The notes under the pieces: model-generated
Told to the model about the DNA's origin: nothing
Databases searched by the model: none
What the model saw: the letters and a program-made list of their open reading frames with translations, nothing else
Position numbers and translations under genes: made by a program
Shown: positions 1 to 43,599 of the stretch, in pieces
Layout of the letters: each line of letters starts with the position of its first letter
How positions within the stretch are numbered: the stretch's first letter is position 1
Virus record (IMG/VR): IMGVR_UViG_3300046449_000331
Location: 1 to 43,599 of that record
Length of the DNA stretch: 43,599 bases
Origin: a virus
Reading direction: 5' to 3' (one strand)

Positions 1-346
1 CGACCAGATCATCGAGGTCGAATTCGGGGCCAATATCGCGCTGGATGCCGAAGTGATCAAACCCAACGGGCGCATCGCGGCCTATGGCTCTGCCAAGGTG
101 ATGGAACCGACGCTCCCCTTCCTGCCCCTGCTCTTTAAGGCGGTGACCATCGACATCATCCTCGTCTACCTGCTGACCGAGGCCGAACGTGCCCTCGCGA
201 TCAAGAAAACCCATCAAGCCTTGGCCGAAGGTGCGCTGCACTGCCCGGTCGAGCAGACATTCGCACTGTCAGACACGGTCAAAGCCCATGAAGCCGTCGA
301 AGCCGGTGCCCGCGCCGGTGCGATCTTGATCAACTGCGAAGGCTGA
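1..346 (+). CDS. Quinone oxidoreductase-like MDR protein, C-terminal part (cut by window edge)
   Basis: The frame is open from base 2 (DQIIEVEFG...) to a TGA at 344-346, so about 114 C-terminal residues are visible and the N-terminus lies outside the window. The segment GRIAAYGS, the hydrophobic stretch around LPLLFKAVTIDIILVYLL and the end AGARAGAILIN fit the C-terminal half of the medium-chain dehydrogenase/quinone oxidoreductase (zeta-crystallin-like) family, which uses NADPH to reduce quinones or enones. The GTG at 53 is internal and not the true start. It is a host gene outside the prophage. Family fit is good; the substrate cannot be told. Confidence 0.75.
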   Translation, partial: DQIIEVEFGANIALDAEVIKPNGRIAAYGSAKVMEPTLPFLPLLFKAVTIDIILVYLLTEAERALAIKKTHQALAEGALHCPVEQTFALSDTVKAHEAVEAGARAGAILINCEG

Positions 347-641
347 CAGCCCTAGCACGCGACACATACCGCCCCGTTGAAGCGAGGGAGGACGGCGGCG
401 GTGCGCCCCCACGTCCCCCCTTTCGCGCAATCACGTGTTAGCTCGGATGCACGATATCAGCAGCAAGACATACAGCGGCAATAGGCCCCCTGCGGCCGAG
501 CGACCCCGCTGATCCTCCCCAATAGAACACAGCCTGCTCTGCCCCAAACACGGCTCAAGAATAAATTCCGAGATTCTCCCCACTTTTTCTCCAGAAAGGT
601 ATTGCACCCCCCCGCACTCCGGACTAATTACGCCCACACGT
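347..641. other. Intergenic region between oxidoreductase and tRNA-Gln
   Basis: About 295 bases without a convincing gene. A 78-codon minus-strand frame (431-667) runs into the tRNA and is rejected. The only element I can support is the tRNA promoter at 602-630. No clear terminator hairpin with a T-run follows the oxidoreductase stop. Confidence 0.5.
602..630 (+). promoter_or_regulatory. Probable promoter of tRNA-Gln
   Basis: TTGCAC (602-607) and TAATTA (625-630) are separated by 17 bases and end 11 bases before the first base of the tRNA. Spacing and position are those of a sigma-70-type promoter starting transcription just upstream of the mature 5' end. Inferred from sequence only. Confidence 0.55.
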
Positions 642-716
642 TGGGATGTAGCCAAGTGGTAAGGCAACTGTTTTTGGTACAGTGTACCGTAGGTTCGAAT
701 CCTACCATCCCAGCCA
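642..716 (+). tRNA. tRNA-Gln (anticodon TTG)
   Basis: The acceptor stem TGGGATG (642-648) pairs with CATCCCA before G713, and CCA is encoded at 714-716. The D arm carries AAGTGGTAA. The anticodon stem ACTGT/ACAGT encloses the loop TTTTGGT, whose anticodon is TTG (674-676). The T arm contains GGTTCGAATCC. All parts fit a bacterial glutamine tRNA. The prophage begins 146 bases downstream but does not use the tRNA as attachment site: its ends show a 5-bp transposition duplication and no duplicated tRNA 3' end. Confidence 0.95.
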
Positions 717-857
717 CTTCACTTTAGATGAATAGCGTAAGCACTTGGCCCATCCGGTGGTGGTATTATTGCCCCCGTTTCCGCCCCAGCGTGATCGATA
801 CCCAAGCAGGCTAATCTTCGTTCTCGACGGGAGACAGAGGTGATGAGAGCTACCGGA

Positions 858-862
858 GATAG
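858..862. repeat. 5-bp target-site duplication, left copy (GATAG)
   Basis: GATAG lies directly before the first phage bases TG at 863. The same five bases follow the terminal CA at the other end (39716-39720). A 5-bp duplication is the hallmark of MuA-type transposition. Confidence 0.9.
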
Positions 863-892
863 TGTAGCGCGAAGAAAATGTTGGCAGAAAAA
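863..892 (+). repeat. Terminal inverted repeat, phage right end
   Basis: This end begins TGTAGCGCGAAGAAAATG and is the inverted partner of 39686-39715, which read inward begins TGTAGAGCGAAGGAAATG. The two match at 26 of 30 positions, differing at positions 6, 13, 19 and 29. By analogy with Mu this is an outermost transposase-binding site. It abuts the 19-bp subterminal repeat. Confidence 0.9.
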
Positions 893-911
893 CGAAGCTT
901 ATTTGTCAGCG
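893..911 (+). repeat. Subterminal 19-bp repeat, right-end copy
   Basis: CGAAGCTTATTTGTCAGCG differs by one base from 39558-39576 near the other end, in the same orientation on the plus strand. The two copies lie just inside the termini and nowhere else that I noticed. By analogy with the multiple MuA sites at Mu ends, they are candidate secondary transposase sites; this role is inferred. Confidence 0.65.
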
Positions 912-1045
912 CTTTTTGCGAGGCAACCAAAGCACGATACACCAGATACTCCTAGCACAGGTTGGGAACGGTTTTTTTGCTGGCCAAAAGTAACGTGCTG
1001 ATGAGGATGTGAGTGCCAGCTACTAATCCTCAATAAAACGAAAGA

Positions 1046-3901
1046 TTACCCACTGATCCGTCCAGCCATCATGTGACCTTTGTAGAAATGACCAGCCGCG
1101 TTAGGGTGCAGGCCGTCATATGAATGCTCCTGCATGTTCCACCGGTTGCGCGGGCCATGGCGATAGAAATCGTGCGTCGGGCATCCGAACACAGCGCCTG
1201 CGGCAAGGACGGCATCCGCATAATCGACAAGCGGTGTGGCCCCCAGCGTGCCATCATCGAAGTCTCGACTTCCCCCCATTGTGTAGCCGTAAATCCGCGT
1301 CGGGCTGAAGACGTGGATCATCGCCTTTCGGTTGCGTTTGCCGAGTTCATCGAGCAGGGACAGGATCGCACTGCTGGTATCGCGGACCGCGCTGATAGCC
1401 GTGCTGGCAACGGTTTGAGCAGCCCCGTCAACGGTCCATGAACCCGCGCTGCCCGCCGTAATTTTGGTCAGAGCGCGGATACCCTTGCCGACGATGAAAT
1501 CGCCAACCTGGAAAGGCCCGCCAGCAGAAACCGTCAAGGTGTTCCCAGAGATTGACCCCGTGCCCGTCACAAGCGCATTGACCCCCGGCGTACCGATCGG
1601 AGTTTGCGCGAAAGGTGTGCCGCTGTTGGCGAACGGCGTCAGCAGGTAGTCATTCACCCCCGCATCCACGACGATCAGATCGGCGTCAGTCTCGTAATCC
1701 TCAATCCGACTGTAGAGCTGCACCAGCGTGTTGCCACCATAGCCACGGTTGTAGATCTGGGCCAGTTGCAGCCTGCGGGCGGCTACAGATGGAGCGCCGT
1801 CCCGATAATATATATCCGCTGCCGTGATGCTATCCCCGACGAAAAGCGCCTTCTTCCCCTGCCAAGGATGGCCACGCATTTCATCACGGCCAACGGATGC
1901 GATTTGCCAATCAATCCCTTGGCGGTTGTATCCGTTAATTGCCACGTCTTTTAGGCGGGACACTTTGACATTTCGCGCCACCTCGACAGCGGTGCCGCCC
2001 GCAAGATGTGCGAAGCCAAGCTGCAAGCCTACATCCCAGCCTGTCAGATTAACGGCTGTGGTTGCCCATTCCATTTTGCGATTGAGCCGCCAACCATTCA
2101 AATAGTCACTTTGCGCCTCGGTTGTCATTGCCGTGCTTGAAACCGTTTGGCTTATATCAACCGAATATGTACCTGTGCCGCCGATACCAGATCCCAACGC
2201 TGTTACGGTCGTATCCGCAGCGGCACCCGTTGCGATCACGGACCCGACGCCAATGCTGCCCGTGCTGATGGCCGAGACGGTGAGCAAAGGCGGCACAGTC
2301 ATTTCACGGCTGGTCACGCTTTGCGCGATGTTGACGGTATAGGTCCCGACGCCGCCTGTCCCGGTGCCGAGTGCCGTGATCCGGGTTCCAGCAAAGATAC
2401 CCTGCCCGGTCACAATCGAACCGACCGCCAGAACAGCCGTGCCCGCGTCGGAAACCGTCAACGTGCCGTTGGTCGTGCCATTGGGCGTAATCGACCCTGT
2501 GAACGTGGCCTCCGGATCAATCTTGGCTGTCAGAGAGGCAGCAGCTCGCTTGTACTCGAAAAGGACAATATCATCGTCCTCGATTGTCGCTCTGATATCG
2601 TCGTTGATTGCCACACGCGCGGGGATATCCTCCCACCGGATAACGCCAACGGAACCAACGGCAGTCTGGTTCAAAAGTGTCGTGGTGGCCGAGCAATCAA
2701 AGACTGTGCCGACAAGGCTTGAAAGCCCCATCATCGTCACATTGCCGTCGCCGCTGTTGTAGCCGACAACCAAACCATAGAACGTACCTGAACCAGCTTT
2801 GAACTCGACCCGCTTGATGTTTGGGTCGAGCATCACTGTCGGAATAATGCCGTCGCCACCTCGACCAAGACGGACCGTTTCGTTTACGACCCGTGCTGTT
2901 TCTCCGCGACTGAAAGCAATATCGCCAGCTGTCAGACCACGCGCCGCTCCCAAGGCCACGGCCGCGCTGTTGGTTGCGTTGTCCTCGGTCTGCGCCTTGA
3001 GGCCTTCATACCCTGCCGCTGCCAGAAGTGTGTCTGACGCAACAGTTCGCGTGCCTGTTGTGATAAGCGCGAAACCAAGACGGGGCGTCTCGACCAAGTC
3101 GGCAACCCGGAACGATGGCAACCATGGCACGAATGTGCCAGTCGTGCCGCGATCAATCTCAAAGATGTAAAAGCCATCGCGGAGAGTGATCTGAACGCTG
3201 TCTGTGTCGGTGATCGCTGTTTGACCCCCGATAGGAATATCGGGGGAATAAGTGGCAAGCGTGCCGCCACTGGTCAGAGAGAATACACGCCCGAATGATG
3301 TCACCAAATCCAGAACAAGCATTGTGGTGCCGTCTGCCAGGTATCCCAGCGTAACAAACCGAACATAGGTGCCATTGGGCGCGGCCTCACGCTTGAATGT
3401 GACGCGGTTATAGGCCTCGTCAGCCAATGCCCAGCCATATCCAGATGCAAGGGTCAGTTGCAGGCGGTTGCTTGTCACTGCGGCGGTGACATTCGTGAGT
3501 GCGAAATCCCCGGCATCGGCAGCTTTTTGTATGAGACCTGTTGACGCAAGTGCGGCATCAATCGCTGTCTTATTTGGGTAGGTGTCAACGAACGTCGAAC
3601 TAGATGCATCAACACGCCTGAACAGGTCTAAATACCCACCTGTCACAGCGCTTTCAGCGGTGTAATAGGCACCGTCAGCAACGGCTGCACGTCCCGTCGC
3701 TTCGTCCGAATATATCACCCCACCTAAAACCGCCGCGTCTCTTCCAGAAGCAATGGCGTCAGCCAGAGGTCCAGCACCAAGCAACTGCTGAGACAGTACA
3801 AAAATACTAGCTACTGCAGTATTCCCGTCGCGATTGCCGATGACCTCATCGAGCATCCCTGCTTTGAACAAAGTGTTGGTTTTTACGCCGTTCTCAGACA
3901 T
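1046..3901 (-). CDS. Tail fibre/spike with C-terminal SGNH (GDSL) hydrolase domain
   Basis: The 951-aa last late gene sits at the usual place of the receptor-binding fibre. AGGAGG seven bases before the ATG supports the start. The N-terminal ~450 residues have no motif I recognise. Three degenerate Gly/Thr/Val-rich beta modules lie at about 466-533, 537-592 and 771-837, each ending in a Q(S/T)V(T/S)S-like sequence. The SGNH esterase domain begins near 683: GDSI (Ser691), the GG around 722, GVND (748-751) and DGLHPN (Asp929, His932). The third beta module lies inside this domain, between the GVND block and the Asp/His block. Such esterases on phage tails deacetylate surface polysaccharides; the substrate here is unknown. 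Confidence 0.85.
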   Translation of the reverse strand: MSENGVKTNTLFKAGMLDEVIGNRDGNTAVASIFVLSQQLLGAGPLADAIASGRDAAVLGGVIYSDEATGRAAVADGAYYTAESAVTGGYLDLFRRVDASSSTFVDTYPNKTAIDAALASTGLIQKAADAGDFALTNVTAAVTSNRLQLTLASGYGWALADEAYNRVTFKREAAPNGTYVRFVTLGYLADGTTMLVLDLVTSFGRVFSLTSGGTLATYSPDIPIGGQTAITDTDSVQITLRDGFYIFEIDRGTTGTFVPWLPSFRVADLVETPRLGFALITTGTRTVASDTLLAAAGYEGLKAQTEDNATNSAAVALGAARGLTAGDIAFSRGETARVVNETVRLGRGGDGIIPTVMLDPNIKRVEFKAGSGTFYGLVVGYNSGDGNVTMMGLSSLVGTVFDCSATTTLLNQTAVGSVGVIRWEDIPARVAINDDIRATIEDDDIVLFEYKRAAASLTAKIDPEATFTGSITPNGTTNGTLTVSDAGTAVLAVGSIVTGQGIFAGTRITALGTGTGGVGTYTVNIAQSVTSREMTVPPLLTVSAISTGSIGVGSVIATGAAADTTVTALGSGIGGTGTYSVDISQTVSSTAMTTEAQSDYLNGWRLNRKMEWATTAVNLTGWDVGLQLGFAHLAGGTAVEVARNVKVSRLKDVAINGYNRQGIDWQIASVGRDEMRGHPWQGKKALFVGDSITAADIYYRDGAPSVAARRLQLAQIYNRGYGGNTLVQLYSRIEDYETDADLIVVDAGVNDYLLTPFANSGTPFAQTPIGTPGVNALVTGTGSISGNTLTVSAGGPFQVGDFIVGKGIRALTKITAGSAGSWTVDGAAQTVASTAISAVRDTSSAILSLLDELGKRNRKAMIHVFSPTRIYGYTMGGSRDFDDGTLGATPLVDYADAVLAAGAVFGCPTHDFYRHGPRNRWNMQEHSYDGLHPNAAGHFYKGHMMAGRISG

Positions 3902-3910
3902 TTCGACCTC

Positions 3911-6900
3911 CTAGAAGATGGTTGTTTCGAAAGGACCGGATACCGGCCCCGCGATGTTTTCGTCATTCTGTGGCTCGACCCAATAGTCCCAAGCCCCGGC
4001 ATCGACGCATGTGGCTGTTTCAAGAAATACAATCAGGTCATCGATCGCGCCGTCGAAGGCTGAGGCCGCGTCGATTGCGAATTCTGTGTTGCCACTGACC
4101 GCAGCCAAACGGCCTAGGACCAACCCCGCCGAGGCGACGGCAACGCCACCCACGTCAGTACCACCGGTCAGGCGCGGGGTGACTGTACCGGCAACGAAAT
4201 CAGTGACGGTGAAGGCCGTGCGATACGTTTTGCCTGCGTCCAGGCTCAGCGCCTGAGAGAGCGCCCCGGCCGTGCCAGGGACGTGGGTCGCTACACCATC
4301 TGCGATCGTCCAGCCATCTCCCGGCGTCCAAGCCGCACCAGAATTGAAAGCGCTGTCAGTGATGAGGTTGGTGCGTGTGCCGTCGCCATCGACGTAGGAA
4401 ACTGTTGAGCCAGCAGCGACGAGGATTGGCAAGCCAACTGCATGGGTCTCACGGTCCAGAGGATTGCCCGCAGGGACGCGGTAGATCTGAATTTGGGATG
4501 GTGCACCCGCAGTTGGTACAGATATTGTCAGCGTTGCGTAGCCAAGCACGCCCATCACGGTGACGGCATCGTTAGCTAGGGCCGGTGGGATCGCAGGATC
4601 GTTGCCACCCACTGTGATCGACGCGATGTCGGTGTAGTCTCCCGGCGTGGTCGAAGCCAAGGCACGCCCGCGGAGCTCAACCTGATCTGTGGCTGAATAG
4701 ACGTCCAGGGACGCGCCAGCTGAAGCTGCTGGAATGACGACCGTTGTCCAAGTGCTGGCCCCCTGAAGGCGATGATCCAGCTCGAACTCCGTGACGCCAG
4801 CCGTCGAGCCGGTTCCAGGGCGAAGGATAACTTCGAGGCCATCCGGATCCCCCGTCCCGGCAACGCCACTGGCGATCGAGACGAACACCGGAACCGCCGG
4901 GACCGCAGCTGCCAAGTCAACCTCTGCACCAACACGGCCGTCCCATGTGGGTGGCTCTTCAGCATCTGTCAGAGTGTCGATTTCCGGCGCTGCGGCGACC
5001 ATCAGGATGCGCGCCTGGAAGTCTTCCGCGGCCTCTATGCCTCTCACCCGCAAGGCGAGACTTTCCGTCGCGATTGGGCCGATGTGTATGGCCTCACCAA
5101 CACTTGGCAAAGGCCCGGCACCGGTCAGCAACAAAGCATCGGAAGGCTCGGATGAATTAGCGATAGGTCTTACAACGGAGGCCCCGATCACGTCTTCCGG
5201 ATCAGCAAACGTCCGGAACCGAACCCCAAAGTTCTCACCCGCCAAGACCTCCTCATCGATCTCGACCAGATTGCCAGTGACGGAGGTGACACGTGCCGCC
5301 ACCAGTGTCCGGCTGAGCACGTCAAAGCTGCCCATCACCAGATCCCCACGCGTGACAACGCGGGCACGGCCGGACTGCATGGCAGAGAAGCTGTCTGCCC
5401 GATATTGCAGCTCGTACATCCGGCGGCGCGCTTCAATCCAGATTTCATCGGGATCGGTCTTGCCGGGCAGCTCAATCGCTTCTGTCAGATTGATCGGGCC
5501 TTCGTGACCAGGCCAAGGCACAATGCGCTCGGCTTGCACATAGTCGTTGGTTTCATCCAAGAACGTGATCCGCATGCCGTCCGGTGCATCGAAGTAAGAT
5601 CGGGACCATTCGAACTGATCACTATTGCGCGGGTTGATGTGGTCGATGACCAACGTCTCTGGCCGGTCGATCACGACACCCCATTTGATGCCATCATGGT
5701 GGGGCGTCGCGCGGCCAGCAGCACAGATCGCGTTGAGCATCTCGCCCAGGGCTTCCTGCGTGTCATGAACACGATCGTATTTCAGGCCTTTCGAGACACA
5801 CCAGTCGTGCCAATCGGCGATCTGATCCATATCGATCTCTGCGGTCGATGCCGGATAGGGGTTCTGTGGGCCCGTGAGCGCTGCCAGATAGGCTGTCGCC
5901 GGTGTTCTGCCGTACCCCAGCACCCATTCATCATCGACGCGCACCTGTGCCTCCCGCTCGATCAGCGCGTTGAACGCATTGAGAGGCCCGCTGAGTTGAT
6001 AGGTTGCGCGCACGCGGATCGCTGCGAAGGCAACCGGCTTATCAAGGTTGATCGGATATTCGGGTCGGACCGACTGGACGGCGGACAGCACGACCTTGTC
6101 AGATACCTGCGTGCTGAGGTTGTCCTCAGAAAGACGGGTCACTTCGATCTGCCAACGGCCACGGGTTGGCAAAGCCCAGCTATGCTGACGCAGGAAACTT
6201 TCCTGCTTTGCCGCATTCACGTTCAGTGTCACGACGTCAGTCCAGACGCCGACCCCGTTCAGCCGCGCCCTTATCCGAACGGAGACGCTATAGCCATTCA
6301 AACGCCCTTTATCGTCGATTGAAAACAGCCCCCCTGGAAAGCCGAGAATGACAGAAGCGCGCGCAGCATTGGTCGAGGTGAACCGAATGACCGGGGTCTC
6401 AATGCTGGGGCCTGGCACAACTTCACCATCCACACCGCGCGGTAGAGGCCGGACCAGTTCAGCCCCGTCATTTTCCTGAAGGACCTGCTCCGGATAAAGT
6501 GTCAGCGGGCCGTCGCCTTCGCGGCCTTCCCGGATCTCGACATCGATGTCCTCAAAATCTTCGATCGACGTGTCGCCGATCCGCAGATCGGAGATCCGTA
6601 ACGGACCATATCCAAAGCAGAACAGTGCACGGACGTACTGATCATCCCCAACCACTTCGGTGTAGGTCTGGGCGGCGAAGGGCGGTGCATAGCGATGCTT
6701 GCCCACTGCGAAGGGAATGGGGGAACCTGGGCGCAGCTCGTTGCGCCATCCTTCAATCCGATAGACGTTCTTCTTCTCGAGCGCATCCGGCGTCTGGACC
6801 GGAATGAGTGCGTTGACCAGCAGTTGCCCCACGATGCTCAGACCGGCACCGACAAGTGCAATTCCGATTTTGCTGGTGACGCCAAGGAAGCCAGCAACAG

Positions 6901-7219
6901 CGGGGGCAAAGGCCAGCGCAGCGACGGATACGACTGCCAGGAGCACGGACCGCAAAGCGTTCTTACCAGGGATTGTTCTGATCACCACATGCGTGCCCGC
7001 AGTCGGTCTCATCTGCGACCAGTATTTCTCCTCAGCAACGGACGCGCCACGGTCGTTGACCAGAATCACGCGCAACAGTCCGGATGCCGGACGGGCATGC
7101 GGCAAAGCCTGCGTGACAATTTCGTCGATCGTCAGCCCAGGTGGCACGTCAAGCGATACCCGCGCCATACCGGGATCGAAGAGCGGTGCTGCCATCACCG
7201 AGACGTCTGAAGCGCTCAT
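3911..7219 (-). CDS. Tail tip/host-specificity protein (TipJ, lambda J-like)
   Basis: At 1102 aa this is the central tail-tip protein expected after the NlpC/P60 gene. Hydrophobic segments near residues 90-165 are followed by a region typical of J proteins (YRIEGWRNELRPGSPIPFAVGKHRYAP, then YVRALFCFGYGPLRISDLRIGDTSIEDF), where the distal tail hub contacts tape measure and fibre. The C-terminal third is rich in fibronectin-like beta segments, as expected for receptor-binding or fibre-attachment parts. The ATG overlaps the end of the peptidase gene, and the fibre gene follows after 9 bases. Family assignment is firm; the receptor is unknown. Confidence 0.88.
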   Translation of the reverse strand: MSASDVSVMAAPLFDPGMARVSLDVPPGLTIDEIVTQALPHARPASGLLRVILVNDRGASVAEEKYWSQMRPTAGTHVVIRTIPGKNALRSVLLAVVSVAALAFAPAVAGFLGVTSKIGIALVGAGLSIVGQLLVNALIPVQTPDALEKKNVYRIEGWRNELRPGSPIPFAVGKHRYAPPFAAQTYTEVVGDDQYVRALFCFGYGPLRISDLRIGDTSIEDFEDIDVEIREGREGDGPLTLYPEQVLQENDGAELVRPLPRGVDGEVVPGPSIETPVIRFTSTNAARASVILGFPGGLFSIDDKGRLNGYSVSVRIRARLNGVGVWTDVVTLNVNAAKQESFLRQHSWALPTRGRWQIEVTRLSEDNLSTQVSDKVVLSAVQSVRPEYPINLDKPVAFAAIRVRATYQLSGPLNAFNALIEREAQVRVDDEWVLGYGRTPATAYLAALTGPQNPYPASTAEIDMDQIADWHDWCVSKGLKYDRVHDTQEALGEMLNAICAAGRATPHHDGIKWGVVIDRPETLVIDHINPRNSDQFEWSRSYFDAPDGMRITFLDETNDYVQAERIVPWPGHEGPINLTEAIELPGKTDPDEIWIEARRRMYELQYRADSFSAMQSGRARVVTRGDLVMGSFDVLSRTLVAARVTSVTGNLVEIDEEVLAGENFGVRFRTFADPEDVIGASVVRPIANSSEPSDALLLTGAGPLPSVGEAIHIGPIATESLALRVRGIEAAEDFQARILMVAAAPEIDTLTDAEEPPTWDGRVGAEVDLAAAVPAVPVFVSIASGVAGTGDPDGLEVILRPGTGSTAGVTEFELDHRLQGASTWTTVVIPAASAGASLDVYSATDQVELRGRALASTTPGDYTDIASITVGGNDPAIPPALANDAVTVMGVLGYATLTISVPTAGAPSQIQIYRVPAGNPLDRETHAVGLPILVAAGSTVSYVDGDGTRTNLITDSAFNSGAAWTPGDGWTIADGVATHVPGTAGALSQALSLDAGKTYRTAFTVTDFVAGTVTPRLTGGTDVGGVAVASAGLVLGRLAAVSGNTEFAIDAASAFDGAIDDLIVFLETATCVDAGAWDYWVEPQNDENIAGPVSGPFETTIF

Positions 7220-7632
7220 GAAGCCTCCTTCAAACCGGCTGTAAACCGGAATATTCCTGCAAGGCGACGGTGCCAGCGGGGCGAGAGGTAGTCCTCGTGC
7301 TTGGCCTGGTCTTCGGTGGCCATATGCAGCATCACGCCGGGCCGCACGTAAATCCCGACGTGGCTTTCAAGACGGCCATGCCGAAACAGCAGGAGATCGA
7401 ACGCCATCGGCTCTTCAACAAGCGACCAGATCGATGTGGCAGTCTCTTTGCCGATCAGCGAAGCGACCTCGGCTTGCTCCTCGGCGCTGACATATCCATC
7501 CCGATAGTCGGGCAGAGTCAGACCAAGTTCGGCCTGATAAACTACCTTGGCCAGTCCCCAGCAATCGCATCCGGTGACAGACCGGCCGAGGTCTTGGTAA
7601 GGGATCCCGACATACGTGTTTGACCAGCTCAT
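7216..7632 (-). CDS. NlpC/P60-type tail peptidase
   Basis: The 138-aa protein has the NlpC/P60 signature GCDCWGL with the catalytic Cys at about residue 24 and a His in SHVGIY at about residue 91. In siphophages and gene transfer agents this protein sits at the tail tip and cleaves peptidoglycan during DNA entry, like the peptidase half of lambda K. It overlaps its neighbours at both ends (stop of the DUF1833 gene and ATG of TipJ), which shows tight translational coupling in the tail-tip operon. There is no JAB domain, so it is the short form. Confidence 0.85.
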   Translation of the reverse strand: MSWSNTYVGIPYQDLGRSVTGCDCWGLAKVVYQAELGLTLPDYRDGYVSAEEQAEVASLIGKETATSIWSLVEEPMAFDLLLFRHGRLESHVGIYVRPGVMLHMATEDQAKHEDYLSPRWHRRLAGIFRFTAGLKEAS

Positions 7633-8153
7633 CGAAACAGTCCCGGAAAGCGGTCTTTGGTGAAGCGATCCATGGGAACGCTTTCTTCCTCGACCGGCGC
7701 ACGGCTCACCTGAAGGCTGACCGACCCCGCGTTGCCATCAGCCGAGACCATCACCATCCCGCGAAACTCGACCTCAACGAGATCCGGAGACCCTGCCAGG
7801 ACAACGGCCATATGGACGGTCGGACGGTCGGTAAAAGACCGAAGCAGCGCGGCGATGTCGCTGTCCACATTCTCAACCACAATGTTGGCGGCCGCCGGGG
7901 CATCTTCCAGATCGCTTGGAATATCCGTCGACGCGAGAATGAACAGAAAGGGCTCATTGACTGGGTCACTGTCCATCCAGGTGGACCGCGTTCCATACAT
8001 TAAAGGATCAACCCAAAGCCGCTCGGTCGGATCCGTCGAAAGGCGGACAGGTGCGTCAAGCTCCGGATGCTCGATCATGATCAGCGCGATCTCGATCTCG
8101 GCCGTGGTGGGCGCGTCAAAGGCTGTGCGCGCGTTGAGGGAGACCCGTCTCAT
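7629..8153 (-). CDS. DUF1833 family minor tail protein
   Basis: The 174-aa protein starting MRRVSLNARTAFDAP matches the DUF1833 pattern: an N-terminal LNARTAF block, HPELDAPVRLSTDPTE, a central PAAANIVVENVD segment and the end FTKDRFPGLF. DUF1833 proteins occupy the place of minor tail protein L before NlpC/P60 and are thought to form the distal tail ring. I chose the ATG at 8153 because it overlaps the preceding stop (ATGA); the frame is open further upstream, but that part only shadows the preceding gene. Confidence 0.8.
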   Translation of the reverse strand: MRRVSLNARTAFDAPTTAEIEIALIMIEHPELDAPVRLSTDPTERLWVDPLMYGTRSTWMDSDPVNEPFLFILASTDIPSDLEDAPAAANIVVENVDSDIAALLRSFTDRPTVHMAVVLAGSPDLVEVEFRGMVMVSADGNAGSVSLQVSRAPVEEESVPMDRFTKDRFPGLFR

Positions 8154-8572
8154 GGCATCACCGTCACAGAAAACGCGATGACGAACCGAATGCCCCGGAT
8201 GCTTTGTACCGGCGTCTCTTCTCCGAACAGGCAGAGCCACTGGGCAGAGAGCAGGATTGGAAAGCCGTCGTTGGTCAGCAAGGGGCTGCCAGACGCGTCA
8301 AGCAGTGGCCAGCCATCGGTCATAGGATCGGGCATCCAGAAGGGCAAGCTGCCGAACTTCGTCTCGTACTCATAGAACCCGTCGAAGACGGCTTTGAGGC
8401 TGCGCGGCACGTCGATCGACAACGTGACCGTGCGCGCGACACTGGACCAGCGCCGACGATAGCCTGGGGGGCCTGTCTCGGTCGGCTTGCGCAGACGGGG
8501 ATCGTTGATCTGGACCTGAAGGTCTTCTCGCTGGGGTCTGGGCAGATCCATTGGCCATGTCGGAACGCTCAT
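8150..8572 (-). CDS. Minor tail protein between tape measure and DUF1833 gene
   Basis: The 140-aa protein has Trp/Pro-rich ends (MSVPTWPMDLPRPQ) and a core with LPFWMPDPMTDGWPLL. I do not recognise a named domain with certainty. Position directly after the tape measure and before the DUF1833 gene matches lambda M-type distal tail proteins. The ATG overlaps the stop of the tape-measure gene and its own stop overlaps the next ATG, so it is translationally coupled on both sides. Confidence 0.65.
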   Translation of the reverse strand: MSVPTWPMDLPRPQREDLQVQINDPRLRKPTETGPPGYRRRWSSVARTVTLSIDVPRSLKAVFDGFYEYETKFGSLPFWMPDPMTDGWPLLDASGSPLLTNDGFPILLSAQWLCLFGEETPVQSIRGIRFVIAFSVTVMP

Positions 8573-11397
8573 CTCAGCGCCCCTTTTTGCCGGAGACCGT
8601 ACCGGTTGCTCAGCACCCGCTTGGCACCGCCGCCGGACTGGGTCATTGCGTCGCCGACTGCGTCTGCCAGGACAAGCTTGGTGCTGCGTCGCCCTTGACT
8701 GTCAACGCTCTCCTGACGGGTTTGTGTGATCGAGGCGCTTGAATGGTTCTCGATGGTAATCTGCGGGCGCATGTCGATGCCAGCAAACCCACCGGATGTT
8801 CCGCCAATCTGCCCACCGTTGGCAAAGCCGGGAATGTCAGCTCCAGCATTGATCATTTCCAACAGCGTCCGGTTTTTTGCCGTGGCCTTGGCATTGACCA
8901 TGTATTCCCCGGGAGATCCCCAGAGAGGCACCTGATCCGACTTTCCGCCGCCGCGACCATAGACCATACCGCCGACGGCAAGCTTTTGACCTGCTGGCTT
9001 GATGCCGGGAAAAATGGCTCCCAAGGCCAGATCAATCAGGCCACCGCCGCCTGAGGTCCCAAAGAGTTGAGCCAAAGGGCCTTCCCCCAACAGGAGCGCC
9101 TGAAACGCCATGTCCTGGATCTTGCCCGATAGCGTGTCCAGTACGCCGCCAAGATCGCCACCGCTGCGACGCAGATCCTCAAAGGTGCCATAGGCGACGT
9201 CACGGTAGCTGTCCCACGCTGCCTTCTGCTCCTCGACGGCGATCTTCTCGCGGTTACGGGTCGCGATCAGTTCGCTGATCTTGGCACGCTCGGCTTCTGT
9301 TGCCCCGGCAAGTTTCTCGCGGTGGCGCAGCATCTCTTGCTGAACCGGGTCGGTCTCGCGCAGAATCGCCAGCTCGTCTTCCAGACCGCTGATCAGGTCC
9401 GTGACGGCTTCCCGCTCTTTCTTGAGAGCATTGGTCGCACTGCCGCCACCGCCTCCGGACCGCGTCTTATTGACAATGGGGTTGTTGTTCGCGTCCAGGC
9501 GGGGGCCGGTGTAAACGAAGCGGCCGTCAGTCTTGCTGGCCTCACCTCGGCGCGCGCGTACCTCAGCCATCCCGTCGCCGCGCCCACTGTAGACAGCACC
9601 GGCCTGCATGTTTTGCAGCGACAGCGCCTCGTTCAACGCAATGCCGAGGTTTTGGGCAAGGGCTGCAGCCTGCGCCACCGCCGGGGAAATGCCTGCGGCG
9701 ATATCTACCGATGAGAGAGCATTGGCCGCGTCCCAAGCAGCCATGAGCGCATCTCTCAAGGACTGAGACATATCCGCAGTCAGTCGTGTCCGTTCGAACA
9801 CCTCTCGCTCTGCGGCGATCCGTGCCTCGGCCACTTGACGGCTGTTCTGTCCATGGCGGGCCACCAGAGCTTGCATTTCAGCTTGCTGTGTCAGCTGATC
9901 AAGGAGAACCAGACCTTGTGAGGCGGCAGTATCAGAAGCTTGCCGGGAGTTGGCATACGCGCCATAAATTCTGCCTTGAAGCTCCAGCTCGTCTCTCTTC
10001 TGCTGAAGGATTTTTTCGTTCCAAGCGATCTGGCGTTCAAACGCTGGTTCAATCGCGCGCCGACCTGATTGCAGTTGGTCCTCAACGGCGACGAGTTTGC
10101 CGCTTTCTTCCACCAAGGCTCTTACCTGGTCGGCAATCGCCAAGAACTGTGCGGGGATGTCGTCTGCATTGCCATATAGCTCGAATAGCAAGCTGCTTAG
10201 CGCAGTTGCCGCGTTGATCGCATCCTGAGGACCGCTCGCGTTTCCGAGTTTGGAGACGGCGTCATCAAGCGCAAATGCTTCCTCCTTTGTTAGCTGGTAC
10301 TCCGAGCGAAGGCGCTCGATTTCAGGGAATTGATTACCAAAGAGATCGCTGTTGAGGTTGGCTTTCTGCCTCTCAGTCAGAATTTGCATTTCGCCAGCTA
10401 AGGCGACCACGCTGCCGCGAAGATTATCAAGGGCGTTCACCCGGTCGATCTTTTGTTGATTCTCAAAGTAGGATTGAGCAGCCGCTGAAGCGCTCCCAAA
10501 TCCTTCTGCCATCTCACCCGTCGAATTCCGCGCTATTTCTGCAGAACTAGCGTAGCGGTCGACCGAGTTGGCCAGGTTGTCGACGCGATCTTCCAGTTTT
10601 TCAGCTTCACTACCTGCGCCAGACAACCATCCGACCATGGCCGCACCCGCAGCGATCGACCCGATCGTGATCAAGCTGACCGGGTTCAGCATGCCCAAGA
10701 ATGCACCGCCGAGCGCCTTCACAGCACCCGCCGCGCCCATGGGCCCGATGACCTGGCTGATCTGCGTACCTTGCTGAAGTGCGAGGGTCAGCGGGTTCTG
10801 CCCTGCGGCCATCATCACGCCGATGTCGTTGAACTGCGCGACCAGGTTACCCATCTGCCCGGCCGCAGCACCATTTGACCGCCCCATGACCTGAGCGCTT
10901 TGACCGGTTGCCAGATACTGCGCTTCAGCCAGAGCAAGAACCCGGTTCGCCTCAGCTTGGGTGGCAGCACCGGCCGCGACCGAGCGGCGGGTTTCATCGA
11001 CGACGGCTTCGTATTGCCGGGAAGCGCGATAGACCGGGTCGATCGACATGCGCATCGCATCGAAGCTGGCTTTGTTCTGATCGATCGTACCGCCAAATGC
11101 TGCCGCACTTTGGCGGGCACTGTTGGTCGCCGCACCGTAGCCGGTCAGGCGCTCGATACGTTGCTGGACGGCGGTGTTGGACCTTGTGACTGCCTGCTGA
11201 ACCGCTTTCTCGCCCGTCGCGAAGTTGCTGTTTTCGTTCGCGGCGGATCTGGTTGATTGATCCAGCGCGGAAGTGCTCTTACTGAGACTGTCTGTGGCCT
11301 TCTTGGTCCCGCCCAATGCGGACGTGGTCTCGGCCAGGGCTTTCTTCGCCCCGGTCGCATCCCCTCCGACATAAAGACTGGTCTTGAAACCGCTCAC
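8569..11397 (-). CDS. Tail tape measure protein
   Basis: At 942 aa this is the longest protein of the tail assembly block and follows the chaperone pair, as expected for the tape measure that sets tail length. The N-terminal part is Ala/Ser/Gln-rich and helical (KKALAETTSALGG, SKSTSALDQS). A Gly/Ala-rich hydrophobic segment around residues 205-260 (QVIGPMGAAGAVKALGG, ITIGSIAAGAAMVGWLSG) is followed by long coiled-coil regions and a C-terminal region with GGMVYGRGGGKSDQVPLWGSPGEYMVNA, common in phage tape measures. The GTG start overlaps the preceding stop as GTGA. No lysozyme or peptidase domain is visible. Confidence 0.88.
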   Translation of the reverse strand: MSGFKTSLYVGGDATGAKKALAETTSALGGTKKATDSLSKSTSALDQSTRSAANENSNFATGEKAVQQAVTRSNTAVQQRIERLTGYGAATNSARQSAAAFGGTIDQNKASFDAMRMSIDPVYRASRQYEAVVDETRRSVAAGAATQAEANRVLALAEAQYLATGQSAQVMGRSNGAAAGQMGNLVAQFNDIGVMMAAGQNPLTLALQQGTQISQVIGPMGAAGAVKALGGAFLGMLNPVSLITIGSIAAGAAMVGWLSGAGSEAEKLEDRVDNLANSVDRYASSAEIARNSTGEMAEGFGSASAAAQSYFENQQKIDRVNALDNLRGSVVALAGEMQILTERQKANLNSDLFGNQFPEIERLRSEYQLTKEEAFALDDAVSKLGNASGPQDAINAATALSSLLFELYGNADDIPAQFLAIADQVRALVEESGKLVAVEDQLQSGRRAIEPAFERQIAWNEKILQQKRDELELQGRIYGAYANSRQASDTAASQGLVLLDQLTQQAEMQALVARHGQNSRQVAEARIAAEREVFERTRLTADMSQSLRDALMAAWDAANALSSVDIAAGISPAVAQAAALAQNLGIALNEALSLQNMQAGAVYSGRGDGMAEVRARRGEASKTDGRFVYTGPRLDANNNPIVNKTRSGGGGGSATNALKKEREAVTDLISGLEDELAILRETDPVQQEMLRHREKLAGATEAERAKISELIATRNREKIAVEEQKAAWDSYRDVAYGTFEDLRRSGGDLGGVLDTLSGKIQDMAFQALLLGEGPLAQLFGTSGGGGLIDLALGAIFPGIKPAGQKLAVGGMVYGRGGGKSDQVPLWGSPGEYMVNAKATAKNRTLLEMINAGADIPGFANGGQIGGTSGGFAGIDMRPQITIENHSSASITQTRQESVDSQGRRSTKLVLADAVGDAMTQSGGGAKRVLSNRYGLRQKGALR

Positions 11398-11756
11398 ATC
11401 ATTCTCCGAATTTCAGCCAAAGCACCTTGCTCGATGGTTCTGATGTCGCCCCACATGTCCGCGTCGACGGTGAGGCCTGCCAGCTGCAGCCCGGACTGGG
11501 CTGCCGTGTAGTCGAGACCGACGGGCATGATACGGGCACCGACGGCAACCACCCGCCATTGCGAGCAGATGGTGAAAAACGCTTCGAGTGCGCCCAGATG
11601 CCAAGGCCACAACTCGAGCTCTTCCGTGCCGGTGTCGTCTTCGTACTGACCGAGATCGATCCCGAGCAGTGCGGCATCCGAATTCGCATCGTCTTGCCGC
11701 GGGGGCTCATTGGGCGATCCTTTTGCCCATGCAGCTCCCGCGGCCTTCAGTTTCCC
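11394..11756 (-). CDS. Tail assembly chaperone, -1 frame extension (T-like, DUF1799-like)
   Basis: This frame has no good start of its own. It is open from the slippery site at 11756 to a stop at 11394 and would be made as a 227-aa fusion with the chaperone (109 residues plus 118). Its second half reads ELWPWHLGALEAFFTICSQWR and then GLDYTAAQSGLQL, resembling DUF1799 proteins found between chaperone and tape measure in Mu-like siphophages. The linker is Pro/Asp-rich. In lambda the equivalent GT fusion recruits the tape measure to tail tube subunits. A TTG at 11612 could start a short separate product, but the open frame upstream argues for frameshifting. Confidence 0.72.
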   Translation of the reverse strand, partial: GKLKAAGAAWAKGSPNEPPRQDDANSDAALLGIDLGQYEDDTGTEELELWPWHLGALEAFFTICSQWRVVAVGARIMPVGLDYTAAQSGLQLAGLTVDADMWGDIRTIEQGALAEIRRMM

Positions 11757-12076
11757 AACGTGCCCTTGTGCAGCCCCTTGAAATATCCGCTGACCAGACC
11801 GAGCCGGACATAGGCCTTATCCAGTTCCTGGCTGATCTGTTCGGGTGTCGACGGGACATGGTTGTCTTCTTCATCGACCAGATTGTCGAAACTCACGACC
11901 ACGGCTTTCAGGAAATCGAGCGTGCCGGTGCCTGTGCTGAGGTCGAACCCATCCGCTTCGGAAATCGGCATGGCGCGGAAGGTGGTTTTCAGCTCCGCTT
12001 CGGTAAAGCCTTCACCATCGGGGATCTGGATCGACACATCGCGTGTGAATGTCGGGGATTGATTGATCTTGAACAT
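11747..12076 (-). CDS. Tail assembly chaperone (G-like)
   Basis: The 109-aa acidic protein is encoded between the tail tube and tape measure genes, the fixed place of the lambda G-type chaperone. It has no membrane segment and begins MFKINQSPTFTRDVSIQIPD, similar in style to small phage tail chaperones. AAGGAA upstream of the ATG is the ribosome site. The last codons read TTG GGA AAC TGA, so the frame ends exactly on a -1 slippery heptamer, and a fraction of ribosomes should continue into the overlapping frame. Confidence 0.75.
   Translation of the reverse strand: MFKINQSPTFTRDVSIQIPDGEGFTEAELKTTFRAMPISEADGFDLSTGTGTLDFLKAVVVSFDNLVDEEDNHVPSTPEQISQELDKAYVRLGLVSGYFKGLHKGTLGN
11750..11756 (-). 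promoter_or_regulatory. Programmed -1 frameshift heptamer G GGA AAC
   Basis: On the coding strand the heptamer GGGAAAC is in the X XXY YYZ phase of the chaperone frame and directly precedes its TGA stop. Slipping back one base gives GGG AAA and continues CTG AAG GCC in the open downstream frame. Lambda uses the related GGGAAAG at its G-T junction. The downstream pause signal was not analysed. Confidence 0.75.
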
Positions 12077-12094
12077 TGCGGCGTTCCTTTCGAA

Positions 12095-13027
12095 TTACGT
12101 GAGGGTGAGGGACCACTGGTCGTTGCCAACCGTTGGGATCGGCACCAGGCGGAGTGGCCACTCCACGATGTTCTGGGCATTCTCGAGGCCCTGAGGGCGC
12201 TGCATCTGCGCTTTCGTGATCGCGAGGGTTGCGATGTTCCCAGGGGTCAGTCCGTGCACAAGGTTGATTGCAACGTCTGTCTGATTGGCCGCCATCGTGA
12301 ACGGGTTGAGTGTACCGAGCGGCACCGCCTCTACCTTGGTCTCGACGCTTTCTTCCTTGTCGGTGATCAGAATACCTTCCGACCCGACCAAGAACCGTGG
12401 CTCAACCGCATTTCCGAGATTGAGCATCAAAGACCGCATCACGAGCGACACACCGGCGAGGTTGAAGGTTGGCGTGTTGGCCTTTGTTACCGCCAAAGGC
12501 TTTTTGAACGCAGTCAGAGTTGGGTTCACCCGCGTCTCTTCGGTCGGTTGATTGAACAGCCCCCAATACTCGAACTTGAGATAGGGAATGGCCGACGTCG
12601 TGAAGTCGATCGTGCAATTGCCGCGCGCGCCAGTCATCACGAACTGCGTGCCCTCGATCAGGAAGTAGATCGACAGGCTTTCGTGATCATCACTAACAGG
12701 GTTGTAGGTGACAGACGTGTCGGCCGTGATTGTCTCAGCCACGGCGCAGCCACGCATTAGCGGTCCCCAAGCGGGCGCGGTACCGGCGACACCGGATCCT
12801 GCGAGCTCCACGTTGAAGGTCAGCTTCGCGTGAACATCGATCGGCACCGATCCTTGAGCACCCAATGTCGGGATTTCGAGATTGCGGCTTACGTCGCTGC
12901 CTTCCATTGGCGTCAGCGTGATGTCAGTGGCAAGGATGCCGTCGGCAGCTGCTGTCGGCTCCGCGTCGATGTTGTAGGTGGTTTCCAGCTTCGCCAGAAG
13001 GATTTTGGATTTCCATTTAAGGGCCAT
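12095..13027 (-). CDS. Major tail tube protein (siphovirus type)
   Basis: The 310-aa protein lies directly before the chaperone pair and after the tail-terminator region, where the main tail tube protein is encoded. It is rich in beta-type segments with Thr, Val and Asn, and starts MALKWKSKILLAKLETTYN, typical of tail tube proteins of transposable siphophages. GGAG upstream of the ATG (AAAAGGAGACTTAAATG) supports the start, immediately after the preceding stop. There is no sheath gene beside it, so the tail should be non-contractile. Confidence 0.75.
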   Translation of the reverse strand: MALKWKSKILLAKLETTYNIDAEPTAAADGILATDITLTPMEGSDVSRNLEIPTLGAQGSVPIDVHAKLTFNVELAGSGVAGTAPAWGPLMRGCAVAETITADTSVTYNPVSDDHESLSIYFLIEGTQFVMTGARGNCTIDFTTSAIPYLKFEYWGLFNQPTEETRVNPTLTAFKKPLAVTKANTPTFNLAGVSLVMRSLMLNLGNAVEPRFLVGSEGILITDKEESVETKVEAVPLGTLNPFTMAANQTDVAINLVHGLTPGNIATLAITKAQMQRPQGLENAQNIVEWPLRLVPIPTVGNDQWSLTLT

Positions 13028-13174
13028 TTAAGTCTCCTTTTCCGATGTTTCTTCAGCAGGCGCTGCGGCCTCTTCGAGAGGCTCTTGAGCCACCGGACCC
13101 TCCTCGCGGGTGAGCTTGCCATTCTTGCTGCGGGTGTAGCTGCCGCCACGGGACGGAAGGGTTGGATTTTTCAT
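13028..13174 (-). CDS. Small protein between tail terminator and tail tube genes
   Basis: A 48-codon frame not covered by longer predictions starts with an ATG overlapping the stop of the gp37-like gene (ATGA) and ends one base before the tail tube ATG. The product has a basic N-terminal half (NPTLPSRGGSYTRSKNGK) and an acidic Glu/Ala/Pro tail. It occupies the place of Mu gp38 (DUF2635), a very small protein, but I cannot show homology. Perfect coupling to both neighbours is the main evidence that it is translated. Confidence 0.6.
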   Translation of the reverse strand: MKNPTLPSRGGSYTRSKNGKLTREEGPVAQEPLEEAAAPAEETSEKET

Positions 13175-13602
13175 CAGAGGATCCTCAGCTGGTCTGTGAT
13201 GGCAAAGTCGATCTGATAGACGACGGTGCCCTTGGAGGCGTTCAGGATGGAGCCACGGGTCAGGCGAAACACGCCTATCTCATCGGACGGAGCCCACCCG
13301 GCGATGGCGTTGACGATCGCGAATATTACATCGCGCAGTTCTGCCAGGGCCTTCTGACCCGCGGGCGTGTGGTTGCGGATGGTCAGGATCACCGCGACGG
13401 CCTCTTCAATCCCTTGGGTGAAGGCACCGGCACCAGCGTCTGCCTGACGCCCGATCAAGCCCAGGGGCAGCACATGCGCTGCGGGGGTGTGCTGGGGCAG
13501 AGCATTGCGCTGCATGAGGTCAGCAAAATTGCCAGCGCCTTCGACGCGATGCTCAAGGATTGAAACCTCCGACGAAAGACGTGCGATGATGCTCTCGATC
13601 AT
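13174..13602 (-). CDS. Mu gp37-like protein (tail terminator region)
   Basis: The 142-aa protein begins MIESIIARLSSEV and contains GFxx-like features of the Mu gp37 family, including a C-terminal strand region (YQIDFAITDQL). It is encoded directly after the DUF1320 gene, exactly as gp37 follows gp36 in Mu. Proteins at this place close the tail or join it to the head. Start and stop overlap neighbouring genes by one to four bases. The gp37 assignment rests on order, length and general sequence style. Confidence 0.7.
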   Translation of the reverse strand: MIESIIARLSSEVSILEHRVEGAGNFADLMQRNALPQHTPAAHVLPLGLIGRQADAGAGAFTQGIEEAVAVILTIRNHTPAGQKALAELRDVIFAIVNAIAGWAPSDEIGVFRLTRGSILNASKGTVVYQIDFAITDQLRIL

Positions 13603-14030
13603 CAGATGAAGCCCTTCATGCTGGCTTGCGTGAGGGGACGCTCCCGATCGGTGAGCCGTGCCCCCGAGCTTCCGGTACCGGGGGCATCGGCTCCCGCGAT
13701 GGGTAAGCGAACACCGCCACCTGAAATATCCCGCAAGGTGCGCAAAGCGGCCTTGTAGTCTTCTTCAATCTTGGGGTCGGGGCTGGCGACATGGAGGTTG
13801 TAGATCGTGATCGCGAGCGCAAGGCTTCCGATCAGTGGCGGTGTGGTCTCCATAGGCAACGCGTAGCGGACACCGACGTAGCCATCGATCATTGCGTCTG
13901 CGTCGGCCAGTGCCTGGTCGATTACATCCGCATCGATAGTGTCAGTCGCAACATCGCCCCGGTCTGTCAGGGATATCAGCATATGTTCGCCAAACTTCGC
14001 AGTCAGTTTTGCAAGGGATGTATAGGGCAC
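13602..14030 (-). CDS. DUF1320 family head completion protein (Mu gp36-like)
   Basis: The 142-aa protein matches DUF1320: MPYTSLAKLTAKFGE, then DADVIDQALADADAMIDGYVGVRYALP, a short helical middle and a Gly/Ser-rich tail. The family is encoded after the major head genes in Mu-like phages and is thought to be a head-tail connector. It starts with GTG (14030) and lacks a strong ribosome site. The preceding gene is separated by 78 bases containing a perfect 11-bp hairpin. Confidence 0.85.
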   Translation of the reverse strand: MPYTSLAKLTAKFGEHMLISLTDRGDVATDTIDADVIDQALADADAMIDGYVGVRYALPMETTPPLIGSLALAITIYNLHVASPDPKIEEDYKAALRTLRDISGGGVRLPIAGADAPGTGSSGARLTDRERPLTQASMKGFI

Positions 14031-14059
14031 GGGGGAGCCATCCGAATTAATGTGAGAAG

Positions 14060-14088
14060 ACCGGCGGCGACAAACCCGCCGCCGGTCA
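14060..14088 (-). terminator. 11-bp perfect hairpin between head genes
   Basis: GACCGGCGGCG and its exact complement CGCCGCCGGTC flank a 7-base loop. Read on the coding (minus) strand the stem is followed by TCTTCTCACATT, which has only a loose T-run. It may be an attenuating terminator or an mRNA stabiliser that lowers expression of genes after the head module. It sits at the junction between capsid and connector genes. Confidence 0.5.
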
Positions 14089-14108
14089 AAGATTGAGCGG
14101 TTGCCGCC

Positions 14109-14663
14109 TTATTCGACGGCGTCAGCTTTCATCAGACTGATCGCGAGCTTTGGCTCGTCGCGCAGCATCGCAGCCTCTTCAACGCTGAGCTCGGACGCCA
14201 GGATGCGTGTCGGTTCGGGCGTGAAGTGCCGACCCGCCCGCCAGAAACCACCTTTGGGGCCGATGACGACCACGATCAGATCTTCCTCATCCTGTGGCTG
14301 CAACGCTGCCGCCAAACTGCCTACCGTCTCGGCACGTGTTTCGGTCGGAGGCGAAGGCTTTGCGTCGGACGTCAGAGCTGCAGAGAGGTCTTCAAGGTCA
14401 GTGGCAGACTCGTGTGGGGCCTTGGCGGCCTTACTCTCACCCGCGACGCTTTCGGAAACGGACTGCGCGACTTCAGAGGCCTGATCCGCTGCAAGCGACA
14501 GTGGCTTGGCGGCTTCAGTCGCCTTGGTCTCACCCGCTCCATTTTCAGGCGTGGGTTGCGAGGCTTCAGTGGCGTTTTCGACCACGGGAGCCGCTGGCTT
14601 TGCGGCTTCGGCTTCTTTGGTCTCGCTGGCCTTGCTGGCGGTTGCTTTCTTCGAACGTGTCAT
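14109..14663 (-). CDS. HI1506-related protein (Mu gp35-like)
   Basis: Of 184 residues the first ~115 are low-complexity, built from Ala, Glu, Lys, Ser and Thr (SKKATASKASETKEAEAAKPAAP). The C-terminal ~60 (LIVVVIGPKGGFWRAGRHFTPEPTRILASELSVEEAAMLRDEPKLAIS) match the conserved HI1506/gp35 domain found directly after the major head gene in Mu-like phages. Its role in the capsid is unknown. The long Ala-rich N-terminal extension is unlike compact family members and could be a disordered tether. Confidence 0.75.
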   Translation of the reverse strand: MTRSKKATASKASETKEAEAAKPAAPVVENATEASQPTPENGAGETKATEAAKPLSLAADQASEVAQSVSESVAGESKAAKAPHESATDLEDLSAALTSDAKPSPPTETRAETVGSLAAALQPQDEEDLIVVVIGPKGGFWRAGRHFTPEPTRILASELSVEEAAMLRDEPKLAISLMKADAVE

Positions 14664-14675
14664 TCGATCACCCCC

Positions 14676-15569
14676 TTATGCCAGCCACGGAACGATGAGC
14701 AGCTCCGCAGTGCCTTTCCAGACGTTGGTGGCACCGGCAGCGTCGCGTTCGGCATTCAGCAGCTCGAGCGCTGCCTGCTCCATCGAAGGCGGTACAACCA
14801 GCAGGTTTGGCTTGATGCCCAGAGGGCGACCGTGATCGCCCTTCATGCCCTGCAAAGCGGCACGGGCGGCGGCGTAGCGTGTGGCGTTCAGGGTCTGCTT
14901 CGACCCCCATGCCATCTGCCAAAAACCATAACCCACGTTGTAGCGGGCATCGGTGCCGTACACGAATTCCTTGTTCATGAAGACGTTGTGGTCTTTGGGA
15001 TTATCCTTGGCCACGAACATCGGTTTTTCGCGATCCTGGAAGATCATCGGCTTCAGCGAGCGGTTGGTCGAGAGCAAAAACCACGGCGCACCGGAACCGC
15101 CATCAGTATTTGCGACGGTGCCCATCGAGCCGTCTTCGTTGATCACGGGGTGGTCTGTGTCGAAGAAATACTGGCCGTCATAGCATTCGGTTGCAAAGCC
15201 ACCTGCAAGTGCTCCGAATGTGAGCAGATCAGGGTGAGCGGCTGTGCTTTCGCCCATCTCGACGAACATGGGCTCATAAATCCCGAGGTTGTCATCCTTG
15301 ATGTCGTTGCGATCGACGCCGATGGTCAGTTCGAAATCCTTGTTCTTGATCGCGTAGTCATGCTCAGCAAGACCTTGGATCAAACGGGGCCCAAGCCATT
15401 CGCGCATGTTGGGCATCTTGCCGAGCCAGCCGTAGCGGCTTTCGCGTGTCGACGAGGGGACCACAGTGGCGATCCGCGTGTACTGCGTCTCGGCCTGTCC
15501 GAGACCCCGCTTATAAGCGGTACTGAAGCCGACGCGGATGGCCTCAAGATTTGGGGTGTTGATGAGCAT
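14676..15569 (-). CDS. Major head protein (Mu gpT-like)
   Basis: The 297-aa protein shows the Mu gpT family pattern: N-terminal NTPNLEAIRVGFSTAYKRGL, then REWLGPRLIQGLAEHDYAIKNKDFELTIGVDRNDIKDDNLGIY, and a central FFDTDHPV. It is the main capsid subunit. AAGGAG ten bases before the ATG is a strong ribosome site. It lies after the protease and the putative decoration protein and before the gp35-like gene, which is the conserved order. Confidence 0.9.
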   Translation of the reverse strand: MLINTPNLEAIRVGFSTAYKRGLGQAETQYTRIATVVPSSTRESRYGWLGKMPNMREWLGPRLIQGLAEHDYAIKNKDFELTIGVDRNDIKDDNLGIYEPMFVEMGESTAAHPDLLTFGALAGGFATECYDGQYFFDTDHPVINEDGSMGTVANTDGGSGAPWFLLSTNRSLKPMIFQDREKPMFVAKDNPKDHNVFMNKEFVYGTDARYNVGYGFWQMAWGSKQTLNATRYAAARAALQGMKGDHGRPLGIKPNLLVVPPSMEQAALELLNAERDAAGATNVWKGTAELLIVPWLA

Positions 15570-15581
15570 TGAATGGTCTCC

Positions 15582-16019
15582 TTACGCCGTGGCGATTTTG
15601 GTGAGGACTTCGTCAAAGCGCACCCAGACGCCCAGGGCGTCGACATTGTCGACGAACCCGGCCGGAGAGCGCGATGCCGTTGCATCGGTTTTGGCGACGG
15701 TCTGATCATCAACCGCGAAGACCACATCACCGATTTCGGCGACGGTGATCTCGTCAGCGCCAGCGGAGTTCGCAAATCGGAAGACGCCAGGGCGGTAGAG
15801 TACCGCTGCGTCTCCGGCGCTGCCCGTGGAATTGTCACCCGCGTCTTCTGCGCGACCGATGCCCACAAGGCCTGTGGCGGTCGCACCTTTGACGACAAAT
15901 CCAGCAGCGTTGCGCATCAGAAGCGATCCGGCAAAAACGGCAGTCGAAGCGGCCAGAAGACCATCGCGGATATCACCGGCGATCTGGGGCGTGTTGCGCC
16001 CTGCAGTCAGTGCGGTCAT
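15582..16019 (-). CDS. Putative capsid decoration/cement protein
   Basis: The 145-aa protein is Ala/Gly/Val-rich and probably all beta (FAGSLLMRNAAGFVVKGATATGLVGIGRAEDAG). It is encoded between protease and major head protein, where many phages carry a decoration protein that stabilises expanded capsids. The ATG overlaps the protease stop. I base the assignment on position, size and composition, not on a diagnostic motif. Confidence 0.6.
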   Translation of the reverse strand: MTALTAGRNTPQIAGDIRDGLLAASTAVFAGSLLMRNAAGFVVKGATATGLVGIGRAEDAGDNSTGSAGDAAVLYRPGVFRFANSAGADEITVAEIGDVVFAVDDQTVAKTDATASRSPAGFVDNVDALGVWVRFDEVLTKIATA

Positions 16020-17086
16020 CAGTTGTCCTCCAGTTGGGCCTGCTCTTCAGCGAGCGTGGCGGCATAGTCTTTGGGATCCTGCCCCAGCATCTTGGCGATG
16101 CTCAGCTGCTCGGAGTTCAGCGAGAGCTCGCCGTCCTTGCGGGCAGGTGCGATGATCGAGGTGCCAGATCCGCTGAGCACGGGCATTGCGCCGATCAGCT
16201 CTTCGGTCCCTGAAGCATCCTTCATGTGCATGGAGATGTAGCGATCACGCATTGGCTTGACGCCCACGCGGCCTGCCTTGATTGCACCATCGACAAAGGC
16301 CGTGGCGGCGGTTTTGGCACCGGTGTCGCGCAACTCATTCAGCGAGGTTGCCAACGTGGTGATTTCGGCCTGCAGCGCGACGATCGTCTCGTCTGAGCCT
16401 TGGTTCTGAGCGGCGACCAAAATGTCAGCAGGGGCGCTATCAGCACCGAGCCCAAGAGCGATACCAATCTCTGACAGCTGCGATTGCAGCGCAGGCTTGT
16501 CATCGGCCCCGGACATCTTGCCCTTCAGCGCCTTTTTGATTTCCTCGTCGGTTGCCGTCTCCGGCAGGCCGAGCATATCGGCCAGAAATTTCGTCCAATC
16601 CATTTGGGGAATGTCCTGTTGTTGATGAAGCGCAGTCAGCCCGCGCAGGTTGGGTTTGTTGACCAGGCTGACGCATTCGATCGAGGTGACCTTTTTGTCT
16701 GCCGTGTGCCGGATAACGGGACTGATGCCCCGGTATGCCCGTGACGTGACCAGCTCCGCGCCCGCTGTCGTCCACTCCGCCTTGCCCCAAAGTCCATCTT
16801 CACGGGTCTGCATGGCCACAATCCAGCCAAACGCCGGGGCTTCTTCCCCTTTTGGCGCGCGCAGATGGATGGAGTGATTGATGTCGATCGGCAGCTTTGG
16901 GGCGTGGAGGAAGCTCTCGGAAATGATCTGCTCAAAGTTTGCAGCGAGATAGGGACCGCGCTTGTCGCCGGTCTGGATCAGGCCCGCAGGAAGCAGGTGG
17001 ATCCATTCGGGCGCACCGCCAAGAACTGCGACATCCGGCAGGGCTTGGGCACTCATAAGCGCGGTGAATTGAGGGGCTACGTTCAT
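16019..17086 (-). CDS. Head maturation protease with scaffold-like C-terminus (Mu gpI-like)
   Basis: The 355-aa protein carries an N-terminal protease domain of the Mu I family (EWIHLLPAGLIQTGDKRGPYLA, then PIDINHSIHL with His71, and FGWI). The C-terminal part from about residue 162 is helical and charged, as in scaffolds. An in-frame ATG at 16603 preceded by AGGA could give a separate scaffold protein, like Mu Z inside I. The gene follows the palindrome at 17124-17139; the -10-like sequence at 17093-17098 ends only six bases before the ATG, so the late transcript may be leaderless here. Confidence 0.85.
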   Translation of the reverse strand: MNVAPQFTALMSAQALPDVAVLGGAPEWIHLLPAGLIQTGDKRGPYLAANFEQIISESFLHAPKLPIDINHSIHLRAPKGEEAPAFGWIVAMQTREDGLWGKAEWTTAGAELVTSRAYRGISPVIRHTADKKVTSIECVSLVNKPNLRGLTALHQQQDIPQMDWTKFLADMLGLPETATDEEIKKALKGKMSGADDKPALQSQLSEIGIALGLGADSAPADILVAAQNQGSDETIVALQAEITTLATSLNELRDTGAKTAATAFVDGAIKAGRVGVKPMRDRYISMHMKDASGTEELIGAMPVLSGSGTSIIAPARKDGELSLNSEQLSIAKMLGQDPKDYAATLAEEQAQLEDN

Positions 17087-17092
17087 GCAGCG

Positions 17093-17141
17093 ATAATTGC
17101 CGCAGGTAGGCGACTCAAAACATCCGCAAGCGCTTGCGGGG
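17093..17141 (-). promoter_or_regulatory. Candidate activator-dependent late promoter before protease gene (PI-like)
   Basis: A perfect 16-bp palindrome, CCGCAAGCGCTTGCGG (17124-17139), sits in a 27-bp block (17115-17141) identical to one at 26692-26718. On the minus strand 25 bases separate the palindrome from AATTAT (17098-17093). Mu has the C-dependent promoter PI at the same genomic place. No good -35 box is needed if an activator binds the palindrome. The palindrome could also fold as an RNA hairpin, but both copies precede genes rather than only end operons. Confidence 0.65.
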
Positions 17142-17196
17142 AGGGTCAGGTAATGTCGGGAATTAATCGCAGACTAGGCGCGAGGGGCGGCTTGGG

Positions 17197-17697
17197 TCAA
17201 TCCACTACGATATCCTGAAGCCATTCCTCTACGATCGCGGCGATGTTGAGGCGGTCTTGATCCGAGATCCCGAGGAAGGGACGCGCAGGGATGTTTCCCC
17301 AAGGGATGGAGCCACCACGCGCATTCGTTCCGAACGCACCTTTGGCAGCGCCAAACTGCATCACGGCCGAGTAGATCTTGTTGGTGCCCAATTCGACAAA
17401 ATCGGGTCCATAGTCGCGAAAGAAGCTTGAGCGCAGAGGTTGTCCATCGAAATTGGGACCAAACAGCGGTCGCACGTCGACGGTCTGGCCGCGTCGTTCA
17501 TAGGCCGCGATCGTGGTTGGTGATTTTGGGGCCCATGGCGTGCCGTCCGGAGCGACACCTTCTTCGAAACGCTTTACTGTTTCGAACTCGAGCTGCTCAC
17601 CGATTTCATTCATGACCTCGGACATGTCAGAGAGGCTCGCGGAAAGTCTGGCGAGGATGCGTTCGACGTCTGCGTCTTCCAGCTCGACCGTGATCAT
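17197..17697 (-). CDS. Virion morphogenesis protein (Mu gpG-like)
   Basis: The 166-aa protein matches the phage virion morphogenesis family (Mu gpG): N-terminal helices, then APDGTPWAPKSPTTIAAYERRGQ and the C-terminal IPARPFLGISDQDRLNIAAIVEEWL. Mu G is needed for tail-head joining. It lies directly after the gpF-like gene, as in Mu, and ends the transcription unit before the PI-like promoter, with 110 intergenic bases. Confidence 0.88.
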   Translation of the reverse strand: MITVELEDADVERILARLSASLSDMSEVMNEIGEQLEFETVKRFEEGVAPDGTPWAPKSPTTIAAYERRGQTVDVRPLFGPNFDGQPLRSSFFRDYGPDFVELGTNKIYSAVMQFGAAKGAFGTNARGGSIPWGNIPARPFLGISDQDRLNIAAIVEEWLQDIVVD

Positions 17698-17701
17698 CTC
17701 A

Positions 17702-18856
17702 TCACTCCCGCTGATTGAGCAACGGCGCGAGACGCTGGTTTGCTATGACTTGAGCTTCGGTCAGGCGGCGGAAGCTGGTCAGGTAGAGCTCACCATTTCG
17801 GACAGTTGCCGTCAAAACCAGAACATATCCTGGTTGGCTTGGGTCGGGCTGCAGGAAGATCAGCGTATTGCCACGCATCGCCACATTCTGGCTCGCCCTG
17901 TCGATGACGGTCTGTGCCAGTTGATAGTCGCGTGGCGTGAGGTCGCGGTAGCGACGGCCCTGGCGCGCGATAGTCTCTGCAGACAACCACGCGACAGGAT
18001 TGACCAGATTGAACCGATCAGCGTCTTTGGTGGTCAATCTGGCCAGCGGCCAGGCGTTTACCGGTTCCGCGGCCCAGCTTTCAAAACCACTGCCGGAGAG
18101 CCAGTCCTGGATCATGTCGATCGAAGGCTGTCTGGGCAGATCTGACACCTTGTTCTTCATCGCAAGTACAACGTCGCTGACGGTCGCGCCCGGAGCGTAA
18201 TCCCAACCGCTGTCGATCCCTGTCGGAGCTCCTGTGCGAGGATCAATTACCTCCCAATCGTCGGGCAATGTCTTCGAAGGATCGCCGCCCACGCGGATCG
18301 CGCCTGCCAAAGTGCGGGCCCCTCGAACACGGCAGCCGCATCCCCAGCCATTTGGGGGATAGTGTGTTGCCCAGAACGGATGATCTGAAGGCAAGATCAG
18401 CCCGTTCCAGGACAAGTGATCGAGACGTGGATGGGGTGCGCCACTGTGCTCGTAGACCCAGAACTTGAAATTACCGTCAATATGCTGCGCGTGACGCGCA
18501 GCTGCCATCGTCGTCAATATGTTCGTTCTGTAGATGATCTTCGTTCTCCAGGCCTCTCCTTTGACGCTACCTTCACCCGTCCATCCATGCCATCCCCGAC
18601 GTTCCACAATCTGGCGAAAGTCCCGGCGGAACTCTTCCAGTCCGGTCCCCTGCGAGATCGCCTTGTCGACGGCAGCACCAAGATCGGCCAGAAGATCGGC
18701 TTTCAACGCGCCTGCCACCATGAAAGCACGATCGTGCTGAGCCTTGGAGATATCATCCCATCTGGATGTCGGAACGAGATCACCCAGCCTCAGCCGAAAG
18801 GCCGCGACCTGCTCCATGAACGGTTGGCGAAAGGTGGCACGGACCGTGTCAGCCAC
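17702..18856 (-). CDS. Head morphogenesis protein (Mu gpF/SPP1 gp7-like)
   Basis: The 384-aa protein contains a minor-capsid region: AWRTKIIYRTNILTTMAAARHAQH, then HPRLDHLSWNGLILPSDHPFW and YPPNGWGCGCRVRG, the latter with the conserved PP-GW-C-C pattern of the SPP1 gp7/Mu F family. I placed the start at the GTG at 18856, overlapping the portal stop and preceded by GGAG. The frame is open further upstream (to 19021), but that part is arginine-rich out-of-frame portal sequence. The protein joins the portal to the prohead. Confidence 0.85.
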   Translation of the reverse strand: MADTVRATFRQPFMEQVAAFRLRLGDLVPTSRWDDISKAQHDRAFMVAGALKADLLADLGAAVDKAISQGTGLEEFRRDFRQIVERRGWHGWTGEGSVKGEAWRTKIIYRTNILTTMAAARHAQHIDGNFKFWVYEHSGAPHPRLDHLSWNGLILPSDHPFWATHYPPNGWGCGCRVRGARTLAGAIRVGGDPSKTLPDDWEVIDPRTGAPTGIDSGWDYAPGATVSDVVLAMKNKVSDLPRQPSIDMIQDWLSGSGFESWAAEPVNAWPLARLTTKDADRFNLVNPVAWLSAETIARQGRRYRDLTPRDYQLAQTVIDRASQNVAMRGNTLIFLQPDPSQPGYVLVLTATVRNGELYLTSFRRLTEAQVIANQRLAPLLNQRE

Positions 18857-20492
18857 TTGTGGTCTCCGCCAGCGCCCGTCCACCGGCATCCGCTGCCACC
18901 ATCGCATCAGCAATCGCATTACCAAGAGCGCTGGCGTCCAGATTGGGATACGCCGCGAAGAACATCTCGCGCAGTTCCTCGATCGATCCCGCACTCTCGA
19001 GCATGATTTCGACCTGTGCAATCATCTCTGCCATGGCGGGCTGCGCGGCCTCCTGAAGCCGGGCTGTCAGCGCGTCTACCGGTTCAGCGCCAGAAATCGC
19101 CTCTGAGAGCGATTGCTCCGCCTGAGGGGCAAGGACGCCGGATTTGGGCGGAAGGGTATTCAAACGGTATTCAAATTCGCTCTGAGGGGCGGTTTCGGTC
19201 CCAGCGGCCCCAACCGTTGCGGCTGGTAGGGTGACATCAGGCTTGGACGCCATCAGGATCCGGTCGCCCGGCTTAGGGTCCGCAAATCCGAACTTGGCGC
19301 GGATCTCGCTTTCGCTGACCTGCAACCCGATCGGAACGAGCACGCCGAGCGCATCGGCAATCTGTTTCAGGTCTTCTGGTTCCGGACGCCCGATCTTCAG
19401 CCGCGGATACCGCTTCTGAGGTCCGTGCTCGAGCTGGATCCATGGCCGGATCAGATCCCGGTTGAGGATCGCTGCCAATGCATTGGCATCCGCGCGCTCG
19501 ATGTCCTCCTGGACCTGACGGTGCTCTTTGCCTGAACCCAGGCCACCCGTCACTGCATCAGTCGTTGCCGTTTGACCCAGCACCGCCTTTGAAATCTGCT
19601 TGTCCAGCCAGTCAGCACGTTTTTCGTAAAGGTCCGCCGAGGCTCCGACATTGCTGGTTTCCACAAAGTCGATCGACATGCTCTCTGGGATGATTGCCGC
19701 GCAATCCCCTGCGATATTGGCGACGGCATCAAAAAGCGTGTTCTTGTCCGCTTCGCTGGCACCGGCCCCCCATTTGCCCAGGCGCAGCGGCTGACCATAG
19801 GTCTGGCTGAAGATGGCCCAATCACGCTGCGTGAAGGCCTTGAACATCCAGCCCCACATGGCGACCCGCGCAAGACCAGACCGCAAAGCAAGCCCGGACT
19901 TGGCCTTCACATTGGCATAGATGAACTTGAAAGCCTCGAGAGGAACCTCTTGGCCGTGGTCATCGAGTTTCATCGGGGTGGCCAGATTGACGCGATCGAA
20001 ACGGAACCAGCGCGGGTCGCGCCATTCCAGGCGCGCAGGCTGCCACTGGCCCTCCGATGTGTCCCATATGATTTCGGTGAACGAGTAGCCTTTGCCGATG
20101 CTGTCCAGAATGTCGAAGAGCTCGTCGCTCAGCTCGTCACGATCCAGCCATTCGCGCACCATGTTGGCCAACTCGACATCGAAGGCTTCGTCCGAGGCTG
20201 CTTCGACCGTGATCTCGATCTGGCTGACCGACCGGCGGCGCGTACCAAGCACACCAAGATAATGGGGGTCGCGCTCTTCTATCACCTCTGCCAGCTCAAG
20301 ATAACGCACCGGGTCGCCTTGGTCCGCTTCGCGCAGGATGTTTGCCAGGCGAATAGGGTTCAGCCCGTCGCCCGGGTGACCGGACAGCGGAGAGCGAACG
20401 CCGCCCAGTGTGGCTGCGGCAACCTCTTCGGCCAGGGCGGCGCGCTTGACGGGCTGGCCCCAGCGGTCGAGTAAAACAGACTTGTTTGCCAT
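18849..20492 (-). CDS. Portal protein, DUF935 family (Mu gp29-like)
   Basis: The 547-aa protein fits DUF935, the Mu-type portal: MANKSVLLDRWGQPVKRAAL, then IRLANILREADQGDPVRYLELAEVIEERDPHYLGVLGTRR, a signature of this family. The portal forms the ring through which DNA is packaged. AAGGAG lies nine bases before the ATG. The gene lies after the large terminase and two small ORFs and before the gpF-like gene, as in Mu apart from the small ORFs. Confidence 0.9.
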   Translation of the reverse strand: MANKSVLLDRWGQPVKRAALAEEVAAATLGGVRSPLSGHPGDGLNPIRLANILREADQGDPVRYLELAEVIEERDPHYLGVLGTRRRSVSQIEITVEAASDEAFDVELANMVREWLDRDELSDELFDILDSIGKGYSFTEIIWDTSEGQWQPARLEWRDPRWFRFDRVNLATPMKLDDHGQEVPLEAFKFIYANVKAKSGLALRSGLARVAMWGWMFKAFTQRDWAIFSQTYGQPLRLGKWGAGASEADKNTLFDAVANIAGDCAAIIPESMSIDFVETSNVGASADLYEKRADWLDKQISKAVLGQTATTDAVTGGLGSGKEHRQVQEDIERADANALAAILNRDLIRPWIQLEHGPQKRYPRLKIGRPEPEDLKQIADALGVLVPIGLQVSESEIRAKFGFADPKPGDRILMASKPDVTLPAATVGAAGTETAPQSEFEYRLNTLPPKSGVLAPQAEQSLSEAISGAEPVDALTARLQEAAQPAMAEMIAQVEIMLESAGSIEELREMFFAAYPNLDASALGNAIADAMVAADAGGRALAETTSG

Positions 20493-20513
20493 TTGAAGGC
20501 TCCTTCTCAGATC

Positions 20514-20666
20514 CTAAAAGATCAATTCGATGATGCCACCGATCAGCAATCCGAGACCGGCGAGGCAAACTAGAAAGCCGTTCTGCGAACGATCAGAGAA
20601 AGCTGCGTTCGCCATAATGATGCCGCCACCAAGCATTATGATAATCCCGATGAAAATCGCTTCCAT
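20514..20666 (-). CDS. Small two-helix membrane protein
   Basis: Starting at the second Met (20666) gives 50 residues, almost all hydrophobic: MEAIFIGIIIMLGGGIIMANA, a short polar link (FSDRSQNG), then FLVCLAGLGLLIGGIIELIF. Upstream codons of the frame encode Arg/Trp-rich sequence unlike a membrane protein, so the short form is more likely. It lies between large terminase and portal genes, where Mu has nothing comparable. It could be a second holin, an antiholin or an exclusion protein; I cannot tell. Confidence 0.55.
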   Translation of the reverse strand: MEAIFIGIIIMLGGGIIMANAAFSDRSQNGFLVCLAGLGLLIGGIIELIF

Positions 20667-20668
20667 TG

Positions 20669-20908
20669 CTATCTCGCTTCCTGCTGTCTGTACCGGCTGA
20701 GGGCTTCGAAAGGTGTTCTTCCGAGAACCCCAGTGAAATCGTGAGAACGCCTCCACCGACGGGATCTATGTTCAAGCGTTACTTGGCGGGAAGCGTAAGG
20801 GAGGGTTCTTCCAATCCGGAATGCGACCCAGCCGTCATCAAACCTTGCCACGCATGGGCCATCCCATGATTTTCGATTTCTCACTGGTCGTTTGCTACGT
20901 GTGCCCAT
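20669..20908 (-). CDS. Small basic protein of unknown function
   Basis: The 79-aa Arg-rich product (MGTRSKRPVRNRKSW, and a C-terminal FTGVLGRTPFEALSRYRQQEAR) starts at the large-terminase stop codon and ends two bases before the start of the small membrane protein, forming a tight string. GVLGRTPFEALSRY is a motif also seen in small phage proteins of unknown role. No domain recognised. Confidence 0.5.
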   Translation of the reverse strand: MGTRSKRPVRNRKSWDGPCVARFDDGWVAFRIGRTLPYASRQVTLEHRSRRWRRSHDFTGVLGRTPFEALSRYRQQEAR

Positions 20909-22605
20909 CAGACACTCCCCCTTAGTCTTGCCCCAAGCGGGCCATCAAAAGCATTCCTGCGGCCCAACCCGTCATCGTTGCTGGGCGTATCGCGCATGCG
21001 GCCTTCAGCACGTTGGTGACGCAAACCCGAACTGGCGGCGCGGTAGCCGTATTCAACCCACCGCATGCGGGCCGCAAAATGCGCCAAGGCCAAACCGATG
21101 GCATAGTCGCCGTGCCGCTTCTTGCCCTTCTTGTCCTTTGCCTCGCCCTTTTCGTTGGTTCGGATGGCCGGGACACGAGGAATGCCACGGACGAGCTTGA
21201 CCGAGCGCAAATCGCTCAGATGGTCCTCGTCGGCACCGATGGCGATCATGTCGTCTTCAAATGCCGTTTTAAGCGGCGGCATGTTGATCCGGTACCAGTC
21301 CTCTGTGAACTTGATCGCCCAGATGAGACCTGAGCCGTCCTCTGCCTCACGAAGGCCGAACTTACGCCCCATGTCTTCAGCCACGGTCCAACCCATGCCG
21401 GTGGCGTCGAAGGCAGCGCCCAGCAGCCGTTCACGTAGCTTTTCCAACACCATGCCGACGATCAGCTTTTGCTCGTCTCCAGGGACATTGCGCATCTCGA
21501 TCGAGAACACCTCACGCCGCTTCAGGTTTTGCTCGATCGCTAACACAGGCATGACGCTCAGATCCGCGACGCGCGCAAAGTCGAACCCGGCCGCGTAGCG
21601 CAGATCCATGTCGAGCTGCCCCAGCACTTCCTCGAGTTCTTCGAGGAATGGGGCCATGAGCGCCTTTTGCTGCAGGTCGCTCATGTGCAGATAGTCGCTG
21701 GGCAGCTCCAGGGGCAGAACTGGAGCCGTGGCTGTCATGCGCGCCTCGATCAGGGGGGCAGGCAACCAGGCACCAGAGCTGAGGGACGGAATGCAGAACA
21801 GTTCTTCTTCGGCACCATCGCCATAGAAGTCGATCAGATCCTGGCGCCATTGCGCTTCGCCCTCTGGCGACCAGATGTTGCCGCCCACAAGGCAAATCCG
21901 CTCATAGAGACCGTCAGTCAGCGCATCATCCAGATCGATGCGCAGGTGCTCATACGGCAGACGGCCGCCAAGAATGTCCTGGACGTTTTCATTGAAAGGA
22001 TTGTCCGCGCCATCATGCGTCGAGCAGACGATGACCTGACCACCCCAGATCAGGAAAGCCATTGCGGCCTTGATCAGTTCGCCCAGACTATCGACGAAAG
22101 CAGCCTCATCGATGATAATCACACCCTCTTTGCCGCGCAGTCCGCGGGGAGCAGAGCTGAGAGCCTTGATCTGGTAGCCTGAGACAAATCGGATGCGGAA
22201 AGTCTGGATGGACTTGTCGCCGTCGTCGTCGCCTTCTTCGAACAATCCGTCCTCGATGGCGGAAGCAGCGATGTTGAACGCGCGGGCCCACATAGCGCAG
22301 GCATCCACGAATTCGCGGGTCATCTCTTGGGAGTAGGAGATATACATCGCGTCCATGCCGCGTGCTGACTTCGCCCGTGCCGCCCTCAGCACAGCATAGG
22401 CTGCCAAGGCCCATGTCAGCCCGATCCGGCGCGACTTCTCGACGAACAGCACCTTCGTTGACACCGTGTCGAGCAGGCCGACGGTCCTGGCCTGATATGG
22501 CAGAAGAACCTTCGGCAAGCCAACGCTGCCCACCAGCTGAGGCATAACATCAGTCGCCTCGCGACGCTGGCGCTCCCATTCAGCTTTGGAGATTGGCGCG
22601 GTCAT
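20908..22605 (-). CDS. Terminase large subunit (Mu gp28-like)
   Basis: The 565-aa packaging motor has an adenine-binding Q (LPYQAR), a deviant Walker A (EKSRRIGLTW, near residue 57), Walker B with catalytic Glu (GVIIIDEAAF, 161-170), a coupling motif (VCSTHDG) and a nuclease domain beginning AGFDFARVADLSVMPV with its first Asp. It cuts and pumps host-flanked phage DNA into proheads. The ATG overlaps the preceding stop (ATGA). The Walker A lacking GKT is usual in this terminase subfamily. Confidence 0.92.
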   Translation of the reverse strand: MTAPISKAEWERQRREATDVMPQLVGSVGLPKVLLPYQARTVGLLDTVSTKVLFVEKSRRIGLTWALAAYAVLRAARAKSARGMDAMYISYSQEMTREFVDACAMWARAFNIAASAIEDGLFEEGDDDGDKSIQTFRIRFVSGYQIKALSSAPRGLRGKEGVIIIDEAAFVDSLGELIKAAMAFLIWGGQVIVCSTHDGADNPFNENVQDILGGRLPYEHLRIDLDDALTDGLYERICLVGGNIWSPEGEAQWRQDLIDFYGDGAEEELFCIPSLSSGAWLPAPLIEARMTATAPVLPLELPSDYLHMSDLQQKALMAPFLEELEEVLGQLDMDLRYAAGFDFARVADLSVMPVLAIEQNLKRREVFSIEMRNVPGDEQKLIVGMVLEKLRERLLGAAFDATGMGWTVAEDMGRKFGLREAEDGSGLIWAIKFTEDWYRINMPPLKTAFEDDMIAIGADEDHLSDLRSVKLVRGIPRVPAIRTNEKGEAKDKKGKKRHGDYAIGLALAHFAARMRWVEYGYRAASSGLRHQRAEGRMRDTPSNDDGLGRRNAFDGPLGARLRGSV

Positions 22606-22877
22606 TTGGTGGCCCCTGCGCGCAGCTGATACAAAATCTGCAACGCGCGATCGAAGTTCGGTGCTCCAGCAACCCTGCCGGCAGAGTGCCTGGAAGTCAG
22701 ATCAAGCAGCCGTCGATGCAGTCCGTAATATGTGCGCCCATCGACGTGCTGCCCAGCAAGAAACATCCGGATGACCAGCGCGGCATCGTTACAGGCCTCA
22801 AAGGTCTTGCGCTCGCGTTTCTGCCAGTAGTCAGCATGTGCCGCCATGTCGTTGGCAATCTCAGCCGGAGTAGCCAT
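22602..22877 (-). CDS. Hypothetical protein in terminase insertion (1 of 3)
   Basis: The 91-aa helical product (MATPAEIANDMAAHADYWQKRERKTFEACND) has no motif I recognise. It is the last of three small ORFs between the small and large terminase genes and overlaps the terminase ATG, so the stop/start coupling is intact. Confidence 0.55.
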   Translation of the reverse strand: MATPAEIANDMAAHADYWQKRERKTFEACNDAALVIRMFLAGQHVDGRTYYGLHRRLLDLTSRHSAGRVAGAPNFDRALQILYQLRAGATK

Positions 22878-23197
22878 CAGCCGCGCGCCTCCGCCCAGGC
22901 AACAGCGTGTCGCGCCTGAATTCCGTCCTGACCATCATCATTGCCCAACAGGTCCGGACAGAAATCATGTTTCCCGAGCCGCCAGAGGTGGCGCATGTTG
23001 CGCGAATTCACGACATCGGCTTGCGCCGGGTAGATCTCAATTGCCCGGATCTGCTCGCCCCAGACCATGTTCTTGATGTATTGCAGATCGTCCCAGCTGA
23101 TCGCGCCAGGGTGAGAGACGCTGAGAAGACCAAGCAAGTCATCAACGTGAACCTTGAAACCTCGGATTTCATCGCTCTTGAAGCGTGGCAACGTCAT
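22877..23197 (-). CDS. Hypothetical protein in terminase insertion (2 of 3), DUF7694-like
   Basis: The 106-aa protein starts MTLPRFKSDEIRG (GGAGG upstream). It contains ISWDDLQYIKNMVWGEQIRAIEIYPAQADVVNSRNMRHLWRL, which resembles a small phage family (DUF7694) of unknown role. Longer open sequence upstream is the shadow of the preceding gene. It is flanked by coupled ORFs. Confidence 0.6.
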   Translation of the reverse strand: MTLPRFKSDEIRGFKVHVDDLLGLLSVSHPGAISWDDLQYIKNMVWGEQIRAIEIYPAQADVVNSRNMRHLWRLGKHDFCPDLLGNDDGQDGIQARHAVAWAEARG

Positions 23198-23523
23198 ACC
23201 GACCTCCAGTAGCCATCGGTCAACCAGCCGTGCCAGTGCCCCTTGTGATGGACCGAAGGCGTCAGCGTCGGTTCGGTCGTTGAGACGTTCCAGTTCCAAC
23301 TGGGGCTTTGTGGTGGCTTGAAGTTTGCGCCGACCGTAATGGGGGCGATCACGCCGCAGCCACAGGGGCAGCAATACCAGAAGAACCATTCTCCGCGCGC
23401 GTCTCCGGGAACGACGTGATAGCTTCCGGGATGCCGGTGTTTCTTGAACGCATCAAAATCAACCATGTTGATCGCGCGCAGTGGACCCCTGGCTTTTGCC
23501 GCAGCCGCCTTCAGATCACCCAT
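23194..23523 (-). CDS. DUF6527-like zinc-binding protein (3 of 3)
   Basis: The 109-aa protein has a Cys/His/Trp-rich core: WYCCPCGCGVIAPI and, near the C-terminus, PTLTPSVHHKGHWHGWLTDGYW. The Cys cluster plus the His pair suggests metal binding and matches DUF6527, known from phages and mobile elements with unknown activity. The start at 23523 overlaps the end of the small-terminase gene by eight bases. It is not part of the standard Mu packaging module. Confidence 0.65.
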   Translation of the reverse strand: MGDLKAAAAKARGPLRAINMVDFDAFKKHRHPGSYHVVPGDARGEWFFWYCCPCGCGVIAPITVGANFKPPQSPSWNWNVSTTEPTLTPSVHHKGHWHGWLTDGYWRSV

Positions 23524-24088
23524 TTGAAACCCCCAGGATATCGGCTTTGATCTTCTCGGCCGTCTCAGAGGACATGCCCGCCTGCCGCGCAGCCTTGACT
23601 GCGGTCTCTGCCGCATTGGCGCGCTCTTCCTTTGCAATGCGCAGACGCTCGTCAGCCGTCAGCTTTTCGCGAATGCCGGAGCTGCTCATCACGTCCTTGA
23701 GCATCTTGCCCAGGAAGTGCAGCTCCTTCGGATCGATATCATCGCCTTCCTTCAGCATCGCCGACTTCATGACCTTGAATGCAAGCGTGGTGATCATCTG
23801 GAACAACACATTGTGGCGCTTGGCTTCTTCTTCGAGACCATTGCCCTCCATCCAGCTCACGGCCCAAGCGGATGCTTCTTCCTGCGCACGTGCCATCTGC
23901 TCGTATTCCTGGCCAAAGGAATGGACCGCCGATTTGCCCACGCGCATTTCAAGACCGGCCTCTTCCAGCCAGAAGTTCAGATCTTCGGTTACCGCGACAT
24001 AGTCAGAGAAGCCGCGCTCCTTCAGCAGGTCCTGAAGGCGCAGTCTGATCTCCTGCGGGATAAGGTCGATCTTACGGGGCGGCGGCAT
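23516..24088 (-). CDS. Terminase small subunit-like protein (Mu gp27-like, DUF3486)
   Basis: The 190-aa protein begins MPPPRKIDLIPQEIRLRLQDLLKERGFSDY, a typical DUF3486 opening with a DNA-binding helix region, followed by long helices (FWLEEAGLEMRVGKSAVHSFGQEYEQMARAQ). In Mu, gp27 precedes gp28 and probably recognises the packaging site. The start at 24088 fits the overlap with the upstream stop; the longer frame upstream is out-of-frame wHTH-gene sequence. Confidence 0.85.
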   Translation of the reverse strand: MPPPRKIDLIPQEIRLRLQDLLKERGFSDYVAVTEDLNFWLEEAGLEMRVGKSAVHSFGQEYEQMARAQEEASAWAVSWMEGNGLEEEAKRHNVLFQMITTLAFKVMKSAMLKEGDDIDPKELHFLGKMLKDVMSSSGIREKLTADERLRIAKEERANAAETAVKAARQAGMSSETAEKIKADILGVSNG

Positions 24089-24089
24089 G

Positions 24090-24383
24090 TCAGCGCCGTG
24101 CCGTTGGACGCTTGACGCCAGGATGCTGGACAAGGCCGCGCGCAACTTCCGCTCCGCGCACCGTTGCGGTCGCAATGACGACGTGGCCGTGATCGGTCAT
24201 CTCGATCAGCTCCTGTTCATCCAGCCAAGCCAATGCTCCCCGGATCTGCGCGTCCGAAGATGCGATGCCGACGCCGCGCACGACATCGATCAGGATTGAC
24301 GCATTGGATGTGAACTCCGACGATCGCTCAAGATGTTTGAGGATCGCGAGGCGACGATGTTCGGTCTCGGTGCTGTCTGCCAT
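24090..24383 (-). CDS. Winged-helix protein (Mu gp26-like), copy 2
   Basis: The 97-aa protein resembles its upstream neighbour in length and layout: RRLAILKHLERS, a central SDAQIRGALAWLDEQELIEM recognition region, a beta wing (VVIATATVRGAEVARG) and the end HPGVKRP. This is the winged-helix pattern of the VpaChn25_0724/gp26-type phage family. Adjacent related copies suggest a tandem duplication. Its role is unknown. Confidence 0.65.
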   Translation of the reverse strand: MADSTETEHRRLAILKHLERSSEFTSNASILIDVVRGVGIASSDAQIRGALAWLDEQELIEMTDHGHVVIATATVRGAEVARGLVQHPGVKRPTARR

Positions 24384-24403
24384 GGGTCAGGCTCCAAAGA
24401 AGG

Positions 24404-24709
24404 TTATGGGTCGGGACGGATTACGCCGGGCATACTGGTCGCGCCGGTCGCGACCTCACGGCCCTTGTTGGTCAGGCGTGCGATGGGCTCGCCTTGATAG
24501 TCGCGGGTCGTGACCAGCTCCATTTCGTCAAGCCACGCGATTGCCGCGACTGCTTGATCGGCATTGGTCGGCACACCGATGCGCCCGCAGTGCAGACGCA
24601 TGACCGAGGCCGCGGCCTCATAGCCGGGTATCCCCGCCAGATATTGAAGCATCTTCAGGCGCCGGAATTCGGTCTCGACGGTTTCGATTGGCCAGGCTTT
24701 GAACATCAC
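24404..24709 (-). CDS. Winged-helix protein (Mu gp26-like), copy 1
   Basis: The 101-aa protein shares with the next gene the pattern RRLKMLQYL, then ADQAVAAIAWLDEMELV, a wing (IARLTNKGREVATG) and the end MPGVIRP. This is a small winged-helix fold as in the VpaChn25_0724-type phage protein family. It follows the DUF2730-like gene, the Mu gp25-gp26 order. The two copies differ enough to have distinct partners. Confidence 0.65.
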   Translation of the reverse strand: MMFKAWPIETVETEFRRLKMLQYLAGIPGYEAAASVMRLHCGRIGVPTNADQAVAAIAWLDEMELVTTRDYQGEPIARLTNKGREVATGATSMPGVIRPDP

Positions 24710-25101
24710 TTGTCTCCGCCTTTGCCTGCGCGCTGGGCGGCCTCATAGAGCATACGCACCATGTTGCCCTGGGCTTCCTGACTGGCACCTATGCGCGCCA
24801 CCAAAATGGCGAGATCATGCTGCTCTCTTGCGGTGGCAAGCAGATCGATCCGGGACTCGATTGTCGACATGCGAACACGAACCCGGCCAAGATCGTCGTT
24901 CACCTTTCCCAGACTGCCTTCGACCGCGACCAAACGCTTTTCGATGCTCTGATGACCCACCTGCAGACCTGACATGCCATCATTGACGCGTGTCGATACA
25001 CGGCCCCAGAACCAGCGCCCCAAGGCCGCCAGAGAGGTGACGACCAGCACGACAAAGCCAAGGAGCTTTTGGCCCTCTGAGAGCCACGACAACCAGTCCA
25101 T
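24706..25101 (-). CDS. DUF2730-like protein (Mu gp25-like), membrane-anchored coiled coil
   Basis: The 131-aa protein has one N-terminal membrane helix (LLGFVVLVVTSLAALGRWFWG) and a long heptad-rich coiled coil (SIEKRLVAVEGSLGKVNDDLGRVRVRMSTIESRIDLL). This is the Mu gp25/DUF2730 layout. Such a layout also fits an inner-membrane spanin subunit, and no other Rz/Rz1 pair is visible, so a role in lysis is possible. Start and stop overlap neighbouring genes. Confidence 0.65.
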   Translation of the reverse strand: MDWLSWLSEGQKLLGFVVLVVTSLAALGRWFWGRVSTRVNDGMSGLQVGHQSIEKRLVAVEGSLGKVNDDLGRVRVRMSTIESRIDLLATAREQHDLAILVARIGASQEAQGNMVRMLYEAAQRAGKGGDK

Positions 25102-25511
25102 TACCAGAGCCCCCAGGAGAGCATCGTGAACAACGCCACCATCGTGGCTGATTGAAGGATCAAGGCACGTTGTGCGCCCAGGCCCCCGATCTCGCCCATC
25201 GTGCGGATTGAGATCGCCAGCCAGAACATGCTTGCCGCCAGCATGAACGCAAGGACTTCAGGTGCCGGATGTGCCTCCCAGAGATTGAGGTCCGTCTTTA
25301 CGAACAGTCTGGCGCAAACGTAGTAGCTGCGCTCAACCATCAAAGCGGCCGCAATTGCAAAGATCGGGCTTTCCAGGCGTTCAAAAACTGCAAGTGAAGG
25401 CTGCGCGACCCAGAACCTGCGCACCGTGATCGCGTTCAGGAAGGCGAACACGGTCGCAAGGACAAGGCTAGCGTGACTTGCGAGCGTAACAGCGGACCAT
25501 TCCAGGCTCAT
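25101..25511 (-). CDS. Four-helix membrane protein of the lysis cassette
   Basis: The 136-aa protein has about four hydrophobic helices (LVLATVFAFLNAITV, IFAIAAALMVERSYYV, VLAFMLAASMFWLAISI, ILQSATMVALFTMLSWGLW). It lies directly after the holin candidate and before the DUF2730-like gene. It may be a holin partner or antiholin; I recognise no family. Confidence 0.6.
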   Translation of the reverse strand: MSLEWSAVTLASHASLVLATVFAFLNAITVRRFWVAQPSLAVFERLESPIFAIAAALMVERSYYVCARLFVKTDLNLWEAHPAPEVLAFMLAASMFWLAISIRTMGEIGGLGAQRALILQSATMVALFTMLSWGLW

Positions 25512-25517
25512 AAAGAA

Positions 25518-25736
25518 TTAGCCCAGCAGCGAGACGCGTTTGGTCGCACGGATCCGGCCAATCACGGCGATCAGACCCGCAGCGGATGTGATCAGACCTG
25601 TCACGGCCGTGCTAAGATCAGCGGCGTCGGCGGGTGTGACCGCGTAGCCTGCGATCTGGGCAAGACCGGTGATGATGGCCCCGCCGCCGCCAAGGACGCC
25701 CAGAGACAGGAAGGGTGATTTCGTTTCTTTAAACAT
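25518..25736 (-). CDS. Holin candidate
   Basis: The 72-aa protein has two hydrophobic segments (LGVLGGGGAIITGLAQIAGYAV and VTGLITSAAGLIAVIG) and a basic C-terminus (RIRATKR). Size, topology and position directly after the amidase gene are those of a small class II holin that opens the inner membrane for the endolysin. Confidence 0.7.
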   Translation of the reverse strand: MFKETKSPFLSLGVLGGGGAIITGLAQIAGYAVTPADAADLSTAVTGLITSAAGLIAVIGRIRATKRVSLLG

Positions 25737-25754
25737 GTCGAGTTCCTCAGAGTT

Positions 25755-26621
25755 TCAGTTGGATTGGGTGATCGGGTCGGCGTGGGATCTGACGATCCAG
25801 CCCTCAAGTCCGCCATGCCGCACCTTCAGCCAGGCACGACCGTCGAAGGTTCCTTCGCGAATGACGGGCACGACCACGCCGTCAGCGATGGTCGAGATCA
25901 CATTGGGATTAAACGATGGCCAGCGGCGCATGTTCAGCGTGCTCCCGGGCACGTTGATCGCAACCATTTCATCTTCCTGGTGTGCTGGCGCGGACGCCTC
26001 ATCCGCCTCCGCCGATTGAACATCGTCTCGCCCCAAGACCCGCGCACGCATCTGCGCCAAGGGAAACAGCGGATTGGTGTCGACCTTGCGACCTGGGGAA
26101 ATGTACCAATGGCTGGTGATGTCAGCGAGTGTCGGGATGTAGTCGAAGAGACCGTTCAGAAGCGCTTCAAGGGCTTCGATCTGGGCTTCGGTATAATCCA
26201 TCCAGAGCCCGCTGCCGTGCTCCGGCGTGGTCACCGCCTGAATGCCGAACTCAGCGATGTCGAATTCCTGCTTGTACCACGCACAGGCTTTCCCGTTGCC
26301 AGCGTCCGTCATTCGACCAGGATTGACGATCTCGATGCCGATAGAGAAATCGTTGACACCATCTCGCCCGTGGTAATGCGAAGTTCCGGCGTGCCCGGCA
26401 CGGCGGTTGGTGGGCACCTGCTGAGAGATTGAGCCATCACGCTCGAGGATGAAGTGAACCGACACGCCACGCGGGGCGGTCCGCAGATAATTGGCAGAGT
26501 TGCCATGCTCCAAGCGCCCAGCCGTGTCATGCAAAACGACGATGGTTGGCGTGATCACGCCGCCAATGTTCTGCGCGCGATCAAACGGGATGCCCTGGGC
26601 AATGTGATTTTTGAATTTCAT
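25755..26621 (-). CDS. N-acetylmuramoyl-L-alanine amidase (endolysin) with SH3-like domain
   Basis: The 288-aa endolysin has an amidase_2 domain: TIVVLHDTAG with zinc-ligand His31, a middle FSIGIEIVNPG, and SHWYISPGRKVDTNP containing the second His and the PGRK-D motif. The C-terminal ~70 residues (INVPGSTLNMRRWPSFNPNVISTIADG...VRHGGLEGWIV) form a bacterial SH3 domain for cell-wall binding. I start it at the ATG at 26621; the TTG twelve bases upstream is less likely. There is no signal peptide, so it needs the holin. It is the first gene after the palindromic late promoter. Confidence 0.88.
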   Translation of the reverse strand: MKFKNHIAQGIPFDRAQNIGGVITPTIVVLHDTAGRLEHGNSANYLRTAPRGVSVHFILERDGSISQQVPTNRRAGHAGTSHYHGRDGVNDFSIGIEIVNPGRMTDAGNGKACAWYKQEFDIAEFGIQAVTTPEHGSGLWMDYTEAQIEALEALLNGLFDYIPTLADITSHWYISPGRKVDTNPLFPLAQMRARVLGRDDVQSAEADEASAPAHQEDEMVAINVPGSTLNMRRWPSFNPNVISTIADGVVVPVIREGTFDGRAWLKVRHGGLEGWIVRSHADPITQSN

Positions 26622-26669
26622 TGTGGACCCCAATCGCGAAGCACGGGCGGCGCGCTACCTTGTGGGGTC

Positions 26670-26718
26670 TAAAATGACGTTTGATGCCTGTTCAAAACAT
26701 CCGCAAGCGCTTGCGGGG
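26670..26718 (-). promoter_or_regulatory. Candidate activator-dependent late promoter before lysis genes (Plys-like)
   Basis: The same 27-bp block as at 17115-17141 lies here at 26692-26718, with CCGCAAGCGCTTGCGG at 26701-26716. On the minus strand, 25 bases separate the palindrome from ATTTTA (26675-26670), the same spacing as in the other copy. It lies between the Mor/C-type activator gene and the endolysin gene, the place of Mu Plys. The leader to the endolysin ATG would be about 40 bases. Confidence 0.65.
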
Positions 26719-26723
26719 CGGCG

Positions 26724-27095
26724 TCAGAACAGCTTCATTTGTTTGGAAAAGGTCTCTTCCGATGTGAACTCGTCCGCAAGATACTTTCGCACAGTCACAT
26801 CGGTCATGTGCAATTTGCGTGCAATTTCTGCAACGGGCAAGCCTTTTGATTTGAGGACCTGAGCGATCCACCTTTTCGCGGTCGGAATGCGGGCCTTCAT
26901 GGCGTGCGATGCATCGGCCAATGCGCGGGCCTTTTCGATACCGACCAGCTGAGCAACCTTCGATCCACCCTTTGGATCGGTGGGCATGTAGAGCTCCGCG
27001 CCGCCAAAGGTCAGGAGGAACTCGACTGCGCCATCCGTGCCGAGAATGTCTTCGTAGACCTGGACGTTTGCAGGGGTCTTGGGGGCCTTTGTCAT
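26724..27095 (-). CDS. Mor/C-family late transcription activator
   Basis: The 123-aa protein has the Mor/C layout: an N-terminal dimerisation part (EFLLTFGGAELYMPTDPKGGS) and a C-terminal helix-turn-helix (GLPVAEIARKLHMTDVTVRKYLA). In Mu, Mor turns on C, and C binds inverted repeats to start late genes. Only one such gene is seen here, and it sits next to the palindrome before the lysis genes, so it probably does C's job. The start at 27095 gives an ATGA overlap with the preceding gene; the Met six codons further upstream is less likely. Confidence 0.8.
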   Translation of the reverse strand: MTKAPKTPANVQVYEDILGTDGAVEFLLTFGGAELYMPTDPKGGSKVAQLVGIEKARALADASHAMKARIPTAKRWIAQVLKSKGLPVAEIARKLHMTDVTVRKYLADEFTSEETFSKQMKLF

Positions 27096-27346
27096 TTGTG
27101 GCGCGCCCTCCACCGCTGACCGCGTCTTGAGACGGTGTCATTGCAGCCATAAAGAGTGGTGACTTTGCCACTCTTGCTCAAAACATAATGGACGCCGCCG
27201 CTGTTGACCGCATTCGCGCCCTGGTCGCGGCCTTCTCGCGTCACCAGCTCGATCCGGCGCTTCAGGGACTTCACGTCCACGCCGTATACCCGCTCAAGAT
27301 AACGGACCACCGCGTGATCAGTGACGATGTCAGAGCGGCGGCTCAT
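27092..27346 (-). CDS. Hypothetical protein between GemA and Mor/C genes
   Basis: The 84-aa protein begins MSRRSDIVTDHAVVRYLERVYGVDVKSLKRRI and ends in a basic patch (RRGQRWRARHK). HAVVRYLERVYG resembles short phage proteins of unknown role. It overlaps both neighbours by four bases, so translation is coupled. Confidence 0.6.
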   Translation of the reverse strand: MSRRSDIVTDHAVVRYLERVYGVDVKSLKRRIELVTREGRDQGANAVNSGGVHYVLSKSGKVTTLYGCNDTVSRRGQRWRARHK

Positions 27347-27795
27347 TTCCGTCCGCTCCAGTCAAATTCGATATCGGCGCGTTTGCCCCAGTCCTTCAAA
27401 GCCGAGATCACGGCATCGATCTGCGAATGATCCCGCAACATATCAACGTCGGCAGGCACCATTTCCCATGTTTCCCCGAAACGCGCCCGGATAAAGGCGT
27501 TCAGACCATCTCGGCCGGGCCTGTCCAGAACGCCTGCAGCTCCGAGCTTTCCCCAGAGCACATGGATCAGTCGCAGATCCGCCCGGGACGCCGCAGGGCG
27601 CTTTTTCGGGCTGGTTGAAGCCCCCTTGAACCCGTCCTTCTTGAGACGCTCGAGAACCTTTTTCAGATCGGCGGCGGTCATGTCCGACATGGATGTTTTG
27701 CCGCATACCTCAAGCTGAAGTGCGCGCCGGTCATCGCTCTCGATACCGAGTTCCCGGCAAGCGACATGGATGGTTCTCTGCAGCGCCCGGCTCAT
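27343..27795 (-). CDS. gemA: Regulatory protein GemA (Mu gp16-like, DUF1018)
   Basis: The 150-aa protein begins MSRALQRTIHVACRELGIESDDRRALQLEVCGKTSMSDMT, the conserved start of the GemA/DUF1018 family, with a C-terminal DAVISALKDWGKR. In Mu, GemA lies just before Mor and affects host gyrase genes and DNA relaxation. I chose the ATG at 27795, which overlaps the previous stop; the frame is open for 82 more codons but there mirrors the preceding gene. Confidence 0.85.
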   Translation of the reverse strand: MSRALQRTIHVACRELGIESDDRRALQLEVCGKTSMSDMTAADLKKVLERLKKDGFKGASTSPKKRPAASRADLRLIHVLWGKLGAAGVLDRPGRDGLNAFIRARFGETWEMVPADVDMLRDHSQIDAVISALKDWGKRADIEFDWSGRK

Positions 27796-28193
27796 TCTGT
27801 GGTGCCTCTTCTGGACCGGAACACAGGCTCTGACTTGGCTCGCCGGGTCTGAAACGGCGCAGCACGCACAAACGTAAGTGAGTGTGGTGATCCTTGCTCC
27901 AGTGCAAAGCGGATATGGTTTTTTGCGACCTGCATTTCCAACGGCAGCTTGCGCTTCAGACCTGCAATGATTGTCGTGTGATCGCGATTGGCCATGTACC
28001 TGCCGATCTGCGAGAGGCTCGCATCCGACATTTCGCGGCAAAGCTGATAGCAGATCGCCCTGCGGTTGACGAACTCGCTCTGACGCGATCGTGCGAGCAG
28101 CTCTTCCTCGGTCACTCCAAAATGACTGGCCACGTGAGAGCGAATGTCCTGTACCTGGACGTCTCGAGGAGGTGATGATCGCTCGTGAAACAT
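27792..28193 (-). CDS. DnaA domain-IV-like DNA-binding protein
   Basis: The 133-aa protein is a stand-alone DnaA C-terminal domain: IRSHVASHFGVTEEELLARSR, then NRRAICYQLCREMSDASLSQIGRYMANRDHTTIIAGLKR. The stretch NRDHTTII (about 69-76) matches the DnaA signature that reads DnaA boxes. There is no AAA+ domain. The start at 28193 (GAGG upstream) follows the DUF3164 stop by four bases. Transposable phages use PriA-type restart, so a DnaA-box reader here is unexpected; it may compete for or recruit host initiation factors. Confidence 0.8.
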   Translation of the reverse strand: MFHERSSPPRDVQVQDIRSHVASHFGVTEEELLARSRQSEFVNRRAICYQLCREMSDASLSQIGRYMANRDHTTIIAGLKRKLPLEMQVAKNHIRFALEQGSPHSLTFVRAAPFQTRRAKSEPVFRSRRGTTE

Positions 28194-28197
28194 CGCC

Positions 28198-28848
28198 TCA
28201 AGCCTTGGCCAAGTCGATCGTGATTGCCTGCCACGGCGCGTCGTGGCTGTCACGCTTGGAGCAGCGCACATAGGTTTTTGATCCTACGACGCGAATGGCA
28301 TCCTTGATGGCGCGCATCGCTTCCTGCCAGCGGGCATCTGTGATTTCCAAACGCAGCAGCATGAAGATCTCGGCGCGATTGATCTGACCGGCCTTGTCCG
28401 TGTTGAACGCACGGGTCACGATCGAGCGGATCTCCGGACGGCTCTCCGCAGACCATTCATTGAGGCACTCATCTACCAGCAGCTTGGCAATCTGCAGCTC
28501 AGGCCCGAAGTTGATCTGATCTGCAATCCGGACCTCAACCTTGTAGAGTTGATCCACTGTCATCAGTGTCTTGTTTCCCTTCTTGCCGCCGAAGGACGCG
28601 CCGTATTCTTGTGCAAGGATTGCCTCGAAAGCACCGATGTCATCAAAGGTATGCTCCTTAAACCGCGCCACCTGGTCAGACAGCGGAATGGCGTGGCCGA
28701 TGATTTTGCGAGTGGTTTCATCCTGAAGCAAATCACGCGCGGCGATATTCTCGATCGGCTGCAGACCGCCTTTGCCATCACGCATGAAGACATTGCCGTC
28801 GATCTCCTTGCGGCCATCGGTAAGTGCTGCCGGTTCAAACTTCGTCAT
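28198..28848 (-). CDS. DUF3164 family protein
   Basis: The 216-aa protein from the ATG at 28848 carries the DUF3164 pattern: KEIDGNVFMRDGKGGLQPIENI, then ARFKEHTFDDIGAFEAILAQEYGA, and a C-terminal IRVVGSKTYVRCSKRDSHDAPWQAITIDLA. This family is common in early regions of transposable phages; its function is unknown. The ATG overlaps the 3' end of the small gene before it. Confidence 0.8.
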   Translation of the reverse strand: MTKFEPAALTDGRKEIDGNVFMRDGKGGLQPIENIAARDLLQDETTRKIIGHAIPLSDQVARFKEHTFDDIGAFEAILAQEYGASFGGKKGNKTLMTVDQLYKVEVRIADQINFGPELQIAKLLVDECLNEWSAESRPEIRSIVTRAFNTDKAGQINRAEIFMLLRLEITDARWQEAMRAIKDAIRVVGSKTYVRCSKRDSHDAPWQAITIDLAKA

Positions 28849-29014
28849 GGAATGTCTCCTGTTTGGATTTTGCGTTGAGGGCGTCTGCGATCGTCGCAGC
28901 CACAATCTCTGGAAAAGGGAGGTTGGGATCAGCAGTGCAGATCTCGAATACGACCCCGTTCTCGGCCAGAAATTTCACTTGTCGCCCATCGGCGAAATGC
29001 GTTGGGTCGATCAT
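28835..29014 (-). CDS. Small hypothetical protein, 59 aa
   Basis: This frame is too short for usual length cut-offs. It starts MIDPTHFADGRQVKFLAENG with an ATG overlapping the upstream stop (ATGA at 29011-29014) and ends 14 bases inside the DUF3164 gene. The product is acidic and contains VVFEICTADPNLPFPEIVAATI. Full coupling on both sides argues that it is real. No family recognised. Confidence 0.6.
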   Translation of the reverse strand: MIDPTHFADGRQVKFLAENGVVFEICTADPNLPFPEIVAATIADALNAKSKQETFHDEV

Positions 29015-29235
29015 CGGATGCTCCCTTCGACTTCGACAAAGTAGGGTTGGCGTGCCGGATCGGACGGATGCCCTGGCAAAACGCCTGCTGCCACGATCAT
29101 GGCAGCCATCGCCTCGATTTCATCCATTGTGCAGAGCGTCGTTCCGCGCGGGCCCAGAAGATCCACCTTGGCAACGCCGCTGGCCGCAAGCCGGACCATC
29201 TCGACTTCTGAAAACCGTTTGACTTGATACGTCAT
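29011..29235 (-). CDS. Hypothetical early protein, 74 aa
   Basis: The product MTYQVKRFSEVEMVRLAASGVAKVDLLGPRGTTLC... has no recognised domain. It overlaps the stop of the preceding gene by four bases and its own stop overlaps the next ATG. It sits in the run of small early genes after MuB. Confidence 0.55.
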   Translation of the reverse strand: MTYQVKRFSEVEMVRLAASGVAKVDLLGPRGTTLCTMDEIEAMAAMIVAAGVLPGHPSDPARQPYFVEVEGSIR

Positions 29236-29585
29236 GCCGTCACCGTACCCAGAAGAGCTTTCTCCAGCAGCCGCTGTGCCGCTTCTGTTGGGGTGAGGCC
29301 GCGCCGGTCTGCTTCGGTCGTCAGCAGCGAATACAACCGTACCGACACCACGATCTGCCTGGTTGATGGTGACGCCTCGATCTTCTGAGACCTTTCCACA
29401 TGTTCAGATCCGCCAGCAGCCCCCTGTGAAGCTGCCTTGAACGTGGGAATAACCTCCCCGGCTTGACGCGCTTCCCTGATCCGCTGGTAGACAGTGTTGG
29501 GATGCACGCAGAGGCGCTGCGCAATGACCTTTGGCGGTACGCGTTGCAATGCCAGCGAAACGATTTCAGCCGATTGATTGGTCAT
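29232..29585 (-). CDS. HTH DNA-binding protein, 117 aa
   Basis: From the ATG at 29585 (overlapping the preceding stop) the protein begins MTNQSAEIVSLALQRVPPKVIAQRLCVHPNTVYQRIREARQAG, a homeodomain-like helix-turn-helix with recognition helix around HPNTVYQRI. A second helical part (LLTTEADRRGLTPTEAAQRLLEKAL) resembles a ribbon-helix-helix-like C-terminus. Probably an early regulator. Confidence 0.65.
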   Translation of the reverse strand: MTNQSAEIVSLALQRVPPKVIAQRLCVHPNTVYQRIREARQAGEVIPTFKAASQGAAGGSEHVERSQKIEASPSTRQIVVSVRLYSLLTTEADRRGLTPTEAAQRLLEKALLGTVTA

Positions 29586-29953
29586 GACTGCTCCTCTCCG
29601 ATGTAGCGGGGACACTTTCTGCAGGCGCGAAACATCCGCACCCGGTGTGTGTTATGGGTTTGCAAGCGATTGGCCCGCTGTCGCCACATCTGGCAGACAT
29701 CCGTCGGCAGATCGCCAAGGACCGGGCATGAAATGACGGCCGACATGAAGACGCCGCGCACCCGCTCTTCGATGGCTTCCATGTTGCCTGGATATTTCTT
29801 GCGCAGCACCGTGCTGACCAAGGAAGCTGATCTCCCGAGATCCTCGGCTACGCGGTTCTGGCTGGTAAGGGCGCAGGCCTGGGCCAAAGCGAGCACCCAG
29901 TCCGGCAGGTCATCCCCCCAGGCGTCTCTTGCGATATCGACGGGTCCGTTCAC
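29582..29953 (-). CDS. Early HTH regulator with C-terminal Cys motif, 123 aa
   Basis: I start this at a GTG (29953) with GGAGG eleven bases upstream, overlapping the previous stop; the long upstream frame is a shadow. The N-terminal half has a Cro-type helix-turn-helix (TSQNRVAEDLGRSASLVSTVLRKKYPG). The rest has cysteines in SCPVLGD, DVCQMW and ACRKCPRY, a possible metal site. The domain pair suggests a DNA-binding regulator. Confidence 0.65.
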   Translation of the reverse strand: MNGPVDIARDAWGDDLPDWVLALAQACALTSQNRVAEDLGRSASLVSTVLRKKYPGNMEAIEERVRGVFMSAVISCPVLGDLPTDVCQMWRQRANRLQTHNTHRVRMFRACRKCPRYIGEEQS

Positions 29954-30561
29954 GATTGCCCTCCCACCGGATAGGCTTTGCGCGTGTTGGGATCGAACAC
30001 CTGCTGGGTCCGCTGGATCATCGGTGGCTGTGGCCCCGTATTCCGGATCAAGCGATACACTGCCTGTTTCGCCGGGGGTTGGGCCTTGCTGACGACCTTT
30101 AAGAAGCCCGCCTTCAGCAGCTTGGTGCAATAGGCCTTCGCCGTGTTGTCCGTAACGCTCACGATGTCGGTCGTGGCATGTGCTGCGATATCACGGGGTG
30201 TGAACTGTCCGATCATGCGCATCGTCCGCCACATGTTTTCGACGCCACCGCCCTGCGAGACCGGCTTTCCGTCCCGGTTCAGGCGTGGAGCGTGATACGG
30301 AACAGGATCCGCGATAATCCGGAACTTGATCGCGGCGTCCTCGCGTATAGCGCCTTCTTCAGGCTCGATGCGCTCGACATAGTTCGCCAGCGTCAGAGAC
30401 TTGAGATAGCTGCGGATCGTGTGGCGGTTGATGTATGTCTGATCGAAGATGTCGGTGATCGTGAACAGTTCACCGTTGAACTTCACCATCTCATCCCAGA
30501 GCGGCTGACGGCCTTGTGGCTCAAGGGACGTGGCCGCTTCGGTTGCTGAAATCCTGCTCAT
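29950..30561 (-). CDS. Early protein with two winged-helix segments, 203 aa
   Basis: From the ATG at 30561, overlapping the MuB stop, the protein has a first HTH-like region (ELFTITDIFDQTYINRHTIRSYLKSLTLANYVERIE) and a second (GQFTPRDIAAHATTDIVSVTDNTAKAYCTKLLKAGFLKVV). The two tandem wHTH units resemble replication or transcription control proteins, but I recognise no named family. It lies just after MuB, where Mu has small accessory early genes. Confidence 0.6.
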   Translation of the reverse strand: MSRISATEAATSLEPQGRQPLWDEMVKFNGELFTITDIFDQTYINRHTIRSYLKSLTLANYVERIEPEEGAIREDAAIKFRIIADPVPYHAPRLNRDGKPVSQGGGVENMWRTMRMIGQFTPRDIAAHATTDIVSVTDNTAKAYCTKLLKAGFLKVVSKAQPPAKQAVYRLIRNTGPQPPMIQRTQQVFDPNTRKAYPVGGQS

Positions 30562-31301
30562 TTTGGAGCCCTCCGCGGCGTGGGTGCTTCGCCAGTGAAG
30601 AAGGGACGATTGTCCCAATCCTTCCGGCCGACGGACTTGAGGTTCCGGGTCTGGGCGAATTCCTTGACCCGCTCGAGGTTGATAGAAATGCGCCGGATTG
30701 ACCGATGTGATTCCTCCAACACCTGAAGCTTCAGATCCTCTTCCAACGACACACCAGGGCAGTAGATCGCCGCGAGATAGCCGACATCATCGATCTGGCC
30801 TTCTTCAGCAGCGACCCAGTCAAGAATGCGACCGTGCACCCGTTCCCAAGCCATCAGCTTGCGCGGCAGCTTCTCTTCACCGATCAAGATGATCGTGGCA
30901 CCGGAGCTTTCGTGAATGTCGCGCACGATCTCGATCATGTTCCGATCGACCAAGTGATCGATTTCATCGATCAGCAGCGGCCGGCTGTTGCGGGCGAGCT
31001 CCTGGGCGATCTGGTCGACCATGTCCGAGATTGTCTTGGCGGGCAGTACGCCCATGTCGCGCAGGATCTCGGTGCAGAGCTTCTTCTTGGTCCAGACCGA
31101 TTTGACTTCGACCTGATACGCCCGAAACTTGTTCGCCGCATATACTGCCGCTGTCGTTTTGCCGTATCCGGACCATCCGTAGAATACGCCCAGCCCTGGA
31201 AGACCCGGACCACGCTGATTGACCCGCTCGATCAGTTCCACCAAAGCCACGACATTGCGCAGCGGTGCAACAGAGTTGTTATGCCTGAATTCTTCTGTCA
31301 T
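30558..31301 (-). CDS. MuB-like AAA+ ATPase, transposition target activator
   Basis: The 247-aa protein has Walker A GWSGYGKTT (about 42-50), Walker B LLIDEID (about 109-115) and a sensor region IILIGEEKL. MuB binds target DNA, gives target immunity and stimulates MuA. It follows the transposase gene with a 59-base gap, as in Mu. The N-terminal HTH of Mu B is reduced here to a short region (EFRHNNSVAPLRNV), which is common in siphovirus-type relatives. Confidence 0.9.
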   Translation of the reverse strand: MTEEFRHNNSVAPLRNVVALVELIERVNQRGPGLPGLGVFYGWSGYGKTTAAVYAANKFRAYQVEVKSVWTKKKLCTEILRDMGVLPAKTISDMVDQIAQELARNSRPLLIDEIDHLVDRNMIEIVRDIHESSGATIILIGEEKLPRKLMAWERVHGRILDWVAAEEGQIDDVGYLAAIYCPGVSLEEDLKLQVLEESHRSIRRISINLERVKEFAQTRNLKSVGRKDWDNRPFFTGEAPTPRRAPK

Positions 31302-31360
31302 TCTATCCTCACTTCGTTATCGCCCCCGGTCAGCCTGCAACGTTGCCGGGGGCACCTAAA

Positions 31361-33502
31361 TCAGCCGAACATTGCCCAGCTGAAATCCTCAAAAATCTTC
31401 ATGTGCCCGATGTACTCAGGCTGACGCTGATAGGCCGCGAGAGCTTTCTGCTCTTCGGGCAAGACGCGCTCGCCAGCCTTGATGCGCTGCTCCAGGACGA
31501 GGAAACGCCGGAACCTTTCCTTGGGCGTCTCCGGCTTGATCACCACCTCGGCCGTGCGCTCATGCTCGGCGCGCATCGTTGCCAAACGGTCATCGGAAAC
31601 ACGGCTCTTGGAGGCTTCCTTAGGTGCCAAAACCGATGCGTCTCTGGCAGCTTCCAACGCCGGTGTGGTGTAGACTTCGCGCGCCCTTGGGAAGGCGACC
31701 ATCACGCCAGCCTTTTCGGCGGCATCACGGCGCATCGCATCTGCGACATCACGCTTGCCGATCTTGCGACTCGCGCGGCGAATATCCGTAAGCTTTTCGT
31801 CCTCAAAAGCCCGCTGCATTGCCTTGGCCTTGGCGATGACTTCCGCAGGGTTCAGACCCGCAAGATCAGCATTCAAGGCCTCGCCGAGATAGGCCTCCGT
31901 TTCCGGATCAAAGAGCATGACCCGCCCCATATCTGCGGGATCCATCCGAACGAGAACTTCATCCCCTGGCATCGCGGACATGGGCAGGTAATAGGCACCA
32001 TCGACCCGCACGCCTTGCTTGGTTACCGTCCGCATGCCGCCGTTGGACGCGATCGGCGCGAGCAGCACATCCAGCGCGGCCTCATGCTCAATCTTGCGGA
32101 TCGGGCCTGCATAGGCCGCTGCAACCTCGAAGGGGGTTCGCTTCTTGAGTGCAGAATGCTGATCCCGCCCGTACATGTCTTGGGCCCAGATGTCGCTCCA
32201 CTCCTGAAACTCGGCGAAATCCATATCAACGTCATAGAGCGCCTCATCCGTGGCACCGAGGCGCTTGTCGAATGCCTTGCGCTGCTCGATGATCTTGCGA
32301 TCAGCGACCGAGTGGCCAATGAAACCAGGGCAGACCGCGATATCGCGCTGGTAGGTTCCAATCGTGCGCTCGACGATCCCCTTGTCAGTAGGCTCATAAG
32401 CGATGCTGAGCTCCACCTCGATTTCCAAGGCTGCAAACAGGCGCTTCGTCTGCTTTGCGACGAAATCCGATCCATTGTCGGTGTGGATTTTCTCGGGCAC
32501 ACCCCAAGCCATAATGCACTTGCGGACCAACAGGCCAACGGCAGAGGCGCGCGGCGTCTTACTCACAAGCACGATGGCGCGCCGGGAGTAGACATCGACG
32601 GCCATGTAGATCGAGTGCCGTCCGCCCTTGAGCATGACATCTGCAGGCGACGCATCCACCTGCCAGACCTCGTTCAGGCGCTGCGCACGCTGGCTTCCAG
32701 TCGCGGCGAAGCGGACATGGGAACGGTATCCATCCGGGTTGGTCAGGCGCATGAGCTCGTTGCGATACTCGGTCTTCCAGCGCGTGATGACGGTCTGGAA
32801 CATGCGGATGGTGGGCAGCGGCGCTGTCTTGATTTCACCGGTCTTGGCGCAGGTGACGTCCAGCGTCTTGCCGAATTTGTCCTTCACCAGGATCCGCAGA
32901 TGCTTGGCGGAAAGGAACGGCTGCTTGGCGATTGCGGCCAGCATCATCGCGCGAACCTGCCCATCATGCGCCACGTCCAGAACGCCGGATCCCTTTGGAC
33001 GGCCCCTGCGGGATGTTGCGGTACCTTCGTTCGCCGCCTTGCGCCATCTGGCAATGGACCGCGCTGACACACTTGGAACAGCCGCTTTAATCCACGCTGG
33101 AAGGTCGATTGAACCGCCCGTAAACATCTCTGCGAACATCGCATCCGCAGCCGTTTGAGGAAGGGCGTTGTCCGCCTGAAACTTGTGAACGAGGGTCAGT
33201 ATCAGCGCGCGGGCGTCAGCTGACTGATCTACAGCGGTATCCGCAACGACAGGTCGAAGATCCCGAGCGCCCAAGGTGAGATGGCTGGCCAGCCAGGCAG
33301 CGCGGGCGGGTGCTGGCAGGGCATCAACATGATACTCGAGCCCGCCGCCGCCTTCGCGACCTTCGCGCACCCGCGCCAGTCCGGTTTCAGCCCAGCGTTC
33401 GCGGGCGGCAAGCGCATTCACGCGCCGCTTGGACGTCGGCAGACCGGGCATAAGCCCCGCCGCCGCTGCATCCGCAATCTGCTGTGCCGAAACCCAAAGC
33501 AT
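31361..33502 (-). CDS. MuA-like DDE transposase
   Basis: The 713-aa recombinase has N-terminal HTH regions (LWVSAQQIADAAAAGLMPGLPTSKRRVNALAARERW), further DNA-binding helices and an RNase H-fold core. The DDE triad is Asp283 in WQVDASPAD, Asp342 in HTDNGSDF and Glu378 in VERTIGTYQRD. A C-terminal part corresponds to the MuA region that contacts MuB. I chose the ATG at 33502 (GGAG six bases upstream, overlapping the ParB stop as TGATG) over a GTG twelve bases earlier. It pairs and joins the ends at 863 and 39715. Confidence 0.93.
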   Translation of the reverse strand: MLWVSAQQIADAAAAGLMPGLPTSKRRVNALAARERWAETGLARVREGREGGGGLEYHVDALPAPARAAWLASHLTLGARDLRPVVADTAVDQSADARALILTLVHKFQADNALPQTAADAMFAEMFTGGSIDLPAWIKAAVPSVSARSIARWRKAANEGTATSRRGRPKGSGVLDVAHDGQVRAMMLAAIAKQPFLSAKHLRILVKDKFGKTLDVTCAKTGEIKTAPLPTIRMFQTVITRWKTEYRNELMRLTNPDGYRSHVRFAATGSQRAQRLNEVWQVDASPADVMLKGGRHSIYMAVDVYSRRAIVLVSKTPRASAVGLLVRKCIMAWGVPEKIHTDNGSDFVAKQTKRLFAALEIEVELSIAYEPTDKGIVERTIGTYQRDIAVCPGFIGHSVADRKIIEQRKAFDKRLGATDEALYDVDMDFAEFQEWSDIWAQDMYGRDQHSALKKRTPFEVAAAYAGPIRKIEHEAALDVLLAPIASNGGMRTVTKQGVRVDGAYYLPMSAMPGDEVLVRMDPADMGRVMLFDPETEAYLGEALNADLAGLNPAEVIAKAKAMQRAFEDEKLTDIRRASRKIGKRDVADAMRRDAAEKAGVMVAFPRAREVYTTPALEAARDASVLAPKEASKSRVSDDRLATMRAEHERTAEVVIKPETPKERFRRFLVLEQRIKAGERVLPEEQKALAAYQRQPEYIGHMKIFEDFSWAMFG

Positions 33503-34386
33503 CAGAGGCTCCACCCCTGTGCGCGCGCATGCTCGAGGATCTCGCGCTTGTGCTCATCGATGAACGCACGACGGCTTTTGGTGGACAGGCGTGACCAGGT
33601 GGCCGTGACACGGTGATAGTGCTTATCGTCATTGCGAGGCAGTGCGCGGCCTTCGGCCAGCAAAAGGGCATCGGCGACACTGGTGGCTTGGGGCGGATCG
33701 GACAGCAGAGCCTCGCAGGCACGCTCCTGCACTTCCGCGGCGACCTTGGCCAGAGCCTGCAATCCCGCCTGATGGTCGGCAATCCACGTATCGCGGATAC
33801 GGTCTTTGGTGCTCGGGAATAGGCCGTTGGAGATCTCAATGGCATTGTAAAATGACGCCCGTCCCAGCCCAACCTTTGCGCCAACTTCAGACCAAAGTCC
33901 AAGAATTGGACTTTGATTTTCGTTTGCGTTTTCAGTCTCTTTTACGAGACGGACGTTCGCGCTGCGCCGGTCACCACCGTGACGCGCTGCCGGGTTCATG
34001 TCTTCCCATGTGGCTTTCAGCGCCGCCAGATGTTCGGCCCGCTCCAGCTTCGTCAGCTCTTCGCGGTTGATGTTCTCCATGATCTCGGCAAAGCGCAGAT
34101 CCGCTGCGGGCGTGTCTTCCGGCAAGACGGTGACCGGCACCTCAGCCCAACGCAGTGCGCGAACCGCTTCCAGACGCTGCAGCCCAGCGATCAACCGGTA
34201 CTTCTGGCCCTTGCGCACCACGAGCAAGGGATGGGTCAGACCGTTGCAGTCAATATCCTGCTTCAGCGCCTCAATCCGATGGGCACGCGCAGGGCGCAAC
34301 CGCCCTTCGACTTCGATCAACGCAACAGTAACGCTGCGCAGATCATGGGTTTGGCTTGAGACAGGGGGCGTCGGAGTATCAGTCAT
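33502..34386 (-). CDS. ParB/Spo0J-like DNA-binding protein
   Basis: The 294-aa protein has a ParB N-terminal nuclease-like domain: RPARAHRIEALKQDIDCNGLTHPLLVVRKGQKYRLIAGLQRLEAVRALRWAEVPV, with the R-Q-LE box, followed by ENINREELTKLERAEHLAALK. A helix-turn-helix-like part (GLWSEVGAKVGLGRASFYNAIEI) follows. It is encoded immediately upstream of the transposase, where Mu has no ParB. Similar genes occur in RcapMu-type phages. It may organise phage DNA or act with the transposase; there is no ParA beside it. Confidence 0.85.
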   Translation of the reverse strand: MTDTPTPPVSSQTHDLRSVTVALIEVEGRLRPARAHRIEALKQDIDCNGLTHPLLVVRKGQKYRLIAGLQRLEAVRALRWAEVPVTVLPEDTPAADLRFAEIMENINREELTKLERAEHLAALKATWEDMNPAARHGGDRRSANVRLVKETENANENQSPILGLWSEVGAKVGLGRASFYNAIEISNGLFPSTKDRIRDTWIADHQAGLQALAKVAAEVQERACEALLSDPPQATSVADALLLAEGRALPRNDDKHYHRVTATWSRLSTKSRRAFIDEHKREILEHARAQGWSL

Positions 34387-34652
34387 ACGTCATCCGTGAA
34401 ATCTAGGGTTTGGTCGTTCTCTGGGGCGTCATCCGGCGGGGTGAGCATCGTGTAGAAAAAGATGAACTTGCCGTTGATGTGCTGGCGTTCGCAGACGATC
34501 TCGGCACCAAGCTGGCGCAGCTCGGCCACGCAGCTGTTGATCGCGCAGACATGGGCCCGGCGCATGATCTCACGGGTGGAGTGCGGCTTGCGATCGGACA
34601 GCAGCTTGTTCACCCGGCGCAGTCGATCAGAGGACATCGTGGCGGCGTGCAT
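34383..34652 (-). CDS. Small winged-helix early protein
   Basis: The 89-aa product contains RLRRVNKLLSDRKPHSTREIMRRAHVCAINSCVAELRQLGAEIVCERQHINGKFIFFYTM, a compact winged helix with a beta wing. It is probably a phage regulator or excisionase-like helper. The ATG and stop overlap its neighbours. Confidence 0.6.
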   Translation of the reverse strand: MHAATMSSDRLRRVNKLLSDRKPHSTREIMRRAHVCAINSCVAELRQLGAEIVCERQHINGKFIFFYTMLTPPDDAPENDQTLDFTDDV

Positions 34653-34888
34653 CAGCTAGGCACCCCATCATAGGTCGCAGCCAATAGCGCTTCGATATCG
34701 CGCAGCGCATCCTCTTGCTGAACCAACTCTGAAAACGCCGCCATGGCGAGATTGGCCTGATCATCCCACTTATTGACCAGCCCCACCTCTTGGCCGAGCG
34801 TGTCATCATCCATGGCATCGTTCAGCGATACCATCTGGGTCAGCGCGTCCTTGAGCGCCGCAAAGGATTGGACGGGAGACCAGCTCAT
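34652..34888 (-). CDS. Hypothetical early protein, 78 aa
   Basis: Acidic helical product (MSWSPVQSFAALKDALTQMVSLNDAMDDD...) with no recognised domain. Overlapping starts and stops on both sides and the run of early genes support expression. Confidence 0.55.
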   Translation of the reverse strand: MSWSPVQSFAALKDALTQMVSLNDAMDDDTLGQEVGLVNKWDDQANLAMAAFSELVQQEDALRDIEALLAATYDGVPS

Positions 34889-35031
34889 GTCAGACCTCCC
34901 CAGGCAAGAAAGTATCCCGCCACACAGATGACGACGAACGCGACGCCTGCGATGGCATCTTCGACGATCGTCGAGGGCAGTTGGTACCGTGGACGGGCAC
35001 TCTTCACTGGCTTCTCTTCGGTCATAGGCAT
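34885..35031 (-). CDS. Small single-helix membrane protein, 48 aa
   Basis: Starting at ATG 35031 (GAGGAG upstream) gives MPMTEEKPVKSARPRYQLPS followed by one membrane helix (IAGVAFVVICVAGYFLAWGGL). The frame is open further upstream but there shadows the previous gene. It may act in exclusion or membrane control during early infection; this is a guess from topology alone. Confidence 0.5.
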   Translation of the reverse strand: MPMTEEKPVKSARPRYQLPSTIVEDAIAGVAFVVICVAGYFLAWGGLT

Positions 35032-35252
35032 TTGCGCATCTCCTCGTTGAAGAACTGAACTCGGGTCAGATCTTGGGCCACGGTGCATGCGGTCCGCTCA
35101 AGGCGAACCAGATGGAAGGTCGACGCCGGGTCTGACGCGCCGATAGTGATTTCGATGGCCAATGCGAGCCGCTGAGCCTCGGTCAGCTGACCAAGCGCTG
35201 CGCGGGCGACTTCGACCCGGTCCAGCAAAATTGGCGGATGATCACGCATCAT
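35022..35252 (-). CDS. Hypothetical early protein, 76 aa
   Basis: The product (MMRDHPPILLDRVEVARAALGQLTEAQRLALAIEITIGASDP...) is helical and unrecognised. Its ATG overlaps the Ner-like stop. Second gene of the early operon. Confidence 0.5.
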   Translation of the reverse strand: MMRDHPPILLDRVEVARAALGQLTEAQRLALAIEITIGASDPASTFHLVRLERTACTVAQDLTRVQFFNEEMRKCL

Positions 35253-35491
35253 GCGGCGTCCTTCTTTTTACGGGGGCGGGGAATGTCAGCAGGCCATTCA
35301 AGGTCTGCTGGCCAGTTTTCGCTGAACCAAACCATCGCCCTTTGGGCGGTCTGGATCGTGCAGCCCTTACCGCCACGCAGCCTCTCAAAGAGAGTGGCGT
35401 TACCGGCTGCTTTATTTGACAAAGTTGCTTCCGACCTCCCGATGTGGGTGGCCATGGTCTCCGCCAGTTCTGTGAGTTGCTCGCTAATCAT
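35249..35491 (-). CDS. Cro/Ner-like early regulator
   Basis: From the ATG at 35491 the 80-aa protein reads MISEQLTELAETMATHIGRSEATLSNKAAGNATLFERLRGGKG, a helix-turn-helix in the place of Mu ner, the first early gene opposite the repressor. The 16 codons upstream in frame are operator DNA rather than protein. The -10 of the early promoter ends seven bases before this ATG, so the mRNA may be leaderless. It probably damps repressor and early transcription. Confidence 0.65.
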   Translation of the reverse strand: MISEQLTELAETMATHIGRSEATLSNKAAGNATLFERLRGGKGCTIQTAQRAMVWFSENWPADLEWPADIPRPRKKKDAA

Positions 35492-35526
35492 GATCGCTAA
35501 AGTAATTATTTGCACTGTTAAGTCAA
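35491..35526 (-). promoter_or_regulatory. Early promoter with embedded operator
   Basis: On the minus strand TTGACT (35526-35521) and TACTTT (35504-35499) are 16 bases apart. A TGCACTG box (35511-35517 on the plus strand) lies in the spacer. Binding there would block RNA polymerase. A predicted promoter, not proven. Confidence 0.55.
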
Positions 35527-35619
35527 TCATAATTTGCACTGATTTGGAAATAGTGCGTTTCCAACCGCGCTCTTGTGCGAGAGCAGTGTTTTAGTGTAAT
35601 TCTGCACTGTTTTGGAAAC
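35511..35619 (+). promoter_or_regulatory. Operator cluster between repressor and early operon
   Basis: TGCACTG occurs three times: at 35511-35517, 35535-35541 and 35603-35609. The last two extend to nearly identical 17-mers (35535-35551 and 35603-35619, TGCACTG then A/T then TTTGGAAA). An inverted TTGGAAA...TTTCCAA lies at 35544-35562. A plus-strand promoter, TTGTGC (35573) to TGTAAT (35595), would start transcription about where the repressor begins. The layout fits repressor and Ner binding. Confidence 0.6.
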
Positions 35620-36364
35620 GCATGAGATATACGAGCTTATTGAAGCACGCCGAAAGGAACTAAACCTTTCGCAGTCTCAGCTTGGCATGCTCGCGCTTGG
35701 GCAGGACAACAGTTCGGTTATCCAAGCAATAAAGCGCGGCTCTTCACCATCGGCTCACAAGCTTGAAGCCATCTGCAACGCCTTAGGCTTGGAATTCTAC
35801 GTAGGTAGAAAGCGAAGTGAAGGCGAACCACAATTTACCAGCAACCATGAGAGGGTAGAGGTGCTTCAAGATTTCGCATTTGTTGAACGTTTCGATGTCA
35901 GTCTTTCAGCTGGACCTGGTGCAAGCGGGGAAAACGCCAAGAAGCTTGCTCCTGTGGCTTTCAGGCGCGACTGGATGTTAGAGAAGGGACTGGTTGCCGA
36001 AAAATGCGTTGTTTGCAGCGTGCGCGGCAACAGCATGGAGCCTATGCTATTTGATGGGGATCTAGTGCTGCTAGACAGACGGCAGACGGACGTCCGAGAT
36101 GGGCAGATTTATGGCGTCGTTGATATCGAAGGCGATACCAGAATCAAAAGGATTGAGATGATCGACAACGGGCTCTTGCTGAGATCAGAAAACCCCGAAT
36201 GCCGCACTGAACTGAGGCACGGAGATGACGCCAACCGCGTGCAGATAATCGGTTCTTTGGCTTGGTCCGGCCATAGCTATGATACATCTCGTCAAGCCCC
36301 CAGTCGTCAGACTCCCAGCCGTCAGACTCCCCGAAGACGCACAATGAAACATGATTGGATTTGA
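35612..36364 (+). CDS. Phage repressor, HTH plus LexA-like (S24) autocleavage domain
   Basis: The 250-aa protein has an N-terminal HTH (about 9-55, LNLSQSQLGMLALGQDNSSVIQAIKRG) and a C-terminal S24 peptidase domain with Ser141 (RGNSMEPML) and Lys179 (DTRIKRIE). An Ala-Gly near residue 100 is the likely cleavage site. This differs from Mu c and suggests RecA/SOS-triggered induction. The only start in frame is TTG at 35612, because a stop lies 12 bases before it, and no ribosome site is seen: leaderless translation is likely. The TTG is inside an operator copy. The C-terminal tail has tandem SRQ(A/T)P repeats made by a 15-bp DNA repeat near 36296-36335. Confidence 0.88.
   Translation: METHEIYELIEARRKELNLSQSQLGMLALGQDNSSVIQAIKRGSSPSAHKLEAICNALGLEFYVGRKRSEGEPQFTSNHERVEVLQDFAFVERFDVSLSAGPGASGENAKKLAPVAFRRDWMLEKGLVAEKCVVCSVRGNSMEPMLFDGDLVLLDRRQTDVRDGQIYGVVDIEGDTRIKRIEMIDNGLLLRSENPECRTELRHGDDANRVQIIGSLAWSGHSYDTSRQAPSRQTPSRQTPRRRTMKHDWI
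36296..36335 (+). repeat. 15-bp tandem repeat in repressor C-terminus
   Basis: Nearly three copies of a unit like CAGTCGTCAGACTCC encode SRQAP SRQTP SRQTP. Slippage-prone repeats of this kind can vary in copy number. The repeat lies after the S24 domain, so it should not affect cleavage. Confidence 0.65.
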
Positions 36365-36369
36365 ACACG

Positions 36370-36888
36370 ATGGCAAACTGTATCCAGTGCGGAAAATCAC
36401 TAACTGTCTGGAACAAGGTTAGCGAAGACAAATGCTATTCTTGTGTGAGCGGCAACGAAAAGGCTGCGCGGGAAAAAGCCGCTGAAAAGACGAAGCAAGG
36501 TAGTGAGGCGGAGGCTGCTCTGCGCAAAGCCCGAGATGCCTCGATCGAAGCGATCATGGTCACGACCGAAACCCACCCAAGCATCGGGATTTCTCAGCGC
36601 CTCGGCATTGTGACGGCAGAATGCGCTTATGGGATGAATGTCTTCAAAGACGTTTTTGCAGGCATTCGAAATATCGTTGGAGGTCGTTCAAAGGCCGTTC
36701 AACAGACGATGAGGGACGCGCGCGAGACCGTGCTCTATGAGCTGAAGCAAGAAGCGTCCCTGCTTGGAGCAGATGCGGTCGTGGCCGTCGACCTGGACTA
36801 TGTGCAGATCGGCGACGGTGGTTGGAGCATGGTCATGCTGGTTGCATCGGGAACGGCCGTTAAGGTCGAGAAACCAGCAGCCGCCTAA
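36370..36888 (+). CDS. Zinc-ribbon plus YbjQ (UPF0145) domain protein
   Basis: Starting at ATG 36370, six bases after the repressor stop, the 172-aa protein has an N-terminal zinc ribbon (Cys4, Cys7, Cys22, Cys25), a Lys/Glu/Ala-rich helix and a YbjQ-like domain (VTAECAYGMNVFKDVFAGIRNIVGGRSKAVQQTMRDARETVLYELKQEASLLGADAVVAVDLDY). YbjQ proteins form homopentamers of unknown role. An earlier TTG (36355) overlaps the repressor and is less likely. It is on the same strand as the repressor, so it should be expressed in the lysogen. Confidence 0.78.
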   Translation: MANCIQCGKSLTVWNKVSEDKCYSCVSGNEKAAREKAAEKTKQGSEAEAALRKARDASIEAIMVTTETHPSIGISQRLGIVTAECAYGMNVFKDVFAGIRNIVGGRSKAVQQTMRDARETVLYELKQEASLLGADAVVAVDLDYVQIGDGGWSMVMLVASGTAVKVEKPAAA

Positions 36889-37118
36889 GTCTTGCCTTCA
36901 GCCCGACGCATCCTGCGGATCGCCCGCATCATGATCCTACGACGCTCGGCCATATCATCGGCCAGAATGCGTTTTCTGCGCTCAATGCGTTTTTCCATAA
37001 CAGCAAGCCGTTGTTCTTCAACGTAATTTGTAAATCGCTGCCATTTTGCGTGCAGTTTTTGCCGCTGTACATTGTCGTCTAACATCTCTGAAAACCCATA
37101 TAATGCTGGGTTATGCAT
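36885..37118 (-). CDS. Small basic coiled-coil protein
   Basis: The 77-aa product is rich in Arg, Lys and Glu (KWQRFTNYVEEQRLAVMEKRIERRKRILADDMAERRRIMMRAIRRM) and probably forms one long helix. It is convergent with the YbjQ gene (4-base overlap at the ends) and divergent from the ATPase gene. A shorter start at the Met near 37085 is possible. No family recognised. It may be a regulator or partner of the ATPase. Confidence 0.5.
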   Translation of the reverse strand: MHNPALYGFSEMLDDNVQRQKLHAKWQRFTNYVEEQRLAVMEKRIERRKRILADDMAERRRIMMRAIRRMRRAEGKT

Positions 37119-37141
37119 ACATCAGTTGGCGCTGCACAGCT

Positions 37142-37194
37142 AGAATTATGCAGGATCGTAGCAGCACAATGTCTGGCGAACACACCATAATTCT
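37142..37194. promoter_or_regulatory. Inverted repeat between small gene and ATPase gene
   Basis: AGAATTATG (37142-37150) and its exact complement CATAATTCT (37186-37194) lie in the 112-bp divergent spacer, 35 bases apart. They may be a binding site controlling one or both genes. No clear -35/-10 pair could be fixed. Confidence 0.4.
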
Positions 37195-37230
37195 GCAAAG
37201 CTCCAGCCGAGTCACCTAAGGTTTTAAACG

Positions 37231-39327
37231 ATGGCACGAGTTACACAAAATTTCGAGAACAGAGTCCGAAAACTTCCAAAGCCATCGAATGCTGGCCAGG
37301 CTTTGCAACCCCTGTTCGAAGCAATTAGCAACGCTGTGTTTGCAATCGACGACTTGAAAGAAACCCTCCCGGTGGCCGCACAGAAGAAGGGGCTCGTTAG
37401 AGTTGAGGTTAGAAACCTAAGCGATAGCGAAAAACTTAAGATTGACGTTATCGACGACGGCATCGGGCTAGATGCCAATCGGTACAAAGCATTCAAAGAA
37501 TTAGATACAGAATTCAAACGCAGCAAGGGTGGGAAAGGCGTTGGCAGGTTGTTCTGGCTGGATGCGTTTAGCAAAATTAACGTTGTGAGTGCTTATAAGG
37601 GGGCGACAATGTTAGATCAGCGCTCATTTGACTTTGTTCTTTCCAACGATGACCAAATTATCGAGCACGCTTCACCTGAAGCAAAGCTGTCATCCATTGG
37701 AACAAATGTTCGGTTTTCTGGCCTTCGCAGTGGACACTACGCAAAGCATTTTCCGAAAAGAAAAGACACGTTTCTGAACTACTTTAGTGCTCATTTTATA
37801 GCCGATTTCCTCGGAGGGTCAGGGCCTCGAATATTGGTGAACCTAGATGGCGATTTCACAGAGTATCCTCAAGCCGTCTCAGACTTAGTTGTGGGTGATC
37901 CGATAGCCTTTCAAACAAATGAACACGAACAATTTGGCGTTCTTTCGATCCAAGGCTTCTTCTGCAAAGAAATGGCAAGCAAGGGACTGGACGGGATGCA
38001 TCAGCTGCACCTGTTGGCCAATAAAAGGACGGTTTCCAGCCGTGAGATTGATAAGCTTCTCGGATTGCTTCGTGTATCCAAGGATGGCCAAGATGATCTT
38101 GTTTTTCACGGTTGTGTATCAGGCGACTTCCTAGATGATCATGTGAACGAAGGTCGCACCGCGTTCGTTTTAGAAGAGAAGACTTTGAAGGAAGTCTCCC
38201 GGTTCTGCGCTGACAGCATCAAGGCAAATGCGCTACCAGAACAAATTGAGGTCTATGAACAAGCACGCCTGCACGATTATCGAGAGTTCGTTGCGGCATA
38301 TCCGATCTACGACTTTGCTGAAGAGGCAGAACAACTGAAGCGGGTTCCTTTTGGAGCGAGAACACCTGAGGAATTCGCCGCGGGCCTAGTTAAGCACCAA
38401 ATTCGTGGAGAAGAGACACGTAGGATCCAGATCGACACCATCATTGACCAGCTGGACGGAGAAAAGAACGTACCGGAGAATTTTGGTCAGACGGTCGTCG
38501 AAGTAGCAAAGGATTTGAAAGCTTCTGAGCAGCGAGCGCTTGCCCACCATGTAGTTAAGCGCAAACTTGTGCTTGAGGTCATGGAGCGTCTAATTTTGAA
38601 GGTTCGTGATCGCGGCGAAGAGAAACGGGATTTTCATCTCGAGGAAACACTTCATACGTTTATTTGCCCGATGCGAATCACTGGACGCGAACCGACCGAA
38701 ATTGAGCCGTCGCCACATGATCTATGGATTGTGGATGAAAGGCTGGCCTTCACTCGCTCCTTTTCGTCGGATGTCAGACTTCAGAAGCTATTGAAAGATA
38801 ATCCGAGCGAACTGAGGCCCGATCTTGTGGTCTGGGATCAGGCACATGGTCTAAGTGTTTTGGATCCTAGGGAGGAAGACGGCGATATAGATTTGTCAGA
38901 GCCGCTCCGGAAGGTCATGGTTGTGGAATTTAAGCGGCCAGGTCGACGCTCATACCCTAAGGTGGAAGACGACATCGAACGTCAGATCACGAAATACTTG
39001 CGGCACCTCAAGGGCGGGGAGGTGTTCTCTTATGATCAACGCAAAGTCCGCTTTTCCGATGACTGTCAGTTCTTTTGCTATGTCGTCGCTGATATCGAGG
39101 GGGATCTGAAGGACCAATTGATTACTTGGAACCCTACGGCGAATGGCGAGGGGCGCTTCCGAGCTCTAGATGGCGCTTTTAAGGGCTCTTCAATCGAAGT
39201 GATCCAGTGGACCGATTTGATCAACGATGCTTGGAGCAGAAATATGGCGACGCTAAGTGCAGCGGGGCTGAGACGAGGAAGACCAACTGTGAGTAATACG
39301 ACAAGTAGCCCTGATGGTTCTACATAG
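37231..39327 (+). CDS. GHKL ATPase with C-terminal PD-(D/E)XK-like nuclease (candidate defence protein)
   Basis: The 698-aa protein begins with a GHKL ATPase domain: N-box EAISN (Glu30, Asn34), G1 DDGIGLD (75-81) and G2 GGKGVGR (100-106), as in MutL/Hsp90/MORC proteins. A middle S5-like region and helices follow. The C-terminal ~230 residues fit a PD-(D/E)XK nuclease: EETLH (471-475), RPDLVVWD with Asp531, VVEFKRP with Glu566 and Lys568, and a later Gln (QITKY). Such MORC-like ATPase-nuclease fusions are known near restriction systems. The gene is visibly more A+T-rich than the late genes, which suggests separate acquisition. ATG 37231 has TAAGG upstream. Confidence 0.75.
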   Translation: MARVTQNFENRVRKLPKPSNAGQALQPLFEAISNAVFAIDDLKETLPVAAQKKGLVRVEVRNLSDSEKLKIDVIDDGIGLDANRYKAFKELDTEFKRSKGGKGVGRLFWLDAFSKINVVSAYKGATMLDQRSFDFVLSNDDQIIEHASPEAKLSSIGTNVRFSGLRSGHYAKHFPKRKDTFLNYFSAHFIADFLGGSGPRILVNLDGDFTEYPQAVSDLVVGDPIAFQTNEHEQFGVLSIQGFFCKEMASKGLDGMHQLHLLANKRTVSSREIDKLLGLLRVSKDGQDDLVFHGCVSGDFLDDHVNEGRTAFVLEEKTLKEVSRFCADSIKANALPEQIEVYEQARLHDYREFVAAYPIYDFAEEAEQLKRVPFGARTPEEFAAGLVKHQIRGEETRRIQIDTIIDQLDGEKNVPENFGQTVVEVAKDLKASEQRALAHHVVKRKLVLEVMERLILKVRDRGEEKRDFHLEETLHTFICPMRITGREPTEIEPSPHDLWIVDERLAFTRSFSSDVRLQKLLKDNPSELRPDLVVWDQAHGLSVLDPREEDGDIDLSEPLRKVMVVEFKRPGRRSYPKVEDDIERQITKYLRHLKGGEVFSYDQRKVRFSDDCQFFCYVVADIEGDLKDQLITWNPTANGEGRFRALDGAFKGSSIEVIQWTDLINDAWSRNMATLSAAGLRRGRPTVSNTTSSPDGST

Positions 39328-39375
39328 GAAATCCGCTCATCTTAACCGCTGGCAGCATTCGTTTGTGTTGACCAA

Positions 39376-39493
39376 AAACGTCCCACCTTTGTTCGAGCTG
39401 TCCGAACAGTGATCGCTGTTGAAGCGATGTTTAACAGGGGTTTGAACAAGGTGGGACGTTTCCAAGCGACACGACCACTGCCGTCCCACCTTG
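39376..39493 (+). ncRNA. Putative structured element with mutually exclusive hairpins
   Basis: Arm 1 (39376-39394) and arm 2 (39444-39461) can pair over 18 bases with one bulged T. Between them are hairpins CTGT-CCGA-ACAG (39398-39409) and ATCGCT-GTTGA-AGCGAT (39412-39428). Arm 3, CGTCCCACCTTG (39482-39493), repeats the core of arm 1 and is fully complementary to 39447-39458 of arm 2, giving a competing 12-bp hairpin with a 23-base loop. It follows the ATPase gene by about 50 bases. It may be a 3'-UTR switch, a small RNA or protein-binding DNA; the function is unknown. Confidence 0.45.
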
Positions 39494-39557
39494 CGACACC
39501 GAATCTCTTATTTTTATGGACTTCATTTTCTGGCCATCGGCATCTTCGCTTTAGGTG

Positions 39558-39576
39558 CGAAGCTTATTTGGCAGCG
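39558..39576 (+). repeat. Subterminal 19-bp repeat, left-end copy
   Basis: CGAAGCTTATTTGGCAGCG matches 893-911 except for one base and has the same orientation. It lies 109 bases inside the terminal repeat of this end, while the other copy directly adjoins its terminal repeat. Unequal spacing at the two ends is also a feature of Mu. Confidence 0.65.
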
Positions 39577-39685
39577 TGGCAATCACATGTTTTGAGATGA
39601 GCCTGCGCCAATCGCCTTATTTTTAAGGCAGCAAAGTCATTCGGCATCTTCCGGGCACATCTTTGGTCTTCCGGATTAAAAGCCC

Positions 39686-39715
39686 TGTTTCTGCCAGCAT
39701 TTCCTTCGCTCTACA
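39686..39715 (-). repeat. Terminal inverted repeat, phage left end
   Basis: Read inward on the minus strand this end starts TGTAGAGCGAAGGAAATG, paired with 863-892 (26/30 identical). The plus strand ends ...CTCTACA, so the last phage bases are CA at 39714-39715. Confidence 0.9.
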
Positions 39716-39720
39716 GATAG
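39716..39720. repeat. 5-bp target-site duplication, right copy (GATAG)
   Basis: GATAG follows the terminal CA directly and matches 858-862. Removing the prophage and one copy restores CCGGAGATAGGCATTGG as the target. Confidence 0.9.
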
Positions 39721-39923
39721 GCATTGGTCGCGGTAAACCATCCGAAAGAGATCAGGGGCACCCGCCCCCCTCGAAGTCTCTGCCGTACCCAGCCACCCAA
39801 GGTGGCCGAGCGGCAGCATAAAGAACCCTTGGGGAGGGGTCTTAAGTCTGTGTAGCTAGCATGGCCCCAACGGCTTCACATACTCAGGTGGCGATGCGGC
39901 CAGCAGGGGCGATGCCAAACGCG
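39721..39923. other. Host intergenic region right of prophage
   Basis: No gene found. It contains a perfect hairpin GCCACC-CAA-GGTGGC (39792-39806) and a near-perfect 8-bp stem (39821-39843, AAGAACCC with GGGGTCTT). The second lies downstream of the minus-strand membrane gene and may be its terminator. A short stretch GGTGGCCGAGCGGC (39801-39814) resembles the start of a serine tRNA but is not followed by a tRNA. Confidence 0.45.
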
Positions 39924-40172
39924 CTATTGGCTGGCCATGCCAACCATCATCGACCCCAGTGCGACAAGGTGGATCAGCATGATCGCCCTGTCATTCCACA
40001 GGGTGCCCACGATGAACCAACCGATGACGCCGACGATGAACAGATAGAGGTTCCATGGCGTCCAGCCGAATCCCGTTGCGGCGTATCCGAGGATCTGCAC
40101 GATCGACGCGGCCCATTTGATCCAGAACGCAAGTCGGGTGCTGCTGCGCAAGGCAATCAGATCAGACGGCAC
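39924..40172 (-). CDS. Small membrane protein (DUF6552-like)
   Basis: The 82-aa protein has two or three hydrophobic helices (WAASIVQILGYAATGFG, YLFIVGVIGWFIVGTLW, LIHLVALGSMMVGM) joined by GWTPWNLY and NDRAIM. This resembles short alphaproteobacterial DUF6552 proteins. The GTG start overlaps the SDR stop and has GGAGG upstream, so it is translated from the SDR mRNA. Its function is unknown. Confidence 0.6.
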   Translation of the reverse strand: MPSDLIALRSSTRLAFWIKWAASIVQILGYAATGFGWTPWNLYLFIVGVIGWFIVGTLWNDRAIMLIHLVALGSMMVGMASQ

Positions 40173-40866
40173 GGGTCAGCCCTCCGTCGATGCGCCAGTT
40201 CTGACCGGTGACATAGCCGCCTTGGTCGGACGCCAACCACCCGATGAGGGAGGAGACCTCTGCCTCGGTGCCATACCGGCCCATGGGGATGCGCGCGCGG
40301 CGGTCGTCTGTTTCGGGCAGGCTGTCGATGAACCCCGGCAAGACATTGTTCATGCGGATGTTCTTGTCTGCGTATTGATCGGCGTAAAGCTTGGCGAACC
40401 CTGCAAGCCCCGCGCGGAAAATCCCTGATGTGGGGAATAGCGGGTCGGGCTCGAACGCCGCGAAGGTAGAGATGTTGATGATCGCGCCGCCGCCCTGTGC
40501 TGCCATGATCGGGGTCACCAGTCGCGTGGGTCGGATCACGTTCATCAGGTACACGTCCATGCCCTGATGCCAATCGTCATCCGTCATCTCCAAGATGTCG
40601 CCCTTGGGTCCGTGACCGGCCGAGTTCACCAGCACATCCACGCGCCCCCACCGCTCCATAGCGCCATCGACCAATTGCGCCAGATCATCAACCGACTGGT
40701 TGGTGCCGGTGACACCGAAGCCGCCAAGCTCTTTGGCCAGTGCTTCGCCTTTGCCAGAGGACGACAGGATCGCGACCTTGAACCCATCGGCGGCAAGCTT
40801 TTTGGCAGCCCCTGCCCCCATGCCGCTGCCGCCCGCTGTGATTAACGCTACTTTTTCTACACTCAT
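40162..40866 (-). CDS. Short-chain dehydrogenase/reductase family protein lacking the usual Tyr-Lys pair
   Basis: The 234-aa protein has an SDR Rossmann fold: nucleotide motif TAGGSGMG near residue 11, NSAG, and C-terminal MNNVLPGFIDS and WRIDGG. Where the family has Y-x-x-x-K, this protein reads PTSGIFRAGLAG, with Ser and Arg at the two positions, while the NIST serine is retained. It may be a non-catalytic or altered SDR. AGGAGG lies before the ATG. It is divergent from the LysR gene, which may regulate it. Confidence 0.8.
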   Translation of the reverse strand: MSVEKVALITAGGSGMGAGAAKKLAADGFKVAILSSSGKGEALAKELGGFGVTGTNQSVDDLAQLVDGAMERWGRVDVLVNSAGHGPKGDILEMTDDDWHQGMDVYLMNVIRPTRLVTPIMAAQGGGAIINISTFAAFEPDPLFPTSGIFRAGLAGFAKLYADQYADKNIRMNNVLPGFIDSLPETDDRRARIPMGRYGTEAEVSSLIGWLASDQGGYVTGQNWRIDGGLTRAV

Positions 40867-40983
40867 GACGTTTGCCTCCTATATGTGTTAGACAGCGCTA
40901 GCGCGTCTGCTTCACAGCAGGTAAGCGCTTTGCAATGCTTCGACCAGCCAGACATACTGCTGCATGACGATAGGATTTCTACT

Positions 40984-41925
40984 GTGCCGACCTCGAACGA
41001 CCTCCCCCCTCTGAACGGGCTGCGCGCCTTTGCAGCGGCGGGCCGCCATCTTACCTTTCGCGCCGCAGCTGATGAATTGGGCGTGACTCAAGGTGCCGTG
41101 GCCCAACAGGTGCGCGGGCTAGAAGACCACCTGAACCTGCGTCTCTTTCTCAGAGAGCCGCGCGGGTTGGCCTTTACCGAAGAGGGGCGCGCCTATCACA
41201 TCGCGATTTCCCGCGCCTTCGACCAGATGGCCGATGCAACAGATGCGCTGCGCGCCGCGCCGTCCCACGTCACGATCAGTGTCACCCCGACCTTTGCGTC
41301 GAAATGGCTGATCCCCCGACTGGCTGCCTTTACCCAAGCGCACCCCGGCATTGATCTGCGCATCACCGCGACCGAAAGAGTGTCCAGCTTTCACGCGGAT
41401 GGTATCGACCTTGCCGTGCGGCAGGGCAATCCGCCGTTCGGGGCGAGCCTGCGCGCTGATCTGTTGTTCGAGCAGCAGATCGTCGCCGTCTGCGCCCCCC
41501 ATTTGGCAGAAGCGCTGAACACGCCGATGGACGCGGCAGGTATCGCAGTGGCGACACTGCTGCATGACACGCACGATCTTTGGCCGCAGTTCATCAAAAC
41601 GGCCTTTGGGCGCGATGTCCCGACGGCGCGAGGTCTGCGGTTCAACCAGACGACGCTTAGCCTTGATGCGGCGCTTGCCGGTCAGGGGATCGCCCTTGCC
41701 AACCGGTTTCTTGTCCAGCGTGATCTGCGTGCGAAACGGCTGGTGCAACCGATTGAAGGCGCATTGAGCGGTGGTAGCGGGTTTTACCTTTTGTCCCCAC
41801 GGCAAGGCTCCCCAAGCGGTGCCGCCCATGTCCGCGATTGGCTACTGGGCCGCGCCCGCGACGACGTGGCAGAGGCCGCCCTACGTCCAAACGACGAAAG
41901 CAACCTTCCCATAGCGGAACCCTGA
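40984..41925 (+). CDS. LysR-family transcriptional regulator (GcvA-like)
   Basis: From the GTG at 40984 (GATAGGA upstream) the 313-aa protein has an N-terminal winged HTH (LPPLNGLRAFAAAGRHLTFRAAADELGVTQGAVAQQVRGLEDHLNLRLFLR) and a C-terminal effector domain (VTISVTPTFASKWLIPRLAAFTQAHPGIDLRI). The APLxRAF-type opening and effector domain resemble GcvA-type LysR regulators. It is divergent from the SDR gene and precedes the molybdenum hydroxylase operon, so it could control either. An upstream frame to 40885 is less likely coding. Confidence 0.85.
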   Translation: MPTSNDLPPLNGLRAFAAAGRHLTFRAAADELGVTQGAVAQQVRGLEDHLNLRLFLREPRGLAFTEEGRAYHIAISRAFDQMADATDALRAAPSHVTISVTPTFASKWLIPRLAAFTQAHPGIDLRITATERVSSFHADGIDLAVRQGNPPFGASLRADLLFEQQIVAVCAPHLAEALNTPMDAAGIAVATLLHDTHDLWPQFIKTAFGRDVPTARGLRFNQTTLSLDAALAGQGIALANRFLVQRDLRAKRLVQPIEGALSGGSGFYLLSPRQGSPSGAAHVRDWLLGRARDDVAEAALRPNDESNLPIAEP

Positions 41926-41980
41926 CCCGCTGGCGGGGGTTCTTCTTCATAGATGTCACAAGACAAAGGGCCCCCTCCTC

Positions 41981-42487
41981 ATGAAGACGACACTGACCGT
42001 TAACGGCGAAGACCATAGTCTTGACGCCGACACCCGCACGTCGCTGCTGGATGCGCTGCGCAACCACCTGAACCTCACCGGCACCAAAAAGGGCTGCGAC
42101 CACGGCCAATGCGGTGCCTGCACCGTCATGGTCAACGGCCGCCGCATCAATTCCTGCCTGACGCTCGCCTGTATGCATGACGGCGACGAGATCACCACGA
42201 TCGAGGGTCTGGGCGACGAACGCAACCTGTCTGACATGCAGCAGAACTTTGTCAAACACGACGGTTTCCAGTGCGGCTATTGCACACCGGGTCAGATCTG
42301 CTCAGCCACCGCCATGCTCGAAGAGTTCAAAGCCGGCTGGCCCTCTAACGTATCCGGCAGTCTGACAGCCTCGCCCGAGCTGACCGACGACGAGATATCA
42401 GAGCGGATGTCCGGTAATATTTGTCGCTGCGCCGCCTACCCCAACATTGTCGATGCGATCCGCGAAACGGCGAAGGGGCAGTCATGA
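41981..42487 (+). CDS. Molybdenum hydroxylase 2Fe-2S subunit (PaoA/XdhA-like)
   Basis: The 168-aa protein has two [2Fe-2S] sites: Cys39, Cys44, Cys47 and Cys59 ([12 protein letters not shown]), and Cys98, Cys101, Cys148 and Cys150 ([18 protein letters not shown]). It passes electrons from the molybdenum cofactor to FAD. No Tat signal is seen, unlike periplasmic PaoA, so the enzyme may be cytoplasmic. The stop overlaps the next ATG (ATGA). Confidence 0.9.
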
Positions 42488-43467
42488 AACAGTTCGATTA
42501 CATCCGCGCCGGTGCGAATAGCGATGTCACCGGCACCCCAGATGCCACGATCATCGCCGGGGGCACCAATCTGCTGGACCTTATGAAGCTAGAGGTGATG
42601 ACCCCGGACCGGCTGGTCGATATCTCGCGTTTGGACCTCAAACAGATCACCCCAACCCGCGACGGCGGGCTGCGCATAGGTGCCTTGGTCACCAACTCTG
42701 ATCTGGCGGCGGATATGACCGTACGGTCGGATTATGCCGCACTCTCCTCCGCTCTGCTGGCGGGCGCGTCCGGCCAGTTGCGCAACAAGGCGACCACGGG
42801 TGGCAACCTGCTGCAACGCACCCGCTGCTACTATTTTTACGACACTGATCAGCCCTGTAACAAACGCGACCCCGGCTCCGGCTGTAGTGCGATGGAGGGG
42901 GCCAACCGTCTGCACGCGATCCTTGGTGTGACCGACAAATGTATTGCCAGCCACCCCAGCGATATGGCGGTGGCCATGCAGATGTTAGGGGCCGAGGTCG
43001 AGATCGAGACCACCGATGGTTTGACCCGCACTGTGCCGCTGTCCGACTTCTATCTGATCCCCACCGACCCCACCGACCCCGCCGTCGAAACCGTCTTGCA
43101 ACCGGGCGAGTTGATCACCGCCGTGATCCTCCCCGCCCCCGCCGAGGGTCGCCAAACCTACCGCAAGGTACGCGACCGCGCGTCCTACGCCTTTGCGATG
43201 GTATCGGTCGCGGCGCGGATCAAGGTGACGGATGGCAAGATCACCCAAGCCGCGATTGCCTGCGGTGGTATCGGATCAATGCCATGGCGCGATCCGGCGG
43301 TCGAGGACGCGTTGATCGGGCAAGAACCCGCGCGCGAGGTGTTCGGCAAAGCCGCCGATATTCTGGTCGCGGAGGCCGCACCGAAAGAGGGCAATGCGTT
43401 CAAGGTGCCGCTGGCGCGACGCACGCTTATCGCCACACTCAAGGAACTCACGGGGGTACAGCAATGA
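42484..43467 (+). CDS. paoB: Molybdenum hydroxylase FAD subunit with 4Fe-4S-type insert (PaoB-like)
   Basis: The 327-aa subunit has FAD-binding motifs [12 protein letters not shown] (23-34) and [12 protein letters not shown] (104-115). A Cys-rich insert carries Cys115, Cys125, Cys134 and Cys153 ([21 protein letters not shown]...[11 protein letters not shown]), matching the extra [4Fe-4S] segment of E. coli PaoB and unlike plain XDH subunits. The ATG at 42484 overlaps the preceding stop; the frame is open further upstream but there shadows PaoA. Confidence 0.88.
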
Positions 43468-43599
43468 CCGACGGTAGCAATATTTCGACCGCCGAACTGA
43501 CGATGGATGAACCCGATGACCGCAACCGGCTGGATGCCACGGTTCAGGGGTTGATCCACACTGGCATGGACCGTCCTGACGGCCCGCTGAAAGTATCAG
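43464..43599 (+). CDS. Molybdopterin-binding subunit, N-terminal fragment (PaoC-like)
   Basis: Forty-five residues are visible ([23 protein letters not shown]...) before the window ends. It starts at an ATG overlapping the FAD-subunit stop, the third place in this operon type, where the large catalytic subunit is encoded. The assignment rests on gene order; too little sequence is seen for motifs. Confidence 0.7.

Follow-up and report, generated by a model that had tools for sequence, protein, structure and literature searches.

A paraMORC3-type GHKL ATPase–nuclease, probably an anti-phage gene, carried as exchangeable cargo near the left end of a Mu-like prophage

The paraMORC3 proteins combine a GHKL domain and an S5 domain with a C-terminal domain of restriction-endonuclease fold that bears an E-D-ExK motif (Iyer, Abhiman and Aravind, 2008; PMC2292703). 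Their distribution is wide but sporadic, they are laterally mobile, and in proteobacteria they often occur as standalone genes (PMC2292703). VcSduA, encoded on VSP-II in the WASA lineage of V. cholerae, is a single-gene anti-phage nuclease (Adams et al., 2025; PMC12137116). VcSduA alone protects E. coli and V. cholerae against several phages, and the substitutions E27A and K557A each abolish its activity (PMC12137116). Infected hosts survive at all multiplicities of infection (MOIs) tested, and the cleavage of phage DNA by VcSduA was inferred from this cell survival (PMC12137116). The authors of that study link VcSduA to paraMORC3, place it in Shedu type I-D and report a DUF4263 domain in it (PMC12137116).

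The window analyzed here is the whole stretch of 43,599 nucleotides of the virus record IMGVR_UViG_3300046449_000331. It includes a gene for a 698-residue protein, in which a GHKL ATPase domain is followed by a MutL/GyrB-like transducer, a helical linker and a C-terminal nuclease core of the form E-D-ExK-Q (Table 1). Judged from its sequence and structural model, this protein is of the paraMORC3 type and agrees with that family in every testable feature; the gene itself is not new, as it belongs to an already known family. The first-pass annotation of this DNA had proposed a prophage-borne fusion of a GHKL ATPase and a PD-(D/E)XK-like nuclease as a candidate defense gene, and had stated that a single-gene defense of this domain order could not be named. 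The latter statement does not hold, because paraMORC3 (PMC2292703) and VcSduA (PMC12137116) have both been described.

Table 1. Features of the prophage, its left-end region and the ATPase–nuclease gene (positions in the window; aa, amino acids).
Feature	Position	Strand	Basis
Complete Mu-like prophage, 38,853 bp; left (repressor) end 39715, right end 863	863..39715		Inverted termini; MuA, MuB, portal, terminase
5-bp target duplication GATAG, right-end side	858..862		Repeat flanking terminus
5-bp target duplication GATAG, left-end side	39716..39720		Repeat flanking terminus
MuA-type transposase	31361..33514	-	Pfam rve, Mu-transpos_C
CI/S24 repressor	35612..36364	+	
YbjQ/phrog_15412 gene, core neighbor of repressor	36355..36888	+	47% identical to RS1 gene
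77-aa ORF, inner border of slot	36885..37118	-	Occurs in relatives without the ATPase
Exchangeable cargo slot, holding little beyond the ATPase–nuclease gene	37143..39369		Flanks 88–93% identical to L136; segment replaced there
paraMORC3-type GHKL ATPase–nuclease gene, 698 aa	37231..39327	+	Intact ORF and relatives
GHKL (Bergerat-fold) ATPase domain, residues 1–195, boundary approximate	37231..37815	+	Pfam HATPase_c; Hsp90/GyrB/MutL fold matches
N-box E30...N34; E30 = predicted ATP-hydrolysis Glu (E27 in VcSduA)	37318..37332	+	Invariant 47/47
G1 box D75-x-G77-x-G79	37453..37467	+	Invariant 47/47
G2 box G100..G103-x-G105-R106	37528..37548	+	Invariant 47/47
Transducer (S5-like) domain, residues 196–335	37816..38235	+	Model against two-domain MutL LN40 and GyrB43 fragments
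Long helical linker, residues 336–461	38236..38613	+	AlphaFold2 secondary structure
C-terminal nuclease domain, residues 462–682	38614..39276	+	Invariant residues; weak PD-(D/E)xK fold matches; HHalign
ExK core E566-F-K568; K568 = counterpart of VcSduA K557	38926..38934	+	Invariant 47/47

The reading frame begins with an ATG that agrees with the N-termini of relatives and contains no internal stop codon. Residues 28–105 match Pfam HATPase_c with an E-value (1e-4) slightly short of the curated cut-off. Conservation was assessed in an alignment of 47 relatives with 20–58% identity. The N-box, G1 and G2 motifs that had been read in this single frame are invariant in all 47, as are E471, H475, D531, E566, K568 and Q585, which comprise the predicted ExK core together with its upstream Asp (D531) and Glu (E471). 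Such invariance at this level of divergence indicates that the ATPase and nuclease motifs are not there by chance. Of the basic residues in the transducer, R266 is kept in 46 relatives and R309 in 47. Promoters in alphaproteobacteria often depart from the sigma-70 consensus, and a search upstream of the gene for a sigma-70-like promoter, a consensus that may not fit an alphaproteobacterial host, found none. A decayed passenger gene that no longer functions might give this result, but the frame is open over the full length of the family and every invariant residue is intact, so that decay is scarcely credible.

The AlphaFold2 model of the protein, which is based on the alignment of 47 relatives, has a mean pLDDT of 86.5. 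In a Foldseek comparison with PDB, its N-terminal two-domain module aligns with Hsp90, GyrB, topoisomerase and MutL, including MutL structures 1nhh and 1b63 (TM-score 0.58–0.59 by target length) and, in particular, MutL LN40 in 1nhh (E = 5e-10, TM-score 0.59 by target length). As the model matches the MutL, GyrB and Hsp90 modules, the protein has a GHKL domain and an S5-like transducer in its predicted fold. The C-terminal domain modeled alone has a pLDDT of 80.8, and its leading Foldseek matches are the PD-(D/E)xK nucleases McrC, Can2 and FokI, all of them weak (best E = 0.025). No Shedu structure appears among the best 50 PDB fold matches of this domain. HHalign aligns it with the Shedu nuclease profile, placing the ExK motifs in register, at a probability of 89.5%; the highest value among 20 column-shuffled profiles was about 2%. 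In single-sequence comparisons of the C-terminal nuclease region, scores are weak and Shedu proteins are enriched at the top, ranking first. Rather than lacking a nuclease fold, an outcome named beforehand as fatal to the proposal, the C-terminal region thus carries an E-D-ExK-Q core, and nuclease folds are its best, though weak, matches. The proposed ATPase–nuclease fusion is borne out by motifs and fold matches, those to nucleases being weak.

Each domain hallmark of paraMORC3 was found in the protein. The ATP-binding motifs of the N-terminal GHKL domain are intact by Pfam, by the N, G1 and G2 residues in 47 of 47 relatives and by fold; the S5/transducer domain that follows aligns with MutL LN40 and GyrB43 and contains R266 and R309; and the C-terminal restriction-endonuclease fold with E-D-ExK is supported by matches that are weak but on top. 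MORC proper was rejected on its S5 motif, GhXhhpXXRhl. The corresponding stretch here is QLHLLANKRTV (residues 258–268), and the leading Gly is missing both from it and from the family consensus HQLHLxAxxRTV, as would be predicted for paraMORC. The name Shedu was not adopted either. In Pfam, the SduA_C/DUF4263 model (PF14082) gives no match at E ≤ 0.1 to any of 12 members and falls outside the 25 commonest of the 46 families matched by the 47 members at E ≤ 1, while the Shedu protein that neighbors a family member in L005, used as a positive control, matches it at 1.3e-25. Because the PF14082 model does not recognize it and the profile comparison is suggestive, not firm, the protein is filed as paraMORC3, not Shedu. 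PADLOC models gave no match to the protein, NCBIfam gave nothing specific, and sequence searches of PDB gave weak histidine-kinase matches at best, or none. Histidine kinase was rejected, because the searches showed no dimerization domain of the kinase type and because the C-terminal half resembles a nuclease. Tiamat was dropped as a name, as nothing found in the analysis tied the gene to it.

The carrier has MuA and MuB, inverted termini and a 5-bp target duplication, all characteristic of Mu-like phages, which confirms that the gene is prophage-borne. The termini at 863 and 39715 read TGTAGCGCGAAGAAAATG and TGTAGAGCGAAGGAAATG, with the consensus TGTAG[C/A]GCGAAG[A/G]AAATG. Carrier MuA is 43% identical to that of Rhodovulum phage RS1 and Rhodobacter phage RC1, the relatives with named hosts. 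The ATPase–nuclease gene ends 388 bp from the left terminus and lies, as had been noted, in the lysogeny region on the strand of the S24 repressor. Between it and that terminus, positions 39380–39492 hold three copies of GTCCCACCTT in either orientation, about 220–340 bp inside the terminus, which are possible transposase or repressor sites. The YbjQ-domain protein has a Cys-rich N-terminal stretch. Its gene, which overlaps the repressor gene at that gene's end and has conserved counterparts in RS1 and RC1, is possibly a lysogeny gene.

Comparison with other Mu-like phages indicates that the gene is exchangeable. The closest, L136 (IMGVR_UViG_3300030372_005208), has a MuA 99% identical to that of the carrier, is 93% identical at the DNA level over 14 kb, and has in common with it the 346 bp at the terminus, at 88% identity, and the inner 77-aa gene, whose DNA is 93% identical; the repressor of L136 is 59% identical. 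In L136, a DUF5131 gene and a TcmP-like gene occupy the slot (382–2192) instead of the ATPase–nuclease, and this pair matches a PADLOC candidate system (PDC-M41B, 2.8e-59; PDC-M41A, 4e-7). In L137 (IMGVR_UViG_2844187691_000001; MuA 89% identical), a P63C-domain gene of 342 aa stands at the corresponding place (1–1029). RS1 has the order terminus (a similar sequence, TGTAGCGCGA), YbjQ homolog (47% identity) and repressor (33%); the YbjQ homolog is the last gene before the end, with no ATPase gene between it and the terminus. The annotation of RC1 gives the same order, likewise without the ATPase gene. In addition, GC content along the gene is 0.48–0.50, compared with about 0.59 in the rest of the phage, in agreement with the deviant base composition noted earlier. 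Replacement in L136 and L137, absence from RS1 and RC1, and low GC content together identify the gene as exchangeable cargo. The sole close neighbor of this otherwise solitary gene, the 77-aa ORF on the opposite strand, was rejected as an antitoxin or partner; since it also occurs in L136 and L137, which lack the ATPase, it is not an obvious partner.

A phage function, in which the protein would assist in transposition of the Mu type, in replication or in taking over the host, by DNA looping or processing of host DNA, agrees with a phage-encoded gene that lies near the left end and the transposition genes. Such a function is very unlikely, given that the gene is missing from the interval that separates the YbjQ gene from the end in RS1 and RC1 and is replaced in L136, that it has a low GC content and the strand of the repressor, and that it is most closely related to genes of chromosomes and plasmids rather than to phage core genes. 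Whether the stretch from the repressor-proximal genes to the left terminus is a dedicated exchangeable slot for anti-phage systems in the alphaproteobacterial Mu-like lineage is a matter on which the evidence leaves us evenly divided. This reading draws on the present gene, the pair in L136, the P63C-domain gene in L137 and a paraMORC3 gene that a remote Mu-like phage, L120, would have acquired on its own. In a Mu-like contig with a more distant MuA (30%), L153, hsdR and hsdS genes lie just past the S24 repressor (112–4657); these were left out of the phage cargo, as the end of the phage was not located there.

Other family members were found in bacteria, plasmids and phages. Of 565 pattern matches in genome_contigs, 478 were relatives, and most of the best 80 came from alphaproteobacteria. 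In viral_contigs, an alignment query found 28 relatives and a single-sequence query none. Relatives also occur in 54 plasmid records, 29 of them conjugative. In 10 of the 14 plasmid neighborhoods, genes named as defense or restriction genes lie no more than 10 kb away; this count is a strong impression rather than a statistical result. Within this distance are TIR and ABC-three-component genes (L003), Abi and SAVED (L004), patatin and Mov34 (L007), HEPN, RES and AbiEii (L009), Abi and a restriction endonuclease (L011), HsdRM (L012), a full CBASS-type set (L013), SIR2, XamI R-M (restriction–modification) and SAVED (L014), and an N-6 methylase (L015); in L005, type I R-M genes and Shedu lie directly upstream of the paraMORC3 gene. 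No housekeeping-like setting was seen among the 14 annotated plasmid neighborhoods. The finding of homologs mainly as housekeeping genes, the second outcome named as fatal, was likewise not borne out, the members being found on conjugative plasmids, prophages and islands and beside defense genes. These neighbors, the cargo slot and the likeness to VcSduA support the proposal of a candidate defense gene.

Three individual members may be described further. On Vibrio fluvialis plasmid pIDH5335-1 (L005:1797–12004), the genes for HsdR, an AAA ATPase, HsdM, HsdS, Shedu and paraMORC3 are consecutive and in the same orientation, and the Shedu frame shares a few bases with the paraMORC3 frame; the genes of this run may act together. 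Phage vB_RanS_PJN03 encodes a full-length member with the key ATPase and ExK residues (L006:2485–4509, UXN81045.1), whose annotation as N-acetylmuramoyl-L-alanine amidase looks wrong from the sequence. A member with 35% identity is present on several Agrobacterium plasmid records; in A. tumefaciens Ach5 pTi, its gene is located downstream of repABC (L003:10001–12103).

Anti-competitor functions are common on conjugative plasmids, which account for the 29 records mentioned above, and some relatives adjoin type I R-M genes (L005, L012). Both observations would suit an ATPase–nuclease whose main targets are plasmids or other mobile DNA, or one that serves a host R-M system encoded elsewhere, as Iyer et al. 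suggested for standalone paraMORC3 (PMC2292703). VcSduA, however, is effective alone against phages in E. coli (PMC12137116), and we regard this explanation as highly improbable.

Remote paraMORC3-type members are present in two further Mu-like contigs. In L120 (7208–10109), the gene lies at the contig end directly behind the S24 repressor, which follows MuA (phrog_310) and MuB (phrog_296), and in L116 (8004–10019) it lies mid-genome. A maximum-likelihood tree places the three Mu-phage copies separately, the position of L120, on a long branch, being unsure, and groups the copy studied here with chromosomal and plasmid copies (a starred fork with L016, L017 and L001). These separate places in a sequence-based tree point to independent acquisition of paraMORC3 by Mu-like phages.

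The paraMORC3-type gene studied here, cargo of a Mu-like prophage, probably encodes an anti-phage nuclease that would protect the lysogen by ATP-gated restriction of DNA. The protein would dimerize via its GHKL–transducer module in the manner of MutL, and the binding of ATP would close the resulting clamp on DNA. ATP turnover, together with a feature of incoming phage DNA, would then permit cutting of that DNA by the C-terminal PD-(D/E)xK domain, so that superinfecting phages would be restricted while the lysogen survives, and the prophage would gain because its host survives. Closure of a dimer and use of both active sites are suggested by the fold and the conserved residues. The mechanism most likely to apply is modeled on MutL, GyrB and the VcSduA mutants, and by this analogy we infer that the present copy would be active, expressed and dimeric and would cut phage DNA directly. 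The residues proposed by the first-pass annotation for mutation, Glu30 and Lys568, were well chosen, being by motif and spacing the equivalents of E27 and K557.

The chief rival to such direct restriction is abortive infection, in which sensing of a phage would cause the ATPase to unleash an unspecific nuclease on host DNA or RNA, leading to cell death or arrest. Many ATPase–nuclease defense systems, such as WonAB, use this mode, and a standalone enzyme that lacks a modification partner has no obvious mark of self and non-self. By contrast, hosts protected by VcSduA, an apparent relative, survive at every multiplicity tested (PMC12137116), which makes abortive infection unlikely here. Direct restriction remains our preferred reading. 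The finding places a GHKL–nuclease family with one apparent tested member, VcSduA, on an intact-looking transposable prophage, and provides a divergent paraMORC3 protein for studying how the family recognizes phage DNA. What is added to the known family is the prophage context, namely a precise swappable slot that holds a different candidate defense system in a sister phage. If the slot is indeed dedicated to anti-phage systems, Mu-like phages, which can transpose to nearly any site, would scatter defense genes across host chromosomes. Comparing Mu-like prophages at their left ends, from the repressor genes to the terminus, offers a source of candidate defense systems to test.

Among known systems, no difference from paraMORC3 was found, the present member being carried by a Mu-like prophage. 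VcSduA is likewise a single gene in which GHKL precedes the nuclease, and in both proteins a catalytic Glu stands at about residues 27–30 and a Lys 530–538 residues later; the E27–K557 spacing of VcSduA, 530, is the median of the 47-member set, and the L116 member has Glu and Lys at exactly these two positions. VcSduA differs in that it lies on a genomic island, not a prophage, and in that its authors report DUF4263, whereas Pfam finds none in this family set; it is an apparent relative by architecture and residue spacing. Shedu (SduA) resembles the protein in the layout of the nuclease core, with D...ExK...Q and a C-terminal hydrophobic-strand motif, but classical Shedu is without a GHKL domain. 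McrC, the nuclease subunit of McrBC, is the PDB structure that comes closest in fold to the C-terminal domain (6hz4, E = 0.025), but its partner is the AAA+ GTPase McrB, not a GHKL ATPase. MutL shares the GHKL–transducer module, whereas the protein described here has a PD-(D/E)xK-type ExK core in its C-terminal domain and is patchy cargo rather than a housekeeping protein. The proposed left-end slot of Mu-like phages would resemble the variable loci found in P2/P4 elements.
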